From a virus, in IMG/VR virus record IMGVR_UViG_3300044568_002317, positions 1 to 51,122 of that record: DNA of 51,122 nt; one strand, written 5' to 3'. Shown here piece after piece: positions 1 to 51,122 of the stretch. The notes beneath the pieces were generated by a model. The model saw only the letters and a program-made list of their open reading frames with translations, searched no databases and had not been told where the DNA came from. Both the position numbers and the translations under genes were made by a program. How positions within the stretch are numbered: the stretch's first letter is position 1; every line of letters starts with the position of its first letter.

Positions 1-122
1 GCCGATTGACCTTCTTCCATGTTCCAGTGTGGATAAATTGCTCGATCGCCTCCACCTTGGTTTGAGTTGCCTTTTGTGTCAGCTGCCTGTAGTCTTGCTC
101 GGATTTCTGCTAAAGATGCCAT
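1..122 (-). CDS. 32: gp32-like single-stranded DNA-binding protein, N-terminal fragment
   Basis: Only the first 40 codons are present; the gene runs off the left edge. The reading frame opens at an ATG (122-120) and starts MASLAEIRARLQAADTKG, followed by a glycine-rich stretch and the segment AIYPHWNMEEGQSA. From memory this matches the N-terminus of gp32 homologues in marine T4-like phages, where the YPxWNM..G segment opens the OB-fold. A strong ribosome-binding site, AAGGAGA, lies about eight bases upstream (137-131). gp32 coats ssDNA during replication, recombination and repair, and in T4 represses its own translation through its mRNA leader. The leader here is about 120 bases long and carries direct repeats and two hairpins. 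The assignment rests on a short fragment, so it is probable rather than certain. Confidence 0.72.
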   Translation of the reverse strand, partial: MASLAEIRARLQAADTKGNSNQGGGDRAIYPHWNMEEGQS

Positions 123-130
123 AGTTTGTT

Positions 131-137
131 TCTCCTT
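131..137 (-). promoter_or_regulatory. Ribosome-binding site of the gp32-like gene
   Basis: AAGGAGA on the minus strand, eight bases before the ATG at 122. It fixes the start of the gp32-like gene and is among the best Shine-Dalgarno matches in the window. Confidence 0.75.
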
Positions 138-142
138 AAAAA

Positions 143-185
143 GTTGCCTATGTGTTGCCTATCTAAAATTAGATCTTTGTTGCCT
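143..185 (-). repeat. Direct repeats and small hairpin in the gp32 leader
   Basis: The heptamer AGGCAAC (GTTGCCT on plus) occurs at 143-149, 154-160 and 179-185. Between the second and third copies is a near-perfect palindrome, ATCTAAAATTAGAT, at 161-174. All lie in the untranslated leader of the gp32-like gene. T4 gp32 is autoregulated by binding its leader RNA, so an RNA operator is a reasonable inference, but nothing here proves it. Confidence 0.4.
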
Positions 186-203
186 GTGACGCACAAACAA
201 TAA

Positions 204-231
204 AGCGCATACACCATGTAGTATATGCGCT
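204..231 (-). terminator. Hairpin between the transferase-like gene and gp32; possible terminator
   Basis: AGCGCATA (204-211) and TATGCGCT (224-231) form a perfect 8-bp stem with a 12-base loop. Read on the minus strand it is followed by TTATTGTTTG, a moderately U-rich run. It lies just after the stop codon of the 245-1249 gene, so it may end or attenuate that transcript. It could instead be structure in the gp32 leader. Confidence 0.4.
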
Positions 232-244
232 ATTTGCCTTGGTG

Positions 245-1249
245 TCAAGTGTATTTATGAGCAAGTTGTTCTAAACTGATAATATCATAGGGCTTTTGTC
301 GAAGTTGTTCTTGATTGTGAGCAAACACATCAACGTTGGCAATGAATATCTCGTGCAGTCGTTCCATGTTGGATGCTAACTCTAACAAACATCGGATATA
401 GGCGCAAAATCTAGGTTCGGTATGAATCAGATGTGAATCAACATATTGATCTTCTATATCGTCCCAACTGTAATCTATACCAACTGGTAGTTTCCACCCA
501 TCATTTACTAAAGTTCTATTAAAATGCCTCGGGCCATAGTTCATTACAAATCTTCCCTGTATCAAATGATCATAAGTTTTTTCTGAATATAGCACAGTAG
601 GCCCTTTGCACAATGACTCAATTTGTGCTGATATGTATGTATTGTCAAAATATTTCCGTGCTGGCGGTGTTGCTTGTAACAGTGCAAGGTCTGTTACTCC
701 AGATTCGCTTGGTAAACTTGCGCCGACAGTATGTCCGCTATGATAACCAGAAATGTTTTTTACTGAATGATATAACTGTTTCTTGATTTCAAAATTGTTT
801 TTGCCGTACAAAGAAAGTATAGCCCCTGGACGCCTGGCCAATTCTATAGGCCATTGATTGTAATTTTCAGGATTAAATTGTTTCCATGAGGTCTGCTTGT
901 CAAGATATGCAGATTTGGCCCGATTCCAGTAGAAATTAAAATGCAACACATTTTTTATGCCAGGTATGGGTGTTTTACAAGCTGTTAACAACACAGTTGG
1001 TATGAGTTTTTGATAATACTCAACTAACGCAATGCTATGAAGAGATGGCGTCGGATGAGCGTGAAACATATCATAAAAAACTAATTTTTTTATCGCATGA
1101 GATTTTATATACCGCTTGAGTTCTTTCTCATTGGGCCACCAAAAAGCAACCCATAGTTCAGATGATTGTTGATTGTGAACTATGGGTAACCATTGCTGAC
1201 ATTTAAAAATATTAGGATCGCTACCAGGTAATAGCGCCACTTCATGCAT
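245..1249 (-). CDS. Putative glycosyltransferase-like protein (SEKT type)
   Basis: 334 residues with no signal peptide or membrane segment. I recognise no full family. In the C-terminal half the segment LYSEKTYDHLIQGRFVMNYG resembles the nucleotide-sugar-binding region of GT10-like and phage 'SEKT' proteins, where a Ser-Glu-Lys-Thr is followed by a small helix and a hydrophobic strand. The protein at 6661-7692 has the same arrangement (ISEKTAKAIISKSCFSIYMS), so the two may be distant paralogues. A phage enzyme of this type would transfer a sugar to DNA, protein or cell-surface glycan; the substrate is unknown. ATG start at 1249; no clear ribosome-binding site is visible. It sits between the large 702-residue gene and gp32 on the same strand. 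Confidence 0.4.
   Translation of the reverse strand: MHEVALLPGSDPNIFKCQQWLPIVHNQQSSELWVAFWWPNEKELKRYIKSHAIKKLVFYDMFHAHPTPSLHSIALVEYYQKLIPTVLLTACKTPIPGIKNVLHFNFYWNRAKSAYLDKQTSWKQFNPENYNQWPIELARRPGAILSLYGKNNFEIKKQLYHSVKNISGYHSGHTVGASLPSESGVTDLALLQATPPARKYFDNTYISAQIESLCKGPTVLYSEKTYDHLIQGRFVMNYGPRHFNRTLVNDGWKLPVGIDYSWDDIEDQYVDSHLIHTEPRFCAYIRCLLELASNMERLHEIFIANVDVFAHNQEQLRQKPYDIISLEQLAHKYT
252..259 (-). promoter_or_regulatory. Late-promoter-like box CATAAATA upstream of gp32
   Basis: CATAAATA on the minus strand, one base from the T4 late consensus TATAAATA, inside the last codons of the 245-1249 gene and about 130 bases before gp32. It could drive late gp32 transcription. Because it is also simply part of a coding sequence, support is modest. 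Confidence 0.3.
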
Positions 1250-1263
1250 GATTGCCTATTGTG

Positions 1264-3372
1264 TTATTTTAATAAAGCTAGTGATTTTATTCTTGCCAAT
1301 AGTGCAGTATCAGATTTGCTTTCGTAATAAGCCTCTTGTGGTGCTTCCCCAATCACAGGAGCCATGCCGCCTGCTACAGTGCCCATTTCATACATGCCAC
1401 ATTCGGCTAGGCCGTGTTCTGGGCAGTACTCACCTTCCATGGTTGTATTGCATGAACCTTCCAAAACTGGTGCGCTCAATTCTGGCATGGCTTCAACTGT
1501 GGCAATTGGATCTGCTTCGGGCATGATCATACCGGAGTTGCTTTCAGTAATGCCCAACTCGTCTGCCAAACGGTCTGATATCCATTCATGCGGATCACCG
1601 GTGCGAGCTTTTTTCACTCCATAAGGCATGTCGTCAAAGTAATAGTCATACAGCGCATCAAACAAGTCGTTGTCTAATTCGGCACCGGCTTCAAAGTCAG
1701 CAACTTCTCTGCTGAAACGTTGCAGGATGTGTTCTAGGGTGTGACCAGTGGAGTCTGTGAGCACACTTTCTCGAAGTGGCACGCCAGCATATTTTAGCAT
1801 GGCATTGAGTTCTGTGTTTTCTTCCATTCTACCTATAGCACGGCTGATACCAACTTTGCGATTGGCAATCTTAGGATCTTTTTCAAATCTACCTGGTTTT
1901 GGAAGTCCGCCGGCCACTGCATTAAATGCAACTCTAGCACCTTTCTGAAATCCAGTACCATGACTGCGATCAGCCACATCATCTACTGCTCGGTTTACAT
2001 AGTTGCTGAGTGTGCCGGGACTCAATTCATCCAACTGATCTTCTGCCATGCCTTGTTCAGGAGCCATGCCCGGTGCTTGTTGACCAGCAGCAGGTGCCAC
2101 TGGTTGTTGTTCATCAGCATCAGGTGTAGTATTCAGTTGAATACCAAGTTCTTGCAGTCTAGCTTGCACATCTGTGTCGTCCCAACAGTTAGCACGAGGA
2201 TCTTGTTCAGCCAAATCACCAAGAATGTCAAACAATTTATCATCGCCTATCACATCATACAGTTGTTCTTTGGCATTGGTAGCATCTGGACCAACAATGA
2301 GTTCTTGACTCATGAGTTCATTCAGTTTGGCCTGTGCTTCTGGTGTGTCTGGCAAGGCCCATGTGCCTTCCATAATACCGTTTACCCAGTTTTCAAAAAT
2401 TTGTGCTTCTTTCATAGCGGTTCCTCGTTGTTGTATTTTGGCCAGAGTGGGCAATGCTGCCTCTATTCTAGCATCTAATGTTTGTTCAATAAACATGGTC
2501 TTGAGATCTTCTACTAACGCAGTTTCATCTCCAATGTCTGCCGGCGTCCATGATTCAAAATATTGATTGTATCCGCGGCCTGTGGCCATGTGCTGTAGAT
2601 TTCCGCGCAGTTCCGAATAGTAGTGATGAGCTGTTTCTACCAGTTCTTGTGTGATGCCTTCAAACACTCGCTGTTGACTGGCTCGATTAAATCTGCTTAA
2701 CACAGCCATTTCTGTCACAATCTCGTTGATATGCTGGCCACGAATGTCGTATGGTCTGCCGCCTTGTTTCACATGTTCCAACATGGCTCGGCCACCCGAC
2801 AGTTTCACAAATGGCAGTTTGAACCGTTCGCCATCTACAGTTTCAATAAACAAACTTTCCACATAGCGATAGCGTTTGTCATCTTCGCCAATCATTCGGT
2901 TGTGTTTGATTACCATTCTGGCTTCAGTTTGCTCACCCACATAGCTGATCTTGCGTGTGCCATAGTAGCCTTCAAACAAACCTTCTTTGATAGCTGCCAT
3001 ACCTTGCATGGTATGCTTGAGTTGATTGATGTCTTTGGGACTGAATGTGCCCAGGCCATGGCTGGTAGCAAATTTTGAGATTTCTTCCAAGAATCCCAAG
3101 TGCCGCTCGCTGCCAAGCCAATCCAGCTTGTCCTGGGGATCTTCCATGGTTCTTCCTAGATTGTCGCCAAAAAACATTTGTAGATCGCTTTCATCGCCTA
3201 GTACAATTACCACTGTACCGTAGTTTTTGCCCGAACTAGCAATCCAATCAAATGCAAAAGTTTTGGCTTCTGCAGGTGCAGAATCCTGACCTTGTCCGTC
3301 TGTGTACTTTACTTCAAAGTTTTTAGTGGCCAACAAGTCAGCCAGATCTTGGGAAAGATTTTCAATTGCCAT
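1264..3372 (-). CDS. Large conserved phage protein of unknown function (702 aa)
   Basis: Soluble, acidic 702-residue protein directly downstream of the large terminase. From memory, proteins with the C-terminal signature DALYDYYFDDMPYG and the linker motif DELSPGTLSNYV recur in uncultured aquatic phages, but I know of no assigned function. The N-terminal half looks globular (mixed strand and helix). The middle has a Gln/Ala/Pro-rich linker around residues 415-440. The last 60 residues hold a Cys/His cluster of the form C-x8-C-x2-H-x4-C, which could bind a metal. The start at 3372 (ATG) is about eight bases from a CTAAATA box overlapping the terminase stop codon, with no obvious Shine-Dalgarno. 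Its position beside gp17 suggests a virion or packaging-related role; this is inference from context only. Confidence 0.75.
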   Translation of the reverse strand: MAIENLSQDLADLLATKNFEVKYTDGQGQDSAPAEAKTFAFDWIASSGKNYGTVVIVLGDESDLQMFFGDNLGRTMEDPQDKLDWLGSERHLGFLEEISKFATSHGLGTFSPKDINQLKHTMQGMAAIKEGLFEGYYGTRKISYVGEQTEARMVIKHNRMIGEDDKRYRYVESLFIETVDGERFKLPFVKLSGGRAMLEHVKQGGRPYDIRGQHINEIVTEMAVLSRFNRASQQRVFEGITQELVETAHHYYSELRGNLQHMATGRGYNQYFESWTPADIGDETALVEDLKTMFIEQTLDARIEAALPTLAKIQQRGTAMKEAQIFENWVNGIMEGTWALPDTPEAQAKLNELMSQELIVGPDATNAKEQLYDVIGDDKLFDILGDLAEQDPRANCWDDTDVQARLQELGIQLNTTPDADEQQPVAPAAGQQAPGMAPEQGMAEDQLDELSPGTLSNYVNRAVDDVADRSHGTGFQKGARVAFNAVAGGLPKPGRFEKDPKIANRKVGISRAIGRMEENTELNAMLKYAGVPLRESVLTDSTGHTLEHILQRFSREVADFEAGAELDNDLFDALYDYYFDDMPYGVKKARTGDPHEWISDRLADELGITESNSGMIMPEADPIATVEAMPELSAPVLEGSCNTTMEGEYCPEHGLAECGMYEMGTVAGGMAPVIGEAPQEAYYESKSDTALLARIKSLALLK

Positions 3373-3379
3373 AGTGTGT

Positions 3380-3386
3380 TATTTAG
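3380..3386 (-). promoter_or_regulatory. Late-promoter-like CTAAATA overlapping the terminase stop
   Basis: CTAAATA on the minus strand; its TAA is the stop codon of the large terminase (3385-3383). It lies seven bases before the ATG of the 702-residue gene. One of five boxes in the window built on a stop codon. Confidence 0.4.
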
Positions 3387-4963
3387 CGCATCATTATGAA
3401 TGGAAACGGCTCGACAATCATATCTCCGTGGTCTTTAAGGTGTGTGTCCAAGTCTGAGTGATAGGTCTGCAACAACAACAGCATGCGTACCGCCAGCAAA
3501 CTGGCCATAACCAAATCGTCAGTTTCGCCGGGTTTTGCGGCATAGCTGGTGCCCATGGCCACAAACGTTTTGAGTTCTGAAACCAAGGGTCTTGAGTTGA
3601 TTTTCATACGTCCAGATTCCACTAGAATTTTAAACTTGTTGCAGGCTGTGATTTTGCTTTTGTTTGTGGTATTAAAACCCTTGCGGAATCTGCGCCCTGT
3701 GGTGCCTGTTACTGAGTTATCGCTGAGGAAATATCCTGGAATGTTGTCTTCGCCATATTCTGCTATGCTGATCAAGGCAGCTTCGCCAATGGTGTTGTTT
3801 TCCACTGAGAAGTAGATGCTTTTTTCATCTTGAACTACGGCATGCAGTTCCTTTATAATATCCGCAAGAATTCTAATTTGTGTAGGAATGTCAGTTTTGT
3901 TATGGCGCCATTCAGCAATCTGATCTGTAGTTCTAGCGTCAAACACCTGTATGGCAGCAGGATCGCCACCTGTGCCCAAACTGGGGTCTAGCGCCACAAC
4001 ATACATGCCATCTTTGACAGGAGTTTTATACCATCGTACCTGTCCAGATCTATGTATGGGTTCTGCACCTTCTAAATCCATCAGCTTGATAGGTGCTATT
4101 AGTGTTTCGTCATTGATAACAAATTCACAATCCATTTCTCTGCGAAAACGTTCTTCACCTAGTTGGGCTAGTTGTTCAGAACCCCAGGCATCTCCACGTT
4201 CAGGATGTTCACGCCAGTATGATCTAAATGCACGGAATCCATTAATGCCTAGTTCTGTGGTATTGCCGTGCTCATCTTCACATTTGTTGGCACCTTTCCA
4301 CAAGAACGCAAACTGATCTTCGTCTGAGTTGGGAGTTGATGTGATAATTGCTTTACCACCAGTTGCCAAAGTAGGGCTAATTGAAGTCCAAAACTCTTTG
4401 GCAATAGTAGGTCGCACAAATGCAAATTCGTCAGCGTACAACAAGGATATACTCATACCCCGGCCGGTTGTTTCTGTTGTGGTTTGACTCACAATGCGTG
4501 AGCCATTTTCAAACTCTATCGAGCCTTTGTTGTAGCTAGTAGCACCTGCTCGTATATGATTGGGACACAGTTCATAGGCATAGCGTATGCGTTGCATGAT
4601 CTCCTGTGCGCCTGTGTATTTGTGTGCGGCAATAAGAATGGTACTATCTGGCACAAACTGAGCATACCACAGCAGATATCCTGCAGCTGACGTTGACTTG
4701 CCTGTTTGTCGAGGCATGAGTGATATTGAATATCTGTAATTGTGGTAGGTATGGATCAGGCGCTTTTGATAATCAAACGGATGATACAGCATCTTGCCGC
4801 GTGTGGGATGCTGGATGAAGAAAAAGTTATCCATAAAATACAGCGGGCCTGTAACAGGGTCAGCACACATTGCAAACTCTGTGAGTTCTTGCTCAGTATA
4901 TGTTTCAACCCTGTGTGGCGCTTTAACCAGCACCGTTTCTAAATTACTTTTTAGACCAATCAT
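3383..4963 (-). CDS. 17: Terminase large subunit, gp17-like packaging ATPase/nuclease
   Basis: 526 residues. The motor domain shows a Walker A of the terminase type, PRQTGKST (residues 84-91), a Walker B LLYADE (174-179) with the catalytic acid at its end, and a coupling motif TSTPN (209-213). The RNase H-like nuclease domain begins at ALDPSLGTGGD (about 324-334), giving the first metal-binding Asp. T4 gp17 is 610 residues, so this is a somewhat short homologue. It translocates DNA into the prohead and cuts headful concatemers, working with gp16 and the portal. I place the start at the ATG at 4963, which overlaps the upstream stop as ATGA. A longer frame from 4978 would need a TTG and would overlap further. 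Confident assignment. Confidence 0.96.
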   Translation of the reverse strand: MIGLKSNLETVLVKAPHRVETYTEQELTEFAMCADPVTGPLYFMDNFFFIQHPTRGKMLYHPFDYQKRLIHTYHNYRYSISLMPRQTGKSTSAAGYLLWYAQFVPDSTILIAAHKYTGAQEIMQRIRYAYELCPNHIRAGATSYNKGSIEFENGSRIVSQTTTETTGRGMSISLLYADEFAFVRPTIAKEFWTSISPTLATGGKAIITSTPNSDEDQFAFLWKGANKCEDEHGNTTELGINGFRAFRSYWREHPERGDAWGSEQLAQLGEERFRREMDCEFVINDETLIAPIKLMDLEGAEPIHRSGQVRWYKTPVKDGMYVVALDPSLGTGGDPAAIQVFDARTTDQIAEWRHNKTDIPTQIRILADIIKELHAVVQDEKSIYFSVENNTIGEAALISIAEYGEDNIPGYFLSDNSVTGTTGRRFRKGFNTTNKSKITACNKFKILVESGRMKINSRPLVSELKTFVAMGTSYAAKPGETDDLVMASLLAVRMLLLLQTYHSDLDTHLKDHGDMIVEPFPFIMMR

Positions 4964-5535
4964 CTTGTAGTTATCCAACTATAGCTGCTTATCCGGAATT
5001 GAGTGGTAGGCACTGGGTTTAACATTGCGTGCCATTGTAGTTTTCTGTATCCTTCGGGCTGTAGTCGATTGATCATAATATATCCTGTGTTTGGGTTAAC
5101 CACAAACTGGTGACGTAGTGAGTTTGAGTTTTTATAATGATAGAAAGAAGTGCCTAAATTAATATCACCAATCCAGGTCATTTGCATGGCACCAGGCATT
5201 TCACCATCAGTGTGCATGGCACAAGTAAATCCTGGTTCGTCCAGCCACCAGGCAGTGCCTTGGTAGTTTAACATTCTATATCCAATGGATTGTTCTAATA
5301 CAGGCCAAAGTTGTTGACAACTTTGGTCCCATTCATGATTCCACATCAATGCTGAATTATCTATGCGTCTACGAGGCCAATATTCTTGTCCTTCTTGACG
5401 TTGCCACGGTAGCGTCATCCAGTCAGTAGAAATTATTTTGTCCACCAAAGTTTGTGGAAACACATCTTTAACAAAGAATAAATTATTGTCTTGATCAACT
5501 GGCGTTATTTGCATAGGAATGCCAGTTCTGGCCAT
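4960..5535 (-). CDS. 2OG-Fe(II) oxygenase-like protein
   Basis: 191 residues. A short N-terminal helix region (LFFVKDVFPQTLVDKII) opens like many phage prolyl-hydroxylase-type proteins. The double-stranded beta-helix signature is MHTDGE with H108 and D110, a distal H169 (LQWHAML) and R181 (FRISSYSW) for the 2-oxoglutarate carboxylate. These residues fit the Fe(II) dioxygenase superfamily, which hydroxylates proteins, nucleobases or small molecules. The substrate is unknown. It overlaps the upstream radical SAM gene by 31 bases and couples to the terminase through ATGA. GGAGAG lies about 11 bases before the ATG at 5535; an alternative ATG at 5514 would shorten the overlap. Confidence 0.6.
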   Translation of the reverse strand: MARTGIPMQITPVDQDNNLFFVKDVFPQTLVDKIISTDWMTLPWQRQEGQEYWPRRRIDNSALMWNHEWDQSCQQLWPVLEQSIGYRMLNYQGTAWWLDEPGFTCAMHTDGEMPGAMQMTWIGDINLGTSFYHYKNSNSLRHQFVVNPNTGYIMINRLQPEGYRKLQWHAMLNPVPTTQFRISSYSWITTR

Positions 5536-6653
5536 AGGCGTTGAAACTCTCCATCTTTGTCTGGATGGTACTTGGTCTCGTTGTCATGTATGTGACGCCA
5601 GAAGTCTGTGTCAATTTTGCTGATTTTGCTCTCACTCAATCTGCCACGATAGGTAGCCAATGCTGTGTCAAAGAACTGTTGTTCAGCAGGAGTGGCAATG
5701 TTCATCTCATAGAAACGTTCAATTTCTGCAATGGCTTCCTGTGCAACACCTGCGCCGTGCAAGAATGGATCAAGATATTCAGGCTGAAACAAGTTTTGCC
5801 ACAGCACTGTAGTTCCAGTATCTTCGGCAAACTGTCGTAACTCACAGATGCGTGTGGCGTTATAAATGTTGTATACTGCATGTATACCTCCCCATTGACC
5901 TTGTGTGGTCATGAGATGTTTGATCTTACTCAAGTTTTCTTTGATCAATGACCATGTGGCACCGTGTCGCACATACTCCACTCGCTCACCGGTGTTGTCA
6001 AAACTCATTGACCAGCCAACTCGATTGCGTGTTGATAACTTTTGAAATATTTTATTTGATTCTAGATCCACATTTAAGTTTGTGATCAGTGTGACTATGG
6101 CATCCTTGGGTATGACATCTAGCAGTCGATTATTTTCTGGCAGCAACAAGGGTTCACCACCTACTAAGGCCACTTCGTGTATGTGTTCATAATGTTGTTC
6201 AATGAAGTCGCATACTGAATCATAGTAAGGCCTTGCACCACTCTTAAATGGAATGCCTTTGATGCTGGCCCATTTTGAACTGCATGATTCGCCGCAGTAG
6301 TTGCAACTTAAATTGCAGGTGGTGTTCCAGCGCACATCCACAATCACAGGATAGTGATACTGGTCTCCGGCTGTGGCATAATCAAAGTTGGGATTTACAT
6401 TGTTGTGCCATTGGCGTTCTGAGTCTGCACCAAAGCGTTCGGCTCGCACACAGTTAGAACAATACTCATGCGGTTCTCCCTGGGCCAGACTAGTACGTAT
6501 CTCTGTCATGAGATTACTGTTAAGGATTTGTTCAATGGTTTGGGTATTGAGGTTGCCTAGCATGTTAGGGTTGCCAGCACAGCAGGTTTTTACATCGCCT
6601 CGGGGATTGATATGTAGGCCACGCCACGGAGCAGCACAATAGAAATTACTCAT
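5505..6653 (-). CDS. Radical SAM protein with N-terminal SPASM/twitch-like cysteines
   Basis: 382 residues from the ATG at 6653 (MSNFYCAAPW). The radical SAM 4Fe-4S motif is CNLSCNYC, with C113, C117 and C120, followed by a GGEP motif (VGGEPLLLPE). Before the radical SAM core is a second cysteine set: C6, C24, C25, and C65/C68 in CSNC. It looks like a SPASM or twitch auxiliary-cluster region placed at the N-terminus. Such enzymes cleave S-adenosylmethionine to a 5'-deoxyadenosyl radical and often modify peptides or carbohydrates. The substrate here is unknown. A longer frame to 6746 needs a TTG and overlaps the previous gene heavily, so I reject it. Neighbours are a transferase-like gene upstream and a 2OG-oxygenase-like gene downstream. 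Confidence 0.82.
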   Translation of the reverse strand: MSNFYCAAPWRGLHINPRGDVKTCCAGNPNMLGNLNTQTIEQILNSNLMTEIRTSLAQGEPHEYCSNCVRAERFGADSERQWHNNVNPNFDYATAGDQYHYPVIVDVRWNTTCNLSCNYCGESCSSKWASIKGIPFKSGARPYYDSVCDFIEQHYEHIHEVALVGGEPLLLPENNRLLDVIPKDAIVTLITNLNVDLESNKIFQKLSTRNRVGWSMSFDNTGERVEYVRHGATWSLIKENLSKIKHLMTTQGQWGGIHAVYNIYNATRICELRQFAEDTGTTVLWQNLFQPEYLDPFLHGAGVAQEAIAEIERFYEMNIATPAEQQFFDTALATYRGRLSESKISKIDTDFWRHIHDNETKYHPDKDGEFQRLWPELAFLCK

Positions 6654-6657
6654 ACTG

Positions 6658-6665
6658 TATTTAAA
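6658..6665 (-). promoter_or_regulatory. Late-promoter-like TTTAAATA at the radical SAM start
   Basis: TTTAAATA on the minus strand, four bases before the ATG at 6653. Its TAA is the stop codon of the upstream 6661-7692 gene. It belongs to the TAAATACnGTATGA motif seen at two other places. Confidence 0.35.
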
Positions 6666-7692
6666 GACAGGCGAGTTCTCTCTGTAATTTTGGTTGGTAC
6701 TTGGTGTACCAAGGTCCAAACTCCGGTCCTTTGCTGAACCATTCAAAATTATGATTGATTTTGTATATTTGACTTTGACGATAATCCATAGCTACCGACT
6801 CAGTATCAAACTGTTGACAAATTTGTTTAATAGGTTCAATATTGGTCTCGCTGGCATGATCGGCAAAAAATCGTGGTTCAAATCCCAATTCTTCCAAAAC
6901 ACGATAGCCTGCTTCGGACATGTAAATGCTAAAACAACTTTTACTAATTATGGCTTTGGCTGTTTTTTCACTGATTAGAGTGTTTTCACCCGGATGTGTT
7001 TCTGTTACCACAGCAATTGCTGTATGCCAGGCAGGATGTTCGATGGTATAATCATTGGGAAAATTATCTGGATGTGTAGCTATTTGTGGAGGATATTTTT
7101 TTATTTCGTCGTTTAGATCAAATCTACCTTCAATAAATGCGCCAACTGATCCGTAAGCGTCAAGATTGTACGGGTTTGCAAATCCCACACTGTAGATATC
7201 ACGGTCAGGATCAATTAATTTTTCACTTAACAATGAATGCATCAACCACAATCGATGAGGACTAGGTGCTCTATTAAGACAGCCAATGCGTTTTGATCGG
7301 GCGTGGTGTGTAGGCCAGTTATAAACTATGGCTGCAAACGTTGGATAGTAGATCAATCCCGGAATGTTATCAAACCAATGTTGGCAGCGGCTGCTGAGTA
7401 CAGCAACTTTAGCACCTGGAAAAAAATCTTTAATAAGTGACAAATTATCCACACAATCTTGTGTGGATATCAATATAGGATCCCAACTGGCATCAACAAA
7501 CACATACGTGTCCATAACTGACTGATCTCGTAAAACTTGTAAACTTGCATAAAACTCTGCCCAGGAGTTTCGATCAATCCTAGTGTAAGGAGTGCCGGTT
7601 AACACTATACTGTTGTCTGGCAACATTCTATGGCCATTGTTCAGTCCTTTAATGAGCTGCACATGCGGTGTTACAAAATCAAACACTTTCAA
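6661..7692 (-). CDS. Putative glycosyltransferase-like protein (SEKT type)
   Basis: 343 residues starting MKVFDFVTPHVQLI from a TTG at 7692; an in-frame TAA lies immediately upstream, so no earlier start exists. The C-terminal half carries LISEKTAKAIISKSCFSIYM followed by LEELGFEPRF. From memory this pattern is typical of a widespread phage protein group related to fucosyltransferase-like (GT10) folds: the SEKT region binds the donor and the G-F/Y-x-x-F strand follows. An N-terminal Rossmann-like half is suggested by hydrophobic strands such as YVFVDASWDPILI. Substrate unknown. It lies between a secreted nuclease and the radical SAM/oxygenase pair, which suggests a modification cassette. A shorter ATG start (MLPDNS) is possible. 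Confidence 0.5.
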   Translation of the reverse strand: MKVFDFVTPHVQLIKGLNNGHRMLPDNSIVLTGTPYTRIDRNSWAEFYASLQVLRDQSVMDTYVFVDASWDPILISTQDCVDNLSLIKDFFPGAKVAVLSSRCQHWFDNIPGLIYYPTFAAIVYNWPTHHARSKRIGCLNRAPSPHRLWLMHSLLSEKLIDPDRDIYSVGFANPYNLDAYGSVGAFIEGRFDLNDEIKKYPPQIATHPDNFPNDYTIEHPAWHTAIAVVTETHPGENTLISEKTAKAIISKSCFSIYMSEAGYRVLEELGFEPRFFADHASETNIEPIKQICQQFDTESVAMDYRQSQIYKINHNFEWFSKGPEFGPWYTKYQPKLQRELACL

Positions 7693-7727
7693 TTATTCAG
7701 CCCGTTCGCATTTTTGTTGTTTGGCGT

Positions 7728-8165
7728 TTAGTTACACCAGCTTTGCTTTGCTTCGCCGTAGTATTCGCGGGCAAACCCGTTGGCAATAAGCATTTGACGT
7801 AGACTCTGCCCGTTTAGCAGAACATCTCCCAACACACGACCACCATATTTGTCCCAGTCAATAAGCACAATCTGTCGTTGAGTGGCTTGAGCAACGGCTG
7901 CTTTGGTAAAGGCCGAGGCTGCTTCGCCACGCTGCGCTTCACTGGCACACTGAGCGCGGAATCCTTTTTCAGGAGTGTCAACTCCAAAAACTCTAATACT
8001 GAGTTCTTTCTTGAGTGGTGCAGGCAAAAAGTCTGCCTGGAATGCCACAGTATCACCGTCTATGACTCTGGTGATCACAGCGTCATATGTAACGCCAGGA
8101 CGTTGCTTGGGTTGTGCCATGGCCAGCACAGGCACGATCAGTAAGAGTAATAGTAGTTTTTTCAT
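7728..8165 (-). CDS. Secreted thermonuclease (staphylococcal nuclease family)
   Basis: 145 residues. The first 18 residues, MKKLLLLLLIVPVLAMAQ, form a clear signal peptide with a likely cleavage after AMA. The mature part is an SNase domain: IDGDTV with metal ligand D38, catalytic R58 (IRVFGVDTPE) with D63 and E66, and R110 in KYGGR, which correspond to D21, R35, D40, E43 and R87 of the staphylococcal enzyme. It is a Ca2+-dependent endonuclease of DNA and RNA, predicted to be exported to the periplasm or outside. It ends at a Cys (SWCN) that could pair with C73. No clear ribosome-binding site precedes the ATG. Phage use may be scavenging host DNA or attacking incoming rival DNA; this is speculation. 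Confidence 0.9.
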   Translation of the reverse strand: MKKLLLLLLIVPVLAMAQPKQRPGVTYDAVITRVIDGDTVAFQADFLPAPLKKELSIRVFGVDTPEKGFRAQCASEAQRGEAASAFTKAAVAQATQRQIVLIDWDKYGGRVLGDVLLNGQSLRQMLIANGFAREYYGEAKQSWCN

Positions 8166-8216
8166 ATTAAAATTTGTAGGTGTTATACAATAATTCCATT
8201 TGTATCGGATTGGTCA

Positions 8217-8603
8217 TTATCTAGGATAGCCAGCAAATGCTTTTACAGGGCTAGTATGATTTACCAATGCTGGTTCTAAACTATTTGGAGTACTTATTTG
8301 TATTTTTTTAGCAGGCAAGCCAGACATTGTTAATGCTTGGTCAATAATTGCCCCAACACTGTCATTGAATCCAGCAATCACTGCATCTTCACCAAATGCT
8401 GCTTTGGCACTCCAGGCAGGTATGTTGTTGGTAATACCATCAGTTCCTGTATCACTTCTAGCGCGAGCCATTGCCACACCCAGTCGATAAATTTGATACG
8501 GATCGCTAGATTGTACACCAGGCAACACAAACACATGATTCATAGGGTCTGCTTGCTCAGGCGGCAGTGTTGCTTCTTCGCGAAGAAATTCTCGTGCTCT
8601 CAT
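8217..8603 (-). CDS. Small protein with MRA-x-EF N-terminus, possible internal head protein
   Basis: 128 residues. It opens MRAREFLREEATLPPEQ and ends TSPVKAFAGYPR. The protein at 8600-8968 shares both ends (MRATEFIQES and TSPVKAFQGYPR) but little in the middle, so the two are diverged tandem paralogues. The N-terminus resembles the T4 capsid-targeting sequence MKTYQEFIAEA, which directs internal proteins into the prohead and is cut by protease gp21 after a (I/L)xE motif; here that would be LRE. The middle may be a small globular domain. Its start overlaps the stop of the upstream gene as ATGA, so translation is probably coupled. No family is recognised and the function is unknown. Confidence 0.7.
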   Translation of the reverse strand: MRAREFLREEATLPPEQADPMNHVFVLPGVQSSDPYQIYRLGVAMARARSDTGTDGITNNIPAWSAKAAFGEDAVIAGFNDSVGAIIDQALTMSGLPAKKIQISTPNSLEPALVNHTSPVKAFAGYPR

Positions 8604-8968
8604 CTTGGATAGCCCTGGAATGCCTTGACCGGACTTGTGAGATTCACTCCCGGAAGTTCTTCGCTTTTAAAGTTGCCGTTGTTTAGGTCTTTGTATTCAG
8701 CACCGGCAGCTTTAAATCCTTTGACCAACATTTGTTGTTCTTCTTCTGTGTAAGGATGTGCGCTGCGATCTTTACCAATCCAGGATTCATCATTCATATC
8801 TGGAACAAATGTTCCGTCAGTACATGCCACAGCCATCATCACACGATTTAGTGTGTAAGTGCTGTCAGTTCTGCTGGGGTCAAAAAACAAATTCATTCCA
8901 ACACTTGCATTTTGTTGGCGTTTGGTAATTTTACCTCTTGACTCTTGAATGAATTCCGTGGCTCTCAT
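8600..8968 (-). CDS. Small protein with MRA-x-EF N-terminus, paralogue of its neighbour
   Basis: 122 residues, starting MRATEFIQESRGKITKRQQN and ending LTSPVKAFQGYPR. The first ten residues match the T4 internal-protein targeting pattern, with IQE as the possible gp21 cut site. The segment ITKRQQNASVGMNLFFDPSR and later text read as a small soluble domain; no catalytic motif is visible. The gene starts at 8968 sharing one base with the previous stop (TGATG) and its own stop overlaps the next start (ATGA), placing it in a tightly coupled cluster with the 98- and 58-residue genes. Function unknown; an injected or capsid-internal protein is the main hypothesis. Confidence 0.7.
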   Translation of the reverse strand: MRATEFIQESRGKITKRQQNASVGMNLFFDPSRTDSTYTLNRVMMAVACTDGTFVPDMNDESWIGKDRSAHPYTEEEQQMLVKGFKAAGAEYKDLNNGNFKSEELPGVNLTSPVKAFQGYPR

Positions 8969-9264
8969 CAGACACTACCGTAGCCAATCACACCTGATTG
9001 GGCCGAGCTGGCTGTACCAAGTTCGGAGGCTGTGAAGTTAGCACCTGTGACTGTTAACTTATTTCCAGCACCTACATAAATCTGCGTGGTGCTATTTGGT
9101 GGTACAAGTGGCGCTGCACTCCAAAGATTACCTACGGCAGCAGCCGTGCCCAACGCAGTGACATACACATTATATGTAACCGATGTATTGCCTGTTACAA
9201 TCTCACATTTGTCTGTGTACCAAGTGGCATTGGATGCTGTACTATAAACGTTTGCTTGACTCAT
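8968..9264 (-). CDS. Small beta-rich phage protein of unknown function
   Basis: 98 residues, rich in Thr, Ala, Val and Gly with alternating strand patterns (VTYNVYVTALGTAAAVGNLW, then VPPNSTTQIYVGAGN). It resembles in style the 134-residue protein at 29684-30088, which has a similar VPPTSSIIVI segment, so it may be a small virion decoration or fibre-associated jelly-roll protein. Its start overlaps the stop of the 58-residue gene as ATGA, and it lies in a run of five coupled genes. No catalytic motif is visible. Confidence 0.65.
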   Translation of the reverse strand: MSQANVYSTASNATWYTDKCEIVTGNTSVTYNVYVTALGTAAAVGNLWSAAPLVPPNSTTQIYVGAGNKLTVTGANFTASELGTASSAQSGVIGYGSV

Positions 9265-9437
9265 TTGGCGTCCTTGTTGGGCTGACTGACCACAGGTTGA
9301 AATAGTTCACGAGTTTGATACATCACTCCGGGAATGTCCACAGGTTGTTGTCTCACTGAAGGAATTGACGGAGGTACATATTCATTGGCTTTGCGTTGTG
9401 CCAATTCGGCTGCAATTTCACTGTATGGTGTCATCAT
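9261..9437 (-). CDS. Small protein of 58 residues, unknown function
   Basis: A short frame fills the gap between the 844-residue gene and the next gene. It reads MMTPYSEIAAELAQRKANEY and continues with a Pro/Gln/Val-rich tail ending QPNKDAK. The start (9437) is one base after the stop of the upstream gene, and its stop overlaps the following start as ATGA. This tight coupling on both sides supports it as real. The second ATG at 9434 is equally possible. The tail looks unstructured; no family is recognised. Confidence 0.6.
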   Translation of the reverse strand: MMTPYSEIAAELAQRKANEYVPPSIPSVRQQPVDIPGVMYQTRELFQPVVSQPNKDAK

Positions 9438-9438
9438 T

Positions 9439-11973
9439 TTACCCCTTGTAGGCTTTCCATTGATTGGTCAAAGCAAAAATACTTTCTTCAACTTTTTTCT
9501 CTTTGTCAGCAACAGCTTTTTTCATTGGCTCTTTTTTGTCACCATCTTTGTCCATGTCTAAAAAGTCGGGCTTCTTGGCTTCTTTAATGCCGGCAATGTC
9601 ACGCATGCGGCTCAACATCTGTTCAAAACTTTCTGTCACAGACTCGTCACACTTTTCGGCTTCGGCAAGAGCCATTACTTGCTCTTGTTCTTTTATTGCT
9701 CTCAAGTCATCCATGGCACCATAACTTTTTAATACTTGTTCTAATCTATCTTTATGCTTGAAATCAAGTTGTTTTTGTTGCTCAGCGGACTTTGGTGCTA
9801 GATTTGAACCAATTGATGCATTCCGGTGTGCCTCGACTGCGCTATCTAATTCCTTCTTAAAATCTGGATTCTTAGTAGACAGATAATAAGCAACAGCACG
9901 TTGATAGGCAGGCCTCCAGACATCTTGTTTTTGTTGTTGGGTAGCAGAAGTTGGTGCTGATGTAGATTGCTGAGGGGCAGCTTGTGCAGCACCTGCACCC
10001 AGTGAACCTAGTGCCATTGCACCTGCTAGTCCTGCAGCACCAAGTTTTTCTCTCCAACCTTCTTCTAGCATTTCGTTAGTAACTTCAATACCAGACATTT
10101 CCAGCATCTTGCGAAGTTCACGCTTGAATTGTTCGTCATCTTCGTATGTGTGTTGGCGATCTTCTTGTCCTGCAATCACAGGAACGGTTGTTTGTCCAGT
10201 TGACTTAGGACCGTTCAATCCACCACTATACATCATGGCATCTTCTGTTCCTTCTTGGTCTGTGGGCCAATCAGGATTATTCTCAGCTAGGGCTTCGTCA
10301 ATGTCGCCGCACCCGCAATCGCTCATACCGCAACTGGGACATGGTTCTTCGCCGTGTCCGTGTTCTTGACCCATTTCTTGACCCATTTGATCGCCGCCAC
10401 CTAAGCCTGCATTTTTAAGCAGGCCTGCTAGTTTTAATGCATCTTCGTCTGTAGCAGTGATAGTCAAACTCTTGCCGCCTTCAGTCGAGTCACTCATGTT
10501 CACGCTCATTGATTCAGCAATCATCTTTTCCAATTCACGATTCATTGAATCGTAAATGCCTTTTCCATATGAGAAGCCGCTTGATGCTGTTGGGGTATCT
10601 GTGCCGCCTTGCTCTTTGACTTTCTTAGGCTTGTCTTCTTTTTTGTCTTTCTTCTCGTCGTACTCGATGTCTTTGGTAACTTTCTTGCCGGTTTTTTCGG
10701 CCTTGGCATCTTCTGAGCCACGTTTTTTACCATGGATGCCATCTTTCTTCTTCTCGTACTCAATGTCTTTGGTAACTTTCTTGCCGGCTCGTTCAGCATG
10801 ATTGTCACGCTTGTTTGTGGACTCTTCGCCTACAGCCATTTCATCGTCGCCTTCTTGATTCTGCATGTAGTCGTCCACAGCAGTCATCATACTTTCAATC
10901 TTGGCCAATTTGGATTGTACCCATTCTGGCAAGTTGTCATCATCGCCCAGGATCTTTTCCAAGGCTTGAGCATGACGTACCACAGTCTTGATGCTGTCTT
11001 TTGCCATGTCGCCTTCTTGATCATATTCGCCTTTTTCTGCTGGGTCAAAGTCATTTTCTTTGGTCATTAACTTTGATTTTCCTGATGGTCCTTTGGCGCC
11101 CATCTTGCTGCCAGTTCCTGATGGTCTACCACGGCCACGCTTTTGTGGTTCGGCATCACTGGCATCATCAGCACCTACTGAATTACCTTGGTCGTCTACC
11201 CTGCGAGTTACTTTACGGCCTGTAGCAGTTTGTTCAATGTCGTGTTTGTGACCACGTGTAACAGATCCAACTTTAGGAGCGTCAACACGAGGACGTTTGT
11301 GCGCTGTAAATGCATTATCAGTGCTGTCTTCGTCAGCCACTTGTTTATTACCGCCTTTACGCAACATAGCAAAGTCGTTGGCATCTAGTTTGCCGTTTTT
11401 GTTCATGTCAATTTTCTTTTGCTTTGGGCTCAATGCATTTTTAATAGCTTCAGCAGCCACGTCGCCAATGCGCTCGTCAACTTCTTTCTTAGCGCCTGCA
11501 ATCTTGTCAGCAAAAGTAATTTTGTCTGCAGGTGGTGCCAATGCAGCAAATGACTTCTGCTTGCCTGTCATTGGAGCACCGGCTTCCATTGCACCGGGCT
11601 TTTTGCCTGTTTGTGGCATGCCCACTTTCTTTTGTAAATCTTTGCGCATGGCTTCGTCATCGCCGTGCCCCAATTTTTCAAGACCTTTTCTTGCCATATC
11701 TTTGGCCAAATGACCTACCAACTTGGCTTTGTCTTTAAGACTTTCTTCAACTGTTTGTTCTTCTAGTTGACCGGCCTTCTTCATCTTCTGGAATTGTGCA
11801 CCGGCAATCTTGTTGCCTTTTTCACCGCCGCCAGCTTTCTTAGCCAGTGCTTTGAAGCCTGTTGTGGCATTGTTGTGCTTGCCCATGTCGCGCTCGTTTA
11901 ACTGGCCATGTGTCTTGCTAGGTGTGGCACGAATCTCGTCCAGCTTTTTGTTTAAGTCGTAAAAAAATGTCAT
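9439..11973 (-). CDS. Large modular charged protein with EF-hand-like loops and an AT-hook-like motif
   Basis: 844 residues, very rich in Lys, Glu, Asp and Gly. An EF-hand or dockerin-like Ca2+ loop, DMNKNGKLDANDF, lies at 189-201; a second Asp-rich loop, DMDKDGD, at about 806-812. RGRGRPSG (279-286) is an AT-hook-like DNA-binding motif. A 32-residue unit containing KKVTKDIEY occurs twice in tandem. A Cys/His patch, CPSCGMSDCGCG, follows near residue 555. At about 640-665 is a Gly/Ala-rich hydrophobic segment ending AGAAQAAPQ, which looks like a buried signal peptide. The start MTFFYDLNKKLDEIRATP is, from memory, common in uncultured aquatic phages. Function unknown; a head-internal or ejected DNA-associated protein would fit. 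It is read after AGAGGA, overlapping the upstream stop. Confidence 0.75.
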   Translation of the reverse strand: MTFFYDLNKKLDEIRATPSKTHGQLNERDMGKHNNATTGFKALAKKAGGGEKGNKIAGAQFQKMKKAGQLEEQTVEESLKDKAKLVGHLAKDMARKGLEKLGHGDDEAMRKDLQKKVGMPQTGKKPGAMEAGAPMTGKQKSFAALAPPADKITFADKIAGAKKEVDERIGDVAAEAIKNALSPKQKKIDMNKNGKLDANDFAMLRKGGNKQVADEDSTDNAFTAHKRPRVDAPKVGSVTRGHKHDIEQTATGRKVTRRVDDQGNSVGADDASDAEPQKRGRGRPSGTGSKMGAKGPSGKSKLMTKENDFDPAEKGEYDQEGDMAKDSIKTVVRHAQALEKILGDDDNLPEWVQSKLAKIESMMTAVDDYMQNQEGDDEMAVGEESTNKRDNHAERAGKKVTKDIEYEKKKDGIHGKKRGSEDAKAEKTGKKVTKDIEYDEKKDKKEDKPKKVKEQGGTDTPTASSGFSYGKGIYDSMNRELEKMIAESMSVNMSDSTEGGKSLTITATDEDALKLAGLLKNAGLGGGDQMGQEMGQEHGHGEEPCPSCGMSDCGCGDIDEALAENNPDWPTDQEGTEDAMMYSGGLNGPKSTGQTTVPVIAGQEDRQHTYEDDEQFKRELRKMLEMSGIEVTNEMLEEGWREKLGAAGLAGAMALGSLGAGAAQAAPQQSTSAPTSATQQQKQDVWRPAYQRAVAYYLSTKNPDFKKELDSAVEAHRNASIGSNLAPKSAEQQKQLDFKHKDRLEQVLKSYGAMDDLRAIKEQEQVMALAEAEKCDESVTESFEQMLSRMRDIAGIKEAKKPDFLDMDKDGDKKEPMKKAVADKEKKVEESIFALTNQWKAYKG
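10663..10790 (-). repeat. 96-base tandem repeat inside the 844-residue gene
   Basis: The plus-strand string ATGTCTTTGGTAACTTTCTT begins at 10667 and again at 10763, a period of 96 bases or 32 residues. Each copy encodes GKKVTKDIEY with Lys-rich flanks. The high identity suggests a fairly recent in-frame duplication. Confidence 0.8.
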
Positions 11974-11977
11974 TTCA

Positions 11978-12586
11978 TTATCCTCTTGGGTTGGCGCCGG
12001 TAGCGGGCTTGGGTTGACGCTTGATAGTGGTCATAGGGCTTTTGTTGCCCTGGGGAAGTTGGTTAGTGGTCTTGGCAGGAGGTGTCCGACCACCAGCCAC
12101 TGTGAAATCACTGCGGTAAGCATTCTTCAACACAGCATGATCGTATGGTCCGGTTGAATAGTCTTTCTTGAGTGCTCGTTGTTCAGCATCAGGAGCAGGA
12201 TAGTCTGTGTCTGCTAACAAGTCTTTGTTTTCAGATTCAATCCGGTCCATCTCGTCAACAAGTCCATCCACATGTGGTTGTGTTTGCATTACGATAAGAT
12301 TAGGGTCACCACCTAACATTTGAAACAACTGTTTGATCTGTGGTTCAATTGCTGGATACTTAAAACTCACATCAAACATGGTCACAGCATCATTCTGGTT
12401 GTTTGGAAAGTCTGTAAGGATCTTTTGTATGGGAGTGGTCTTGACGTCGCCCAGTTTGGCTGGATCAAATTGATCCAGTTTTGATTTGAGTTGACGCACA
12501 AGATCGTCTGGAATGCGACCACACATTTTGATACGATAGTCGTATGTGCGTTCACTTTCTGCTAGATATTTGGCAAATGGTTTCAT
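11978..12586 (-). CDS. Conserved small phage protein with possible capsid-targeting N-terminus
   Basis: 202 residues starting MKPFAKYLAESERTYDYRIK. The first eleven residues fit the T4 internal-protein targeting pattern (MKxYxEFIAEA) with LAE as the possible protease site. A globular part of about 110 residues follows (FDVSFKYPAIEPQIKQLFQM). The C-terminal quarter is Pro/Lys/Asn-rich and probably disordered, ending GANPRG. The gene follows the small terminase and precedes the 844-residue gene, whose ribosome-binding site is embedded in its last codons. A ribosome-binding site AGGAAC and an AATAAATA box precede the ATG at 12586. I do not recognise a named family. Confidence 0.72.
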   Translation of the reverse strand: MKPFAKYLAESERTYDYRIKMCGRIPDDLVRQLKSKLDQFDPAKLGDVKTTPIQKILTDFPNNQNDAVTMFDVSFKYPAIEPQIKQLFQMLGGDPNLIVMQTQPHVDGLVDEMDRIESENKDLLADTDYPAPDAEQRALKKDYSTGPYDHAVLKNAYRSDFTVAGGRTPPAKTTNQLPQGNKSPMTTIKRQPKPATGANPRG

Positions 12587-12603
12587 GTCAGGTTCCTGTG
12601 ATA

Positions 12604-12611
12604 TATTTATT
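12604..12611 (-). promoter_or_regulatory. Late-promoter-like AATAAATA overlapping the gp16 stop
   Basis: AATAAATA on the minus strand, one mismatch from TATAAATA, with its TAA being the gp16 stop codon (12609-12607). It lies 17 bases before the ATG of the 202-residue gene, with AGGAAC in between. Confidence 0.5.
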
Positions 12612-13098
12612 CTTTTTGAGCATTTTGATTCTTGCCCAGAATTCTTTCCAGTAATTCATTGCGGCTAAGCACATGGCCTTGCCCTTGTTGTGCAGTGGCT
12701 TCGGGGTCTTTGTCTAGTTGCTGTTGATCCAATCGCATTTTTTTCATCTGCAGATCAATCATCTTGAGTTTTTTGTCCAGTTTGGCTGTTTTGGCCGTGA
12801 TAGCATGGCCCAGCATGTTGCTGGCTACTGAAAATATTTCTGCTGCAAATCTTGAGTCAACTTGCATGCCCAATGACATCAACTCATCATAGCTATCGGT
12901 TGCTTTTTTAGCCAAATCATCCATTTCCATATCAGTGGCTTCTAACCCTTTCACCATGGGTAACGCTGCATCAATTTTATCTATTGCGTCATTGATTACT
13001 GCAAGTTTTTCTCTGTTGTCTGGAATAGAGGGAACAGATGTATCTACTTCTTTTGAAGTGGGCGGAAGGTCGAATAATTCTTCAAGTTTACGGGTCAT
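12607..13098 (-). CDS. 16: Terminase small subunit, gp16-like
   Basis: 163 residues, close to the 164 of T4 gp16. The protein is almost wholly helical: a central region (residues about 60-130) with heptad-like LDKKLKMIDLQMKKMRLDQQ suggests the coiled-coil oligomerisation core known for small terminases. The N-terminus MTRKLEELFDLPPT resembles T4 gp16's short acidic start (KLLDISDLPG). The C-terminal SRNELLERILGK would contact the large subunit. It forms a ring that recognises DNA and stimulates gp17. It follows gp4 and lies about 8 kb upstream of gp17, unlike the adjacent arrangement in T4. ATG at 13098, reached from a CTAAATA box five bases upstream. Confidence 0.8.
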   Translation of the reverse strand: MTRKLEELFDLPPTSKEVDTSVPSIPDNREKLAVINDAIDKIDAALPMVKGLEATDMEMDDLAKKATDSYDELMSLGMQVDSRFAAEIFSVASNMLGHAITAKTAKLDKKLKMIDLQMKKMRLDQQQLDKDPEATAQQGQGHVLSRNELLERILGKNQNAQKE

Positions 13099-13102
13099 GC
13101 CA

Positions 13103-13109
13103 TATTTAG
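13103..13109 (-). promoter_or_regulatory. Late-promoter-like CTAAATA at the gp16 start
   Basis: CTAAATA on the minus strand, four bases before the ATG. It is the loop of a small inverted repeat, GCCA upstream and TGGC downstream, the latter touching the start codon. No Shine-Dalgarno is visible between box and ATG. Confidence 0.4.
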
Positions 13110-13112
13110 TGG

Positions 13113-13544
13113 CTATGCTTTACCGTTCTTAAACATATCGTCTTCTGTTATCACTCTAAAAGTCAGGCCTTGATTTTTGCACCATTTGGTAGCAGCGTCC
13201 CATTTGGCATAGTTTACAGCTACCACAGCACGGTCTCTGGGCTTTTGGCCTTCTGTTATTGAACTTTGGCCTTTAGGTTTGATTTCAATTAATTCTGCTC
13301 GAAGTGTGTTGTCGCGAGTTTTATAAGTGATCAAAAAGTCTGGCACATAGGTGGTCATTTTGCCAGTTAATGGATGCAAATAAGGTATGCGAATGCTTTC
13401 ACTGGCCCATTGCATGATGTTGTCATTGGTGTCACAAAATCGCATGAATGAATGTTCCCATCCTGATCTATATCTGGGCATGCCCTGTCCCACATATTTC
13501 TTAGGGTTGATAACTTGGTATTGACCCTGTGCCCACTTGCTCAT
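13113..13544 (-). CDS. 4: Head completion protein gp4-like (PD-(D/E)XK nuclease fold)
   Basis: 143 residues, close to T4 gp4. Residues 25-60 read RSGWEHSFMRFCDTNDNIMQ and then SESIRIPYLHPLTG, the hallmark of gp4 and TnsA-like nucleases. The nuclease core can be traced as E30 (WE), D69 (VPDF) and E87-x-K89 (IEIKP), a complete PD-(D/E)XK set. T4 gp4 (also called gp50/65) is needed to finish filled heads before tails attach, possibly by trimming DNA ends at the portal. It overlaps the upstream 121-residue gene by four bases (ATGA) and is followed by gp16. High confidence from motifs and neighbours. Confidence 0.88.
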   Translation of the reverse strand: MSKWAQGQYQVINPKKYVGQGMPRYRSGWEHSFMRFCDTNDNIMQWASESIRIPYLHPLTGKMTTYVPDFLITYKTRDNTLRAELIEIKPKGQSSITEGQKPRDRAVVAVNYAKWDAATKWCKNQGLTFRVITEDDMFKNGKA

Positions 13545-13906
13545 TGCAACACTGTTCTGGCAGCATAGAAGTTGGGCACTGGCTGTGCATTCACACCCAG
13601 CAATGTGGCTCTGCTACGAATGTTGTTTAGATAGTAGGCCATGTTGAGATTGATGGTCATTATATTAGTGCCTTGAAAACTATCTAATAGAGTAAGTGCA
13701 GGAATGTTTGTTTGCTCGGCTACCTGAAACAAACTCACAGTAAAGTTGCCTGCTACTCTAGCATCTCCCATTTGCTGTTTGAAAAAACTCAACACAATGT
13801 CATACTCAGCTGACGGCACATTGGCCTCATACTTGTAGAAATTGTCAAAAATTCTTACTGTTTGATCAATGTTAGTGTTGGTGTAATTTACTGAACCTGT
13901 AGACAT
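13541..13906 (-). CDS. Conserved T4-like phage protein, probably structural
   Basis: 121 residues, no signal or membrane segment. It reads FDNFYKYEANVPSAEYDIVL then FFKQQMGDARVAGNFTVSLF, a pattern I associate with short proteins beside tail-tube and gp4 genes in marine T4-like phages, though I cannot name it. It starts as TAATG on the stop of the tube-like gene and its stop overlaps the gp4 start as ATGA. This coupling suggests stoichiometric co-expression with virion proteins. A small baseplate or tail-completion component is possible, without direct evidence. Confidence 0.65.
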   Translation of the reverse strand: MSTGSVNYTNTNIDQTVRIFDNFYKYEANVPSAEYDIVLSFFKQQMGDARVAGNFTVSLFQVAEQTNIPALTLLDSFQGTNIMTINLNMAYYLNNIRSRATLLGVNAQPVPNFYAARTVLQ

Positions 13907-15111
13907 TATACTCCGCCTCCGCCTGCTAAAATCTCAGCAGCACCCGGAGTATTATACGCTCGAACAATTGCTCGCTGTGTTGACTGTACAGGAAACAGCC
14001 ATCCATCAGCTTTGTTTATCACTGACTTGACTGCGCCAGCACCATTTTGACTGATTACTTGTTTGCCTAATGACACAGCTTCGCTTTGAACAATAGACTT
14101 TAGATTTTTGCCTTTGAATGTATTATATGCAGCGCCAGCTTTTTGTGCAGCACCAATCAAACCTGCAACTGAACCTTTTTCTAGATCAGCCATAATACCT
14201 TCTCCAGTAGATAACAAACCACCTTGACCAAATATACTGGCGGTAGATCCTGCACGAGCCAATGGACTTTGAGTGGTGTCATAATGTGCCGTATCTGGCC
14301 AACCAATATTTGAATCTGATTTTCCTGCGCCGCCGCCAAGACCGCCATTGAGGTATTTCACAGTTTCGTAACGTATGGTCATGGTATGTTGCATGGTACC
14401 ATTGCCTTGTGCGTAATCGTAGGTGTCATGATTCCAATTTGTGATTAACGGATTAATCAAGATGTATCTGGCGTACTTGTGCTGATCAAATCCAATGATC
14501 TGTATGTCTTTGAAGAATGGCGGCTTGCCACTAGCTGAGCTGGTACCATCCAGGAAGTTTTCGCCAATGTATCCCCAGTCGCTCACACTGCCTACACGAT
14601 TTTGTGAATAAATGTCTCGGTTGTTGTAACTGAATCCATTGTCTTTGGTTTGTATATTACCTATTGATCCATTGGTCACTGGAGCATTGCTAATGTATTT
14701 CTGTGCTGGGTCTTTGTAGTAGTATGAATAATACTGATACCACATTTCACGGATGTTGTCGCCACCATCATCATGAAATGTAATGTTTACTGGATCATAG
14801 TTGATTTTGGTTTGAACAATACGTTTGCGATTGTATTGATTTAATGTGGCAACGTCAATGGTATATTTAGGTAAATCAACAGTTTTTACTGCCAAGCTCA
14901 ATGTTGAAAGTTGTGTTGGTTCAAAAATTGTGGCATTTGACATTTTTTGAATCTCATTCACATTCAGTGTGAACTGAACATGGAATAAAAATTTAAATCT
15001 GGGTTTTAGTTCGTAGGCATTGGTGCGAAAAGTTTTACTTGCGTGAGTGTAATCACGCAAGCTGTTTGTCGCAGTAAAACCTTTAAGAAAGTCTTGGCCG
15101 AAGCTAGACAT
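13906..15111 (-). CDS. Tail-tube-like protein, possibly a gp54/gp48-type tube initiator
   Basis: 401 residues. The first 250 resemble the tail-tube fold: RFKFLFHVQFTLN near residue 40, then VKTVDLPKYTIDVATLNQYN and KINYDPVNITFHDD, the beta-sandwich core typical of gp19, gp48 and gp54. The C-terminal 130 residues are Gly/Ala-rich with helices, unlike gp19. It follows the gp19 gene directly. In T4, gp48 and gp54 start the tube on the baseplate and share the gp19 fold, so an initiator or tube-capping role is likely. ATG at 15111 after AAGG. Which of the T4 proteins it equals cannot be decided by reading. Confidence 0.6.
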   Translation of the reverse strand: MSSFGQDFLKGFTATNSLRDYTHASKTFRTNAYELKPRFKFLFHVQFTLNVNEIQKMSNATIFEPTQLSTLSLAVKTVDLPKYTIDVATLNQYNRKRIVQTKINYDPVNITFHDDGGDNIREMWYQYYSYYYKDPAQKYISNAPVTNGSIGNIQTKDNGFSYNNRDIYSQNRVGSVSDWGYIGENFLDGTSSASGKPPFFKDIQIIGFDQHKYARYILINPLITNWNHDTYDYAQGNGTMQHTMTIRYETVKYLNGGLGGGAGKSDSNIGWPDTAHYDTTQSPLARAGSTASIFGQGGLLSTGEGIMADLEKGSVAGLIGAAQKAGAAYNTFKGKNLKSIVQSEAVSLGKQVISQNGAGAVKSVINKADGWLFPVQSTQRAIVRAYNTPGAAEILAGGGGV

Positions 15112-15121
15112 TTGTTATGCC

Positions 15122-15757
15122 TTACGGTGCTGTGCCGATACCGGTAACAACATCGTTTATAGTACGACCAATAACTCCACCAATGCCGCCACCGCCTTGG
15201 TTGCCTTGGTTGGCGTTGTCATAAGAAATGTTCATGGTGATTGCCACTGCTTCGTTGGTACCATAGTTCATTGGACCGTAGTCTGCACTCACAATGTAGC
15301 AACCATACAATTCCCACGACTCAAGTACCACTGGTTCGTTAGCACCATTGCCACCGTCAAGCATTTCTAACTTTGTTAAGAACTTGTAATCAATACCAGA
15401 TGCAGCTGAACTCATTTCTAAAAAGTCCATTTGCTTTTGAATCTGTTCGCCAATTAACTTTGACACATTTCCTGATGCATCATCTCGAATCTCAACAGCA
15501 ACGTCTGCCCAGCTATGTCGACCAGCCAACTTCAGTGTTGAATTATAAATTGGTAATGTGATTGGTTCAAACGTCAAGTTAGGTCGAGCAAAACTCACTA
15601 CCTGCTTGGTTAACTCGGTTGTTGGTGTCGAAACTCCCAAATTCTCAAACATCACTCTAAAGCGATATCTAAGTTTTGGCATTAACAGACCTTGGGTGCT
15701 TGCTGATTGATCGCTTGCAAGCGGTACTGTCATTTTGTTTAATGATGAACTTGGCAT
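15122..15757 (-). CDS. 19: Tail tube protein gp19-like
   Basis: 211 residues; T4 gp19 is 163. The core reads YRFRVMFENLGVSTPTTELT, then VVSFARPNLTFEPITLPIYN and WADVAVEIRDDASGNVSKLI, followed by YGCYIVSADYGPMNYGTNEA and AITMNISYDNA. These match the strand order of gp19. Subunits stack as hexameric rings inside the sheath to form the DNA conduit. The C-terminus is Gly/Asn-rich. It lies directly downstream of the sheath gene, as in T4. A GATAAATA late-like box and a strong AGGAGA ribosome-binding site precede the ATG at 15757, fitting very high late expression. Confidence 0.9.
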   Translation of the reverse strand: MPSSSLNKMTVPLASDQSASTQGLLMPKLRYRFRVMFENLGVSTPTTELTKQVVSFARPNLTFEPITLPIYNSTLKLAGRHSWADVAVEIRDDASGNVSKLIGEQIQKQMDFLEMSSAASGIDYKFLTKLEMLDGGNGANEPVVLESWELYGCYIVSADYGPMNYGTNEAVAITMNISYDNANQGNQGGGGIGGVIGRTINDVVTGIGTAP

Positions 15758-15776
15758 TGTATATATCTCCTAGTTT

Positions 15777-15784
15777 TATTTATC
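15777..15784 (-). promoter_or_regulatory. Late promoter of the tail tube gene
   Basis: GATAAATA on the minus strand, one mismatch from TATAAATA, 19 bases before the tube ATG with TAGGAGA between. It lies in the short gene-free gap after the sheath stop, so it is not a by-product of coding sequence. Confidence 0.65.
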
Positions 15785-15825
15785 TTAGACTTGAGGTCAA
15801 AAAATAGGGTCCAAGGACCCCATTT

Positions 15826-18800
15826 TTACAGGCCTGCTGCTATGTCTCCAGTGTTCTTGATACGCAGAGGAATGTAGATGAACTCCACAGCCTTGACTGG
15901 TTCAATCGCAATATCAACCCACAATTCGTTGCGGTCAATACGAGCCGGTGTGTTATTGCTCAAGTCACACACAACCAAGTAGTCATAGATAGCACGTTTG
16001 GCAATCAAGTCAACCATCAAGCTGTTGCAAGTGTTGGTGATTTCATTACGTGTGATCTGATCGTTAGGTTCAAACAGATACAACTTACCAATTTCTTCCA
16101 GGCGTCCACGCAAGAATGCAACCAAGCGTGCAACGTTGATACGATCCAATGCTGTGGTAGTTGTGGTGGATGTTTTGTTACCAAAGTTGGTAATGCCCAC
16201 CCCTGGAATAAATGTAATTGGGTTAACATTCAAACTGTACAGTACATCACGCAGGGCTTGATTCACACCAATTGGCTGGAACTCACCTGTAGCACCGTCA
16301 ATGTAACCAATTTGTGTGGCATTGTCTACCACACCGCGGCGTGTACCAGCAGGTGCTAACCATGGATAGCTCACTTCGTCACTGCGGATGATTGTTCTAA
16401 CCATCATGTGACTTGGTGCTGTTACCACAGTGTTACCACTCAAGTCTGTGGTTGTACAACTTGGGTAGAATGTAGCAGCATAGTTGCTGGTGCTAGATTG
16501 ACCGTCTCCGGCCACAGTGCCCAATCCATTGTTGTTGGTAGCCCATGTTGTAATGTCAGTGCCTGTGGCTGGCAAGCGCATTGGAGTATCACCAACCACA
16601 AACAATGTGTTGTTGCGCTCGTTGCTGAGTGCAATCATGTTAGGAATCAACTCTGGGTAGCCAGGTGTTGCAATTAGTGTATATAATGCAGTATCTTCTC
16701 TAGCACCTTGGCTAGTGTCAATACCTGACTTCATTGCTTCCACAATCATCTGACGTTGTGCCAAACGACCTGCATACATGCTGCCGTCTTGCTTGTTGCC
16801 ACTTACTGTGAGCCAAGTGTCGGTCACGGCTGGTAAGGTGTCATCAGGATAAGAAGTAGCATTAAAGTAATTGCTTTGATAACTCTTGACATTGTAGCCC
16901 GAACGGCGTGTGTTAAACAACAACATGCCTTGTGGATATAGCGCAGGGTCAGGAGCATCCAAATCCAAGTAATTGCTGGTCAACAAGCTCACAATGGTCG
17001 GAATTGCGCCACTTACAGGGTCTGTGGTGCCGTTTGGTGCCCAACGAGCATCAGCAAATAACACACCATTCTGTGTGACTTGGTCAGTAGTATCAACCGA
17101 TACCCATTGATCCACTGCGTTCACTGCCTCCCAACGATACAACTTGGGATAGTTTTCTAGATCGCTGGTGTCAACCCACAAATCTCCATACTCCAATGCA
17201 CTTGCTGATGCATCAGTTTGTGTAGTAGGCGCTGTGGCAGCACAGATTGGACCAGCAGCATTGGTAAATGTAAGGTCGTAACCACGAGTATCATTGGAAA
17301 CGTTTTGATAACCTTGCCATGTGCCGGCGTTCTGGATCATAATATCCACTTGACTGGCTGTTGAAAAGTACCACAATTTTCCATCAGCAGGATCTTGGAA
17401 AGGTGCTGTGTCGCTGGGAGTGTATGTGAATTCTGTAGCAGAACAAAAATTACTCAAAATTAATGTAGTAACAATTCTTGCTGACGGACGGCAGAATGGT
17501 GTTGCATCAGTAAATCCAGCAGTAACGATCGGAGTTCCAAACCCAGACACAGGAGACAATGAAATCAATCCACCTTGGCTGTGAGTAAACACAATATTTC
17601 CTGCACTGTTTACACTGGCCGACACATAAGGTATATTGGCGGCACTGACATCAGCAATAAAACTGGCAATGCTGGTGCCCGACAGGGTTATAGTTGCTTC
17701 GTTATTGGTTGTAGTGCCTGCTTCTGTTGCTTCCATTGTGAATTTATTTCCAGCAGTAAACAATGCATCGCCATTTGCACCCGGAGTTGTGGTTCCTGTT
17801 GCAATCATCTGGCCAAATACAACTTGTTCTAATATTTGAAATCCAAAAGAAAATAACGGATATGCTTCTTGACTGTTGGATTTAGATATTGCGATCAATG
17901 TGCCAACTGGAATATTTTTACCGCCGCCAGTGGGATCTAATCCATAAAGGGCAAAAGAAGTGCTAGAGTACGCTGGGGTAGTCTTTAACACCCATTCGCC
18001 TAGAGTTGCACTATATTCTTTAACTTGCAATGCTAACCCATTATTGGCTGGACTGACATTGTTCCATACAGATCCTGTTGGTCTTGGACTGGTATCAGTG
18101 GTTCTCCAACGCGGAGCATCATAACTATATGTTGCAATATAAATTGGTGTCAAATATTCAATTGCAAAAATTCCAAGTGCATCACATAATGCTGTGCCGC
18201 TGGCATTAGGAATAATACTAACAATACCACCTGAAGCAGTACTGCCGTCATTGGTTGCTGTGTCATCAGCATAGATAACAAATTGGCCATTTAACGAGTC
18301 AGCAGTTACACCTGTAATGGCTGCTGAGTTAACAGCAGCTACAAATCCAGCCAAGGTGTTACTGGGACTTGCAGGCACAGCAACTGACGTGCCGTTGATA
18401 AAAATACTTTGCCCTGCGGTAAGTGTAGGATTGGTAACATTGCCTTGAATTGTGGGCCAAGACACTTGCCAAGCAGCATCCCCGATGGCTACCCAAGCAT
18501 TACTATCATTTTTGTACCAACCAACATTATAAATGTCATCGCCACCAGTTGAAACTACAGCATAGTCTCCAATGCTGCCTACAGTATTAAGAGGAGTATA
18601 AACTGTTTGTCCAGTTACGCCGCTGGTGCTTTCTGTAACATCTGCACTGTCTGTAATTACCAACGGAGTTGTTACTGTAAATGTTCCAGTACTTTGATTC
18701 CAAACTTGAATTCCCCATAAAGATGTAGAGGTATCCAACCAATAAGCACCATCATTTGGTGTTCCAGTTGGTCGTGTTAAACTGGCTGTGAGTTCAGTCA

Positions 18801-19146
18801 GATCAACATCCACACGCTGAATATAAGCGCGATTTGAAATGCCCAACGCACTGTAAGCAGCTAACAAACCGTATTCGTTCAGTTCGTAACCATTGATAGG
18901 TGTGCCAGTAGTTGTGTTATAGAAGAATGGTACACCAAATGTGGCTGTTAAATCACGCTGACTGGTGATTAAATATGTTTTGTTAGCGTTAGCCGCTGTG
19001 GTACCAGCTGCTACTCCAACACCAGTGCCAGAAACTTTGTTCTGCGCTGTGGCAATCAAGAAGTATGGTACTGTATTGACTGCTGATGGAATATATTGAC
19101 TTTCGTCAATTACTGTTACTTGTACGCCGGGTGATATTAGAGCCAT
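15826..19146 (-). CDS. 18: Contractile tail sheath protein gp18-like, enlarged
   Basis: 1106 residues against 659 in T4. The N-terminus MALISPGVQVTVIDESQYIP and the C-terminal end RINVARLVAFLRGRLEEIGK, FEPNDQITRNEITNTCNSLM and VEFIYIPLRIKNTGDIAAGL are clear sheath signatures. GTRRGVVDNATQIGY marks the conserved core. The extra length lies in the first two thirds: Thr/Ser/Gly-rich beta segments with repeated phrases such as DGAYWLDTS and DGKLWYFST, probably domains protruding from the sheath surface. Sheath subunits contract to drive the tube through the host envelope. The ATG at 19146 has AAAGGATT upstream and a perfect TATAAATA box. Confidence 0.95.
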   Translation of the reverse strand: MALISPGVQVTVIDESQYIPSAVNTVPYFLIATAQNKVSGTGVGVAAGTTAANANKTYLITSQRDLTATFGVPFFYNTTTGTPINGYELNEYGLLAAYSALGISNRAYIQRVDVDLTELTASLTRPTGTPNDGAYWLDTSTSLWGIQVWNQSTGTFTVTTPLVITDSADVTESTSGVTGQTVYTPLNTVGSIGDYAVVSTGGDDIYNVGWYKNDSNAWVAIGDAAWQVSWPTIQGNVTNPTLTAGQSIFINGTSVAVPASPSNTLAGFVAAVNSAAITGVTADSLNGQFVIYADDTATNDGSTASGGIVSIIPNASGTALCDALGIFAIEYLTPIYIATYSYDAPRWRTTDTSPRPTGSVWNNVSPANNGLALQVKEYSATLGEWVLKTTPAYSSTSFALYGLDPTGGGKNIPVGTLIAISKSNSQEAYPLFSFGFQILEQVVFGQMIATGTTTPGANGDALFTAGNKFTMEATEAGTTTNNEATITLSGTSIASFIADVSAANIPYVSASVNSAGNIVFTHSQGGLISLSPVSGFGTPIVTAGFTDATPFCRPSARIVTTLILSNFCSATEFTYTPSDTAPFQDPADGKLWYFSTASQVDIMIQNAGTWQGYQNVSNDTRGYDLTFTNAAGPICAATAPTTQTDASASALEYGDLWVDTSDLENYPKLYRWEAVNAVDQWVSVDTTDQVTQNGVLFADARWAPNGTTDPVSGAIPTIVSLLTSNYLDLDAPDPALYPQGMLLFNTRRSGYNVKSYQSNYFNATSYPDDTLPAVTDTWLTVSGNKQDGSMYAGRLAQRQMIVEAMKSGIDTSQGAREDTALYTLIATPGYPELIPNMIALSNERNNTLFVVGDTPMRLPATGTDITTWATNNNGLGTVAGDGQSSTSNYAATFYPSCTTTDLSGNTVVTAPSHMMVRTIIRSDEVSYPWLAPAGTRRGVVDNATQIGYIDGATGEFQPIGVNQALRDVLYSLNVNPITFIPGVGITNFGNKTSTTTTTALDRINVARLVAFLRGRLEEIGKLYLFEPNDQITRNEITNTCNSLMVDLIAKRAIYDYLVVCDLSNNTPARIDRNELWVDIAIEPVKAVEFIYIPLRIKNTGDIAAGL

Positions 19147-19170
19147 GGTTGAATCCTTTTCAAGTTCTAA

Positions 19171-19178
19171 TATTTATA
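19171..19178 (-). promoter_or_regulatory. Late promoter of the sheath gene
   Basis: A perfect T4 late consensus TATAAATA on the minus strand, 24 bases before the sheath ATG, in the gap between the sheath and the HNH gene. Its 3' end is part of an 8-bp inverted repeat with the start of the sheath coding region. Confidence 0.8.
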
Positions 19179-19230
19179 GAGACCTTGAAAAAAACAGCCG
19201 TTTTGAATACCTTTGCCCAAGGTCCTGGCG

Positions 19231-19237
19231 CTAAATA
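19231..19237 (+). promoter_or_regulatory. Late-promoter-like CTAAATA before the HNH gene
   Basis: CTAAATA on the plus strand four bases before the ATG at 19242, with the shared extension TAAATACnGTATGA. No Shine-Dalgarno lies between, so translation would need a near-leaderless start or upstream read-through. Confidence 0.35.
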
Positions 19238-19241
19238 CCGT

Positions 19242-19586
19242 ATGAGACCCATTTGTCAAGCCTGCCACCAACGCCCCTGTGCGGTAAACTACAAACGTGA
19301 GGACATCACACACTATCGATCACGGTGCGAGACTTGTGCTAGGAAAGGGCGTGGGTTAAAACCTAGAGAGCCGCGGTGGAAGTCGGCGGGTTATAAGAAA
19401 AAAATGAGTTGTGATCGTTGTGGATTCAAAGCCAAATATGCAGCACAAATCTTTGTGTATCATATAGACGGTAACTTAAACAATGCTGTACTCAAGAATC
19501 TCAAGTCAGTTTGCAGAAACTGCGAAGTAGAGTTGTCTAAGAGCGATCTTGCATGGCGACAGGGCGATCTTGAGCCAGACTCTTGA
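19242..19586 (+). CDS. HNH endonuclease-like zinc protein
   Basis: 114 residues from the ATG at 19242. Cysteine pairs C5/C8, C29/C32, C57/C60 and C91/C94 suggest two or more structural zinc sites. The HNH signature is VYHIDGNLNN with H74, D76 and N78, followed by NLKSVCRNC. Such proteins, usually opposite to the sheath gene, occur in marine T4-like phages as I remember them. It may be a homing-type nuclease or a packaging-related nicking enzyme; neither is proven. It is divergent from gp18 and its last 50 bases overlap the end of the dNMP kinase gene on the other strand. A longer frame upstream from 19086 would run through the sheath gene and is not supported. Confidence 0.82.
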   Translation: MRPICQACHQRPCAVNYKREDITHYRSRCETCARKGRGLKPREPRWKSAGYKKKMSCDRCGFKAKYAAQIFVYHIDGNLNNAVLKNLKSVCRNCEVELSKSDLAWRQGDLEPDS

Positions 19587-20199
19587 CCTGCTGATACAGG
19601 TCATCAAGAGTGCCGTTATTGTCTAACACAGCATCAAACTCTGTACCCACCCAGGCAGTTTCGCTTGCATGAATACCTAGTTTTTCTAACTTGCGCTGAC
19701 TTAGCGCCCATGTTGAGTTACCATTAGCGCCACGATTAACACTCACAGCTGAATTGTACCATACAGGCTCGGTGCCACGCACCACACGCACCACACGTCC
19801 GCCAGCGTTCTTAATGGCCAAAATTTCGTTGGGAAATCTACAGTCTGAGATCACAACGTCATCTTGACTGTGGCGCAGTTTGTTTTCCAAGCTGGCAATC
19901 CAGATGTCATCGTGAAATCCTGCTCTGCATACTTCTGTGCCCCAGTATTGCAGGATCCAACGTGGTGTTAGTGTGGGCATGCCCAGTCGTTCTGCCCACC
20001 ATGGATCCACACGCTCGCGCCATTCACGGGCTTGTTTTGTGCGCCCTTCCAGCATGGTTCTATCCCACCCAAACACTTGGGCCACAGCATCTTTAAGAGT
20101 CGAAGCAAAACTTTCTCTGCGAAAGTGATGTAAATTTACCAAATAGTCAGCAATAGTGTCTTTACCAGACCCAATGAATCCACAGATACCAATAATCAT
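19537..20199 (-). CDS. 1: Deoxynucleoside monophosphate kinase, gp1-like
   Basis: 220 residues (T4 gp1: 241). The P-loop GFIGSGKDT occupies residues 7-15. Later motifs ILQYWGTEVCRAGFHDDIWI and VVISDCRFPNEILAIKNAGG are typical of phage dNMP kinases. It phosphorylates dNMPs to dNDPs, feeding phage DNA synthesis; the T4 enzyme acts on dTMP, dGMP and hydroxymethyl-dCMP. The start at 20199 has CAGGAG eight bases upstream and overlaps the end of the exonuclease gene by four bases. A TTAAATA box lies 21 bases before the ATG. The C-terminal 50 bases overlap the opposing HNH gene. Confidence 0.92.
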   Translation of the reverse strand: MIIGICGFIGSGKDTIADYLVNLHHFRRESFASTLKDAVAQVFGWDRTMLEGRTKQAREWRERVDPWWAERLGMPTLTPRWILQYWGTEVCRAGFHDDIWIASLENKLRHSQDDVVISDCRFPNEILAIKNAGGRVVRVVRGTEPVWYNSAVSVNRGANGNSTWALSQRKLEKLGIHASETAWVGTEFDAVLDNNGTLDDLYQQVKSLAQDRPVAMQDRS

Positions 20200-20717
20200 T
20201 TTAACTCCTGAACGTTGAGATATTTAAGTGTATTTTGTAGCATGTGAATTTGTCTGCGGCAGTCTTCTAGTGCATGGTGTGTGGTAGGAGGCATGGGTTG
20301 TTCGGGCCATAATGAAAACACTGTGCGACTGTCACGCACCATGTAGTATTGCCAGGGCAAGGGTTTGTTATAACTCTTGTAGGCATGTTCCAGGATGTTC
20401 ATGTCGTATGTTGGACCTTGTGCCCACACACGCTTGGCATGCCAAATTAATTTACCCAGTCCATCCAGTGCCTCATCTAGGGGTATACGGTCTTCTTCAG
20501 CAAATGCTTCGTCACGCACCACAGCAGGTTGCGTGGCCCACCACTCTATGGTGCCTTGCTGTATGCTACGAGTTTCTTGACTTTCCAGTGTGACCCTGGC
20601 ATAGAATGATTGCTCGTAGTGGCCAGAGCCAAACGGATCAAATGCCTGGGCGGCAATAGTAAGAATAGTAGTGTCGGGGCCTGTTCCCAAGCCCTCAAGA
20701 TCAATCATCAGGTCCAT
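20196..20717 (-). CDS. DnaQ-like 3'-5' exonuclease (DexA type)
   Basis: 173 residues. The DEDD active site can be read: D6 and E8 in MIDLEG, D105 in GPTYDMNILE, and D152 in HHALEDCRRQ with H148 as general base, so it is the DEDDh type. RDSRTV at about 128-133 is also typical. T4 DexA is a 3'-5' exonuclease with a similar layout. It probably trims DNA 3' ends in replication or repair, or degrades host DNA. It forms an apparent early unit with the dNMP kinase gene. A sigma-70 promoter, TAGACA-N17-TATAAT, ends six bases before the ATG at 20717, so the mRNA may be leaderless. A second ATG three codons later would give a nine-base leader. Confidence 0.88.
   Translation of the reverse strand: MDLMIDLEGLGTGPDTTILTIAAQAFDPFGSGHYEQSFYARVTLESQETRSIQQGTIEWWATQPAVVRDEAFAEEDRIPLDEALDGLGKLIWHAKRVWAQGPTYDMNILEHAYKSYNKPLPWQYYMVRDSRTVFSLWPEQPMPPTTHHALEDCRRQIHMLQNTLKYLNVQELK
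20221..20227 (-). promoter_or_regulatory. Late-promoter-like TTAAATA before the dNMP kinase
   Basis: TTAAATA on the minus strand inside the last codons of the exonuclease gene, 21 bases before the kinase ATG with CAGGAG in between. It matches the box type used elsewhere but lies in coding sequence. Confidence 0.3.
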
Positions 20718-20723
20718 TTGATG

Positions 20724-20752
20724 ATTATAACAGATTTATGACTGTGTGTCTA
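20724..20752 (-). promoter_or_regulatory. Sigma-70 type promoter of the exonuclease/kinase pair
   Basis: TAGACA (20752-20747), a 17-base spacer and a perfect TATAAT (20729-20724) on the minus strand, in the short gap between gp13 and the exonuclease. Expected transcription start is at or within a base or two of the ATG at 20717. Fits an early promoter read by host RNA polymerase. Confidence 0.75.
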
Positions 20753-20759
20753 TGCTGTA

Positions 20760-21527
20760 TTAACCAATTACCCAGGTCAAAGGCTGTGAACCATCTACAT
20801 ACATTTTGAGTTGCTCGAGCATGCCGTCCATTTGGGTTTGTGCTTCAGCTTTCATGGCAGTGCCATTTAGGGTGCCGCCGCCTTGTGGGCCAGCAATAGT
20901 GCCAAACTTCTCTCGGGCTTCGCCAATGATCATTTTGCAGTTGGCTACCATGTAGTCACGGATCCATTGTGATATTTGGAAGTCACTTAAGAGATTGATT
21001 TCAGGTTTTAAATTGTATGTCCAAATAAGCACAGATTCACCGGTGCTTTTAGGATCACGGATCAACTGCAATTTCTTTGTTACAGGATTATATGTGTAAT
21101 TGAAATAGGCTCCAAACATTCTACCTGCCAATTCAACATACTGACTGTAAAAGTCATAGGTAGCAAGACCACCAGCCACGTTAAAGTTCATCAGGTAAAC
21201 ATTCATCGATGCCTGCGCAAACGGATCAAAATTTGAAGCAAACGGTCCAGTTGAGTCGCCAAATGTTCTACGGAAACACTGTCTCACACTCACAACTTCT
21301 TGCGGCAGTGTGTAGATGTTTTCGTCTTTGACTAGGTCGAAAAAACTGTAACTTTCCTCATAGGCATTTTGTGCTCGTTGACGATATGTGCCAAGTGTTT
21401 TGGTATATGCGGCTTCGTAATGCGCTGGATCTAATTCCAAATCAATAATTTGGCTGCCCAGTTGAAGTTGTACATACTCAATAAGAGTTTGCTTGAGCTG
21501 AGGTAATGTGTCTTGCTGTTCTGCCAT
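20760..21527 (-). CDS. 13: Neck (head completion) protein gp13-like
   Basis: 255 residues (T4 gp13: 309). The N-terminus LPQLKQTLIEYVQLQLGSQI followed by DLELDPAHYEAAYTKTLGTY matches the T4 gp13 opening (LKDVILRRLGAPIINVELT). The C-terminus WIRDYMVANCKMIIGEAREK and GPQGGGTLNGTAMKAEAQTQ matches gp13's [20 protein letters not shown] and [20 protein letters not shown]. The middle resembles marine T4-like proteins (FNYTYNPVTKKLQLIRDP). gp13 and gp14 bind the portal vertex after packaging and form the platform for the tail. The ATG at 21527 lies in a perfect hairpin directly downstream of a CTAAATA box. It follows an SGNH-like gene rather than gp14. Confidence 0.85.
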   Translation of the reverse strand: MAEQQDTLPQLKQTLIEYVQLQLGSQIIDLELDPAHYEAAYTKTLGTYRQRAQNAYEESYSFFDLVKDENIYTLPQEVVSVRQCFRRTFGDSTGPFASNFDPFAQASMNVYLMNFNVAGGLATYDFYSQYVELAGRMFGAYFNYTYNPVTKKLQLIRDPKSTGESVLIWTYNLKPEINLLSDFQISQWIRDYMVANCKMIIGEAREKFGTIAGPQGGGTLNGTAMKAEAQTQMDGMLEQLKMYVDGSQPLTWVIG

Positions 21528-21546
21528 AGGGACTCCGTGTCCCTAT
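21526..21546 (-). promoter_or_regulatory. Hairpin covering the gp13 start codon
   Basis: ATAGGGAC and GTCCCTAT form a perfect 8-bp stem with loop ACGGA. The 3' arm includes the A and U of the AUG; the Shine-Dalgarno GGAG lies mostly in the loop. The 5' arm directly abuts the CTAAATA box, so RNA started there would lack much of the arm. Confidence 0.7.
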
Positions 21547-21552
21547 ATTTAG
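21546..21552 (-). promoter_or_regulatory. Late-promoter-like CTAAATA before gp13
   Basis: CTAAATA on the minus strand; TAA is the stop codon of the SGNH-like gene (21551-21549). It directly precedes the start-codon hairpin. Confidence 0.5.
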
Positions 21553-22223
21553 TTTATCTTGTTGCGGTCGATCCATGTTCTTAATTTGTTAGCAATCATA
21601 TCATGTCCTAGCTGATTTGGATGTGCATAATTAGGGCGGATGTACTGGTTATTGTCAACATTTGTCAAATGTTCGCCATTGTGATTGGCTGCACCAAACC
21701 AGTCTGCGGCGGTTTCCAGACCTTTTGCCCATATTTTGTCAGTGTTAACCATTGGTAACCATTGTGTATATTTTATCCAACCAGAAAAATAATAGTCATC
21801 AATGTTGTGCAACTTGCACCACTGTTGCAGTGCAGTAATTGCAATACTACTTCTCATGACTGCATTTTTGTCAGAATAAAAATGCAACCAATTTTTCATA
21901 AAAACTTCTTTGGCTTCTTGGTTCCAGTTCTGTCGGTGATGTCCATGAACATTGAAACCTGCATCTGGCGGAAAATACGCTGTGCGATGTGGGTTGGTTA
22001 AAAAAAACACAGCAGTGACTTGATGATCTGTACGATAATGATTTTCAAAATAATTTTGCAATTGTAGAATCATATGCTCGTTACTAGAACCGCCTTGTCC
22101 ATAATTGTAAAATTCATCAAATTCTAGAAGTTGTTTTAATATTTCTCCATAGCGTCGATCAGTTGATTTTAATTCTACACCTTCGGGCCAACTGTCGCCC
22201 AACGTTAATAATACTGTTGTCAT
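21549..22223 (-). CDS. SGNH/GDSL-hydrolase-like protein
   Basis: 224 residues. Block I is LLTLGDSWPEG with the nucleophile S11. YGQGGSSNEHM (41-51) provides the Gly of block II and N48; FLTNPHR gives N77; YAHPNQLGH gives the block V His at 201. These order as in SGNH esterases and lipases, which cleave acyl esters on glycans or lipids. The usual block V acid, three residues before the His, reads Asn (N198) instead of Asp, so activity may be altered. The start overlaps the stop of the upstream radical SAM gene by one base, suggesting paired action. It may act on surface polysaccharide; the substrate is unknown. Confidence 0.65.
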   Translation of the reverse strand: MTTVLLTLGDSWPEGVELKSTDRRYGEILKQLLEFDEFYNYGQGGSSNEHMILQLQNYFENHYRTDHQVTAVFFLTNPHRTAYFPPDAGFNVHGHHRQNWNQEAKEVFMKNWLHFYSDKNAVMRSSIAITALQQWCKLHNIDDYYFSGWIKYTQWLPMVNTDKIWAKGLETAADWFGAANHNGEHLTNVDNNQYIRPNYAHPNQLGHDMIANKLRTWIDRNKIN

Positions 22224-23188
22224 TATTCAAATCCGCTGGTGCTACCAGTCTTTTTTAATGTAGCAAATACCACCGAGTTTTCTTCATCACGAGAAAACTC
22301 AGGACAAAATTTACATTGAGGAATCACTTGGTCGATGTCGTTAAGAAAAGTTACGCCACGATCAGCAAACTGGTCTACCTGCAACGGAGCATAACTTTTT
22401 AATAAATCTCGATCTTGATCTGTGATGTCTAAATGATGTTGAGCATCAAACTCTGGAAACAATGCTACCGGTCCGCATTTATATAAAGATCCTCGTATAA
22501 AGTGATAACATTTAAACATTGCAAACCCACAAGCACTATGCGACTTATCTGGATCACTATTGTACAACGTAAATTTTCCATGGTCGTTCAAATGCACTGC
22601 GGCTCTATAAAAACTGTCATATTCCCATATGGGTATTCTAACATCATTGCTGTCAACAAACGCATGCGAAGCACCAAAGGTCATTGCATTGTCAACATTG
22701 AGTGGATCTGTGTGGTGGTAATATCTAACGTCTCCGTGCAAGAAACTTTTTACTTCTTCAAAACACCGATCAAGATCATTATGATTGTGCAAGCTCACGC
22801 CTATCCAATTTTTAATTCCTGGTTTGTTAGGATCTATTGGGTTAACCAGGCGGTCATACAAGCCAGCAATCTTGTTTAGGCGAGTGCCGTTGGTCAAAAT
22901 CTGTACAGGAATATTCCATAGACCATTAATACCGTCAATCCAATCCAAAATTGTGGGATTGAGCAACGGTTCACCACCCAGTATGGTTACTCGTTGCAGT
23001 CTTACATGCCGTGACCATTCTGTATAAATCTCTTTGTAATCGCTCCATTTTTGATATCCTTTGAAATCAAAATTATTAAAGCGATTACAATTAAAACAAT
23101 TTAGATTACAAACATTGGTGATGTAGAACTCAGTGTTAGCGATGAGTTTGCGTGAGTCGGTTGGATTGTCATCTACTATTTTATACAT
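22223..23188 (-). CDS. Radical SAM protein with C-terminal auxiliary cysteines
   Basis: 321 residues. The radical SAM motif CNLNCFNC has C27, C31 and C34, followed by TILGGEPLLNP (the GGE motif). The second half has cysteines in HSACGFAMFKC, YKCGPVAL and QCKFCPEF, consistent with a SPASM or twitch auxiliary cluster at the usual C-terminal place. It probably generates a 5'-deoxyadenosyl radical to modify an unknown peptide or sugar. It is coupled to the SGNH-like gene. The ATG at 23188 is the 3' end of a 7-bp hairpin downstream of a GTAAATA box; no Shine-Dalgarno is evident. It differs in domain order from the radical SAM protein at 5505-6653. Confidence 0.82.
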   Translation of the reverse strand: MYKIVDDNPTDSRKLIANTEFYITNVCNLNCFNCNRFNNFDFKGYQKWSDYKEIYTEWSRHVRLQRVTILGGEPLLNPTILDWIDGINGLWNIPVQILTNGTRLNKIAGLYDRLVNPIDPNKPGIKNWIGVSLHNHNDLDRCFEEVKSFLHGDVRYYHHTDPLNVDNAMTFGASHAFVDSNDVRIPIWEYDSFYRAAVHLNDHGKFTLYNSDPDKSHSACGFAMFKCYHFIRGSLYKCGPVALFPEFDAQHHLDITDQDRDLLKSYAPLQVDQFADRGVTFLNDIDQVIPQCKFCPEFSRDEENSVVFATLKKTGSTSGFE

Positions 23189-23214
23189 ATTGGACCAGTG
23201 AGGCCAATATTTAC
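23187..23214 (-). promoter_or_regulatory. GTAAATA box with hairpin covering the radical SAM start codon
   Basis: GTAAATA (23214-23208), with TAA as stop of the 377-residue gene, runs into ATATTGG (23210-23204); its complement CCAATAT (23193-23187) overlaps the AUG at 23188. The stem is 7 bp with a 10-base loop. Confidence 0.5.
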
Positions 23215-24344
23215 CAGCTTTTAAGGATGACTAAATTCTCTGTGCCACGGGCATTCCATGCAGTTTCAGTGGTGTTGATATCTTTGAATGCTTTGCGGGC
23301 GGCTGGTTTGCCTGCTCCCACAATACCCTTGAGCTGTTCTGCTGGCTTGCGCAGGGTCTTTTGTACAGTCTCCACAGTTGAAAACCCAATGATTGAGTTG
23401 TTCTTCACAGTGAATGCCTGTGTGTGGCTGTCTGCCACAAGGTGGATGAGCTTGCGTTTTTTGCTGTCGTACAACCATGCTTCTGATTTGTCCACAAGAC
23501 TTGCGGCTGGCTGGCTCTTGAGTTTGAGTTCGGCAAATTCTGCCTGCATCTTAAACTTGGCCGCACGTTTCTCTGGTGGCACCGCCTTGACCTTGCGTGG
23601 TTTGCGTTCTACTTTCTTGATCTGCACATAAGCACCACAGTCATTTATAACTGCTTCACAAAACTTCACAACATTGCGAAGTTGTATTTTGGAAAGATGG
23701 CTGTATGCTTCAACCAATTGTGCATCCTTGCCTTCAATCACTGCATCAAATTCTGAGAGTTTGCGCTTCCAGTTGTCCAAAATTTGGCTGATCATTTGCG
23801 GTGCTACATTAAGCCCACGCATGATTGTAACGGGTTTGAAGTCTGCTGTCAGTTTGGCACCGCTCAACATGAACTCGTCAAACATGCCATCCAGTTCGCC
23901 ATTGCACTCTGACGCTTTTTCGCGCAGGCGGTCCTGGATGTTGGGCTTGGCCACAGCCGGTTCTTCTGTGACTTCTGTGACTTCGGCCTGCTTGCTGTCT
24001 AGTATTTCTCGCAATTGGTTTTGCAATTTGAGTTGTTCTGCATCATGCAATTCCAAGCCCACCATGCTCATGCGGCACAACCAACCTGTGGTCAGTCGAA
24101 TTGCTGAATCTGGAATGCCCTTGAGCAGTCGCACATCTGCCTTGCGGTCATGTGCTTCCAGGTAGTTCACAATCATGTCCCGGGCATCTTTTTTGCCGTA
24201 AAAGTAGTTGTACCAGGAGAATGCTTTGCTCAATCGGCTGGTGCGATACTCTGTGGGCTGGACCTGCCAAGTTGGCTCCATGCCCAAGATGTTGGTGTCA
24301 GAACTGCGGGGATTTAGCAGTTTAATTTTGAATGTGGTGCTCAT
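23211..24344 (-). CDS. Conserved phage protein of unknown function (377 aa)
   Basis: Soluble 377-residue protein. The N-terminal region (MSTTFKIKLLNPRSSDTNIL, then EYRTSRLSKAFSWYNYFYGK) and the C-terminal end (TETAWNARGTENLVILKSW) look strongly constrained. The centre has long charged helices, and a Lys/Arg/Pro-rich stretch near residues 255-275 (KKVERKPRKVKAVPPEKRAA) could bind nucleic acid. From memory similar proteins occur in other T4-like marine phages without a function. It follows two small early-looking genes with sigma-70 promoters, so early or middle expression is likely. AAGGACAC precedes the ATG at 24344. The stop TAA is part of the next gene's TAAATA box. Confidence 0.75.
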   Translation of the reverse strand: MSTTFKIKLLNPRSSDTNILGMEPTWQVQPTEYRTSRLSKAFSWYNYFYGKKDARDMIVNYLEAHDRKADVRLLKGIPDSAIRLTTGWLCRMSMVGLELHDAEQLKLQNQLREILDSKQAEVTEVTEEPAVAKPNIQDRLREKASECNGELDGMFDEFMLSGAKLTADFKPVTIMRGLNVAPQMISQILDNWKRKLSEFDAVIEGKDAQLVEAYSHLSKIQLRNVVKFCEAVINDCGAYVQIKKVERKPRKVKAVPPEKRAAKFKMQAEFAELKLKSQPAASLVDKSEAWLYDSKKRKLIHLVADSHTQAFTVKNNSIIGFSTVETVQKTLRKPAEQLKGIVGAGKPAARKAFKDINTTETAWNARGTENLVILKSW

Positions 24345-24352
24345 GTGTGTCC

Positions 24353-24643
24353 TTACTTATTTGTAGTTAAATCTCGGCAGAGGTCAAACAAACGCATGGC
24401 ACGTTTGAGTTCAAAGTTTTTGTGGTTGTACATGTATTTGCGTTTGCGTTCTGCAATGTCCAATGCCTCCATTAATTTCCATTTGGTGTTAAAATCTGAC
24501 TTCATCAAAATTTTATTCATGTCAACAATGTCCAAACTGTACTCCAGCCATTTTTCTGTGGCTTTTATTTTGTCATAGGGTACAACTGCCTTGGACTTGT
24601 TGGCAGTAGAGTACTTTGCAACAAAATTTGCTGCCTTTTGCAT
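24353..24643 (-). CDS. Small helical protein of unknown function
   Basis: 96 residues from the ATG at 24643 (MQKAANFVAKYSTANKSKAV), preceded by ACAGGAG. The frame can be extended to 24664 only with a TTG, which I reject. The protein is basic and mostly helical (MEALDIAERKRKYMYNHKNF). It resembles small phage DNA-associated proteins in composition only; I cannot name it. It lies directly under a near-perfect sigma-70 promoter and before the 377-residue gene, so it is probably expressed early. Confidence 0.7.
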   Translation of the reverse strand: MQKAANFVAKYSTANKSKAVVPYDKIKATEKWLEYSLDIVDMNKILMKSDFNTKWKLMEALDIAERKRKYMYNHKNFELKRAMRLFDLCRDLTTNK

Positions 24644-24670
24644 ACAGGCTCCTGTAGTGAACAAGTGTGT

Positions 24671-24699
24671 ATTATAGCACGTTAGGCATTATTGGTCAA
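24671..24699 (-). promoter_or_regulatory. Strong sigma-70 type promoter
   Basis: TTGACC (24699-24694), 17-base spacer, TATAAT (24676-24671) on the minus strand. The -35 and early spacer encode the last codons of the 90-residue gene. The first twelve bases, TTGACCAATAAT, are identical to the promoter at 24961-24989. It gives the 96-residue gene a leader of about 20 bases with AGGAG. Confidence 0.85.
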
Positions 24700-24954
24700 T
24701 TGGGCAGAAAGTAGTACTAAAGTAAGATCTGTTTCCCTGCGGAAAGAAATCCAGAACGGACGGAATCTGCGACCGTTAGCCTTGCCAAAGTAAGCATGCC
24801 AGTCATTGTCGGGCATGTAGCCTCGGCCGCCCAGTTTGGCACAGCATATTTTTTCAAGAGGAACGCCTTCCCCAAGCCAAGTATCACATCGCATAGCAAT
24901 TACATGCCCGTGCTTGAATTGGCGGAATCTACGGTCCAGTTTAACTACTTTCAT
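24682..24954 (-). CDS. Small protein of unknown function
   Basis: 90 residues from the ATG at 24954 (MKVVKLDRRFRQFKHGHVIA). An extension to 24960 needs a TTG. Basic N-terminal half; later LEKICCAKLGGRGYMPDNDW and GRRFRPFWISFRRE. Two adjacent cysteines and several conserved-looking aromatic residues suggest a small folded domain, but I recognise no family. It is the first minus-strand gene after the divergent promoter region and its promoter ends six bases before the ATG, so the mRNA may be leaderless. Early expression is likely. Confidence 0.6.
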   Translation of the reverse strand: MKVVKLDRRFRQFKHGHVIAMRCDTWLGEGVPLEKICCAKLGGRGYMPDNDWHAYFGKANGRRFRPFWISFRRETDLTLVLLSAQLTNNA

Positions 24955-24960
24955 GCCCAA

Positions 24961-24989
24961 AGTATAACAGGATTGGAATTATTGGTCAA
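24961..24989 (-). promoter_or_regulatory. Sigma-70 type promoter in the divergent region
   Basis: TTGACC (24989-24984), 17-base spacer, TATACT (24966-24961) on the minus strand. It lies back to back with the plus-strand late promoter at 24996-25003. Expected transcription start is at the ATG at 24954. Confidence 0.8.
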
Positions 24990-24995
24990 CCTGCC

Positions 24996-25003
24996 TATAA
25001 ATA
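24996..25003 (+). promoter_or_regulatory. Late promoter of the gp14-gp15-Nudix operon
   Basis: A perfect TATAAATA on the plus strand, followed by CTGTATGA. It is the only good promoter for the plus-strand island. Confidence 0.8.
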
Positions 25004-25007
25004 CTGT

Positions 25008-25052
25008 ATGATCTTTAATGATAGCAAAGGAGAACTAAAATTCCAAGATTAA
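25008..25052 (+). CDS. Possible 14-residue leader ORF before gp14
   Basis: ATG at 25008 opens MIFNDSKGELKFQD and stops at 25050-25052, two bases before the gp14 ATG at 25055. The gp14 ribosome-binding site AAAGGAGA lies inside it. Its start matches the TAAATACnGTATGA context seen at two real genes. It may couple translation to gp14, or may not be translated if late RNA starts within the ATG. Confidence 0.25.
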   Translation: MIFNDSKGELKFQD

Positions 25053-25054
25053 GT

Positions 25055-26398
25055 ATGTACCGGCCCAACCGGACTCGAGATTATCAATTTTTTGATCGTA
25101 CTATCCGAGAACAATATACGGTTGGTGGCCTCGACATCTTCATCCACAAATATTTGGGTCCACAAACTGGCGGGCAAGATTCTGCTGTGAGCGGCAACTA
25201 TGACGTCACACAGCCCATTTATGATGATCAAAGTCCGCTAAACATTCAGGATTTGTTGTTGCTGGAAAACCGTGATAGAGTATATGATCCAGACATCTAT
25301 ATCATGCGTGGTGTGTATCGTGTGCAAGATGTAGATTTTGACTTGACCCAATTTGGATTGTTCCTGAACTCGGACACGCTGTTTGTTACGTTCCATTATA
25401 ATTCAATGATAGATACACTTGGTCGCAAGCTCATGAACGGTGATGTTATTGAAGTGCCAAACCTGAAAGATTACAACCCCCTAAACGCTGCCTTGCCATT
25501 GGCCTTGCCTAGATACTACGTGATCCAAGATGCCAACTTTGCAGGGGAAGGATTCAGCCAAACTTGGTTGCCGCACTTGTGGCGTATTAAAGCCACACCA
25601 CTCACTAACGCACAAGAATACAACAGCATACTAGACAAACCATTTGTGTCTGAATACATTTGGGATCCAGGTGATTTCTATCCCAGTGGCAGTATTGTGA
25701 ACTACGGTGATGTGTATTACCGAGCCACTAGAAATGTTCCTGCTGGCACAGAAATTACAGACACAACTTATTGGACTGAGTATACTCCGCCCACAATCTC
25801 TGACATGCAGAGCACCAGACCCAAAGATCAACAGATCAATGACGATATACTGGCTCAGGCCAATGTGGAAGTTCCACTCAGTGGCTATGACGTTGAAAAG
25901 TTTTATGTTGTGGCCACACTTGAAGATGGACAACCTGCCAACCCAACCAGTTTGAGCACAATAGACGGCACCACAGTGGATGGCACACAAGGCGGCATGA
26001 ACATCACTCCGCGAGCAGATGGCTACACTGTAGGCTATCTAACTGGTGATGGCTTTGCACCTAACGGCTTGCCTGTTACACCCGGTGTGAGTTTTCCGGC
26101 CAATGCTGTGAGTGGCGATTATTGTTTGAGACTGGATTACAAACCCAATCGGCTGTTCCGCTACAACGGAAGAACATGGGTCAAGATAGAGGAAAAAGTG
26201 CGAACACAACTAGACAATGCCGCAACCAATCAAACACAACGCTCGGGCTTTGTGAACAATACATACACTACCAATACCAATGACTTGGGTGCCGTACCAC
26301 AGCGTCAGAGTTTGAGTCAAGCTCTCAAACCCAAAGCAGACAATGGCGACCAAGGTGGCTTCTTGCCACCCAATCCACCACCACCATATTCAAGATAA
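25055..26398 (+). CDS. 14: Neck protein gp14-like
   Basis: 447 residues from the ATG (MYRPNRTRDYQFFDRTIREQ); T4 gp14 has 256. The region FGLFLNSDTLFVTFHYNSMI, GDVIEVPNL, RYYVIQDANFAGEGFSQTWL and LWRIKATPLTNAQEYNSIL parallels T4 gp14's order (GDLIYFP, LFEINWVEPYDPFYQLG) and the gene lies directly before gp15, as in T4. The C-terminal 200 residues add a carbohydrate-module-like piece (WDPGDFYPSGSIVNYGDVYY) and a Pro-rich tail. It caps the filled head with gp13. The frame is open upstream: ATT CCA AGA TTA AGT lies between a well placed AAAGGAG and this ATG, so the true start may be the ATT at 25040. Plus strand, opposite to gp13. Confidence 0.75.
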   Translation: MYRPNRTRDYQFFDRTIREQYTVGGLDIFIHKYLGPQTGGQDSAVSGNYDVTQPIYDDQSPLNIQDLLLLENRDRVYDPDIYIMRGVYRVQDVDFDLTQFGLFLNSDTLFVTFHYNSMIDTLGRKLMNGDVIEVPNLKDYNPLNAALPLALPRYYVIQDANFAGEGFSQTWLPHLWRIKATPLTNAQEYNSILDKPFVSEYIWDPGDFYPSGSIVNYGDVYYRATRNVPAGTEITDTTYWTEYTPPTISDMQSTRPKDQQINDDILAQANVEVPLSGYDVEKFYVVATLEDGQPANPTSLSTIDGTTVDGTQGGMNITPRADGYTVGYLTGDGFAPNGLPVTPGVSFPANAVSGDYCLRLDYKPNRLFRYNGRTWVKIEEKVRTQLDNAATNQTQRSGFVNNTYTTNTNDLGAVPQRQSLSQALKPKADNGDQGGFLPPNPPPPYSR

Positions 26399-26400
26399 AC

Positions 26401-27822
26401 ATGCAACAATTTTTTTATGATTCTCAAATACGCAGGTTCCTGCTGCAATTCACCAGAATCTTTTCAGGGTTCCAAATTGAGTACGGCAACGAAACTGACG
26501 GCGTAAACAAGGCCACTCTGTTGCGTGTGCCTGTGCGGTATGGAGACTCTAGTCGCAATGCACAAACTATCATTCAAGAAAACTCAGCAAGTGCCCTGCC
26601 ATCAACTCCCTTGATGACTTTTTACATCAACAATCTTGAATACGATCGTCCACGCATACAAGATCCCACCTTTGTGGACAGATTCTCAGTGCGACAACGC
26701 ACATATGATACTGAAACAGAAACATATGACACCACACAAGGCAATGCGTTTACTATTGAACGACTGATGCCTGTGCCATACAAGTTGAGTATTACACTAG
26801 ACATTTGGACATCAAACACCAATCAGAAATTGCAATTGTTTGAACAAATCTTAACACTGTTCAATCCTTCGCTAGAACTGCAAAGTACCGACAACTACAT
26901 TGACTGGTCAAGTTTGAGTGTGATGTATTTGGATCAATCAACTTGGAGCTCAAGAACCATTCCGCAGGGCACAGAAAATCCAATTGACATTGCCAGCCTA
27001 AAATTCTCCATGCCCATCTGGATATCATCTCCGGCCAAGATCAAGAAACTGGGTGTGGTAGAACGCATCATTGCCGGCATCTTTGATGCACAGGGTGATG
27101 CAGCCGATGCCATCACCAACAACGATTTATTGCTGGGAACTCGCCCCATGTTCACACCGTGGGGTTACAAACTGGTTGTGATTGACAATCAAATCCAAGT
27201 GTTGCCGGCTAGAACCATAGTGCCTAATGGTGCCTATGCTGACCTAGATCCCACTGCTATTGTGGCCAACTCTCCACTTTTATGGCCTTCTGTGATTTCG
27301 GCTTATGGGGTGTTGCGTCCAGGCATCAGTCAGATTAGATTGAATCGTCCTGTCGAAACTCCGCCAGACAGCAACAGCCCGCCCATAATTGGTACCATTG
27401 TGATCAATCCTGACGATGATAGACTGGTCATATTCACTCCTGATGGAGACACAGCACCACAAAATACTCTCAATCCAATTGACGCTATCATTGATCCTTT
27501 GATCAGCGGGCCTGGAGACGGCTTGCCATCACCTGTTACAGGTGTGCGTTACTTACTGACTGAAAGTACTGGTAACTATGACAACGTGGCCAATCCTGCT
27601 GCTTGGGCAGGCACAGCCGGACAGCCATTGATAGCCAAGGCAAATGACATCATTGAGTGGGATGGCGCACGTTGGCGTGTGTCGTTTGTGAGTGAGGGAG
27701 AAACTGCGGTACAGTATGTGACCAACATAACTACTGGTACACAATATGAATGGACTGGAGCAGAATGGACCAAAAGTTATCAGGGCGAATACCCAGCAGG
27801 CACCTGGAGCCTAGTACTATAA
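26401..27822 (+). CDS. 15: Tail sheath stabiliser and completion protein gp15-like, extended
   Basis: 473 residues; T4 gp15 has 272. The N-terminal 240 residues match gp15: QQFFYDSQIRRFLLQFTRIF (T4: GYFYNSSFRRYATLMGDLF), LLRVPVRYGD, VPYKLSITLDIWTSNTNQKL and LFEQILTLFNPSLELQ, then WSSLSVMYLD and LKFSMPIWISSPAK. The protein forms the terminal hexamer on the tail that joins it to gp13-gp14 on the head. The C-terminal 230 residues are an added beta-rich region with ATGV/YLLTES and WDGARWRVSF segments that read like repeated small domains. It begins two bases after the gp14 stop, so translation is coupled. The end overlaps the Nudix frame. Confidence 0.88.
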   Translation: MQQFFYDSQIRRFLLQFTRIFSGFQIEYGNETDGVNKATLLRVPVRYGDSSRNAQTIIQENSASALPSTPLMTFYINNLEYDRPRIQDPTFVDRFSVRQRTYDTETETYDTTQGNAFTIERLMPVPYKLSITLDIWTSNTNQKLQLFEQILTLFNPSLELQSTDNYIDWSSLSVMYLDQSTWSSRTIPQGTENPIDIASLKFSMPIWISSPAKIKKLGVVERIIAGIFDAQGDAADAITNNDLLLGTRPMFTPWGYKLVVIDNQIQVLPARTIVPNGAYADLDPTAIVANSPLLWPSVISAYGVLRPGISQIRLNRPVETPPDSNSPPIIGTIVINPDDDRLVIFTPDGDTAPQNTLNPIDAIIDPLISGPGDGLPSPVTGVRYLLTESTGNYDNVANPAAWAGTAGQPLIAKANDIIEWDGARWRVSFVSEGETAVQYVTNITTGTQYEWTGAEWTKSYQGEYPAGTWSLVL

Positions 27823-28244
27823 AAGCAGTGGGCGTTTGGTTCCTGGCCCGTGACACTGGCCGCTATCTATACCTCTTGAGAAACGATGCGAAACACCCTG
27901 GCGCATGGGGTTTGCCTGGCGGCAAGGTAGAAACAGGCGAAACGCTCTTGGGTGGTATGGAACGTGAGTGCCAGGAAGAATTGGGCAGTTTCCCAGACTA
28001 TCGGCGACTCATGCCGTTAGAAAAATTCACATCAGCAGATGGCATATTTGAATATCACACTTGGGTTTGTGTATTGGATCAAGAATTTCAACCTGTACTA
28101 AACGACGAACACATTGGCTATGCGTGGATTGCTGTGGGCACATGGCCCAAGCCCATGCATCCTGGATTGTGGAGCACACTGAACATTGACAGTGTACAAC
28201 AAAAACTGGCTGCTGTGGAACGAGTGGAGTTGGCCAGTTTATAA
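27750..28244 (+). CDS. Nudix hydrolase
   Basis: The Nudix box is complete: G-x5-E-x7-RE-x2-EE-x-G within GGKVETGETLLGGMERECQE and ELG (residues 57-79 of the longest frame). It hydrolyses a nucleoside diphosphate linked to another moiety; family members clean oxidised nucleotides, NAD-like compounds or mRNA caps. Downstream WSTLNIDSV and NDEHIGYAWI are shared, from memory, with Nudix proteins of marine phages. The start is unclear. ATG codons at 27750 and 27765 lie inside gp15; a GTG is at 27828; and an ATA at 27819, nine bases after a GGAG, would give the most usual N-terminus (KAVGVWFLARD). It is the last gene of the plus-strand operon. Confidence 0.88.
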   Translation: MDWSRMDQKLSGRIPSRHLEPSTIKAVGVWFLARDTGRYLYLLRNDAKHPGAWGLPGGKVETGETLLGGMERECQEELGSFPDYRRLMPLEKFTSADGIFEYHTWVCVLDQEFQPVLNDEHIGYAWIAVGTWPKPMHPGLWSTLNIDSVQQKLAAVERVELASL

Positions 28245-28318
28245 TCTGCCAACTGCAATTTTAATTGTGCTAGAATCATTGATATCTAACAGTCTATCAG
28301 TTCCTGAAAAAACTAAAC
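28245..28318. other. Convergent intergenic gap
   Basis: 74 bases between the Nudix stop and the stop of the 123-residue fibre-block gene, the only convergent junction with space between. It holds weak inverted repeats (CAATTTTAATTG, and TGATA/TATCA around 28279-28300) but no GC-rich stem with a U-run, so I do not call a terminator. Confidence 0.4.
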
Positions 28319-28690
28319 TCATGTTATATCTCTTTCAATCCAGTTTAAAGAAGATTCATCCCAGTTGTAAAACTTGTCATCTACAGGCATGGCAACAGGC
28401 GCAGTCCATTGGCAAGTTTCTTCAATCAGTATCCAGCTCGGGTATGGCTTGGGCGGGATGAACGCATCTCGTTGAGGATCATGGGTATGGCCAATGCCAG
28501 CGTAATTTTTACGTTGGCCGCCTTCTTTCCAAGTCTGCTTCCAGTTGGTATGTCCATTAGACCAACCAATTAAAAATGCCAACCCTTTGTATTCTTGTAA
28601 AACATCATTCTCGTCTTTAAGCTCATTGTCGTCTACAACAATGACATTGATAACTTCGTTTTGATTGCTTAATTGTGCAAAATATGCCAT
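28319..28690 (-). CDS. Conserved fibre-block protein of unknown function
   Basis: 123 residues. The sequence RKNYAGIGHTHDPQRDAFIP followed by PPKPYPSWILIEETCQWTAP and NWDESSLNWIE is, from memory, a recurrent phage motif, found at the C-terminal end of fibre clusters in T4-like cyanophages and others. The first 30 residues form a small beta region (MAYFAQLSNQNEVINVIVVD). A structural or fibre-associated protein is likely. It follows the glycine-rich fibre gene with AAGGAAG before the ATG at 28690 and is the last gene of the minus-strand fibre block. Confidence 0.72.
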   Translation of the reverse strand: MAYFAQLSNQNEVINVIVVDDNELKDENDVLQEYKGLAFLIGWSNGHTNWKQTWKEGGQRKNYAGIGHTHDPQRDAFIPPKPYPSWILIEETCQWTAPVAMPVDDKFYNWDESSLNWIERDIT

Positions 28691-28697
28691 ATCTTCC

Positions 28698-29687
28698 TTA
28701 AAACGTAATAGAGCCGCTAGCAGTCCATTTGTAGATTCTGTATCCGCCTGTTGTAGTTACCGTGGGTGAGCCTGTTGTTGACGTTGCAGTTGGATATGCA
28801 TCTGAATAACGAATAATCACTATGCCATCACCGCCATTGCCGCCGGCGCCGGAGTTTGCGCCACCGCCGCCGCCACCACCGCCAAGTTGATTTGTTCCAC
28901 TTGTTGCAATTGTGCCAGTTGCGTCTGATCCACCATTACCGCCTCCTCCTGTACCGCCTGTGCCCACAGTTCTGCCAATATATGTACCGCCGCCACCACC
29001 ACCAGCATAATAAACACTTGTCACTCCATCAGCATAATCACTTGAAGTTCCGGCGCCGCCATTACCGCCAGCACCTGATCCGCCATTTGCGGCTCCACCT
29101 CCTAAACCAGAAGCACCGCCACCACCTCCGCCACCACCAGCGGCAAGAACTCCACCAACGCATCCAGCCCCGCCAGTTGCCCCCTGTGTTGGAGATGTGC
29201 TTGGCGTGTTGCCAGCACCACCCGTTCCAGCAGTTCCGTCTTCGCCACCACCTCCGCCACCCGCGCCACCTGCTACACCGTTTTGTTTTCCAGAGTGAGC
29301 GCCGTCATGTCTGTTACCGCCACCACCACCACCAGCCGCAGTAATTGTTGAAAATACAGAATTTCCGCCAGATGCGCCTTGGTTGGCTTTAGATGCTGTT
29401 CCAGCCCCGCCTCCACCTACTGTCACAGTAATTGAAACACCGGCCGTAACAGAAAAACTTGTTGCGGTTCTCATACCACCGCCGGCACCTCCACCAGCGT
29501 GGTTACATCCACCGCCAGCGCCGCCAGCAACCACAAGATAGTCAACCGTTGGCGTTGGAGAACCTGGCCAAATTCCACCTTGTTTAGATTGCGCTTGCGT
29601 ATTGGTATTCCATATTCCAACGGCCGTCGCCGCTGTTGGCGACGTATAAGTAGAAGATCGCTTACCGCCAGGCCATCTCAAACTCAT
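28698..29687 (-). CDS. Glycine-rich tail fibre/adhesin protein
   Basis: 329 residues. After a 45-residue N-terminal segment (MSLRWPGGKRSSTYTSPTAA) and YLVVAGGAGGG, most of the protein is poly-glycine with Ala, Ser and Asn (for example GGGGGGGASGLGGGAANGGS), ending in DGIVIIRYSDAYPTAT and a final strand YRIYKWTASGSITF. The YLVVAGGAGGG start and IVIIRY end are typical of the glycine-rich fibre domain in many phage receptor-binding proteins, including those forming polyglycine-II bundles in T-even adhesins. It probably contacts the host surface. Its stop is followed directly by the 123-residue gene; its ATG overlaps the previous stop (ATGA). Codon-level Gly runs make it prone to slippage. Confidence 0.85.
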   Translation of the reverse strand: MSLRWPGGKRSSTYTSPTAATAVGIWNTNTQAQSKQGGIWPGSPTPTVDYLVVAGGAGGGCNHAGGGAGGGMRTATSFSVTAGVSITVTVGGGGAGTASKANQGASGGNSVFSTITAAGGGGGGNRHDGAHSGKQNGVAGGAGGGGGGEDGTAGTGGAGNTPSTSPTQGATGGAGCVGGVLAAGGGGGGGGASGLGGGAANGGSGAGGNGGAGTSSDYADGVTSVYYAGGGGGGTYIGRTVGTGGTGGGGNGGSDATGTIATSGTNQLGGGGGGGGANSGAGGNGGDGIVIIRYSDAYPTATSTTGSPTVTTTGGYRIYKWTASGSITF

Positions 29688-30088
29688 GTTATGACCTCAA
29701 AACTTGCAACAAAAACTAATGCTGATGCAGTTCCTGACTGCACACCAACAGATTGATTTTCAGTTACATAAAAATAATTAGTACGGTCAATAACAATAAT
29801 AGAAGAAGTTGGCGGTACTGTTATATTGTAGGCAATATAATACGCTGTACCAGAACCCCAAGTAGGATTGTTGGCAATTGAAACGTATAACGAAGCATTA
29901 GTCCCCGTAACATTTGTTACAACAATACTGTTTATTTTATTTACTGAACCAGCTGTTGGCGTTAACCCAGTTAGAGCAGTTGTCCCGTTGTGTGTCCAAT
30001 TAACTTGTCCAGCCGTTGTTACACTTGGTAAAATATACCCTGTATTTCCATATATAGTTGTTGTGCCAATTAAATTGGGATTTGCCAT
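29684..30088 (-). CDS. Small beta-rich fibre-associated protein
   Basis: 134 residues, all beta-like: NPNLIGTTTIYGNTGYILPS, then VTNVTGTNASLYVSIANNPT and VPPTSSIIVIDRTNYFYVTE. No signal or catalytic motif. The pattern resembles small virion proteins of T4-like phages and the 98-residue protein at 8968-9264. The strong GGAGGAT ribosome-binding site before the ATG at 30088, and position between two fibre genes, suggest a structural component or fibre cap made in quantity. Confidence 0.7.
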   Translation of the reverse strand: MANPNLIGTTTIYGNTGYILPSVTTAGQVNWTHNGTTALTGLTPTAGSVNKINSIVVTNVTGTNASLYVSIANNPTWGSGTAYYIAYNITVPPTSSIIVIDRTNYFYVTENQSVGVQSGTASALVFVASFEVIT

Positions 30089-30091
30089 TTT

Positions 30092-33000
30092 TTATCCTCC
30101 AAATACCATCGAAATTACAAAAATTTTGCCTGGGCTAGATACGCCAGCCAGTTGTGAGCCATTACCAATAAAATAGTTACCAGTTATGTTAGCGGTGGCA
30201 GAAATTAATCCACCTGTTCGTAAATTACCACCAGTGATGTTGCCAGTTGCTGATATTAATCCTGCAGTTTGCAAATTACCACCTGTAATATTACCAGTTG
30301 CTGATATCAATCCGCCAGTTAATATATTGCTACCAATTACATTGCCAGTTGCGGAAACAACAGCATTTGAATAAAGGTTGGTTGCAGTCAATTGACCAGT
30401 TTGAGTTGTGTCACCTGTTCCGTTCACAGCCCACTGCTGTTGACCTCCACGAGCGCCGATTACAAAGTATCGTACTTCGGCAGCTGCTGAATCAGTGATT
30501 CTTCCACGTTCTAAGAAAAGACCGTTGGTTGCGCTGGCACTGGTATTATTTTGGTTATCATACAATATTGTTTGATTGTATGTTCCGTTTTGCAAATTGC
30601 CTTGAAATCCAATACCAGTGGTACTAGTAATAATCAGCTGACTGCCAGTTACAGTACCGGTTGCTGATATTAATCCACCTGTTATGATATTACCACCAGT
30701 TACGTTTGCACTTACCGAAACTGTGGTTCCTGTATGAGTTGTGGCATTGACATTGGCACCACCTAGTATGTTGCCACCAGTGATATTGCCAGTTGCTGAT
30801 ATCAATCCACCTGTAAGAAAGTTACCACCGGTGATATTACCAGTAGTCGATACTGGATTTGATCCTAATGCAGCCAAATTGGCCACTACGTTGGCATTAC
30901 CATAACTTGATCCGCCTGCAATACCAGTCAGCTGTGAGCCGTTGCCAATGAAGAAGTTGCCAGCAATATTGCCAGTTGCTGAGATCAACCCAGCAGTTAT
31001 GATATTCTCACCTGTGATGTTGCCAGTTGCAGATACTAATCCACCTGTTAGCAAATTGCCACCTGTAATGTTTGCTGTAACTGATACAGTTGTACCTGTA
31101 TGAGTGGTTGCATTGACGTTTGCACCACCTAATATGTTACCACCTGTGATGTTGCCAGTTGCAGATACTAATCCACCTGTTAGCAAATTGCCACCTGTAA
31201 TGTTTGCTGTAACTGATACAGTTGTACCTGTATGAGTGGTTGCGTTGACGTTTGCACCACCTAATATGTTACCGCCGGTTATGTTGCCAGTTGCTGAGAT
31301 CAATCCAGCAGTTAAGATATTACCACCAGTGATGTTTGCTGTAACTGAAACTGTGGTACCTGTGTGTGTGGTTGCGTTGACGTTTGCACCACCTAATATG
31401 TTACCGCCGGTTATGTTGCCAGTTGCAGATACTAATCCAGCGGTTAAGATGTTTCCGCCTGTAATATTGGCTGCTGAAGTTATAGTTGATGTAGCTGAAA
31501 TTAATCCCGCAGTACGTAAGTTACCGCCAGTTATGTTGCCCACAGCACTGAGTGCCAGGCCACCAATGTTTGATACTACGACTGTGGTATTGGCAGGAAA
31601 TGTAACGTTACCAGTACCCAATGCAGTACCAATTGTTATGATTGTGTTTGAACTGGCAACACCTGCTGTGCCAATATTGATGTTCTTTGTTGCACCAAGT
31701 ACTGTGGCACCTGTGCCAAGATTATATGTGGCATTAGCTGTGGATGTGCCAACGCTGGCATTGGCATTGGCTACGGTTAGTGATCCAGTTGCTGATATCA
31801 AACCCGTAGTTAGCAAGTTGCCACCTTGTATGTTACCGACGGCACTAACAATACCTGCACTAGTAATAGTAAGCCTGGCAACACCACTGGTAGCAAATGT
31901 TAACGCACCAGTACGCAGATTATACAGACTCATGTCAGTGCCGCTATGATACAAATATCCGTGGCTTGAGACGCCATTTGCAAGGTCAAGAATTGCGTCA
32001 GTGGCACCATTGATTGCCACTATACCGCGGCTGGCAGAGGCGTAAGTAGTATAGGTTCCTCCAACTGTGAGCTGTCGGCCGGCAATCACCCCATTACCAG
32101 TGGCCGAAATTATACCAGCAGTTCGTAAATTACCACCTTGTACATTTCCAGTCACACTCAAATTGGCACCGGTGTTGACATTGCCTGTGCCGTTAGGCGT
32201 TAGCACAATATTGGCATTGGCTGCAGATGTTTGAATATCCAATTGAGCTGAATCAACTATGGCGCCCGACAATATCAAATTACCAGCAGTGATATTGCCG
32301 GTGCTCACTGTCAAACTTGAGCCAGTAATGCCAGCACCTGTTATTGCGCCAGTGGCAGAGATCAGTCCAGCAGTTAATATATTTCCACTGGTTGTGTTGG
32401 CTGTGACAGTCAATGATCCAAGTGTACCAACGGAAGTAATGTTTGTTTGTGCGGCTGTGGTTAGTGTACCCACAATGCTAGTACCCGACAAATTACCACC
32501 AGTAATGTTACCAGCAGCAGAGATCACTCCACCAGTTAGTAAATTACCACTTGTAATATTGCCTGCGGCATTCAAGTTGCCACCGGTGATGTTTGCACTT
32601 ACTGATACTGTGGTGCCTGTGTGAGTGGTAGCATTAACGTTAGCACCACCAAGAATGTTACCACCAGTGATGTTGCCTGTTACTGATAAACTGCCTAATG
32701 TGCCAACTGAAGTAACTTGTGTTTGACTTGCATTTACACTGAATGTGGTGCCAGTAAGTGTGAGCCCAGTGCCAGCATTGTATGTGCCAGAACCTGAAAA
32801 TTGTGTGAATGTTATGTTATTGCCGGCAAATCCAACATTTGATACAGTCGAAGTTTGGATCCATCCTGTGTTGCCATATACGTTGCCACTGGTAACAAAC
32901 ATAAAGTCACCGGCTTCAACTTCAGGTACGCTATTATAATCACTTGCACGAGTGATTGCTGTGGCATTGCTCCAAACATACACGCCATTGGTCACTGCAT

Positions 33001-34135
33001 TGGCTTCATTTAGCACTAGAATTCTAGTGCTTGCTGTTTGCACATTAACTGTGTCAATCAAATCAAACGTGCCGGTTGTGGTCAATGTGGCATCAACACC
33101 ATTGGCGCCTGGACCATTGTAATAGGTAATTGCACCACTGGTAATGGTGGCCAATGTGGTCGGAGTGGCAGCCGTTACAGCGTCGTGTACGTTGAGTCCA
33201 GTGACAAAATTGTCAACATACAATTTGTTTACAGCATCACCATCGGCTACCGGAGTAGGTACATTGTTAATGTATTCGTTATTGACATTGATATTACCAG
33301 TTGCACTGAGTGTTAGATCGCCTGTGGATACCAGTGTTAACCCAGTGCCAACTATCTTGTTAGTGTTAACATTGCCGCCTGTGATATTACCTGTGGCATT
33401 GATCAATCCACCTGTCAACAAGTTGCCACTGGTTGTGTTGGCTGTGACAGTCAATGATTCAAGTGTACCAACTGAAGTAATATTAGTTTGTGTCGCAGTA
33501 GCCAATGTACCTGTAATATTGGTACCTGACAAGTTGCCGCCAGTAATGTTGCCAGTTGCTGATATCAATCCGCCAGTTAATAAATTACCACCTGTAATGT
33601 TGCCACTTGCACTTAACACGCCAGTAATGTACTCACCTGTGGTGGCAAATACTGCTACATTGCCAGTTCCGCCAACACCTACAGAGACATTGCCACCAGA
33701 ACTAACTACAGTGACATTTGATGTGCCGTTGTTGATATTTGCCACACTTGTAATAACACCAGTTAGCAAAGCGCCATTACCTAAAATATAGTTGCCGGTT
33801 ACATTGGCAGTGGTTGTAACTGGACCAGTTAGGCTGACCAGGTTGCCAGTGTAGGTAGGCAGATATGCTTCTACATTGGTATTTGAATAAGAACCTCCAC
33901 CAGCGATGCCAGTTAGAAATGCACCGTTGCCGATAAAATAGTTGCCAGTGGCAATATTACCAGTCATGCTAAATGCCTGCACAACGTTTAGCACGTTGGC
34001 AGATATTACATTGGCTTGGATTACATTGGCAATGCTTAGAACACGAGTCCAGCTGGTATTGGCCGTGGCATATTCGTATGCTACATTGTTTACAACGGCA
34101 ATTTGCCCGTTAGTCGGCGATACAGGAAAGCTCAT
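30092..34135 (-). CDS. Tail fibre with ITGGN repeats (1347 aa)
   Basis: 1347 residues. The N-terminus MSFPVSPTNGQIAVVNNVAY matches the larger fibre gene upstream (MAFPISPTNGQVTVVNQVSY), so the two are paralogues probably attached to the same site. Residues about 230-460 form a non-repeat domain (VNKLYVDNFVTGLNVHDAVT, RILVLNEANAVTNGVYVWS) that recurs in the other fibres. Most of the rest is 17-residue units of the type ITGGNLLTGGLISATGN, with 44-residue super-repeats carrying GGANVNATTHTG. A further patch near the C-terminus (LYDNQNNTSASATNGLFLER) may be a distinct tip domain. It is probably a long, thin, beta-helical fibre that binds the host. Read from AAGGATG before the ATG. Confidence 0.85.
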   Translation of the reverse strand: MSFPVSPTNGQIAVVNNVAYEYATANTSWTRVLSIANVIQANVISANVLNVVQAFSMTGNIATGNYFIGNGAFLTGIAGGGSYSNTNVEAYLPTYTGNLVSLTGPVTTTANVTGNYILGNGALLTGVITSVANINNGTSNVTVVSSGGNVSVGVGGTGNVAVFATTGEYITGVLSASGNITGGNLLTGGLISATGNITGGNLSGTNITGTLATATQTNITSVGTLESLTVTANTTSGNLLTGGLINATGNITGGNVNTNKIVGTGLTLVSTGDLTLSATGNINVNNEYINNVPTPVADGDAVNKLYVDNFVTGLNVHDAVTAATPTTLATITSGAITYYNGPGANGVDATLTTTGTFDLIDTVNVQTASTRILVLNEANAVTNGVYVWSNATAITRASDYNSVPEVEAGDFMFVTSGNVYGNTGWIQTSTVSNVGFAGNNITFTQFSGSGTYNAGTGLTLTGTTFSVNASQTQVTSVGTLGSLSVTGNITGGNILGGANVNATTHTGTTVSVSANITGGNLNAAGNITSGNLLTGGVISAAGNITGGNLSGTSIVGTLTTAAQTNITSVGTLGSLTVTANTTSGNILTAGLISATGAITGAGITGSSLTVSTGNITAGNLILSGAIVDSAQLDIQTSAANANIVLTPNGTGNVNTGANLSVTGNVQGGNLRTAGIISATGNGVIAGRQLTVGGTYTTYASASRGIVAINGATDAILDLANGVSSHGYLYHSGTDMSLYNLRTGALTFATSGVARLTITSAGIVSAVGNIQGGNLLTTGLISATGSLTVANANASVGTSTANATYNLGTGATVLGATKNINIGTAGVASSNTIITIGTALGTGNVTFPANTTVVVSNIGGLALSAVGNITGGNLRTAGLISATSTITSAANITGGNILTAGLVSATGNITGGNILGGANVNATTHTGTTVSVTANITGGNILTAGLISATGNITGGNILGGANVNATTHTGTTVSVTANITGGNLLTGGLVSATGNITGGNILGGANVNATTHTGTTVSVTANITGGNLLTGGLVSATGNITGENIITAGLISATGNIAGNFFIGNGSQLTGIAGGSSYGNANVVANLAALGSNPVSTTGNITGGNFLTGGLISATGNITGGNILGGANVNATTHTGTTVSVSANVTGGNIITGGLISATGTVTGSQLIITSTTGIGFQGNLQNGTYNQTILYDNQNNTSASATNGLFLERGRITDSAAAEVRYFVIGARGGQQQWAVNGTGDTTQTGQLTATNLYSNAVVSATGNVIGSNILTGGLISATGNITGGNLQTAGLISATGNITGGNLRTGGLISATANITGNYFIGNGSQLAGVSSPGKIFVISMVFGG
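31019..31282 (-). repeat. Near-identical 132-base tandem duplication
   Basis: 31019-31150 and 31151-31282 differ at only four positions by eye. Each encodes 44 residues combining one 17-residue unit and a 27-residue NILGGANVNATTHTG-type unit. Diverged copies flank it. It implies recent unequal exchange inside the 1347-residue fibre gene. Confidence 0.85.
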
Positions 34136-34144
34136 TTAGCATCC

Positions 34145-37100
34145 TTATTGTTTGCCAATCACGACTTCAATTGTGCCCTCGCCGCCTGTAAAGTTTTCTA
34201 ATGATTTGCCAATGATAGTGCCCACAACTGGAACTGCATCTACACATGCTCTTGCTTGTCCATTTCCATTTGATACCATTAAATCTCCTTTGGCGACTGG
34301 TCCCACAACTTTTACAGGTACTCGACCAGTCAGTGCCACAGAAACAATATATATGCCGCTGAGTCCTGCATTCATCAAATACGCCGGGTTAGTTGATACC
34401 ACTCCAGCAACTCGTTTGCTGGAATCTGTGGTACTTATAGTAACTTCCTCATCGCCTCCAAATTCAAGTACAGTACCTGGTTCATATTCAGCGTCTGCAC
34501 GATAGTTTTCTGCCAAGTCAGCGTACTGTGCTGATGTGGCCTTGGCAAACACAGTGTTAAAATACACACTTGAGCTACCAATATTACCAATGCCGTTACC
34601 GTTAGCGTTTACAATGTTGCCTCCAGTGATTGTGCCAGTTGACACAGTCAAACTAGATCCAGTAATTGCAGCACCTGTAATTGCACCAGTAGCACTTATC
34701 AATCCACCAGTTCTCAAGTTGCCAGCATCAACGTTACCAGTAACAGTAACTGAAGTTAATGTACCAACTGATGTGATATTTGGCTGTGCGGCTGTGGTCA
34801 CTGTACCTGCTGTGGTTGCACTTGTTGCCGCACCGGTTAATGCACCAACAAATGTTGTACTAGTAACACTAGTCAATCCAGTTACCGTAGTTACTGTGCT
34901 ACCTAATGTTAGTGCAGTGCTACCAAGGGTAACGGATGCATTAGCCAATCTGGCTTGAGCCAGGGTGCCTGAACTAATATTGGTAGCACTGATTGACGTA
35001 ACGTTTGCGCCTGATCCATTAAGTGTGCCAACAAAATTGCCACTTGTGGTATTGCCTGTAACTGCCAAACTACCTAGCGTACCAACTGAAGTAATATTAG
35101 TTTGTGCCGCAGTGGTCAATGTACCCACAATACTGGTACCTGATAGGTTGCCACCTGTGATATTGCCAGTAGCACTAATCAAACCCGCAGTTCGTAAGTT
35201 GCCACCTTGTACATTTCCAGTCACACTCAGATTAGCACCGGTGTTGACATTGCCAGTACCATTTGGTGTAAACACAATATTGGCATTGGCTGCAGATGTC
35301 TGAAGGTCCAGTTGGGCTGAATCAATAATGGCACCACTTATTAGCAAATTGCCGCCTGTGATATTGCCAGTGCTCACTGTCAAACTTGAACCAGTAATGC
35401 CAGCACCTGTTATGGCGCCAGTGGCTGAGATCTGTCCAGCAGTTAATAAGTTGCCACCAGTAACGTTGGCTGTTACTGAAACTGTGGTTCCTGTATGTGT
35501 TGTGGCATTGACATTGGCACCACCTAACACATTACCACCTGTAATGTTGCCAGTTGCACTTATCAATCCACCTGTTAAGATATTACCACCAGTAACGTTG
35601 CCGCTTGCACTATAGCTGGCTGCTTGACTTCCACCACCAATTGATAGCAGTCCGGCAGTAATAATATTACCACCAGTGATGTTACCAGCAGCAGAGATCA
35701 ATCCACCTGTTAGTATGTTACCACTAGTGACGTTACCAACAGCACTAATACCAAGACTACTTACCCAAACATTGCTTGTGCTGTTGTAAAGCCAAGTAAT
35801 AAACGCACCACCAATTGGACCAACTTCAATACCACCACCATTGGCTGCGGCACTGTTAATTGCATTGTTGGCATAGTTGACTGTCAAGTCGTTTGTACTG
35901 ACCACGTTGGAGTTAATGGTAGTTGTTGTACCGTTAACTTGCAAATTTCCATTGATGATAACATGGCCTGTATTGCCTATGTTGTATGGGTCAATAGTAA
36001 TTGTGTCACCCAAACTGCTGATCAAATCACTAGTAATAGTGATATTACCTGTGTTAACGTTACCACCAGTTATGTTACCAGTTGCCGATACTTGACCGCC
36101 TGTTCGAATATTGCCGCCGGTGATGTTGCCAGTTGCACTTATCAATCCACCTGTTAGGATATTTGCGCCAGTAATATTACCACCTGCACTTGCAGTACCA
36201 CCTGTGGCCAAGTTGCCACCTGTAACAGTGCCACTTGCACTTACTACGCCGGTAACATATTCACCAGTTGTGGCAAACACAGCCACGTTTGATGTGCCAC
36301 CAATTCCAATAGCAACGTTGCCGCCTGAACTTACTACACGTACATTTGATGTTCCATTTTGGATACTTGTGGCATCAATGCCAGTTAATTGACTACCATT
36401 GCCTAGAAAGTAACTGCCCGAAATATTACCAGTTGTAGAAATATTACCTGTGCCAACTATGCCTAAGGTGTTTACGTTACCAGTAGAACTTAAGGTTGAT
36501 CCTGTGATAGTTGTTGCAGTAATTGCGCCGCCTGCTGATATTAGCCCACCAGTTAATAAATTGCCACCTGTTACGTTACCTGTTGCACTTGCAGTACCAC
36601 CTGTGGCCAAATTGCCACCTGTTATGGTAGCAGCCGAAGTAATTGTACCAGTTGAACTAATCAATCCACCAGTTAAGACGTTACCACCAGTAATATTGGC
36701 TGCTGACGTGATTGTTGATGTGGCACTTATCAATCCACCTGTTAGGATATTGCCACCGGTTACGTTTGCTGTTACTGAAACTGTGGTACCTGTGTGAGTG
36801 GTTGCGTTGACGTTGGCACCACCTAATATGTTACCACCTGTGATATTGCCGGTTGCTGATATCAACCCGCCTGTAAGTACATTACCACCAGTTGTATTGC
36901 CTGTGACAGTTAATGAACCTAATGTGCCAACTGAAGTGATACTAGTTTGTGCCGCAGTTGTTAATGTTCCTGCTAGATAAGTTGCTGACACTAAATAACC
37001 AACACTTATTTGTGATAATATACCACTCATTACTATATTACCATTTCCTGATACAGTTATTGTACCAGTAGTTAAACTACTTAATGTGCCAACTGATGTG

Positions 37101-40100
37101 ATATTGGGTTGAGCGGCTGTGGTCAATGTGCCCACAATGTTAGTACCTGACAAGTTACCACCTGTGACATTACCAGTTGCTGAGATCAATCCACCAGTTA
37201 AGATGTTACCACCGGTAACGTTTGCACTTACTGAAACTGTGGTACCTGTGTGTGTTGTGGCATTAACGTTTGCACCGCCTAAGATGTTACCACCTGTAAT
37301 GTTACCGGTTGCACTAATCAATCCAGCAGTTCTCAAGTTGCCGCCATCGATATTGCCACTTGCACTCACAGTAGCACCAGTCACACCAGCACTAGCACCA
37401 GCCAACACAGTTTCGCCACCTGCGGGGTTGGTCATTACAATTGCTGTAGCATTGGCGCTAATCTGAGCATTGCCCAAATAAATTGTGCTGTTGCTCAACC
37501 ATAAATCGTTCCAACGTTGTGTAGAACTACCCAAGTTATATGTGACATTAGCACTAGGCAACACATTGCCTTTCATGGTCAATGCGCCTTCACTAAACAC
37601 AGCAACGTTAGAATTACCGTTGATGGTTATGTTGGCATTGCCATTGGCAGTTTGAATGTCAATTTGGCTTGTGCCATTTTGTACTCTATCTCCAATGATG
37701 TTACCGCTGAGTGTGGCATTTCCTGTCACAGTCAAGTTGCCATTGATGGTTACATCAGTTGAGCTAACAACCATGACATTTGATGTTCCGCCAACTGACG
37801 TTGTAACATTGCCACCTGAGCTCACAACTGTGACGTTACTTGTGCCGTTGTTGATATTGGCAACTGATGTAATAATACCGCTTAGTTGGCTGCCATCACC
37901 ATAGTAGGTGGTAGCATATACGTTGCGAAATTCCTGTAAATTTGATCCAATGTCATATGCTGAATTGGCGTTGACCAACATACTGCCAGAAATAGCAATG
38001 TTGGCCACAACACCTGCAGCAAACGCCGGACTTACAATGTCAACCCAATAATCAGCGGTGCCATCATCAATGTATTCATACAGGATGTCGGTGGTAATGT
38101 TGTACCACTGGTCACCAACTGTAGGTCCTGGTGGAGGTGTTGTGTTTGCGGTATAGGTAATACCAAATGATCTTGGTGTACCGTTGGCATAGTAGAAATT
38201 ATCACTAAGTAAACCGCCTGCTGCCACATTGCCAGCAGTTGATATGTTACCACCAGCAATATTTGCCGCTGAGGTAATGTTGCCAGTAGCACTAACAAGT
38301 CCACCAGTCAATACATTGCCACCAGTGATATTGCCAGTAGCACTTGCTGTACCCCCTGTGGCCAAGTTGCCACCGGTAATTGTGGCCGCACTTGTAATAG
38401 TTGATGTAGCAGATATCAAACCACCTGTCAATACATTGCCACCAGTGATATTGCCAGTAGCACTTGCTGTACCCCCTGTGGCCAAATTGCCGCCAGTGAC
38501 AGTGCCGCTTGCACTTAACACACCAGTAATGTATTCGCCTGTGGTAGCAAATACTGCCACGTTGGCAGTTCCGCCTACACTGACTGCTACGTTGGCATTG
38601 GCAGCATAAATGCTGACATTTGATGTGCCGTTGTTGATGTTGGCAACACTTGTGATAACACCGCTTAGGAACGCACCGTTACCCAAGATGTAATTACCAG
38701 TGACGTTGCCAGTTGCTGATAATTGACCAGCAGTTAAGATATTGCCACCAGTGATGTTACCTGTAGCACTTGCAGTACCACCTGTGGCCAAATTGCCACC
38801 AGTTATAGTAGCAGTAGCACTAACTAGTCCACCAGTTAAGATGTTTGCGCCAGTAATGTTGGCTGCACTTGTGATTGTTGATGTGGCAGAAATCAATCCA
38901 CCAGTTAAAACATTTCCACCAGTAATGTTGCCAGTTGCTACAACTTGCGCACCAGAGTTTAAGTTACCACCAGTAATGTTGGCAGTTGCACTTACCAATC
39001 CACCTGTTAATACATTGCCACCAGTAATGTTGGCAGTAGCACTTACCAATCCACCAGTCAAGACATTACCACCAGTAATGTTGGCAGTAGCACTTACCAA
39101 TCCACCAGTCAAGACATTACCACTAGTAAGGTTGCCAGAGGCTGTAATTACATTGTCGCTGTTAATATTTTTAGCATTCACCCAGGTACTTGAATTGCCA
39201 ATTTGTTGAATATTGGCGCCTGAAGCTATTGCTCCATCAGCAACAACTAGGCCAGTTGTAAACAAGCCAAACAAACCTGGCTGAGTAGTACTCTCGCCAA
39301 TTCTCACAAGTGCATTACCATTTGCACCTGCTTGATATAAGAATATATTAGCTGATATATTTCCACTATTTTGGAACTCTATTAAGCTGTTTCCAGCAGC
39401 ATTTTGTATCCCCGGGGCAATAATATTACCAGTTGCACTAACAAGTCCACCTGTTAGGATATTACCACCTGTGACATTGGCAGCTGATATAATGTTGCCA
39501 CTAGCACTTATTAATCCAGTGACATATTCGCCTGTAGTTGCAAACACAGCCACGTTTGCTATGCCGCCAATTCCAATGGCAACGTTGCCACCTGCGCTCA
39601 CAACACGAACATTTGAGTTTCCATTTTGAATGCCAGCAGCATCAATGCCAGTAAGTTGGCTACCATTACCAATGAAATAGTTACCAGTAACATTGCCTGT
39701 TGCTGACACTTGACCAGCAGTTAGAATGTTGCCGCCTGTGATATTGGCAACTGAGGTAATAGTTGATGTAGCAGATATCAATCCACCAGTTAAGATGTTG
39801 CCACCAGTTACGTTGCCAGTTGCAGAGATCAGTCCACCTGTCAATAAGTTTGCGCCTGTAATATTGGCTGCTGATGTAATTGTTGATGTGGCACTCACCA
39901 ATCCACCAGTTAGTACATTGCCGCCGGTTACGTTACCTGTTGCACTTGCAGTGCCACCTGTGGCTAAATTGCCACCTGTGATTGTGGCTACAGCAGATAT
40001 CAATCCACTAGTTAACACATTACCACCAGTTACGTTACCAGTAGCACTTGCAGTACCACTTGTGGCCAAGTTGCCACCTGTGATTGTGGCTACAGCAGAT

Positions 40101-43100
40101 ATCAATCCACCTGTCAAGACATTACCACCAGTTACGTTACCTGTTGCACTTGCTGTGCCACCTGTGGCCAAGTTGCCACCTGTGATTGTGGCTACAGCAG
40201 ATATCAATCCACCTGTTAGTAAGTTGGCACCACTAATATTGGCTGCTGATGTAATGGTTGAAGTAGCAGAGATCAATCCACCTGTCAAGACATTACCACC
40301 GGTTATGTTGCCTGTGGCACTTGCTGTGCCACCTGTGGCCAAATTGCCACCAGTGATTGTGGCTGCTGATGTAATTGTTGATATTGCCGAAATCAATCCA
40401 CCAGTTAAAATATTGCCACCAGTTACGTTACCAGTAGTTGAGAATGCGCCTGTACCAACAATACCCGCAGTATTTACGTTACCTGTAGAACTCAGTGTTG
40501 AGCCAGTTATTGTTGTGCCAGTAATGGTGCTTGCGGCACTAATTAATCCACCAGTGAGAACGTTACCACCAGTAATATTACCTGCGGCACTTGCTGTGCC
40601 GCCTGTGGCCAAATTGCCACCAGTGATTGTGGCTACAGCAGATATTAATCCACCTGTTAACAAGTTTGCACCAGTAATATTGGCTGCTGATGTTATTGTA
40701 CTCGTAGCACTAACAAGTCCACCTGTTAAGACATTTGCACCTGTGATATTACCACCTGCACTTGCAGTTCCACCTGTGGCCAAATTACCACCAGTTACTG
40801 TGCTTGCGGCAGAGATCAATCCACCTGTTACCAAATTGCCAGCGGTTACATTGCCGGTAGTGCTCAAACTGGTACCAGTTGCAGCACCAATATTAGGAGT
40901 GGTTAGATTTGCACTGGCTTTGACAATGATATTGCCGCCGCCATCAAATGCTGTGGTAGTGTTGTCTACCAATGCACTAAACACCGAGCCAGTTAAACTT
41001 ATACCTGCTTGAGTATTTGCTGTGTAACTGCCTGCTCCAGAGAACTGTGCAAACACAATATTTGTTGTGCCTACTGTGACTGGAGCATTAGTGGTACACA
41101 CCCATCCTGTGTCAAGATTTGTTGATCCATATTCAACAAAGGTAAATGCGCCTGGTATTTCACCACTTGGGCTGCCATTATCAAAGTCCAAGGAACGAGT
41201 CAGTATAAACGGAGTGCCAGCACTACCAACTTGAGTTACAACATAGATACCATTGTACGGAGCGTTGCCACCAGTTTCGTTCTTGACCAGCACACGTTCA
41301 GCTGCCGAAGGTGTTGTGCCATCTATGCTCAATGCACCATTTGCATTCGCAGTAATAGTTGCACCTACTCCTGAGGCACCATTATCGTAAGTATATGCTG
41401 CCAGAGCAGTTGTGGTAGCAAGTCCTACACTTGCTTTGATGTCAAGGCCTTGCGCAACTGCATCAACATATCCTTTGTTTGCTGCGTCAGCATCTTGTAC
41501 TGGCGTAGCTAGATTATTGATCCATGTGTTAGCTGACAGCGCAATGTTGCCTGTGGGATTAAGATTCAATACACCTGTTGAGGTAAGTGTTAGTGCAGTA
41601 CCAACTATGGCATTTGTGTTGACATTTGCACCAGTAATATTGCCTGTTGCACTTACTACTCCACCAGTTGTTATGTTGCCACCAGTTACATTGCCTGTGG
41701 CTGTGACCAATCCTGCGGTACGCAAGTTTCCAGCTTGAACGTTGCCTGTAACAGTAACTAATCCGCCGGTGCTAATGTTTCCGCCAATCACATTAGCAGT
41801 GGCCACGACATTAGCGCCTGTTATCAAATTGCCTGTAGAACTAACCACGCCACCTGTAAGTAAATTGCCACCTGATACATTGGCTGCTGATGTAATATTG
41901 CCAGTTGCCGAAATTAACCCACCAGTTAGTATATTACCACCAATAACGTTACCGGCTGCACTAACGTTATAAGTGACATCCACATATCCTGTAGAAGTTA
42001 TATTACCCGAAGCACTTACTATTCCAGTGAATACATTTGTGCTGGTAATGTTACCTTGTGCTGATATGTTTCCACCAGATAAAATATTACCACCAGATGA
42101 GATCAATCCACCTGTTAAGATGTTTGCACCAGTAACATTTCCGCCAGCACTTGCAGTACCACCTGTGGCTAAATTGCCACCGGTGATGGTAGCGGTAGCA
42201 GATATCAATCCACCAGTTAGGACATTGCCGCCGGTAATATTGGCCGCCGAAATGATGTTACCACCAGCACTAACCAATCCGCCAGTTACTAAATTAGCAC
42301 CACTAATGTTGGCACCCGATATAATAGTACCACTTGCACTAACCAATCCACCGGTGTTTAAATTACCAGTAATGGTGTTGCCACTCACTGACAAACTGGT
42401 AAGTGTGCCGACTGTGGTCAAACTTGAGAAAATTACACCTGAATTTAACGTGTTACCAGTTAAATTATTTGCATCAACACTGCTGGCTGTAACACCTGTT
42501 AGCTGTGATCCGTTACCAATGAAGAACGATCCTGTGTTGGCTGTAATGTTACCTACGGCGCTAACTTGTCCAGCTGTGGTAATGTTTCCACCAACTACAT
42601 TGGCAGTAGCACTCAGTGTGGTACTAGAAATTACATTAGCACCAGTGATGTTGCCGCTTGACCCAGTAGTGCTTAAATTGCCAAATGTACCATTGCCAGT
42701 TGCAGAAATTAATCCACCAGTTAAGATGTTTGCACCTGTGATATTGCCACCAGCACTTGCTGTTCCACCTGTGGCCAGATTTCCACCTGTGATTGTGGCT
42801 GTAGCCGATACTAATCCCCCAGTTAAGATGTTTGCACCAGTGATATTACCACCGGCACTTGCTGTTCCACCTGTAGCCAAATTGCCACCAGTAATGGTAG
42901 TTGCTGATGTGATTGTTGATGTAGCACTAATCAATCCATCGGTTCGTACATTACCACCGGTTATGTTAGCACTTGCACTAATAATACTTGAAGTAAGAGA
43001 ATTGGTTACGCTAATGTTGTTGGCTGCTAAATTGCCCGAAGTGCTCAATTGTCCAGTGGTATTCAAATTACCACCAGTTATGTTACCTATGGCACTAACT

Positions 43101-44836
43101 TGCCCAGCTGTGATAATATTGCCACCAGTTATATTACCTGTGGCACTTGCAGTACCACCTGTGGCCAAATTGCCACCTGTGATTGTAGCAGCGGCAGAGA
43201 TCAATCCACCAGTTAGTACATTGCCACCAGTAATATTACCACCAGCACTTGCAGTACCACCTGTAGCCAAGTTGCCCCCGGTGATTGTGGCTGCTGATGT
43301 TATTGTACCAGTTGCTGATACCAGACCACCAGTTAGTACATTGCCACCTGTAATATTTCCACCAGCACTTGCAGTACCACCTGTAGCCAAATTGCCACCA
43401 GTGATTGTGGCAGTTGCACTGACCAATCCACCTGTTAATACATTGCCACCAGTTACATTACCGGCAGCAGATACTGTATTTCCAGAAGTTATATTGTTTG
43501 TAGCATTTAAATTGTTGGCGGCAAAATTATTTGCTGTTGCAATTGCAGTGGCATTAGAAGTAAGACTTTGATCTCCAAGATAAAGAGTAGTTCCTGATAG
43601 ATATAAATCTTTCCAGAGTTGGCCAGGACTGCCTAAATTATATGTTGCATTGGCACTAGGCAATAAATTGCCAGTTACGTTGCCAGTGATACTGAAGTTG
43701 TTTGTTTGAGTTAGACCACCTGTGGTTAAATTGCCACCTGTAATATTAGCAGTAGCACTAACTAATCCGCCAGTTAAGACATTAGCACCAGTGATGTTGC
43801 CGCCTGCACTTGCTGTGCCACCTGTGGCCAAGTTGCCACCTGTTATGGTAGCTGCTGAAGTAATTGTTCCAGTTGCAGAAATCAATCCGCCTGTTAATAA
43901 GTTGCCACCTGTAATATTGCCACTTGCACTTGCAGTTCCACCAGTGGCCAAATTACCACCAGTAATGGTTGTTGTTGAAGTAATTGTACCGGTTGAACTA
44001 ATTAATCCACTGGTTAAGACATTTGCACCAGTAACATTGCCACTTGCACTTACTTCACCAGTAATGTATTCACCAGTTGTGGCAAACACTGCCACATTTG
44101 ATGTGCCACCAATTCCAATGGCAACGTTGCCACCAGAACTCACAACACGAACATTTGAAGTTCCATTTTGTATTGATGTAGCATCAATGCCAGTAAGTTG
44201 GCTACCATTGCCCAAAATATAGTTGCCGCTGACATTACCAGCTGCACTAACAAGTCCACCAGTTAGTATATTTGCACCTGTGATATTGCCACCAGCACTT
44301 GCTGTTCCACCTGTGGCCAGATTTCCACCTGTGATTGTGGCTGTTGCACTAACAAGCCCACCAGTTAGTACATTGCCACCTGTAATATTTCCGCCAGCAC
44401 TTGCTGTGCCACCTGTGGCCAAGTTGCCACCGGTGATGGTGCCTGACACACTTACTACACCTGTGACGTATTCGCCCGTAGAAGCCCATTGTATTACATT
44501 TCCAGTTCCGCCAATTCCCACAGTAATATTGCCATTGGCCACGCCGGCATTGATGTTTGAAGTACCATTTGCAATATTAGTAATGTTTAAATTGCCAGTA
44601 TTGATACCAGTCAAATAATAACCGTTACCAATAAAGTAGTTGGCACTGGTGATGTTACCTGCGGAACTCACAATAGTACCCACAGTCAACGCACCGTTCA
44701 CAGCAATTGTGTTGGCTGTGATGATGTTGGCAGTAGAAAGAATTCTCGTCCAGCTGTTGGTAGCAGTGCTATACTGATACGATACCTGATTAACTACTGT
44801 TACTTGGCCATTGGTTGGTGATATTGGAAATGCCAT
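34145..44836 (-). CDS. Giant tail fibre protein with ITGGN repeats (3563 aa)
   Basis: 3563 residues in one uninterrupted frame, 10.7 kb. The N-terminus MAFPISPTNGQVTVVNQVSY matches the 1347-residue paralogue. The body is dozens of 17-residue units (ITGGNLATGGTASAGGN alternating with ITGGNVLTGGLVSATGT), interrupted by modules: GTSNVRVVSSGGNVAIGIGG with SNVAVFATTGEYITG, NATYNLGSPGQLWKDLYLSG, a ANKGYVDAVAQGLDIKASVG domain, and VGDQWYNITTDILYEYIDDG. The last 130 residues form a globular C-terminal domain (YADLAENYRADAEYEPGTVL ... GKSLENFTGG) found at the ends of other phage fibres. It should be a very long trimeric or beta-helical fibre. CAGGAGTAGAA precedes the ATG at 44836. Confidence 0.88.
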   Translation of the reverse strand: MAFPISPTNGQVTVVNQVSYQYSTATNSWTRILSTANIITANTIAVNGALTVGTIVSSAGNITSANYFIGNGYYLTGINTGNLNITNIANGTSNINAGVANGNITVGIGGTGNVIQWASTGEYVTGVVSVSGTITGGNLATGGTASAGGNITGGNVLTGGLVSATATITGGNLATGGTASAGGNITGANILTGGLVSAAGNVSGNYILGNGSQLTGIDATSIQNGTSNVRVVSSGGNVAIGIGGTSNVAVFATTGEYITGEVSASGNVTGANVLTSGLISSTGTITSTTTITGGNLATGGTASASGNITGGNLLTGGLISATGTITSAATITGGNLATGGTASAGGNITGANVLTGGLVSATANITGGNLTTGGLTQTNNFSITGNVTGNLLPSANATYNLGSPGQLWKDLYLSGTTLYLGDQSLTSNATAIATANNFAANNLNATNNITSGNTVSAAGNVTGGNVLTGGLVSATATITGGNLATGGTASAGGNITGGNVLTGGLVSATGTITSAATITGGNLATGGTASAGGNITGGNVLTGGLISAAATITGGNLATGGTASATGNITGGNIITAGQVSAIGNITGGNLNTTGQLSTSGNLAANNISVTNSLTSSIISASANITGGNVRTDGLISATSTITSATTITGGNLATGGTASAGGNITGANILTGGLVSATATITGGNLATGGTASAGGNITGANILTGGLISATGNGTFGNLSTTGSSGNITGANVISSTTLSATANVVGGNITTAGQVSAVGNITANTGSFFIGNGSQLTGVTASSVDANNLTGNTLNSGVIFSSLTTVGTLTSLSVSGNTITGNLNTGGLVSASGTIISGANISGANLVTGGLVSAGGNIISAANITGGNVLTGGLISATATITGGNLATGGTASAGGNVTGANILTGGLISSGGNILSGGNISAQGNITSTNVFTGIVSASGNITSTGYVDVTYNVSAAGNVIGGNILTGGLISATGNITSAANVSGGNLLTGGVVSSTGNLITGANVVATANVIGGNISTGGLVTVTGNVQAGNLRTAGLVTATGNVTGGNITTGGVVSATGNITGANVNTNAIVGTALTLTSTGVLNLNPTGNIALSANTWINNLATPVQDADAANKGYVDAVAQGLDIKASVGLATTTALAAYTYDNGASGVGATITANANGALSIDGTTPSAAERVLVKNETGGNAPYNGIYVVTQVGSAGTPFILTRSLDFDNGSPSGEIPGAFTFVEYGSTNLDTGWVCTTNAPVTVGTTNIVFAQFSGAGSYTANTQAGISLTGSVFSALVDNTTTAFDGGGNIIVKASANLTTPNIGAATGTSLSTTGNVTAGNLVTGGLISAASTVTGGNLATGGTASAGGNITGANVLTGGLVSATSTITSAANITGANLLTGGLISAVATITGGNLATGGTASAAGNITGGNVLTGGLISAASTITGTTITGSTLSSTGNVNTAGIVGTGAFSTTGNVTGGNILTGGLISAISTITSAATITGGNLATGGTASATGNITGGNVLTGGLISATSTITSAANISGANLLTGGLISAVATITGGNLATGGTASATGNVTGGNVLTGGLISAVATITGGNLATSGTASATGNVTGGNVLTSGLISAVATITGGNLATGGTASATGNVTGGNVLTGGLVSATSTITSAANITGANLLTGGLISATGNVTGGNILTGGLISATSTITSVANITGGNILTAGQVSATGNVTGNYFIGNGSQLTGIDAAGIQNGNSNVRVVSAGGNVAIGIGGIANVAVFATTGEYVTGLISASGNIISAANVTGGNILTGGLVSATGNIIAPGIQNAAGNSLIEFQNSGNISANIFLYQAGANGNALVRIGESTTQPGLFGLFTTGLVVADGAIASGANIQQIGNSSTWVNAKNINSDNVITASGNLTSGNVLTGGLVSATANITGGNVLTGGLVSATANITGGNVLTGGLVSATANITGGNLNSGAQVVATGNITGGNVLTGGLISATSTITSAANITGANILTGGLVSATATITGGNLATGGTASATGNITGGNILTAGQLSATGNVTGNYILGNGAFLSGVITSVANINNGTSNVSIYAANANVAVSVGGTANVAVFATTGEYITGVLSASGTVTGGNLATGGTASATGNITGGNVLTGGLISATSTITSAATITGGNLATGGTASATGNITGGNVLTGGLVSATGNITSAANIAGGNISTAGNVAAGGLLSDNFYYANGTPRSFGITYTANTTPPPGPTVGDQWYNITTDILYEYIDDGTADYWVDIVSPAFAAGVVANIAISGSMLVNANSAYDIGSNLQEFRNVYATTYYGDGSQLSGIITSVANINNGTSNVTVVSSGGNVTTSVGGTSNVMVVSSTDVTINGNLTVTGNATLSGNIIGDRVQNGTSQIDIQTANGNANITINGNSNVAVFSEGALTMKGNVLPSANVTYNLGSSTQRWNDLWLSNSTIYLGNAQISANATAIVMTNPAGGETVLAGASAGVTGATVSASGNIDGGNLRTAGLISATGNITGGNILGGANVNATTHTGTTVSVSANVTGGNILTGGLISATGNVTGGNLSGTNIVGTLTTAAQPNITSVGTLSSLTTGTITVSGNGNIVMSGILSQISVGYLVSATYLAGTLTTAAQTSITSVGTLGSLTVTGNTTGGNVLTGGLISATGNITGGNILGGANVNATTHTGTTVSVTANVTGGNILTGGLISATSTITSAANITGGNVLTGGLISSTGTITSAATITGGNLATGGTASATGNVTGGNLLTGGLISAGGAITATTITGSTLSSTGNVNTLGIVGTGNISTTGNISGSYFLGNGSQLTGIDATSIQNGTSNVRVVSSGGNVAIGIGGTSNVAVFATTGEYVTGVVSASGTVTGGNLATGGTASAGGNITGANILTGGLISATGNITGGNIRTGGQVSATGNITGGNVNTGNITITSDLISSLGDTITIDPYNIGNTGHVIINGNLQVNGTTTTINSNVVSTNDLTVNYANNAINSAAANGGGIEVGPIGGAFITWLYNSTSNVWVSSLGISAVGNVTSGNILTGGLISAAGNITGGNIITAGLLSIGGGSQAASYSASGNVTGGNILTGGLISATGNITGGNVLGGANVNATTHTGTTVSVTANVTGGNLLTAGQISATGAITGAGITGSSLTVSTGNITGGNLLISGAIIDSAQLDLQTSAANANIVFTPNGTGNVNTGANLSVTGNVQGGNLRTAGLISATGNITGGNLSGTSIVGTLTTAAQTNITSVGTLGSLAVTGNTTSGNFVGTLNGSGANVTSISATNISSGTLAQARLANASVTLGSTALTLGSTVTTVTGLTSVTSTTFVGALTGAATSATTAGTVTTAAQPNITSVGTLTSVTVTGNVDAGNLRTGGLISATGAITGAAITGSSLTVSTGTITGGNIVNANGNGIGNIGSSSVYFNTVFAKATSAQYADLAENYRADAEYEPGTVLEFGGDEEVTISTTDSSKRVAGVVSTNPAYLMNAGLSGIYIVSVALTGRVPVKVVGPVAKGDLMVSNGNGQARACVDAVPVVGTIIGKSLENFTGGEGTIEVVIGKQ
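38973..39125 (-). repeat. Three consecutive 51-base repeats
   Basis: Units begin at 38973, 39024 and 39075 (plus strand GTAATGTTGGCAGT). The second and third are almost identical; the first is slightly diverged. They show directly that the array grows by whole 17-codon units. Confidence 0.85.
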
Positions 44837-44888
44837 TTCTACTCCTGATTAGTACTACTTATGACAGCATAAACAATTTTTTGTTGTG

Positions 44889-45482
44889 TCATAATGATTT
44901 TTGTTGCTCCAACCACTCCTCACGAGTCATTGTTTGCGGTGCCGCAACTGCTGTTTTAGCACCTGGTAATTCAATTTTTAACTGACTTTCCAACCACTCC
45001 TCACGAGTCATTGGGGTGTTAGAAACTTGTTGCTGTGCTATCCAATTTTGCTGTTCTCGTTCAAAATCCAACTGCACTCCAGAATTTTTTTGCTCTTCAA
45101 ACCACTGGTCCACTGACAATTTTTCTGGTTCTTCCACAGGTTGCTGTTGTTTGTTGAACTCAGCCAACTGCTCTGGAGTCATGGTGGGTGTTGGATATTT
45201 TTCTTTCACAGCACGTATTCTTGCTGTCATTTCTGCGGGAAAGACTCCAGCATGATACAGCGCATCCAGTTGTTCTTGAATGGTAGGATATTCTGCGGCA
45301 CGATTTCTGCGGTACTCATGCCAGTCATGTATCATCTGCAGGCGTTGTTGTTCCGCAGCAATTTGCTCGTCAGTTATGGGTGGATTTTCATAGTTGATCC
45401 AAGTTACTGAATCATCATGCACTGCCACAGATACTTCTGCACCAGGCACTAAACTTTGTATGGCTTGAATTTTGCTAATCAT
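44889..45482 (-). CDS. Fibre-block protein with XkdW-like start
   Basis: 197 residues from the ATG at 45482, which overlaps the upstream stop as ATGA; a longer frame to 45512 is less likely. The N-terminus ISKIQAIQSLVPGAEVSVAV and WINYENPPITDEQIAAEQQR follows the pattern of XkdW and tail-fibre-assembly proteins, in which a small beta domain is followed by a charged helix. The rest is Glu/Gln-rich, and the phrase MTREEWLE occurs twice near the end (about residues 160 and 187). Likely a fibre assembly or attachment protein; support is mostly contextual. Confidence 0.6.
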   Translation of the reverse strand: MISKIQAIQSLVPGAEVSVAVHDDSVTWINYENPPITDEQIAAEQQRLQMIHDWHEYRRNRAAEYPTIQEQLDALYHAGVFPAEMTARIRAVKEKYPTPTMTPEQLAEFNKQQQPVEEPEKLSVDQWFEEQKNSGVQLDFEREQQNWIAQQQVSNTPMTREEWLESQLKIELPGAKTAVAAPQTMTREEWLEQQKSL

Positions 45483-46966
45483 GGTACGGCAATCTCCATG
45501 GCAATTATCCACATGTTAGAACTGGTTAGTGTGCTGGCAGAATTGGATATTTTCTGTTGCATTTTATAAGTCACAGGTGAAGTGGTACCTGGGCTGTCTA
45601 AGTAACTGAATGCCACTGCGGATGATCCGCCAACACCGCCACCGGCAATGTTAGCACTATAATCTTGTATTTGTAAAGAAGCAGCGGTACGAACTAATTG
45701 TGTGCTGGCCGTTAAGTTTGCTGCGGCTAATGGAGTAAAACTACTAGTTCCGGTAGCAATAATCAACACTTTGCTATTGGCACTTGTTGGTTGAATTACT
45801 ACGTTGGCCAGGGCAATATCACTATAACTGGTACCTGTAGTAGCACTACCACCTAGGCTTGTGCTCATTATGGTTTGTACCACCGCACCAGACGGCATGT
45901 TAGATGCCGTCAATCTATTGTTGGTGTAGAGACTTTGAGTGTAAGTGTTTCGGAAATACACACTACTGGTACCAATATCGTATGTGACATTAGCAACTGG
46001 TACTAGTGTACCTGAAATTGCCACGTTGGCTACCACACCGCCGGCAAATGCAGGACTTGTGGTATCTACCCAGTAATCACTGGTACCATCATCAATGTAT
46101 TGGTAAAGAACGTCGCTGGCAGTGTCATACCACTGATCAGTTACCTTGGGCGCAGGGCTTGTGGGAGGTGCTGTGTTGGCTGTGTATGTTATGCCTGGAG
46201 GAACAGGAGTTCCGTTAGCATAATAGTAATTGTTGCTGAGTATGTTGCCGCCAGTGATATTACCACTTGCCGATACTGCTCCAGAAACGTATGCACCTGT
46301 GTTGGAAAACACAGCAACATTGCTGGTACCATTCACACTGATTGTTACATTGGCGTTGGCAGTTCCAATGCTGACATTACTGGTACCATTGCTGATAAAC
46401 GTGGTGTCTACGCCAAACTCACCAACGTATCTGTAGCCAACAACGTAAATTGTGTTGGCTGTTCCAGTACCAATAGCAGTTGGGATGGTTGCGCCATTGA
46501 AGTTTAAAACACCGGACTGATAGTCAAAGAACCAAGTGTCATCACTGCCCGAACCTGCACCAAACAGTTTGGTACCTGCTGTTTGAGGATTGCTTATGTT
46601 TGCGGCGCCAGCATACACCTGCACTAGATAGTTGTCGCCAAACTGTGTGGGAATCCAATTGGTAGAGTTTGTTTTCCAGGTTTGATTGTCGGGTGCAGTT
46701 AAATCTTCGGTACATTGTACTGCGGGGCTGTATCCAACGCCACCGCCATCCTTGTACACCTGTACCAGTGATGTGGTGCTGGCAGGTGGCGTGGCAGGTA
46801 TGTCTCCACTCTGTGTCCAGATGAGGTCGCCACGATACAACAGCGGACTGGCAATGCTTTCGTTGAAGGCTTCTTTGGAAGCAGGTTCAGCAGTTTTGGT
46901 TACACCATAACCGACTTTTTTCCAAAGATAGTCAATCTTTTGTGATTCGTTAAAGGACGCAGCCAT
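45479..46966 (-). CDS. Tail fibre/structural protein (495 aa)
   Basis: 495 residues. The N-terminus MAASFNESQKIDYLWKKVGY, SPLLYRGDLIWTQSGDIP and WFFDYQSGVLNFNG are, from memory, conserved in T4-like cyanophage virion proteins. The centre has one repeat-like stretch (VSASGNITGGNILSNNYYYA) and a DQWYDTASDVLYQYIDDGTS module shared with the giant fibre. The C-terminal 130 residues are a beta domain ending SNMWIIAMEIAVP, like many collagen-like or receptor-binding tips. Its ATG overlaps the upstream fibre stop as TAATG. It may link the fibre repeats to the virion. Confidence 0.82.
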   Translation of the reverse strand: MAASFNESQKIDYLWKKVGYGVTKTAEPASKEAFNESIASPLLYRGDLIWTQSGDIPATPPASTTSLVQVYKDGGGVGYSPAVQCTEDLTAPDNQTWKTNSTNWIPTQFGDNYLVQVYAGAANISNPQTAGTKLFGAGSGSDDTWFFDYQSGVLNFNGATIPTAIGTGTANTIYVVGYRYVGEFGVDTTFISNGTSNVSIGTANANVTISVNGTSNVAVFSNTGAYVSGAVSASGNITGGNILSNNYYYANGTPVPPGITYTANTAPPTSPAPKVTDQWYDTASDVLYQYIDDGTSDYWVDTTSPAFAGGVVANVAISGTLVPVANVTYDIGTSSVYFRNTYTQSLYTNNRLTASNMPSGAVVQTIMSTSLGGSATTGTSYSDIALANVVIQPTSANSKVLIIATGTSSFTPLAAANLTASTQLVRTAASLQIQDYSANIAGGGVGGSSAVAFSYLDSPGTTSPVTYKMQQKISNSASTLTSSNMWIIAMEIAVP

Positions 46967-49900
46967 TATGTTGCCGTTCCTATCTGCAGGTCTGATATGG
47001 TTTGACCACTTGCCAATGCAATTCTAATTAAAATATTAGTGCCAGTACTATTGGCAGCGTTTTGAGATCCAAGGGTCATTGTGTATGCTACGTTAGAGAT
47101 TGCTGTATTTAATGGTATAACGTCTGCACCGGTCAAGGCACATCCATTTGAGCCGTTGCCACCTGTGCCGCTGGCGCCCGGAACCCCTGATCCAGCATAC
47201 TGCGTGGATGCTTCTAGCCATCCATTGATGGTACTGGTAGGTCCTGGGAATCCTGGAGTTGGCGATGTGAATCCACTCTTGTCAATAGTTGTTCCTGGTG
47301 CTGCAATCCAAACACCTGCAACGCCTGTGGCCGAAGTTATTCTAATGTCAAAGTTGGCCAGGCTGGGTCTTGCAAATGCAAAAGTAAAATACTGTGTGCT
47401 TGTGCGACCACCAGTGACTGACAAGTCTGGTCCTACTGGCAAGTAGCCAGTACTCAAATCAACTGCATACTGCTTGAGCACTCCATAACGCACCACTGCT
47501 TCTGGTGTGCCAGCAATGGTCTGTGCTCCTGACCAGGCATTGGCTGTGTAGAAGTTGGTAGAATTAGAGAACACAGGAGTGTTGCCCGTAGTACTCATTA
47601 CCACACGTATGGCCGCTTGTGTGTTTCCTGTGGTTGATGCAGTGATTGACTGCTCATTCACACCTGAATTTGCGCCAGCGTACATCTGTATGTTAGCAGG
47701 CAATTGAACTGTGGCACTGGTTCCTATCACATTGAATATGTTGGCTTGTAAAGTGGCCACAACATTGTTGGCACCTGTTAAGTTAGCTGTGATATTGCCA
47801 AGTGTGTAATTTGAAGCAATGCCTATGTTGGCATTTAAATTTGCACTGGTCAAGAAACTGTTGCCAGAATTGTTAATGGTACTGAGTGATTTGGTTTGTG
47901 TTGCAGATACCAACGCACCTGTTCCTTCAGATACTGTTCCACTGGCCAGCACAAACGGATCAGTACTTCTAAACGTCTGTCCAGACAAATTTGCCACTGC
48001 CAAATTGGCAATGGTTACTGTGGGTGATCCAGTATTGTAATAAGGAATGCCAGAAATGTATCTGTAAGTTCCTGCGGTGCCTTCTACTATGGCTATGTTG
48101 CTGGTAACCAGGCTTGGTGCTGTGTTTAAATTGTCTTTGACAAATCCTACATAGTTGGTGTTACCAGATACTGTGTGCACCAGTTTGTAGTTGTTGTAAC
48201 CTGTGCCAAGACTGCTGAGAGCGCAACTGATGTTGGCGTTGAAAACTTTGTAGAAGTAGCTAGGCACCGCAGCATTGGCCACGTGCAAGTCTCTATCAGC
48301 ACTGATAACCAAGGCAGCATTAGATCCCACTGTGTTGCCTGTGGTGGTAAATGTCACGTTACCAGAAATACCATTGTTAACATACGCACTCAGTGTACCA
48401 GTTGTGGCTGTGTTGGCATTCACAATATTGGCTGCCGTGGCAATTGTGGTTGTGGCAGCAAAACGTGTTACGCTTGCGCCGTTGGCAACAATATTGCCGC
48501 CGGTGGCATCCCTTGCACCTGCTGCCAGCAACGGGCTGGTACCTTCGCTGGTGTTGGCAATGGCCAAGTTGGAGAATCCGCTTAGATTGGTTGGAGCAGT
48601 TGGGTTGGTTGCAATAAAAATATAACCTGTGATGCTTGATGTATTGCTTTGGGCAGTGCTTGAAATACCATTTGGTGTGCCATTAGCAGTTAGCGCCACA
48701 GTCTTGGCACCAGTACTTGTGTAAGTGTGCAGAGTATTGCCCACGTTGCTCACGCCATTGCTAAATGTGCTGTCGCCCCATGACCAGTTGGCCAAGTTAC
48801 TGTTTTGACTGGTGTTTTGGAAAGTAAATGTAGCACGGTCATTACCGGTGTAGTCAGTATAGATATAACCCACTCTAGCATTGCCAGTGTTGGCAGTGGC
48901 ATCAGTGGTGGTGTTGGCAGTGGCGCCAATAAAGTTGGCACGAACTTGTGGATTTACTGTGATAGTAATATTGCTTGATTTGGCTGGGCTTGTGCTGAAA
49001 CCGGTGTACAAGAACAAATTGGCAGTAAACTGTTGGTATGCATTGCCTGCTTGATTTGCACCAGACAATACAAATGTATTTGTCACGTTGGCAGCAGATG
49101 GGTTTCCAGCAATGCCTGTGCCAATGTTGACATTAGACACATTGCCATCACCATAGTTGTAGTTGTACAACTGCTGGCTACCAAAACTTGCTGTGTTGCC
49201 CGGAGCACCGTTTGAGTCATTTCTAAAACTCACTACTCCGAGACCGTTGATCACAGTAATCACATTGGCAGTAACAAATACGTTGCTGTCTTGTGACGAA
49301 TAAGATTTCACATTGCTGGCCGATGATACCACTACAACATTACTAGGACCTGCTGTGTTGCTGGTACCACTTAGGATTACGCTATACAAACTGTCAGTGT
49401 TGGCTGCGGCAGAATTGTAGGTGTGATTCACTGTGGTGAACGAAGTGTTACCTAATCCTGGACCAGCAGTAAAGTTAGCTGTTCCATCGCCAAAACTCAA
49501 ATCATACCAAGTCGCATACTGACTGGTATTGGTCACTGTGACACTATTGCCAGAGTTAAAGCTGTTGCTGCTGAGTGTGAATGATGGTATTGGACTTGGT
49601 GTGTACAACACAATGTTTGAAATGCTCGCAGTGCTGGTTGAACCTTTGGCTCCGTTGGCAGCATTGCCGTTAAATGTGCCATTGGTATTGTAAGCTGTAA
49701 ATGACACAGTAAATGTGCCGCCTAATGCATTAGAGAATGTGTGAACAGCATTGGCTGTAGTTGCGTTGGCTGTGCCGTCACCAAATTGCCACAAATAGCT
49801 GTTGGGGTTTCCAATGTATAGTCCGGTAAATGATACTGATAGTGGACTTGGGCCTGAATACACATTGGCAGTGATGTATGTATTGCCAACATAAGTGCTG

Positions 49901-51122
49901 TTGGCAATGTTAAATGCCACTTGGTTTAGATCATCAAGACCGTCTGTTACAAATGTAGCAGTAGTCCAACCTTGATAGGCACCATTAGCAACCAAATTAC
50001 CATCAGTTGGTGTGCCCAGTGTGATAGTATTGCCTACACCGCCAGATGCAATAACATTTGAAAGACCTGCACCATTTCCAGAAAAATATGCACCTGAAAT
50101 ATTACCAGTGGCTGTGATTGATCCTGCTGTGACAATGTTGCCGGCTTGTACATTGCCAGTTGCAGTAATAGTTCCAGCTGTGGTTATGTTCCCACCAGTT
50201 ATATTGCCAGTTGCGGTAATAGTACCAGCTGTGGTTATGTTGCCACTAGTGATATTGCCCGTGGCACTTATTAATCCACCGGTCAGCACATTGCCACTGA
50301 TTGCATTGCCTACCAAACTTAGACTGGTACCAGTTGCGGCACCAATGTTAGGTGTGGTTAAGTTTGCACCAGCTTTGACAATGATATTGCCACCTGCATC
50401 AAATGCTGTGGTATCGTTATCAACTTTGGTATTGAACTGCGTTCCAATTAGGCTTATACCAGCATTGGTGTTGGCAGTGTAAGTTTGTGAACTGCTGAAT
50501 TGACTAAAAGTAATTCCGCTGGTACCAAACGTAATAGTTCCAGCAGGAGCACTTACCACAAACGCCGCACCTTTGTTTACTGTTCCGTTTTGCACAAAGA
50601 AGTAGTCGTTAATACTCATTGCTTCTGTGCTGTCTGGTCCATATTGATCAGCATCAGTAGCACGAACAATAACAGTAGCGTTTGCCCATGTATACACACC
50701 ATTGAAGACTGTGTTGCCTTCATTTTGCACTAAAATTCTAGTGCCAATTGTCTGAACGTTGGCTGTATCAATTAGATTGAACGAACCAGTTGTGGTGAGA
50801 GTTGCACCAATGCCGTTGGCCACGCCATTAGGTTGAGCATAGGTAATAGTGCCGCTTGTGGCTGTGGCTAGATCATTAGTGGTAGCGGCTGACACTGGCG
50901 AGTGGTAAGCAATACCAGTTGACACCATGTTGTCAACATACAGTTTAGTAGCAGCGTCAGTGTCTTGTGCTGGATATGCCACACTATTAATATATGTGTT
51001 AGCAAGAACAATATTGCCTGCAGGTTGCAGATTCAAATTGCCAGTAGGAGTGGTAATTGTTAACTCGCCACTCACTGGCCTAATTGCACTGGTGTTGACA
51101 TTGGCAGCAATCACGTTGCCAG
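46966..51122 (-). CDS. Tail fibre/adhesin with PKD-like domains, 5' end outside window
   Basis: The frame is open to the right edge; 1385 codons are visible and the true start lies beyond. It begins in ITGGN-type repeat (GNVIAANVN), then a VDNMVSTGIAYHSPVSAATT / RILVQNEGNTVFNGVYTWAN domain as in the other fibres, more repeats, and a series of PKD-like domains marked by WQFGDGTAN (near 49780), LSFGDGTAN (near 49490), YNYGDGN (near 49155) and WSWGDS (near 48775). After that come Asn/Thr-rich beta segments and a final domain (PVGPDLSVTGGRTSTQYFTF, VGPGTTIDK-like). PKD domains in surface proteins mediate extension or binding to carbohydrate. A host-binding adhesin is likely. It couples to the 495-residue gene. 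Confidence 0.85.
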   Translation of the reverse strand, partial: GNVIAANVNTSAIRPVSGELTITTPTGNLNLQPAGNIVLANTYINSVAYPAQDTDAATKLYVDNMVSTGIAYHSPVSAATTNDLATATSGTITYAQPNGVANGIGATLTTTGSFNLIDTANVQTIGTRILVQNEGNTVFNGVYTWANATVIVRATDADQYGPDSTEAMSINDYFFVQNGTVNKGAAFVVSAPAGTITFGTSGITFSQFSSSQTYTANTNAGISLIGTQFNTKVDNDTTAFDAGGNIIVKAGANLTTPNIGAATGTSLSLVGNAISGNVLTGGLISATGNITSGNITTAGTITATGNITGGNITTAGTITATGNVQAGNIVTAGSITATGNISGAYFSGNGAGLSNVIASGGVGNTITLGTPTDGNLVANGAYQGWTTATFVTDGLDDLNQVAFNIANSTYVGNTYITANVYSGPSPLSVSFTGLYIGNPNSYLWQFGDGTANATTANAVHTFSNALGGTFTVSFTAYNTNGTFNGNAANGAKGSTSTASISNIVLYTPSPIPSFTLSSNSFNSGNSVTVTNTSQYATWYDLSFGDGTANFTAGPGLGNTSFTTVNHTYNSAAANTDSLYSVILSGTSNTAGPSNVVVVSSASNVKSYSSQDSNVFVTANVITVINGLGVVSFRNDSNGAPGNTASFGSQQLYNYNYGDGNVSNVNIGTGIAGNPSAANVTNTFVLSGANQAGNAYQQFTANLFLYTGFSTSPAKSSNITITVNPQVRANFIGATANTTTDATANTGNARVGYIYTDYTGNDRATFTFQNTSQNSNLANWSWGDSTFSNGVSNVGNTLHTYTSTGAKTVALTANGTPNGISSTAQSNTSSITGYIFIATNPTAPTNLSGFSNLAIANTSEGTSPLLAAGARDATGGNIVANGASVTRFAATTTIATAANIVNANTATTGTLSAYVNNGISGNVTFTTTGNTVGSNAALVISADRDLHVANAAVPSYFYKVFNANISCALSSLGTGYNNYKLVHTVSGNTNYVGFVKDNLNTAPSLVTSNIAIVEGTAGTYRYISGIPYYNTGSPTVTIANLAVANLSGQTFRSTDPFVLASGTVSEGTGALVSATQTKSLSTINNSGNSFLTSANLNANIGIASNYTLGNITANLTGANNVVATLQANIFNVIGTSATVQLPANIQMYAGANSGVNEQSITASTTGNTQAAIRVVMSTTGNTPVFSNSTNFYTANAWSGAQTIAGTPEAVVRYGVLKQYAVDLSTGYLPVGPDLSVTGGRTSTQYFTFAFARPSLANFDIRITSATGVAGVWIAAPGTTIDKSGFTSPTPGFPGPTSTINGWLEASTQYAGSGVPGASGTGGNGSNGCALTGADVIPLNTAISNVAYTMTLGSQNAANSTGTNILIRIALASGQTISDLQIGTAT

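Follow-up and report, generated by a model that had tools for sequence, protein, structure and literature searches.

Which benefit could a phage gain from three enzyme-like genes that lie directly in front of its large terminase gene, and do these enzymes serve one common pathway? The question arose from a 51,122-nucleotide stretch of viral DNA (in the following, the window), for which the first-pass annotation had proposed three possible modification enzymes in one overlapping run, coupled by ATGA to the terminase gene. All genes are located on the minus strand. The upstream border of the slot is formed by a gene for an SNase-type nuclease (7728..8165; PF00565), whose N-terminus, judged by eye, resembles a signal peptide. 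The downstream border is the large terminase gene terL (3383..4963; PHROG 36964, E 3.6e-114), with its closest cultured match in the Pseudomonas phage PA5oct group (52.8%). In between are located a transferase-like gene of an undescribed phage family (6661..7692; 343 aa), a radical SAM gene (rSAM1, 5505..6653) and a 2OG-Fe(II) oxygenase-like gene (4960..5514). The transferase-like gene has a TTG start, which is also used in 5 of 9 homologues. The most likely start of rSAM1 is the ATG at 6653 and not the listed TTG at 6746, because the first methionine of the aligned homologues falls there; thus, rSAM1 follows the transferase-like stop at 6661 after a 7-nt gap without overlap. The 2OG gene most likely starts with the ATG at 5514 instead of 5535, a methionine that is the first residue of the homologues L178, L059, L096, and L065, and then overlaps rSAM1 by 10 nt. 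The ATGA junction (4960..4963), where the 2OG stop and the TerL start at 4963 overlap, was confirmed by the sequence. In the region 3300–9500, no terminator-like site was found (mean of 5.7 in shuffled sequence) and 21 promoter-like matches were counted compared to 12.9 in shuffles (sd 4.2), so promoters within the gene run are possible. An Rfam search of 3000–9500 yielded no match. The dN/dS values were ~0.10–0.13 for the 2OG gene, approximately 0.044 for the radical SAM gene, and ~0.13–0.14 for the transferase-like gene, with 0.044–0.053 for terL as comparison gene. All three cassette genes are therefore under purifying selection; they are real genes and not chance reading frames.

In order to deduce what the three genes encode, their products were analyzed by profile and structure comparisons. 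The whole rSAM1 protein scored 213.2 bits against the NCBIfam family NF033640 (N_Twi_rSAM; curated cut-off of 170), whereas the Pfam Radical_SAM score of 26.9 bits is slightly below the gathering score of 29.5. Pfam SPASM aligned at residues 37–99 and the core at 142–278 (ORF numbering). C6, C24, C65, C68 and the motif C113-x3-C117-x2-C120 are invariant in 20 diverse sequences, so that a radical SAM core of the CxxxCxxC type comes after N-terminal twitch/SPASM cysteines; the rSAM1 alignment is a sample of 33 of 66 sequences. By these sequence criteria, the middle gene is assigned to the twitch-domain radical SAM enzymes. With its N-terminal part, the mixed profile A6 matched BtrN (E 3e-7), whereas a profile of rSAM1 relatives only gave an E-value of 0.03. 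BtrN is a twitch dehydrogenase in aminocyclitol synthesis, and the match counts in favor of a sugar-type substrate. The radical SAM core matched the peptide-modifying enzymes YydG (1e-7) and SkfB (4e-6). Around cellular radical SAM relatives at seven loci, no constant partner was recognized by eye. NF033640 is an NCBI family name without function, and rSAM1 shares it with the tested second radical SAM protein found at related loci (rSAM2), which is also above the cut-off; new here are the adjacency to TerL and the 9–16 copies on jumbo-phage contigs described below. In cultured phages, rSAM2 matched Vibrio phages only (~24%), while none of the three window proteins yielded a tblastn match there at the limits used.

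The 2OG protein showed no Pfam, PHROG, or NCBIfam match for the ORF 4960–5535, its profile found no credible match among sequences of solved structures, and the 36 family members gave only single-member Pfam hits to unrelated families (E ≥0.09). The lack of a curated Pfam match still allows membership in the superfamily, because many true members of the fold are without one. The AlphaFold2 model (pLDDT 92) displays a double-stranded beta-helix fold, and all 50 structures listed as neighbors are 2OG oxygenases (Z 13.6–15.9; ~10% sequence identity), including OGFOD1, Pseudomonas P4H, and PHD2. The residues H108-T-D110, H169, and R181 (numbering of the 191-aa ORF) are invariant in 36 sequences, i.e., 35 of 37 listed matches plus the window, whereby L001 (the window again) and L095 (cut) were omitted. 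With the confidently modeled fold and the HxD...H...R motif, the gene product is predicted to be a 2OG-Fe(II) oxygenase. It shares these features with the P4H/PolD/PasI-type enzymes, but differs from them in the ~10% identity and the lack of a credible Pfam match for all 36 members.

The transferase-like protein carries the family signature TEK...GF.TF..DESYD...HN, and its ORF (6661–7692) has no match in Pfam, PHROG, or NCBIfam. An hhalign comparison connected it to 45 phage relatives (probability 98.7, E 4.5e-16, 246 columns; unrelated control, probability 1.0), aligned as A9 from 41 of 60 superfamily ORFs and four c3 proteins. A scan of the 45 superfamily members yielded no PHROG match, one stray Pfam match, and no glycosyltransferase family among the hits. 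The TEK motif may resemble GT10; a GT10 sequence collection found none in 10 genomes, and the controls were also without match. The profiles of the transferase-like, c3, and A9 proteins gave no credible match to sequences of solved structures. Structure prediction, which had been suggested as a check, was informative for the oxygenase, whereas the transferase-like model was poor (pLDDT 49.7) and its fold search returned no PDB match at E ≤ 0.001. Thus, of the three modification enzymes proposed, the radical SAM enzyme and the oxygenase were substantiated, whereas glycosyl transfer found no family match. The superfamily appears to be widespread in viral contigs, with at least 506 confirmed members among the 600 matched stretches listed. 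A probable second member is encoded downstream of TerL (245..1249, minus strand): it matched A9 over the C-terminal signature (probability 90.3, E 1.5e-6), while a direct comparison with the 6661–7692 family gave a probability of 2.6 only.

The slot in front of TerL was surveyed in 138 loci that were selected for holding rSAM1 and TerL and cut to 73 by rSAM1 similarity, with the window itself excluded from the counts. As relatives were taken from the best 80 matches of each scan, the fractions describe near relatives. TerL is located downstream of rSAM1 in 77 of 80 loci, and the remaining three (L028, L050, L076) end before reaching it. Among the 73 non-redundant loci, 32 contain a 2OG gene between rSAM1 and TerL, 22 contain rSAM2, 44 an SGNH-like gene (SGNH1), and four an NAD epimerase inside the slot, for which the best NCBIfam models are GDP-fucose synthase and GalE, all under cut-off. 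With TerL starts placed by alignment, the final gene of the cassette runs into TerL at 59 of the 73 loci, 19 of which have an overlap of 4 nt, and 54 of 57 loci have an SNase or a non-homologous Endonuclease_NS gene no more than 2.5 kb upstream. The label SGNH1 refers to a motif judged by eye and to weak PDB matches with GDSL-type esterases (E 0.006 and 0.03); the top PDB match (E 0.001) is another hydrolase, NtdB, Pfam gave nothing credible, and the alignment is a sample of 28 of 47 sequences. Co-occurrence of the three genes had been named beforehand as a check. Here, the frequent 2OG gene and a positive raw association with the transferase-like gene (Fisher p 0.023) spoke for the proposal, whereas the transferase-like gene precedes the slot genes in only 9 of 57 loci, and independent pairs on the TerL tree did not reach significance.

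It is possible, if doubtful, that the slot is merely a permissive insertion site between nuclease and TerL, which collects enzymes with separate jobs and no joint pathway. On the TerL tree (72 sequences including the window; quick search, 20 of 69 inner branches starred), at least 13 changes were counted for 2OG, at least 12 for rSAM2, at least 17 for SGNH1, and at least five for the transferase-like gene, in 23 of the 73 loci rSAM1 is the only slot gene in front of TerL, and the exact trio of the window is absent from the 73 other non-redundant rSAM1-TerL loci. Furthermore, rSAM1 is missing from many distant TerL loci, where the nuclease often directly precedes TerL; this count considers only >55% identity, several L063-type loci have hits at 40–55%, and the PA5oct-type loci L292 and L309 contain radical SAM hits near 25%. 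The cassette is indeed modular, with genes added and lost around rSAM1, which is the gene found most regularly in the slot of near relatives. However, a single gene order is kept in 31 of the 32 non-redundant loci with at least two different slot genes (L142 deviates; the figure of 72 of 73 also counts loci with one or zero slot genes), rSAM2 is always accompanied by SGNH1 (22 of 22), and related genes come together again in larger clusters, which argues against unconnected cargo.

These larger clusters give a hint at the substrate. Four related contigs of ~350 kb harbor 9–16 NF033640-type radical SAM genes above the cut-off, many of which cluster with carbamoyltransferase, DegT, and epimerase genes. 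Of the ten related contigs with a 2OG-family gene, eight have it at the TerL slot; in contig G013 it lies within a large radical SAM/carbamoyltransferase/aminotransferase cluster and in G005 it adjoins a tandem radical SAM cluster. Within ~4 kb of transferase-like superfamily loci, we found carbamoyltransferase genes in 29 of 76 cases, DegT in 13, amidinotransferase-like genes in 12, and epimerases in 9, each compared to 0 of 80 control loci, as well as twitch radical SAM genes in 25 of 76 compared to 4 of 80, whereas the 2OG profile was not enriched (3 of 76 vs. 4 of 80). These loci were not de-replicated, the seed proteins were taken from a cluster that itself contains family members (on the contig of A9 locus L423), four A9 loci representing the TerL slot itself (L407–L410) were dropped beforehand, and a family member is likewise present at 14 of the 80 control loci. 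The amidinotransferase-like proteins have no Pfam or NCBIfam match; their label comes from 29% identity to an annotated glycine amidinotransferase of cyanophage S-SCSM2R, which occurs there with KdsA, KdsB, glycosyltransferase, and 2OG genes. Relatives of all three cassette genes are thus also found away from TerL in sugar-type clusters, which speaks for a surface sugar and against a nucleobase, two of the substrates initially considered.

Since the large sugar-type clusters hold relatives of these enzymes, an unusual sugar is probably made or decorated, and a sugar is the favored substrate. We see a roughly even chance that the slot and its enzymes form part of a phage toolkit by which an unusual sugar or glycan is made or decorated. 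The identities of two of the enzymes, the modeled fold, the selection, the conserved position, and the connection to sugar-type clusters are observations, whereas the substrate, the sequence of reactions, their timing, and the target are what we infer here. The locus would be a variable accessory-gene slot, reaching from nuclease to TerL, of an uncultured jumbo-myophage lineage, in which 2OG, rSAM2, SGNH-like, transferase-like, and in some phages sugar-nucleotide epimerase genes would be gained and lost around rSAM1. The radical SAM enzyme might activate an inert C-H position, so that it is oxidized, epimerized, or coupled; hydroxylation by the 2OG enzyme would follow, and the TEK-family protein would transfer the unit. 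Given that genes for packaging and structure surround the cassette, the product would probably act late, on the virion or the cell surface. One shared pathway of the enzymes is a plausible proposal. Several points weigh against the sugar reading: the radical SAM core fits peptide-modifying enzymes at least as well, the 2OG fold is near prolyl hydroxylases, the TEK family is without a solved or credible Pfam relative, and co-occurrence corrected for phylogeny stays below significance. In a more specific version, which we consider clearly unlikely, these jumbo phages would carry an aminoglycoside-like pathway leading to a guanidinylated, carbamoylated aminosugar on the virion or host surface. 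Twitch radical SAM dehydrogenases/epimerases, a DegT aminotransferase, an amidinotransferase, an O-carbamoyltransferase, a 2OG hydroxylase, and TEK-family transferases would take part, whereby the TerL slot would give lineage-specific finishing steps and the TEK family would constitute a new transferase class.

An alternative is a protein or peptide substrate, whereby rSAM1 and the 2OG enzyme would act on a virion protein, e.g., by hydroxylation and radical cross-linking, and the transferase would add a sugar. The structural neighbors of the 2OG model, the peptide-enzyme resemblance of the radical SAM core, the location among structural genes, and a C-terminal motif conserved in two small proteins upstream would fit this reading. 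We regard it as rather unlikely: the SPASM-like part of rSAM1 is N-terminal, whereas SPASM domains of peptide maturases are usually C-terminal, an rSAM1 gene directly before TerL leaves no space for a precursor gene in between, and the distance from the nuclease stop to rSAM1 is some 10–40 nt at many loci (approximate, presupposing an rSAM1 length of 1150 nt). Hypermodification of phage DNA, with hydroxylation, a radical step, and glycosylation of a nucleobase, is very improbable, although genes of these classes are reminiscent of established sets for DNA hypermodification and the window encodes a T4-gp1-like deoxynucleotide monophosphate kinase (PF21448). It is disfavored because thymidylate-synthase-type and QueC genes were found in none of the 13 related contigs, which may be incomplete, while 9 and 12 of 14 control genomes, respectively, were positive. 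TET/JBP (PF12851) was likewise found in 0 of the 13 contigs, and no control genome matched either.

Our literature searches returned no described phage set with this exact make-up, and the first-pass annotation knew of none, but related clusters have been published. According to the part of the report available, the Campylobacter phages CP220 and CPt10 possess 11–12 radical SAM proteins per genome and five-gene radical SAM and amidinotransferase clusters, in which several radical SAM genes and a putative glycine amidinotransferase form one exchangeable cluster; phages with at least 10 radical SAM enzymes were called highly unusual in 2010 (PMC2853527). In contrast to our locus, that part does not mention a TerL slot, 2OG, or TEK-family proteins (PMC2853527), and Campylobacter phages were not among the tblastn matches listed. 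In pelagimyophages and T4-like environmental genomes, one of them with 12 radical SAM genes, the accessible text likewise describes exchanged radical SAM cassettes, located in a host-recognition region that also contains glycosyltransferases; this is another phage group and another place, and a link to the terminase is not mentioned there (PMC7029224, PMC5332604). Moraphage is described as a separate lineage, in a paper whose main text nowhere uses the term "radical" (PMC12619734). Our search found no paper that gives phage multi-radical-SAM sets a function. The conserved overlapping slot offers an entry point, with two or three enzymes open to testing, and the larger clusters indicate on which class of substrate the enzymes are likely to act. 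Should their product be a glycan of the virion or surface, it would hint at new phage chemistry against host receptors or defenses.

In the window, the variable genes between a nuclease gene and TerL lie in a minus-strand run, which consists, in transcription order, of an SNase-type nuclease gene (7728-8165), a gene for a transferase-like protein of 343 aa (6661-7692), rSAM1, which encodes a twitch-domain radical SAM enzyme (5505-6653), a gene for a 2OG-oxygenase-like protein (4960-5514) and, directly after it, TerL (3383-4963). These are followed by an ORF with a virion-structural match (1264-3372; PHROG 13484, E 1.3e-8) and by ORF 245-1249. The first-pass annotation had described the three enzyme genes as overlapping throughout; its coordinates hold, but the corrected starts of the radical SAM gene (6653) and the 2OG gene (5514) leave overlaps only at the radical SAM-2OG and 2OG-TerL junctions.

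The rSAM1 protein passed the NF033640 cut-off. No family match was obtained for the 2OG protein in Pfam, PHROGs or NCBIfam; HxD, H and R are kept across 36 sequences of its family. Its structure model (pLDDT 92) matched PasI (Z 15.9), OGFOD1 (15.4), PolD (15.2) and P. putida P4H (14.7), whereby Z differences within 1 were counted as ties, so that no single 2OG subfamily is picked out. Among viral structures, the best match (38% identity) is an uncharacterized Caudovirales protein from an uncultured phage. The transferase-like protein was assigned by hhalign to the TEK family, a group of phage proteins marked by the signature TEK...DESYD and represented by 45 members from viral contigs (probability 98.7, E 4.5e-16, 246 columns; probability 1.0 for an unrelated control). 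None of these 45 members matched a PHROG, and Pfam gave a single stray match. ORF 245-1249 matched this family more weakly (probability 90.3) and showed almost no match to the 6661-7692 family directly (2.6). The TEK family is widely spread (loci L407-L486), with at least 506 stretches confirmed among the 600 matches listed.

The best 80 of 189 stretches with rSAM1 relatives and the best 80 of 406 with TerL relatives were used. TerL lies downstream of rSAM1 in 77 of the 80 best rSAM1 relatives, and the remaining three loci stop short of TerL. A census of 138 loci with both genes was reduced to 73. The rSAM1-TerL interval lacks 2OG, rSAM2 (a second twitch radical SAM gene) and SGNH1 (an SGNH-like cluster) in 23 of these, holds SGNH1 alone in 13 and 2OG alone in six, and combines 2OG, rSAM2 and SGNH1 in 13, 2OG and SGNH1 in nine, and rSAM2 and SGNH1 in five; a long form with an epimerase occurs in four. 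The gene order is the same in 31 of the 32 loci holding at least two different slot genes, and in 59 of the 73 the final gene of the cassette runs into TerL by an overlap. Among the 57 loci with >1.5 kb upstream, 54 have an upstream nuclease (SNase 40, Endonuclease_NS 14) and nine have the transferase-like gene, accompanied by 2OG in seven and by SGNH1 in all nine. SNase and the non-homologous Endonuclease_NS trade places before the slot, a functional swap at one site. The exact trio of the window, lacking SGNH1 and rSAM2, was found in none of the other loci.

Co-occurrence, which the first-pass annotation had proposed as a check on a joint pathway, gave a divided answer. Raw associations were positive for 2OG-rSAM2 (p 2.4e-4), 2OG-SGNH1 (1.6e-3) and rSAM2-SGNH1 (9e-7), and for the transferase-like gene with 2OG (0.023) and SGNH1 (0.009); its association with rSAM2 was not significant (0.12). 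However, independent pairs on the TerL tree gave no significance in the three combinations tried. The minimum number of state changes on this tree was 13 for 2OG, 12 for rSAM2, 17 for SGNH1 and 5 for the transferase-like gene. The many changes together with the non-significant pairs count against a simple joint pathway. The dN/dS ratios against near relatives, which are rough because synonymous differences are high, were ~0.044 for rSAM1, 0.044-0.053 for TerL, 0.10-0.13 for 2OG and 0.13-0.14 for the transferase-like gene.

The slot is confined to a clade. At >55% identity, rSAM1 was found in none of the 66 loci with >1.3 kb upstream among 80 anchored on the TerL of PA5oct, and in 28 of 67 among 80 anchored on that of L063, a distant member; in the L063-anchored loci without rSAM1 a nuclease often immediately precedes TerL. 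PA5oct and Sinorhizobium phage Phosso have neither an NF033640 protein over the cut-off nor an annotated radical SAM gene beside TerL.

The neighbourhoods of TEK-family genes (76 loci, ~4 kb flanks, counted without de-replication) were compared with 80 control loci. Carbamoyltransferase genes were near 29 versus 0, DegT 13 versus 0, amidinotransferase-like 12 versus 0, epimerase 9 versus 0, twitch radical SAM 25 versus 4 and SGNH1 16 versus 4; as the controls are TerL neighbourhoods, this specificity is relative to structural regions and does not extend to phage accessory regions in general. The 2OG profile was not enriched (3/76 versus 4/80), and 14 of the 80 control loci have a TEK-family member of their own.

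In 13 related contigs, NF033640 gave 2-21 matches each, several of them in tandem clusters. The four jumbo-phage contigs >340 kb (~350 kb) carry 9-16 twitch radical SAM genes over the cut-off, many in tandem (G006 16, one with an internal stop; G004 10; G003 9; G005 9). In the parts of G003, G006 and G013 that were read, these clusters also contain NodU-type carbamoyltransferase, amidinotransferase-like and TEK-family genes, and those of G003 and G013 additionally DegT aminotransferase and NAD epimerase genes. These labels were Pfam-tested for G003 only; the G013 carbamoyltransferase and DegT are NCBIfam matches below cut-off, the others were assigned by eye, and the amidinotransferase label comes from a cyanophage protein so annotated, with 29% identity. 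A 2OG-family gene is present in ten contigs, in the TerL slot in eight, within the large cluster of G013 and beside the cluster of G005. The transferase-like family was found in 2 of 13 contigs at E <= 0.001.

The slot is best read as decoration chemistry acting late; we infer a sugar or glycan as the substrate, and likewise the order, timing and target. Here, rSAM1 would supply the regular step, with the 2OG and TEK proteins adding optional ones. The DegT, amidinotransferase, carbamoyltransferase and twitch radical SAM genes of the large clusters resemble those of aminocyclitol pathways. BtrN, a twitch dehydrogenase of aminocyclitol synthesis, was matched by the N-terminal part of a mixed radical SAM profile, and weakly with rSAM1 relatives alone.

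Campylobacter phages are reported to have 11-12 radical SAM proteins and five-gene radical SAM clusters including a putative glycine amidinotransferase (PMC2853527); further related papers are PMC3322345, PMC12398825, PMC7029224, PMC5332604 and PMC12619734. In the accessible parts of the open-licence literature on phage radical SAM genes, no description of the nuclease/rSAM1/TerL slot was found.

In many relatives, a gene of cluster u4 (L002:3623-4231 and relatives) lies just upstream of the nuclease; its product has a constant N-terminus (MANPPPPY...) and is otherwise variable, and resembles a fibre or decoration protein of the variable kind. The window lacks it. Two adjoining, related small proteins (8217-8603 and 8600-8968, minus strand) both start with MRA.EF and end with SPVKAF.GYPR; in related loci, 50 ORFs of the first type and 16 of the second carry this ending in strict form, and looser forms appear in most listed rows. 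They could possibly be virion proteins or modification targets. Elsewhere in the window, another radical SAM gene (22223-23188, minus strand; Pfam Radical_SAM E 6e-9, under the NF033640 cut-off) adjoins a gene for a conserved protein without known function (23211-24344; PHROG 11903), and a single ORF of 3563 aa spans 34145-44836 on the minus strand.
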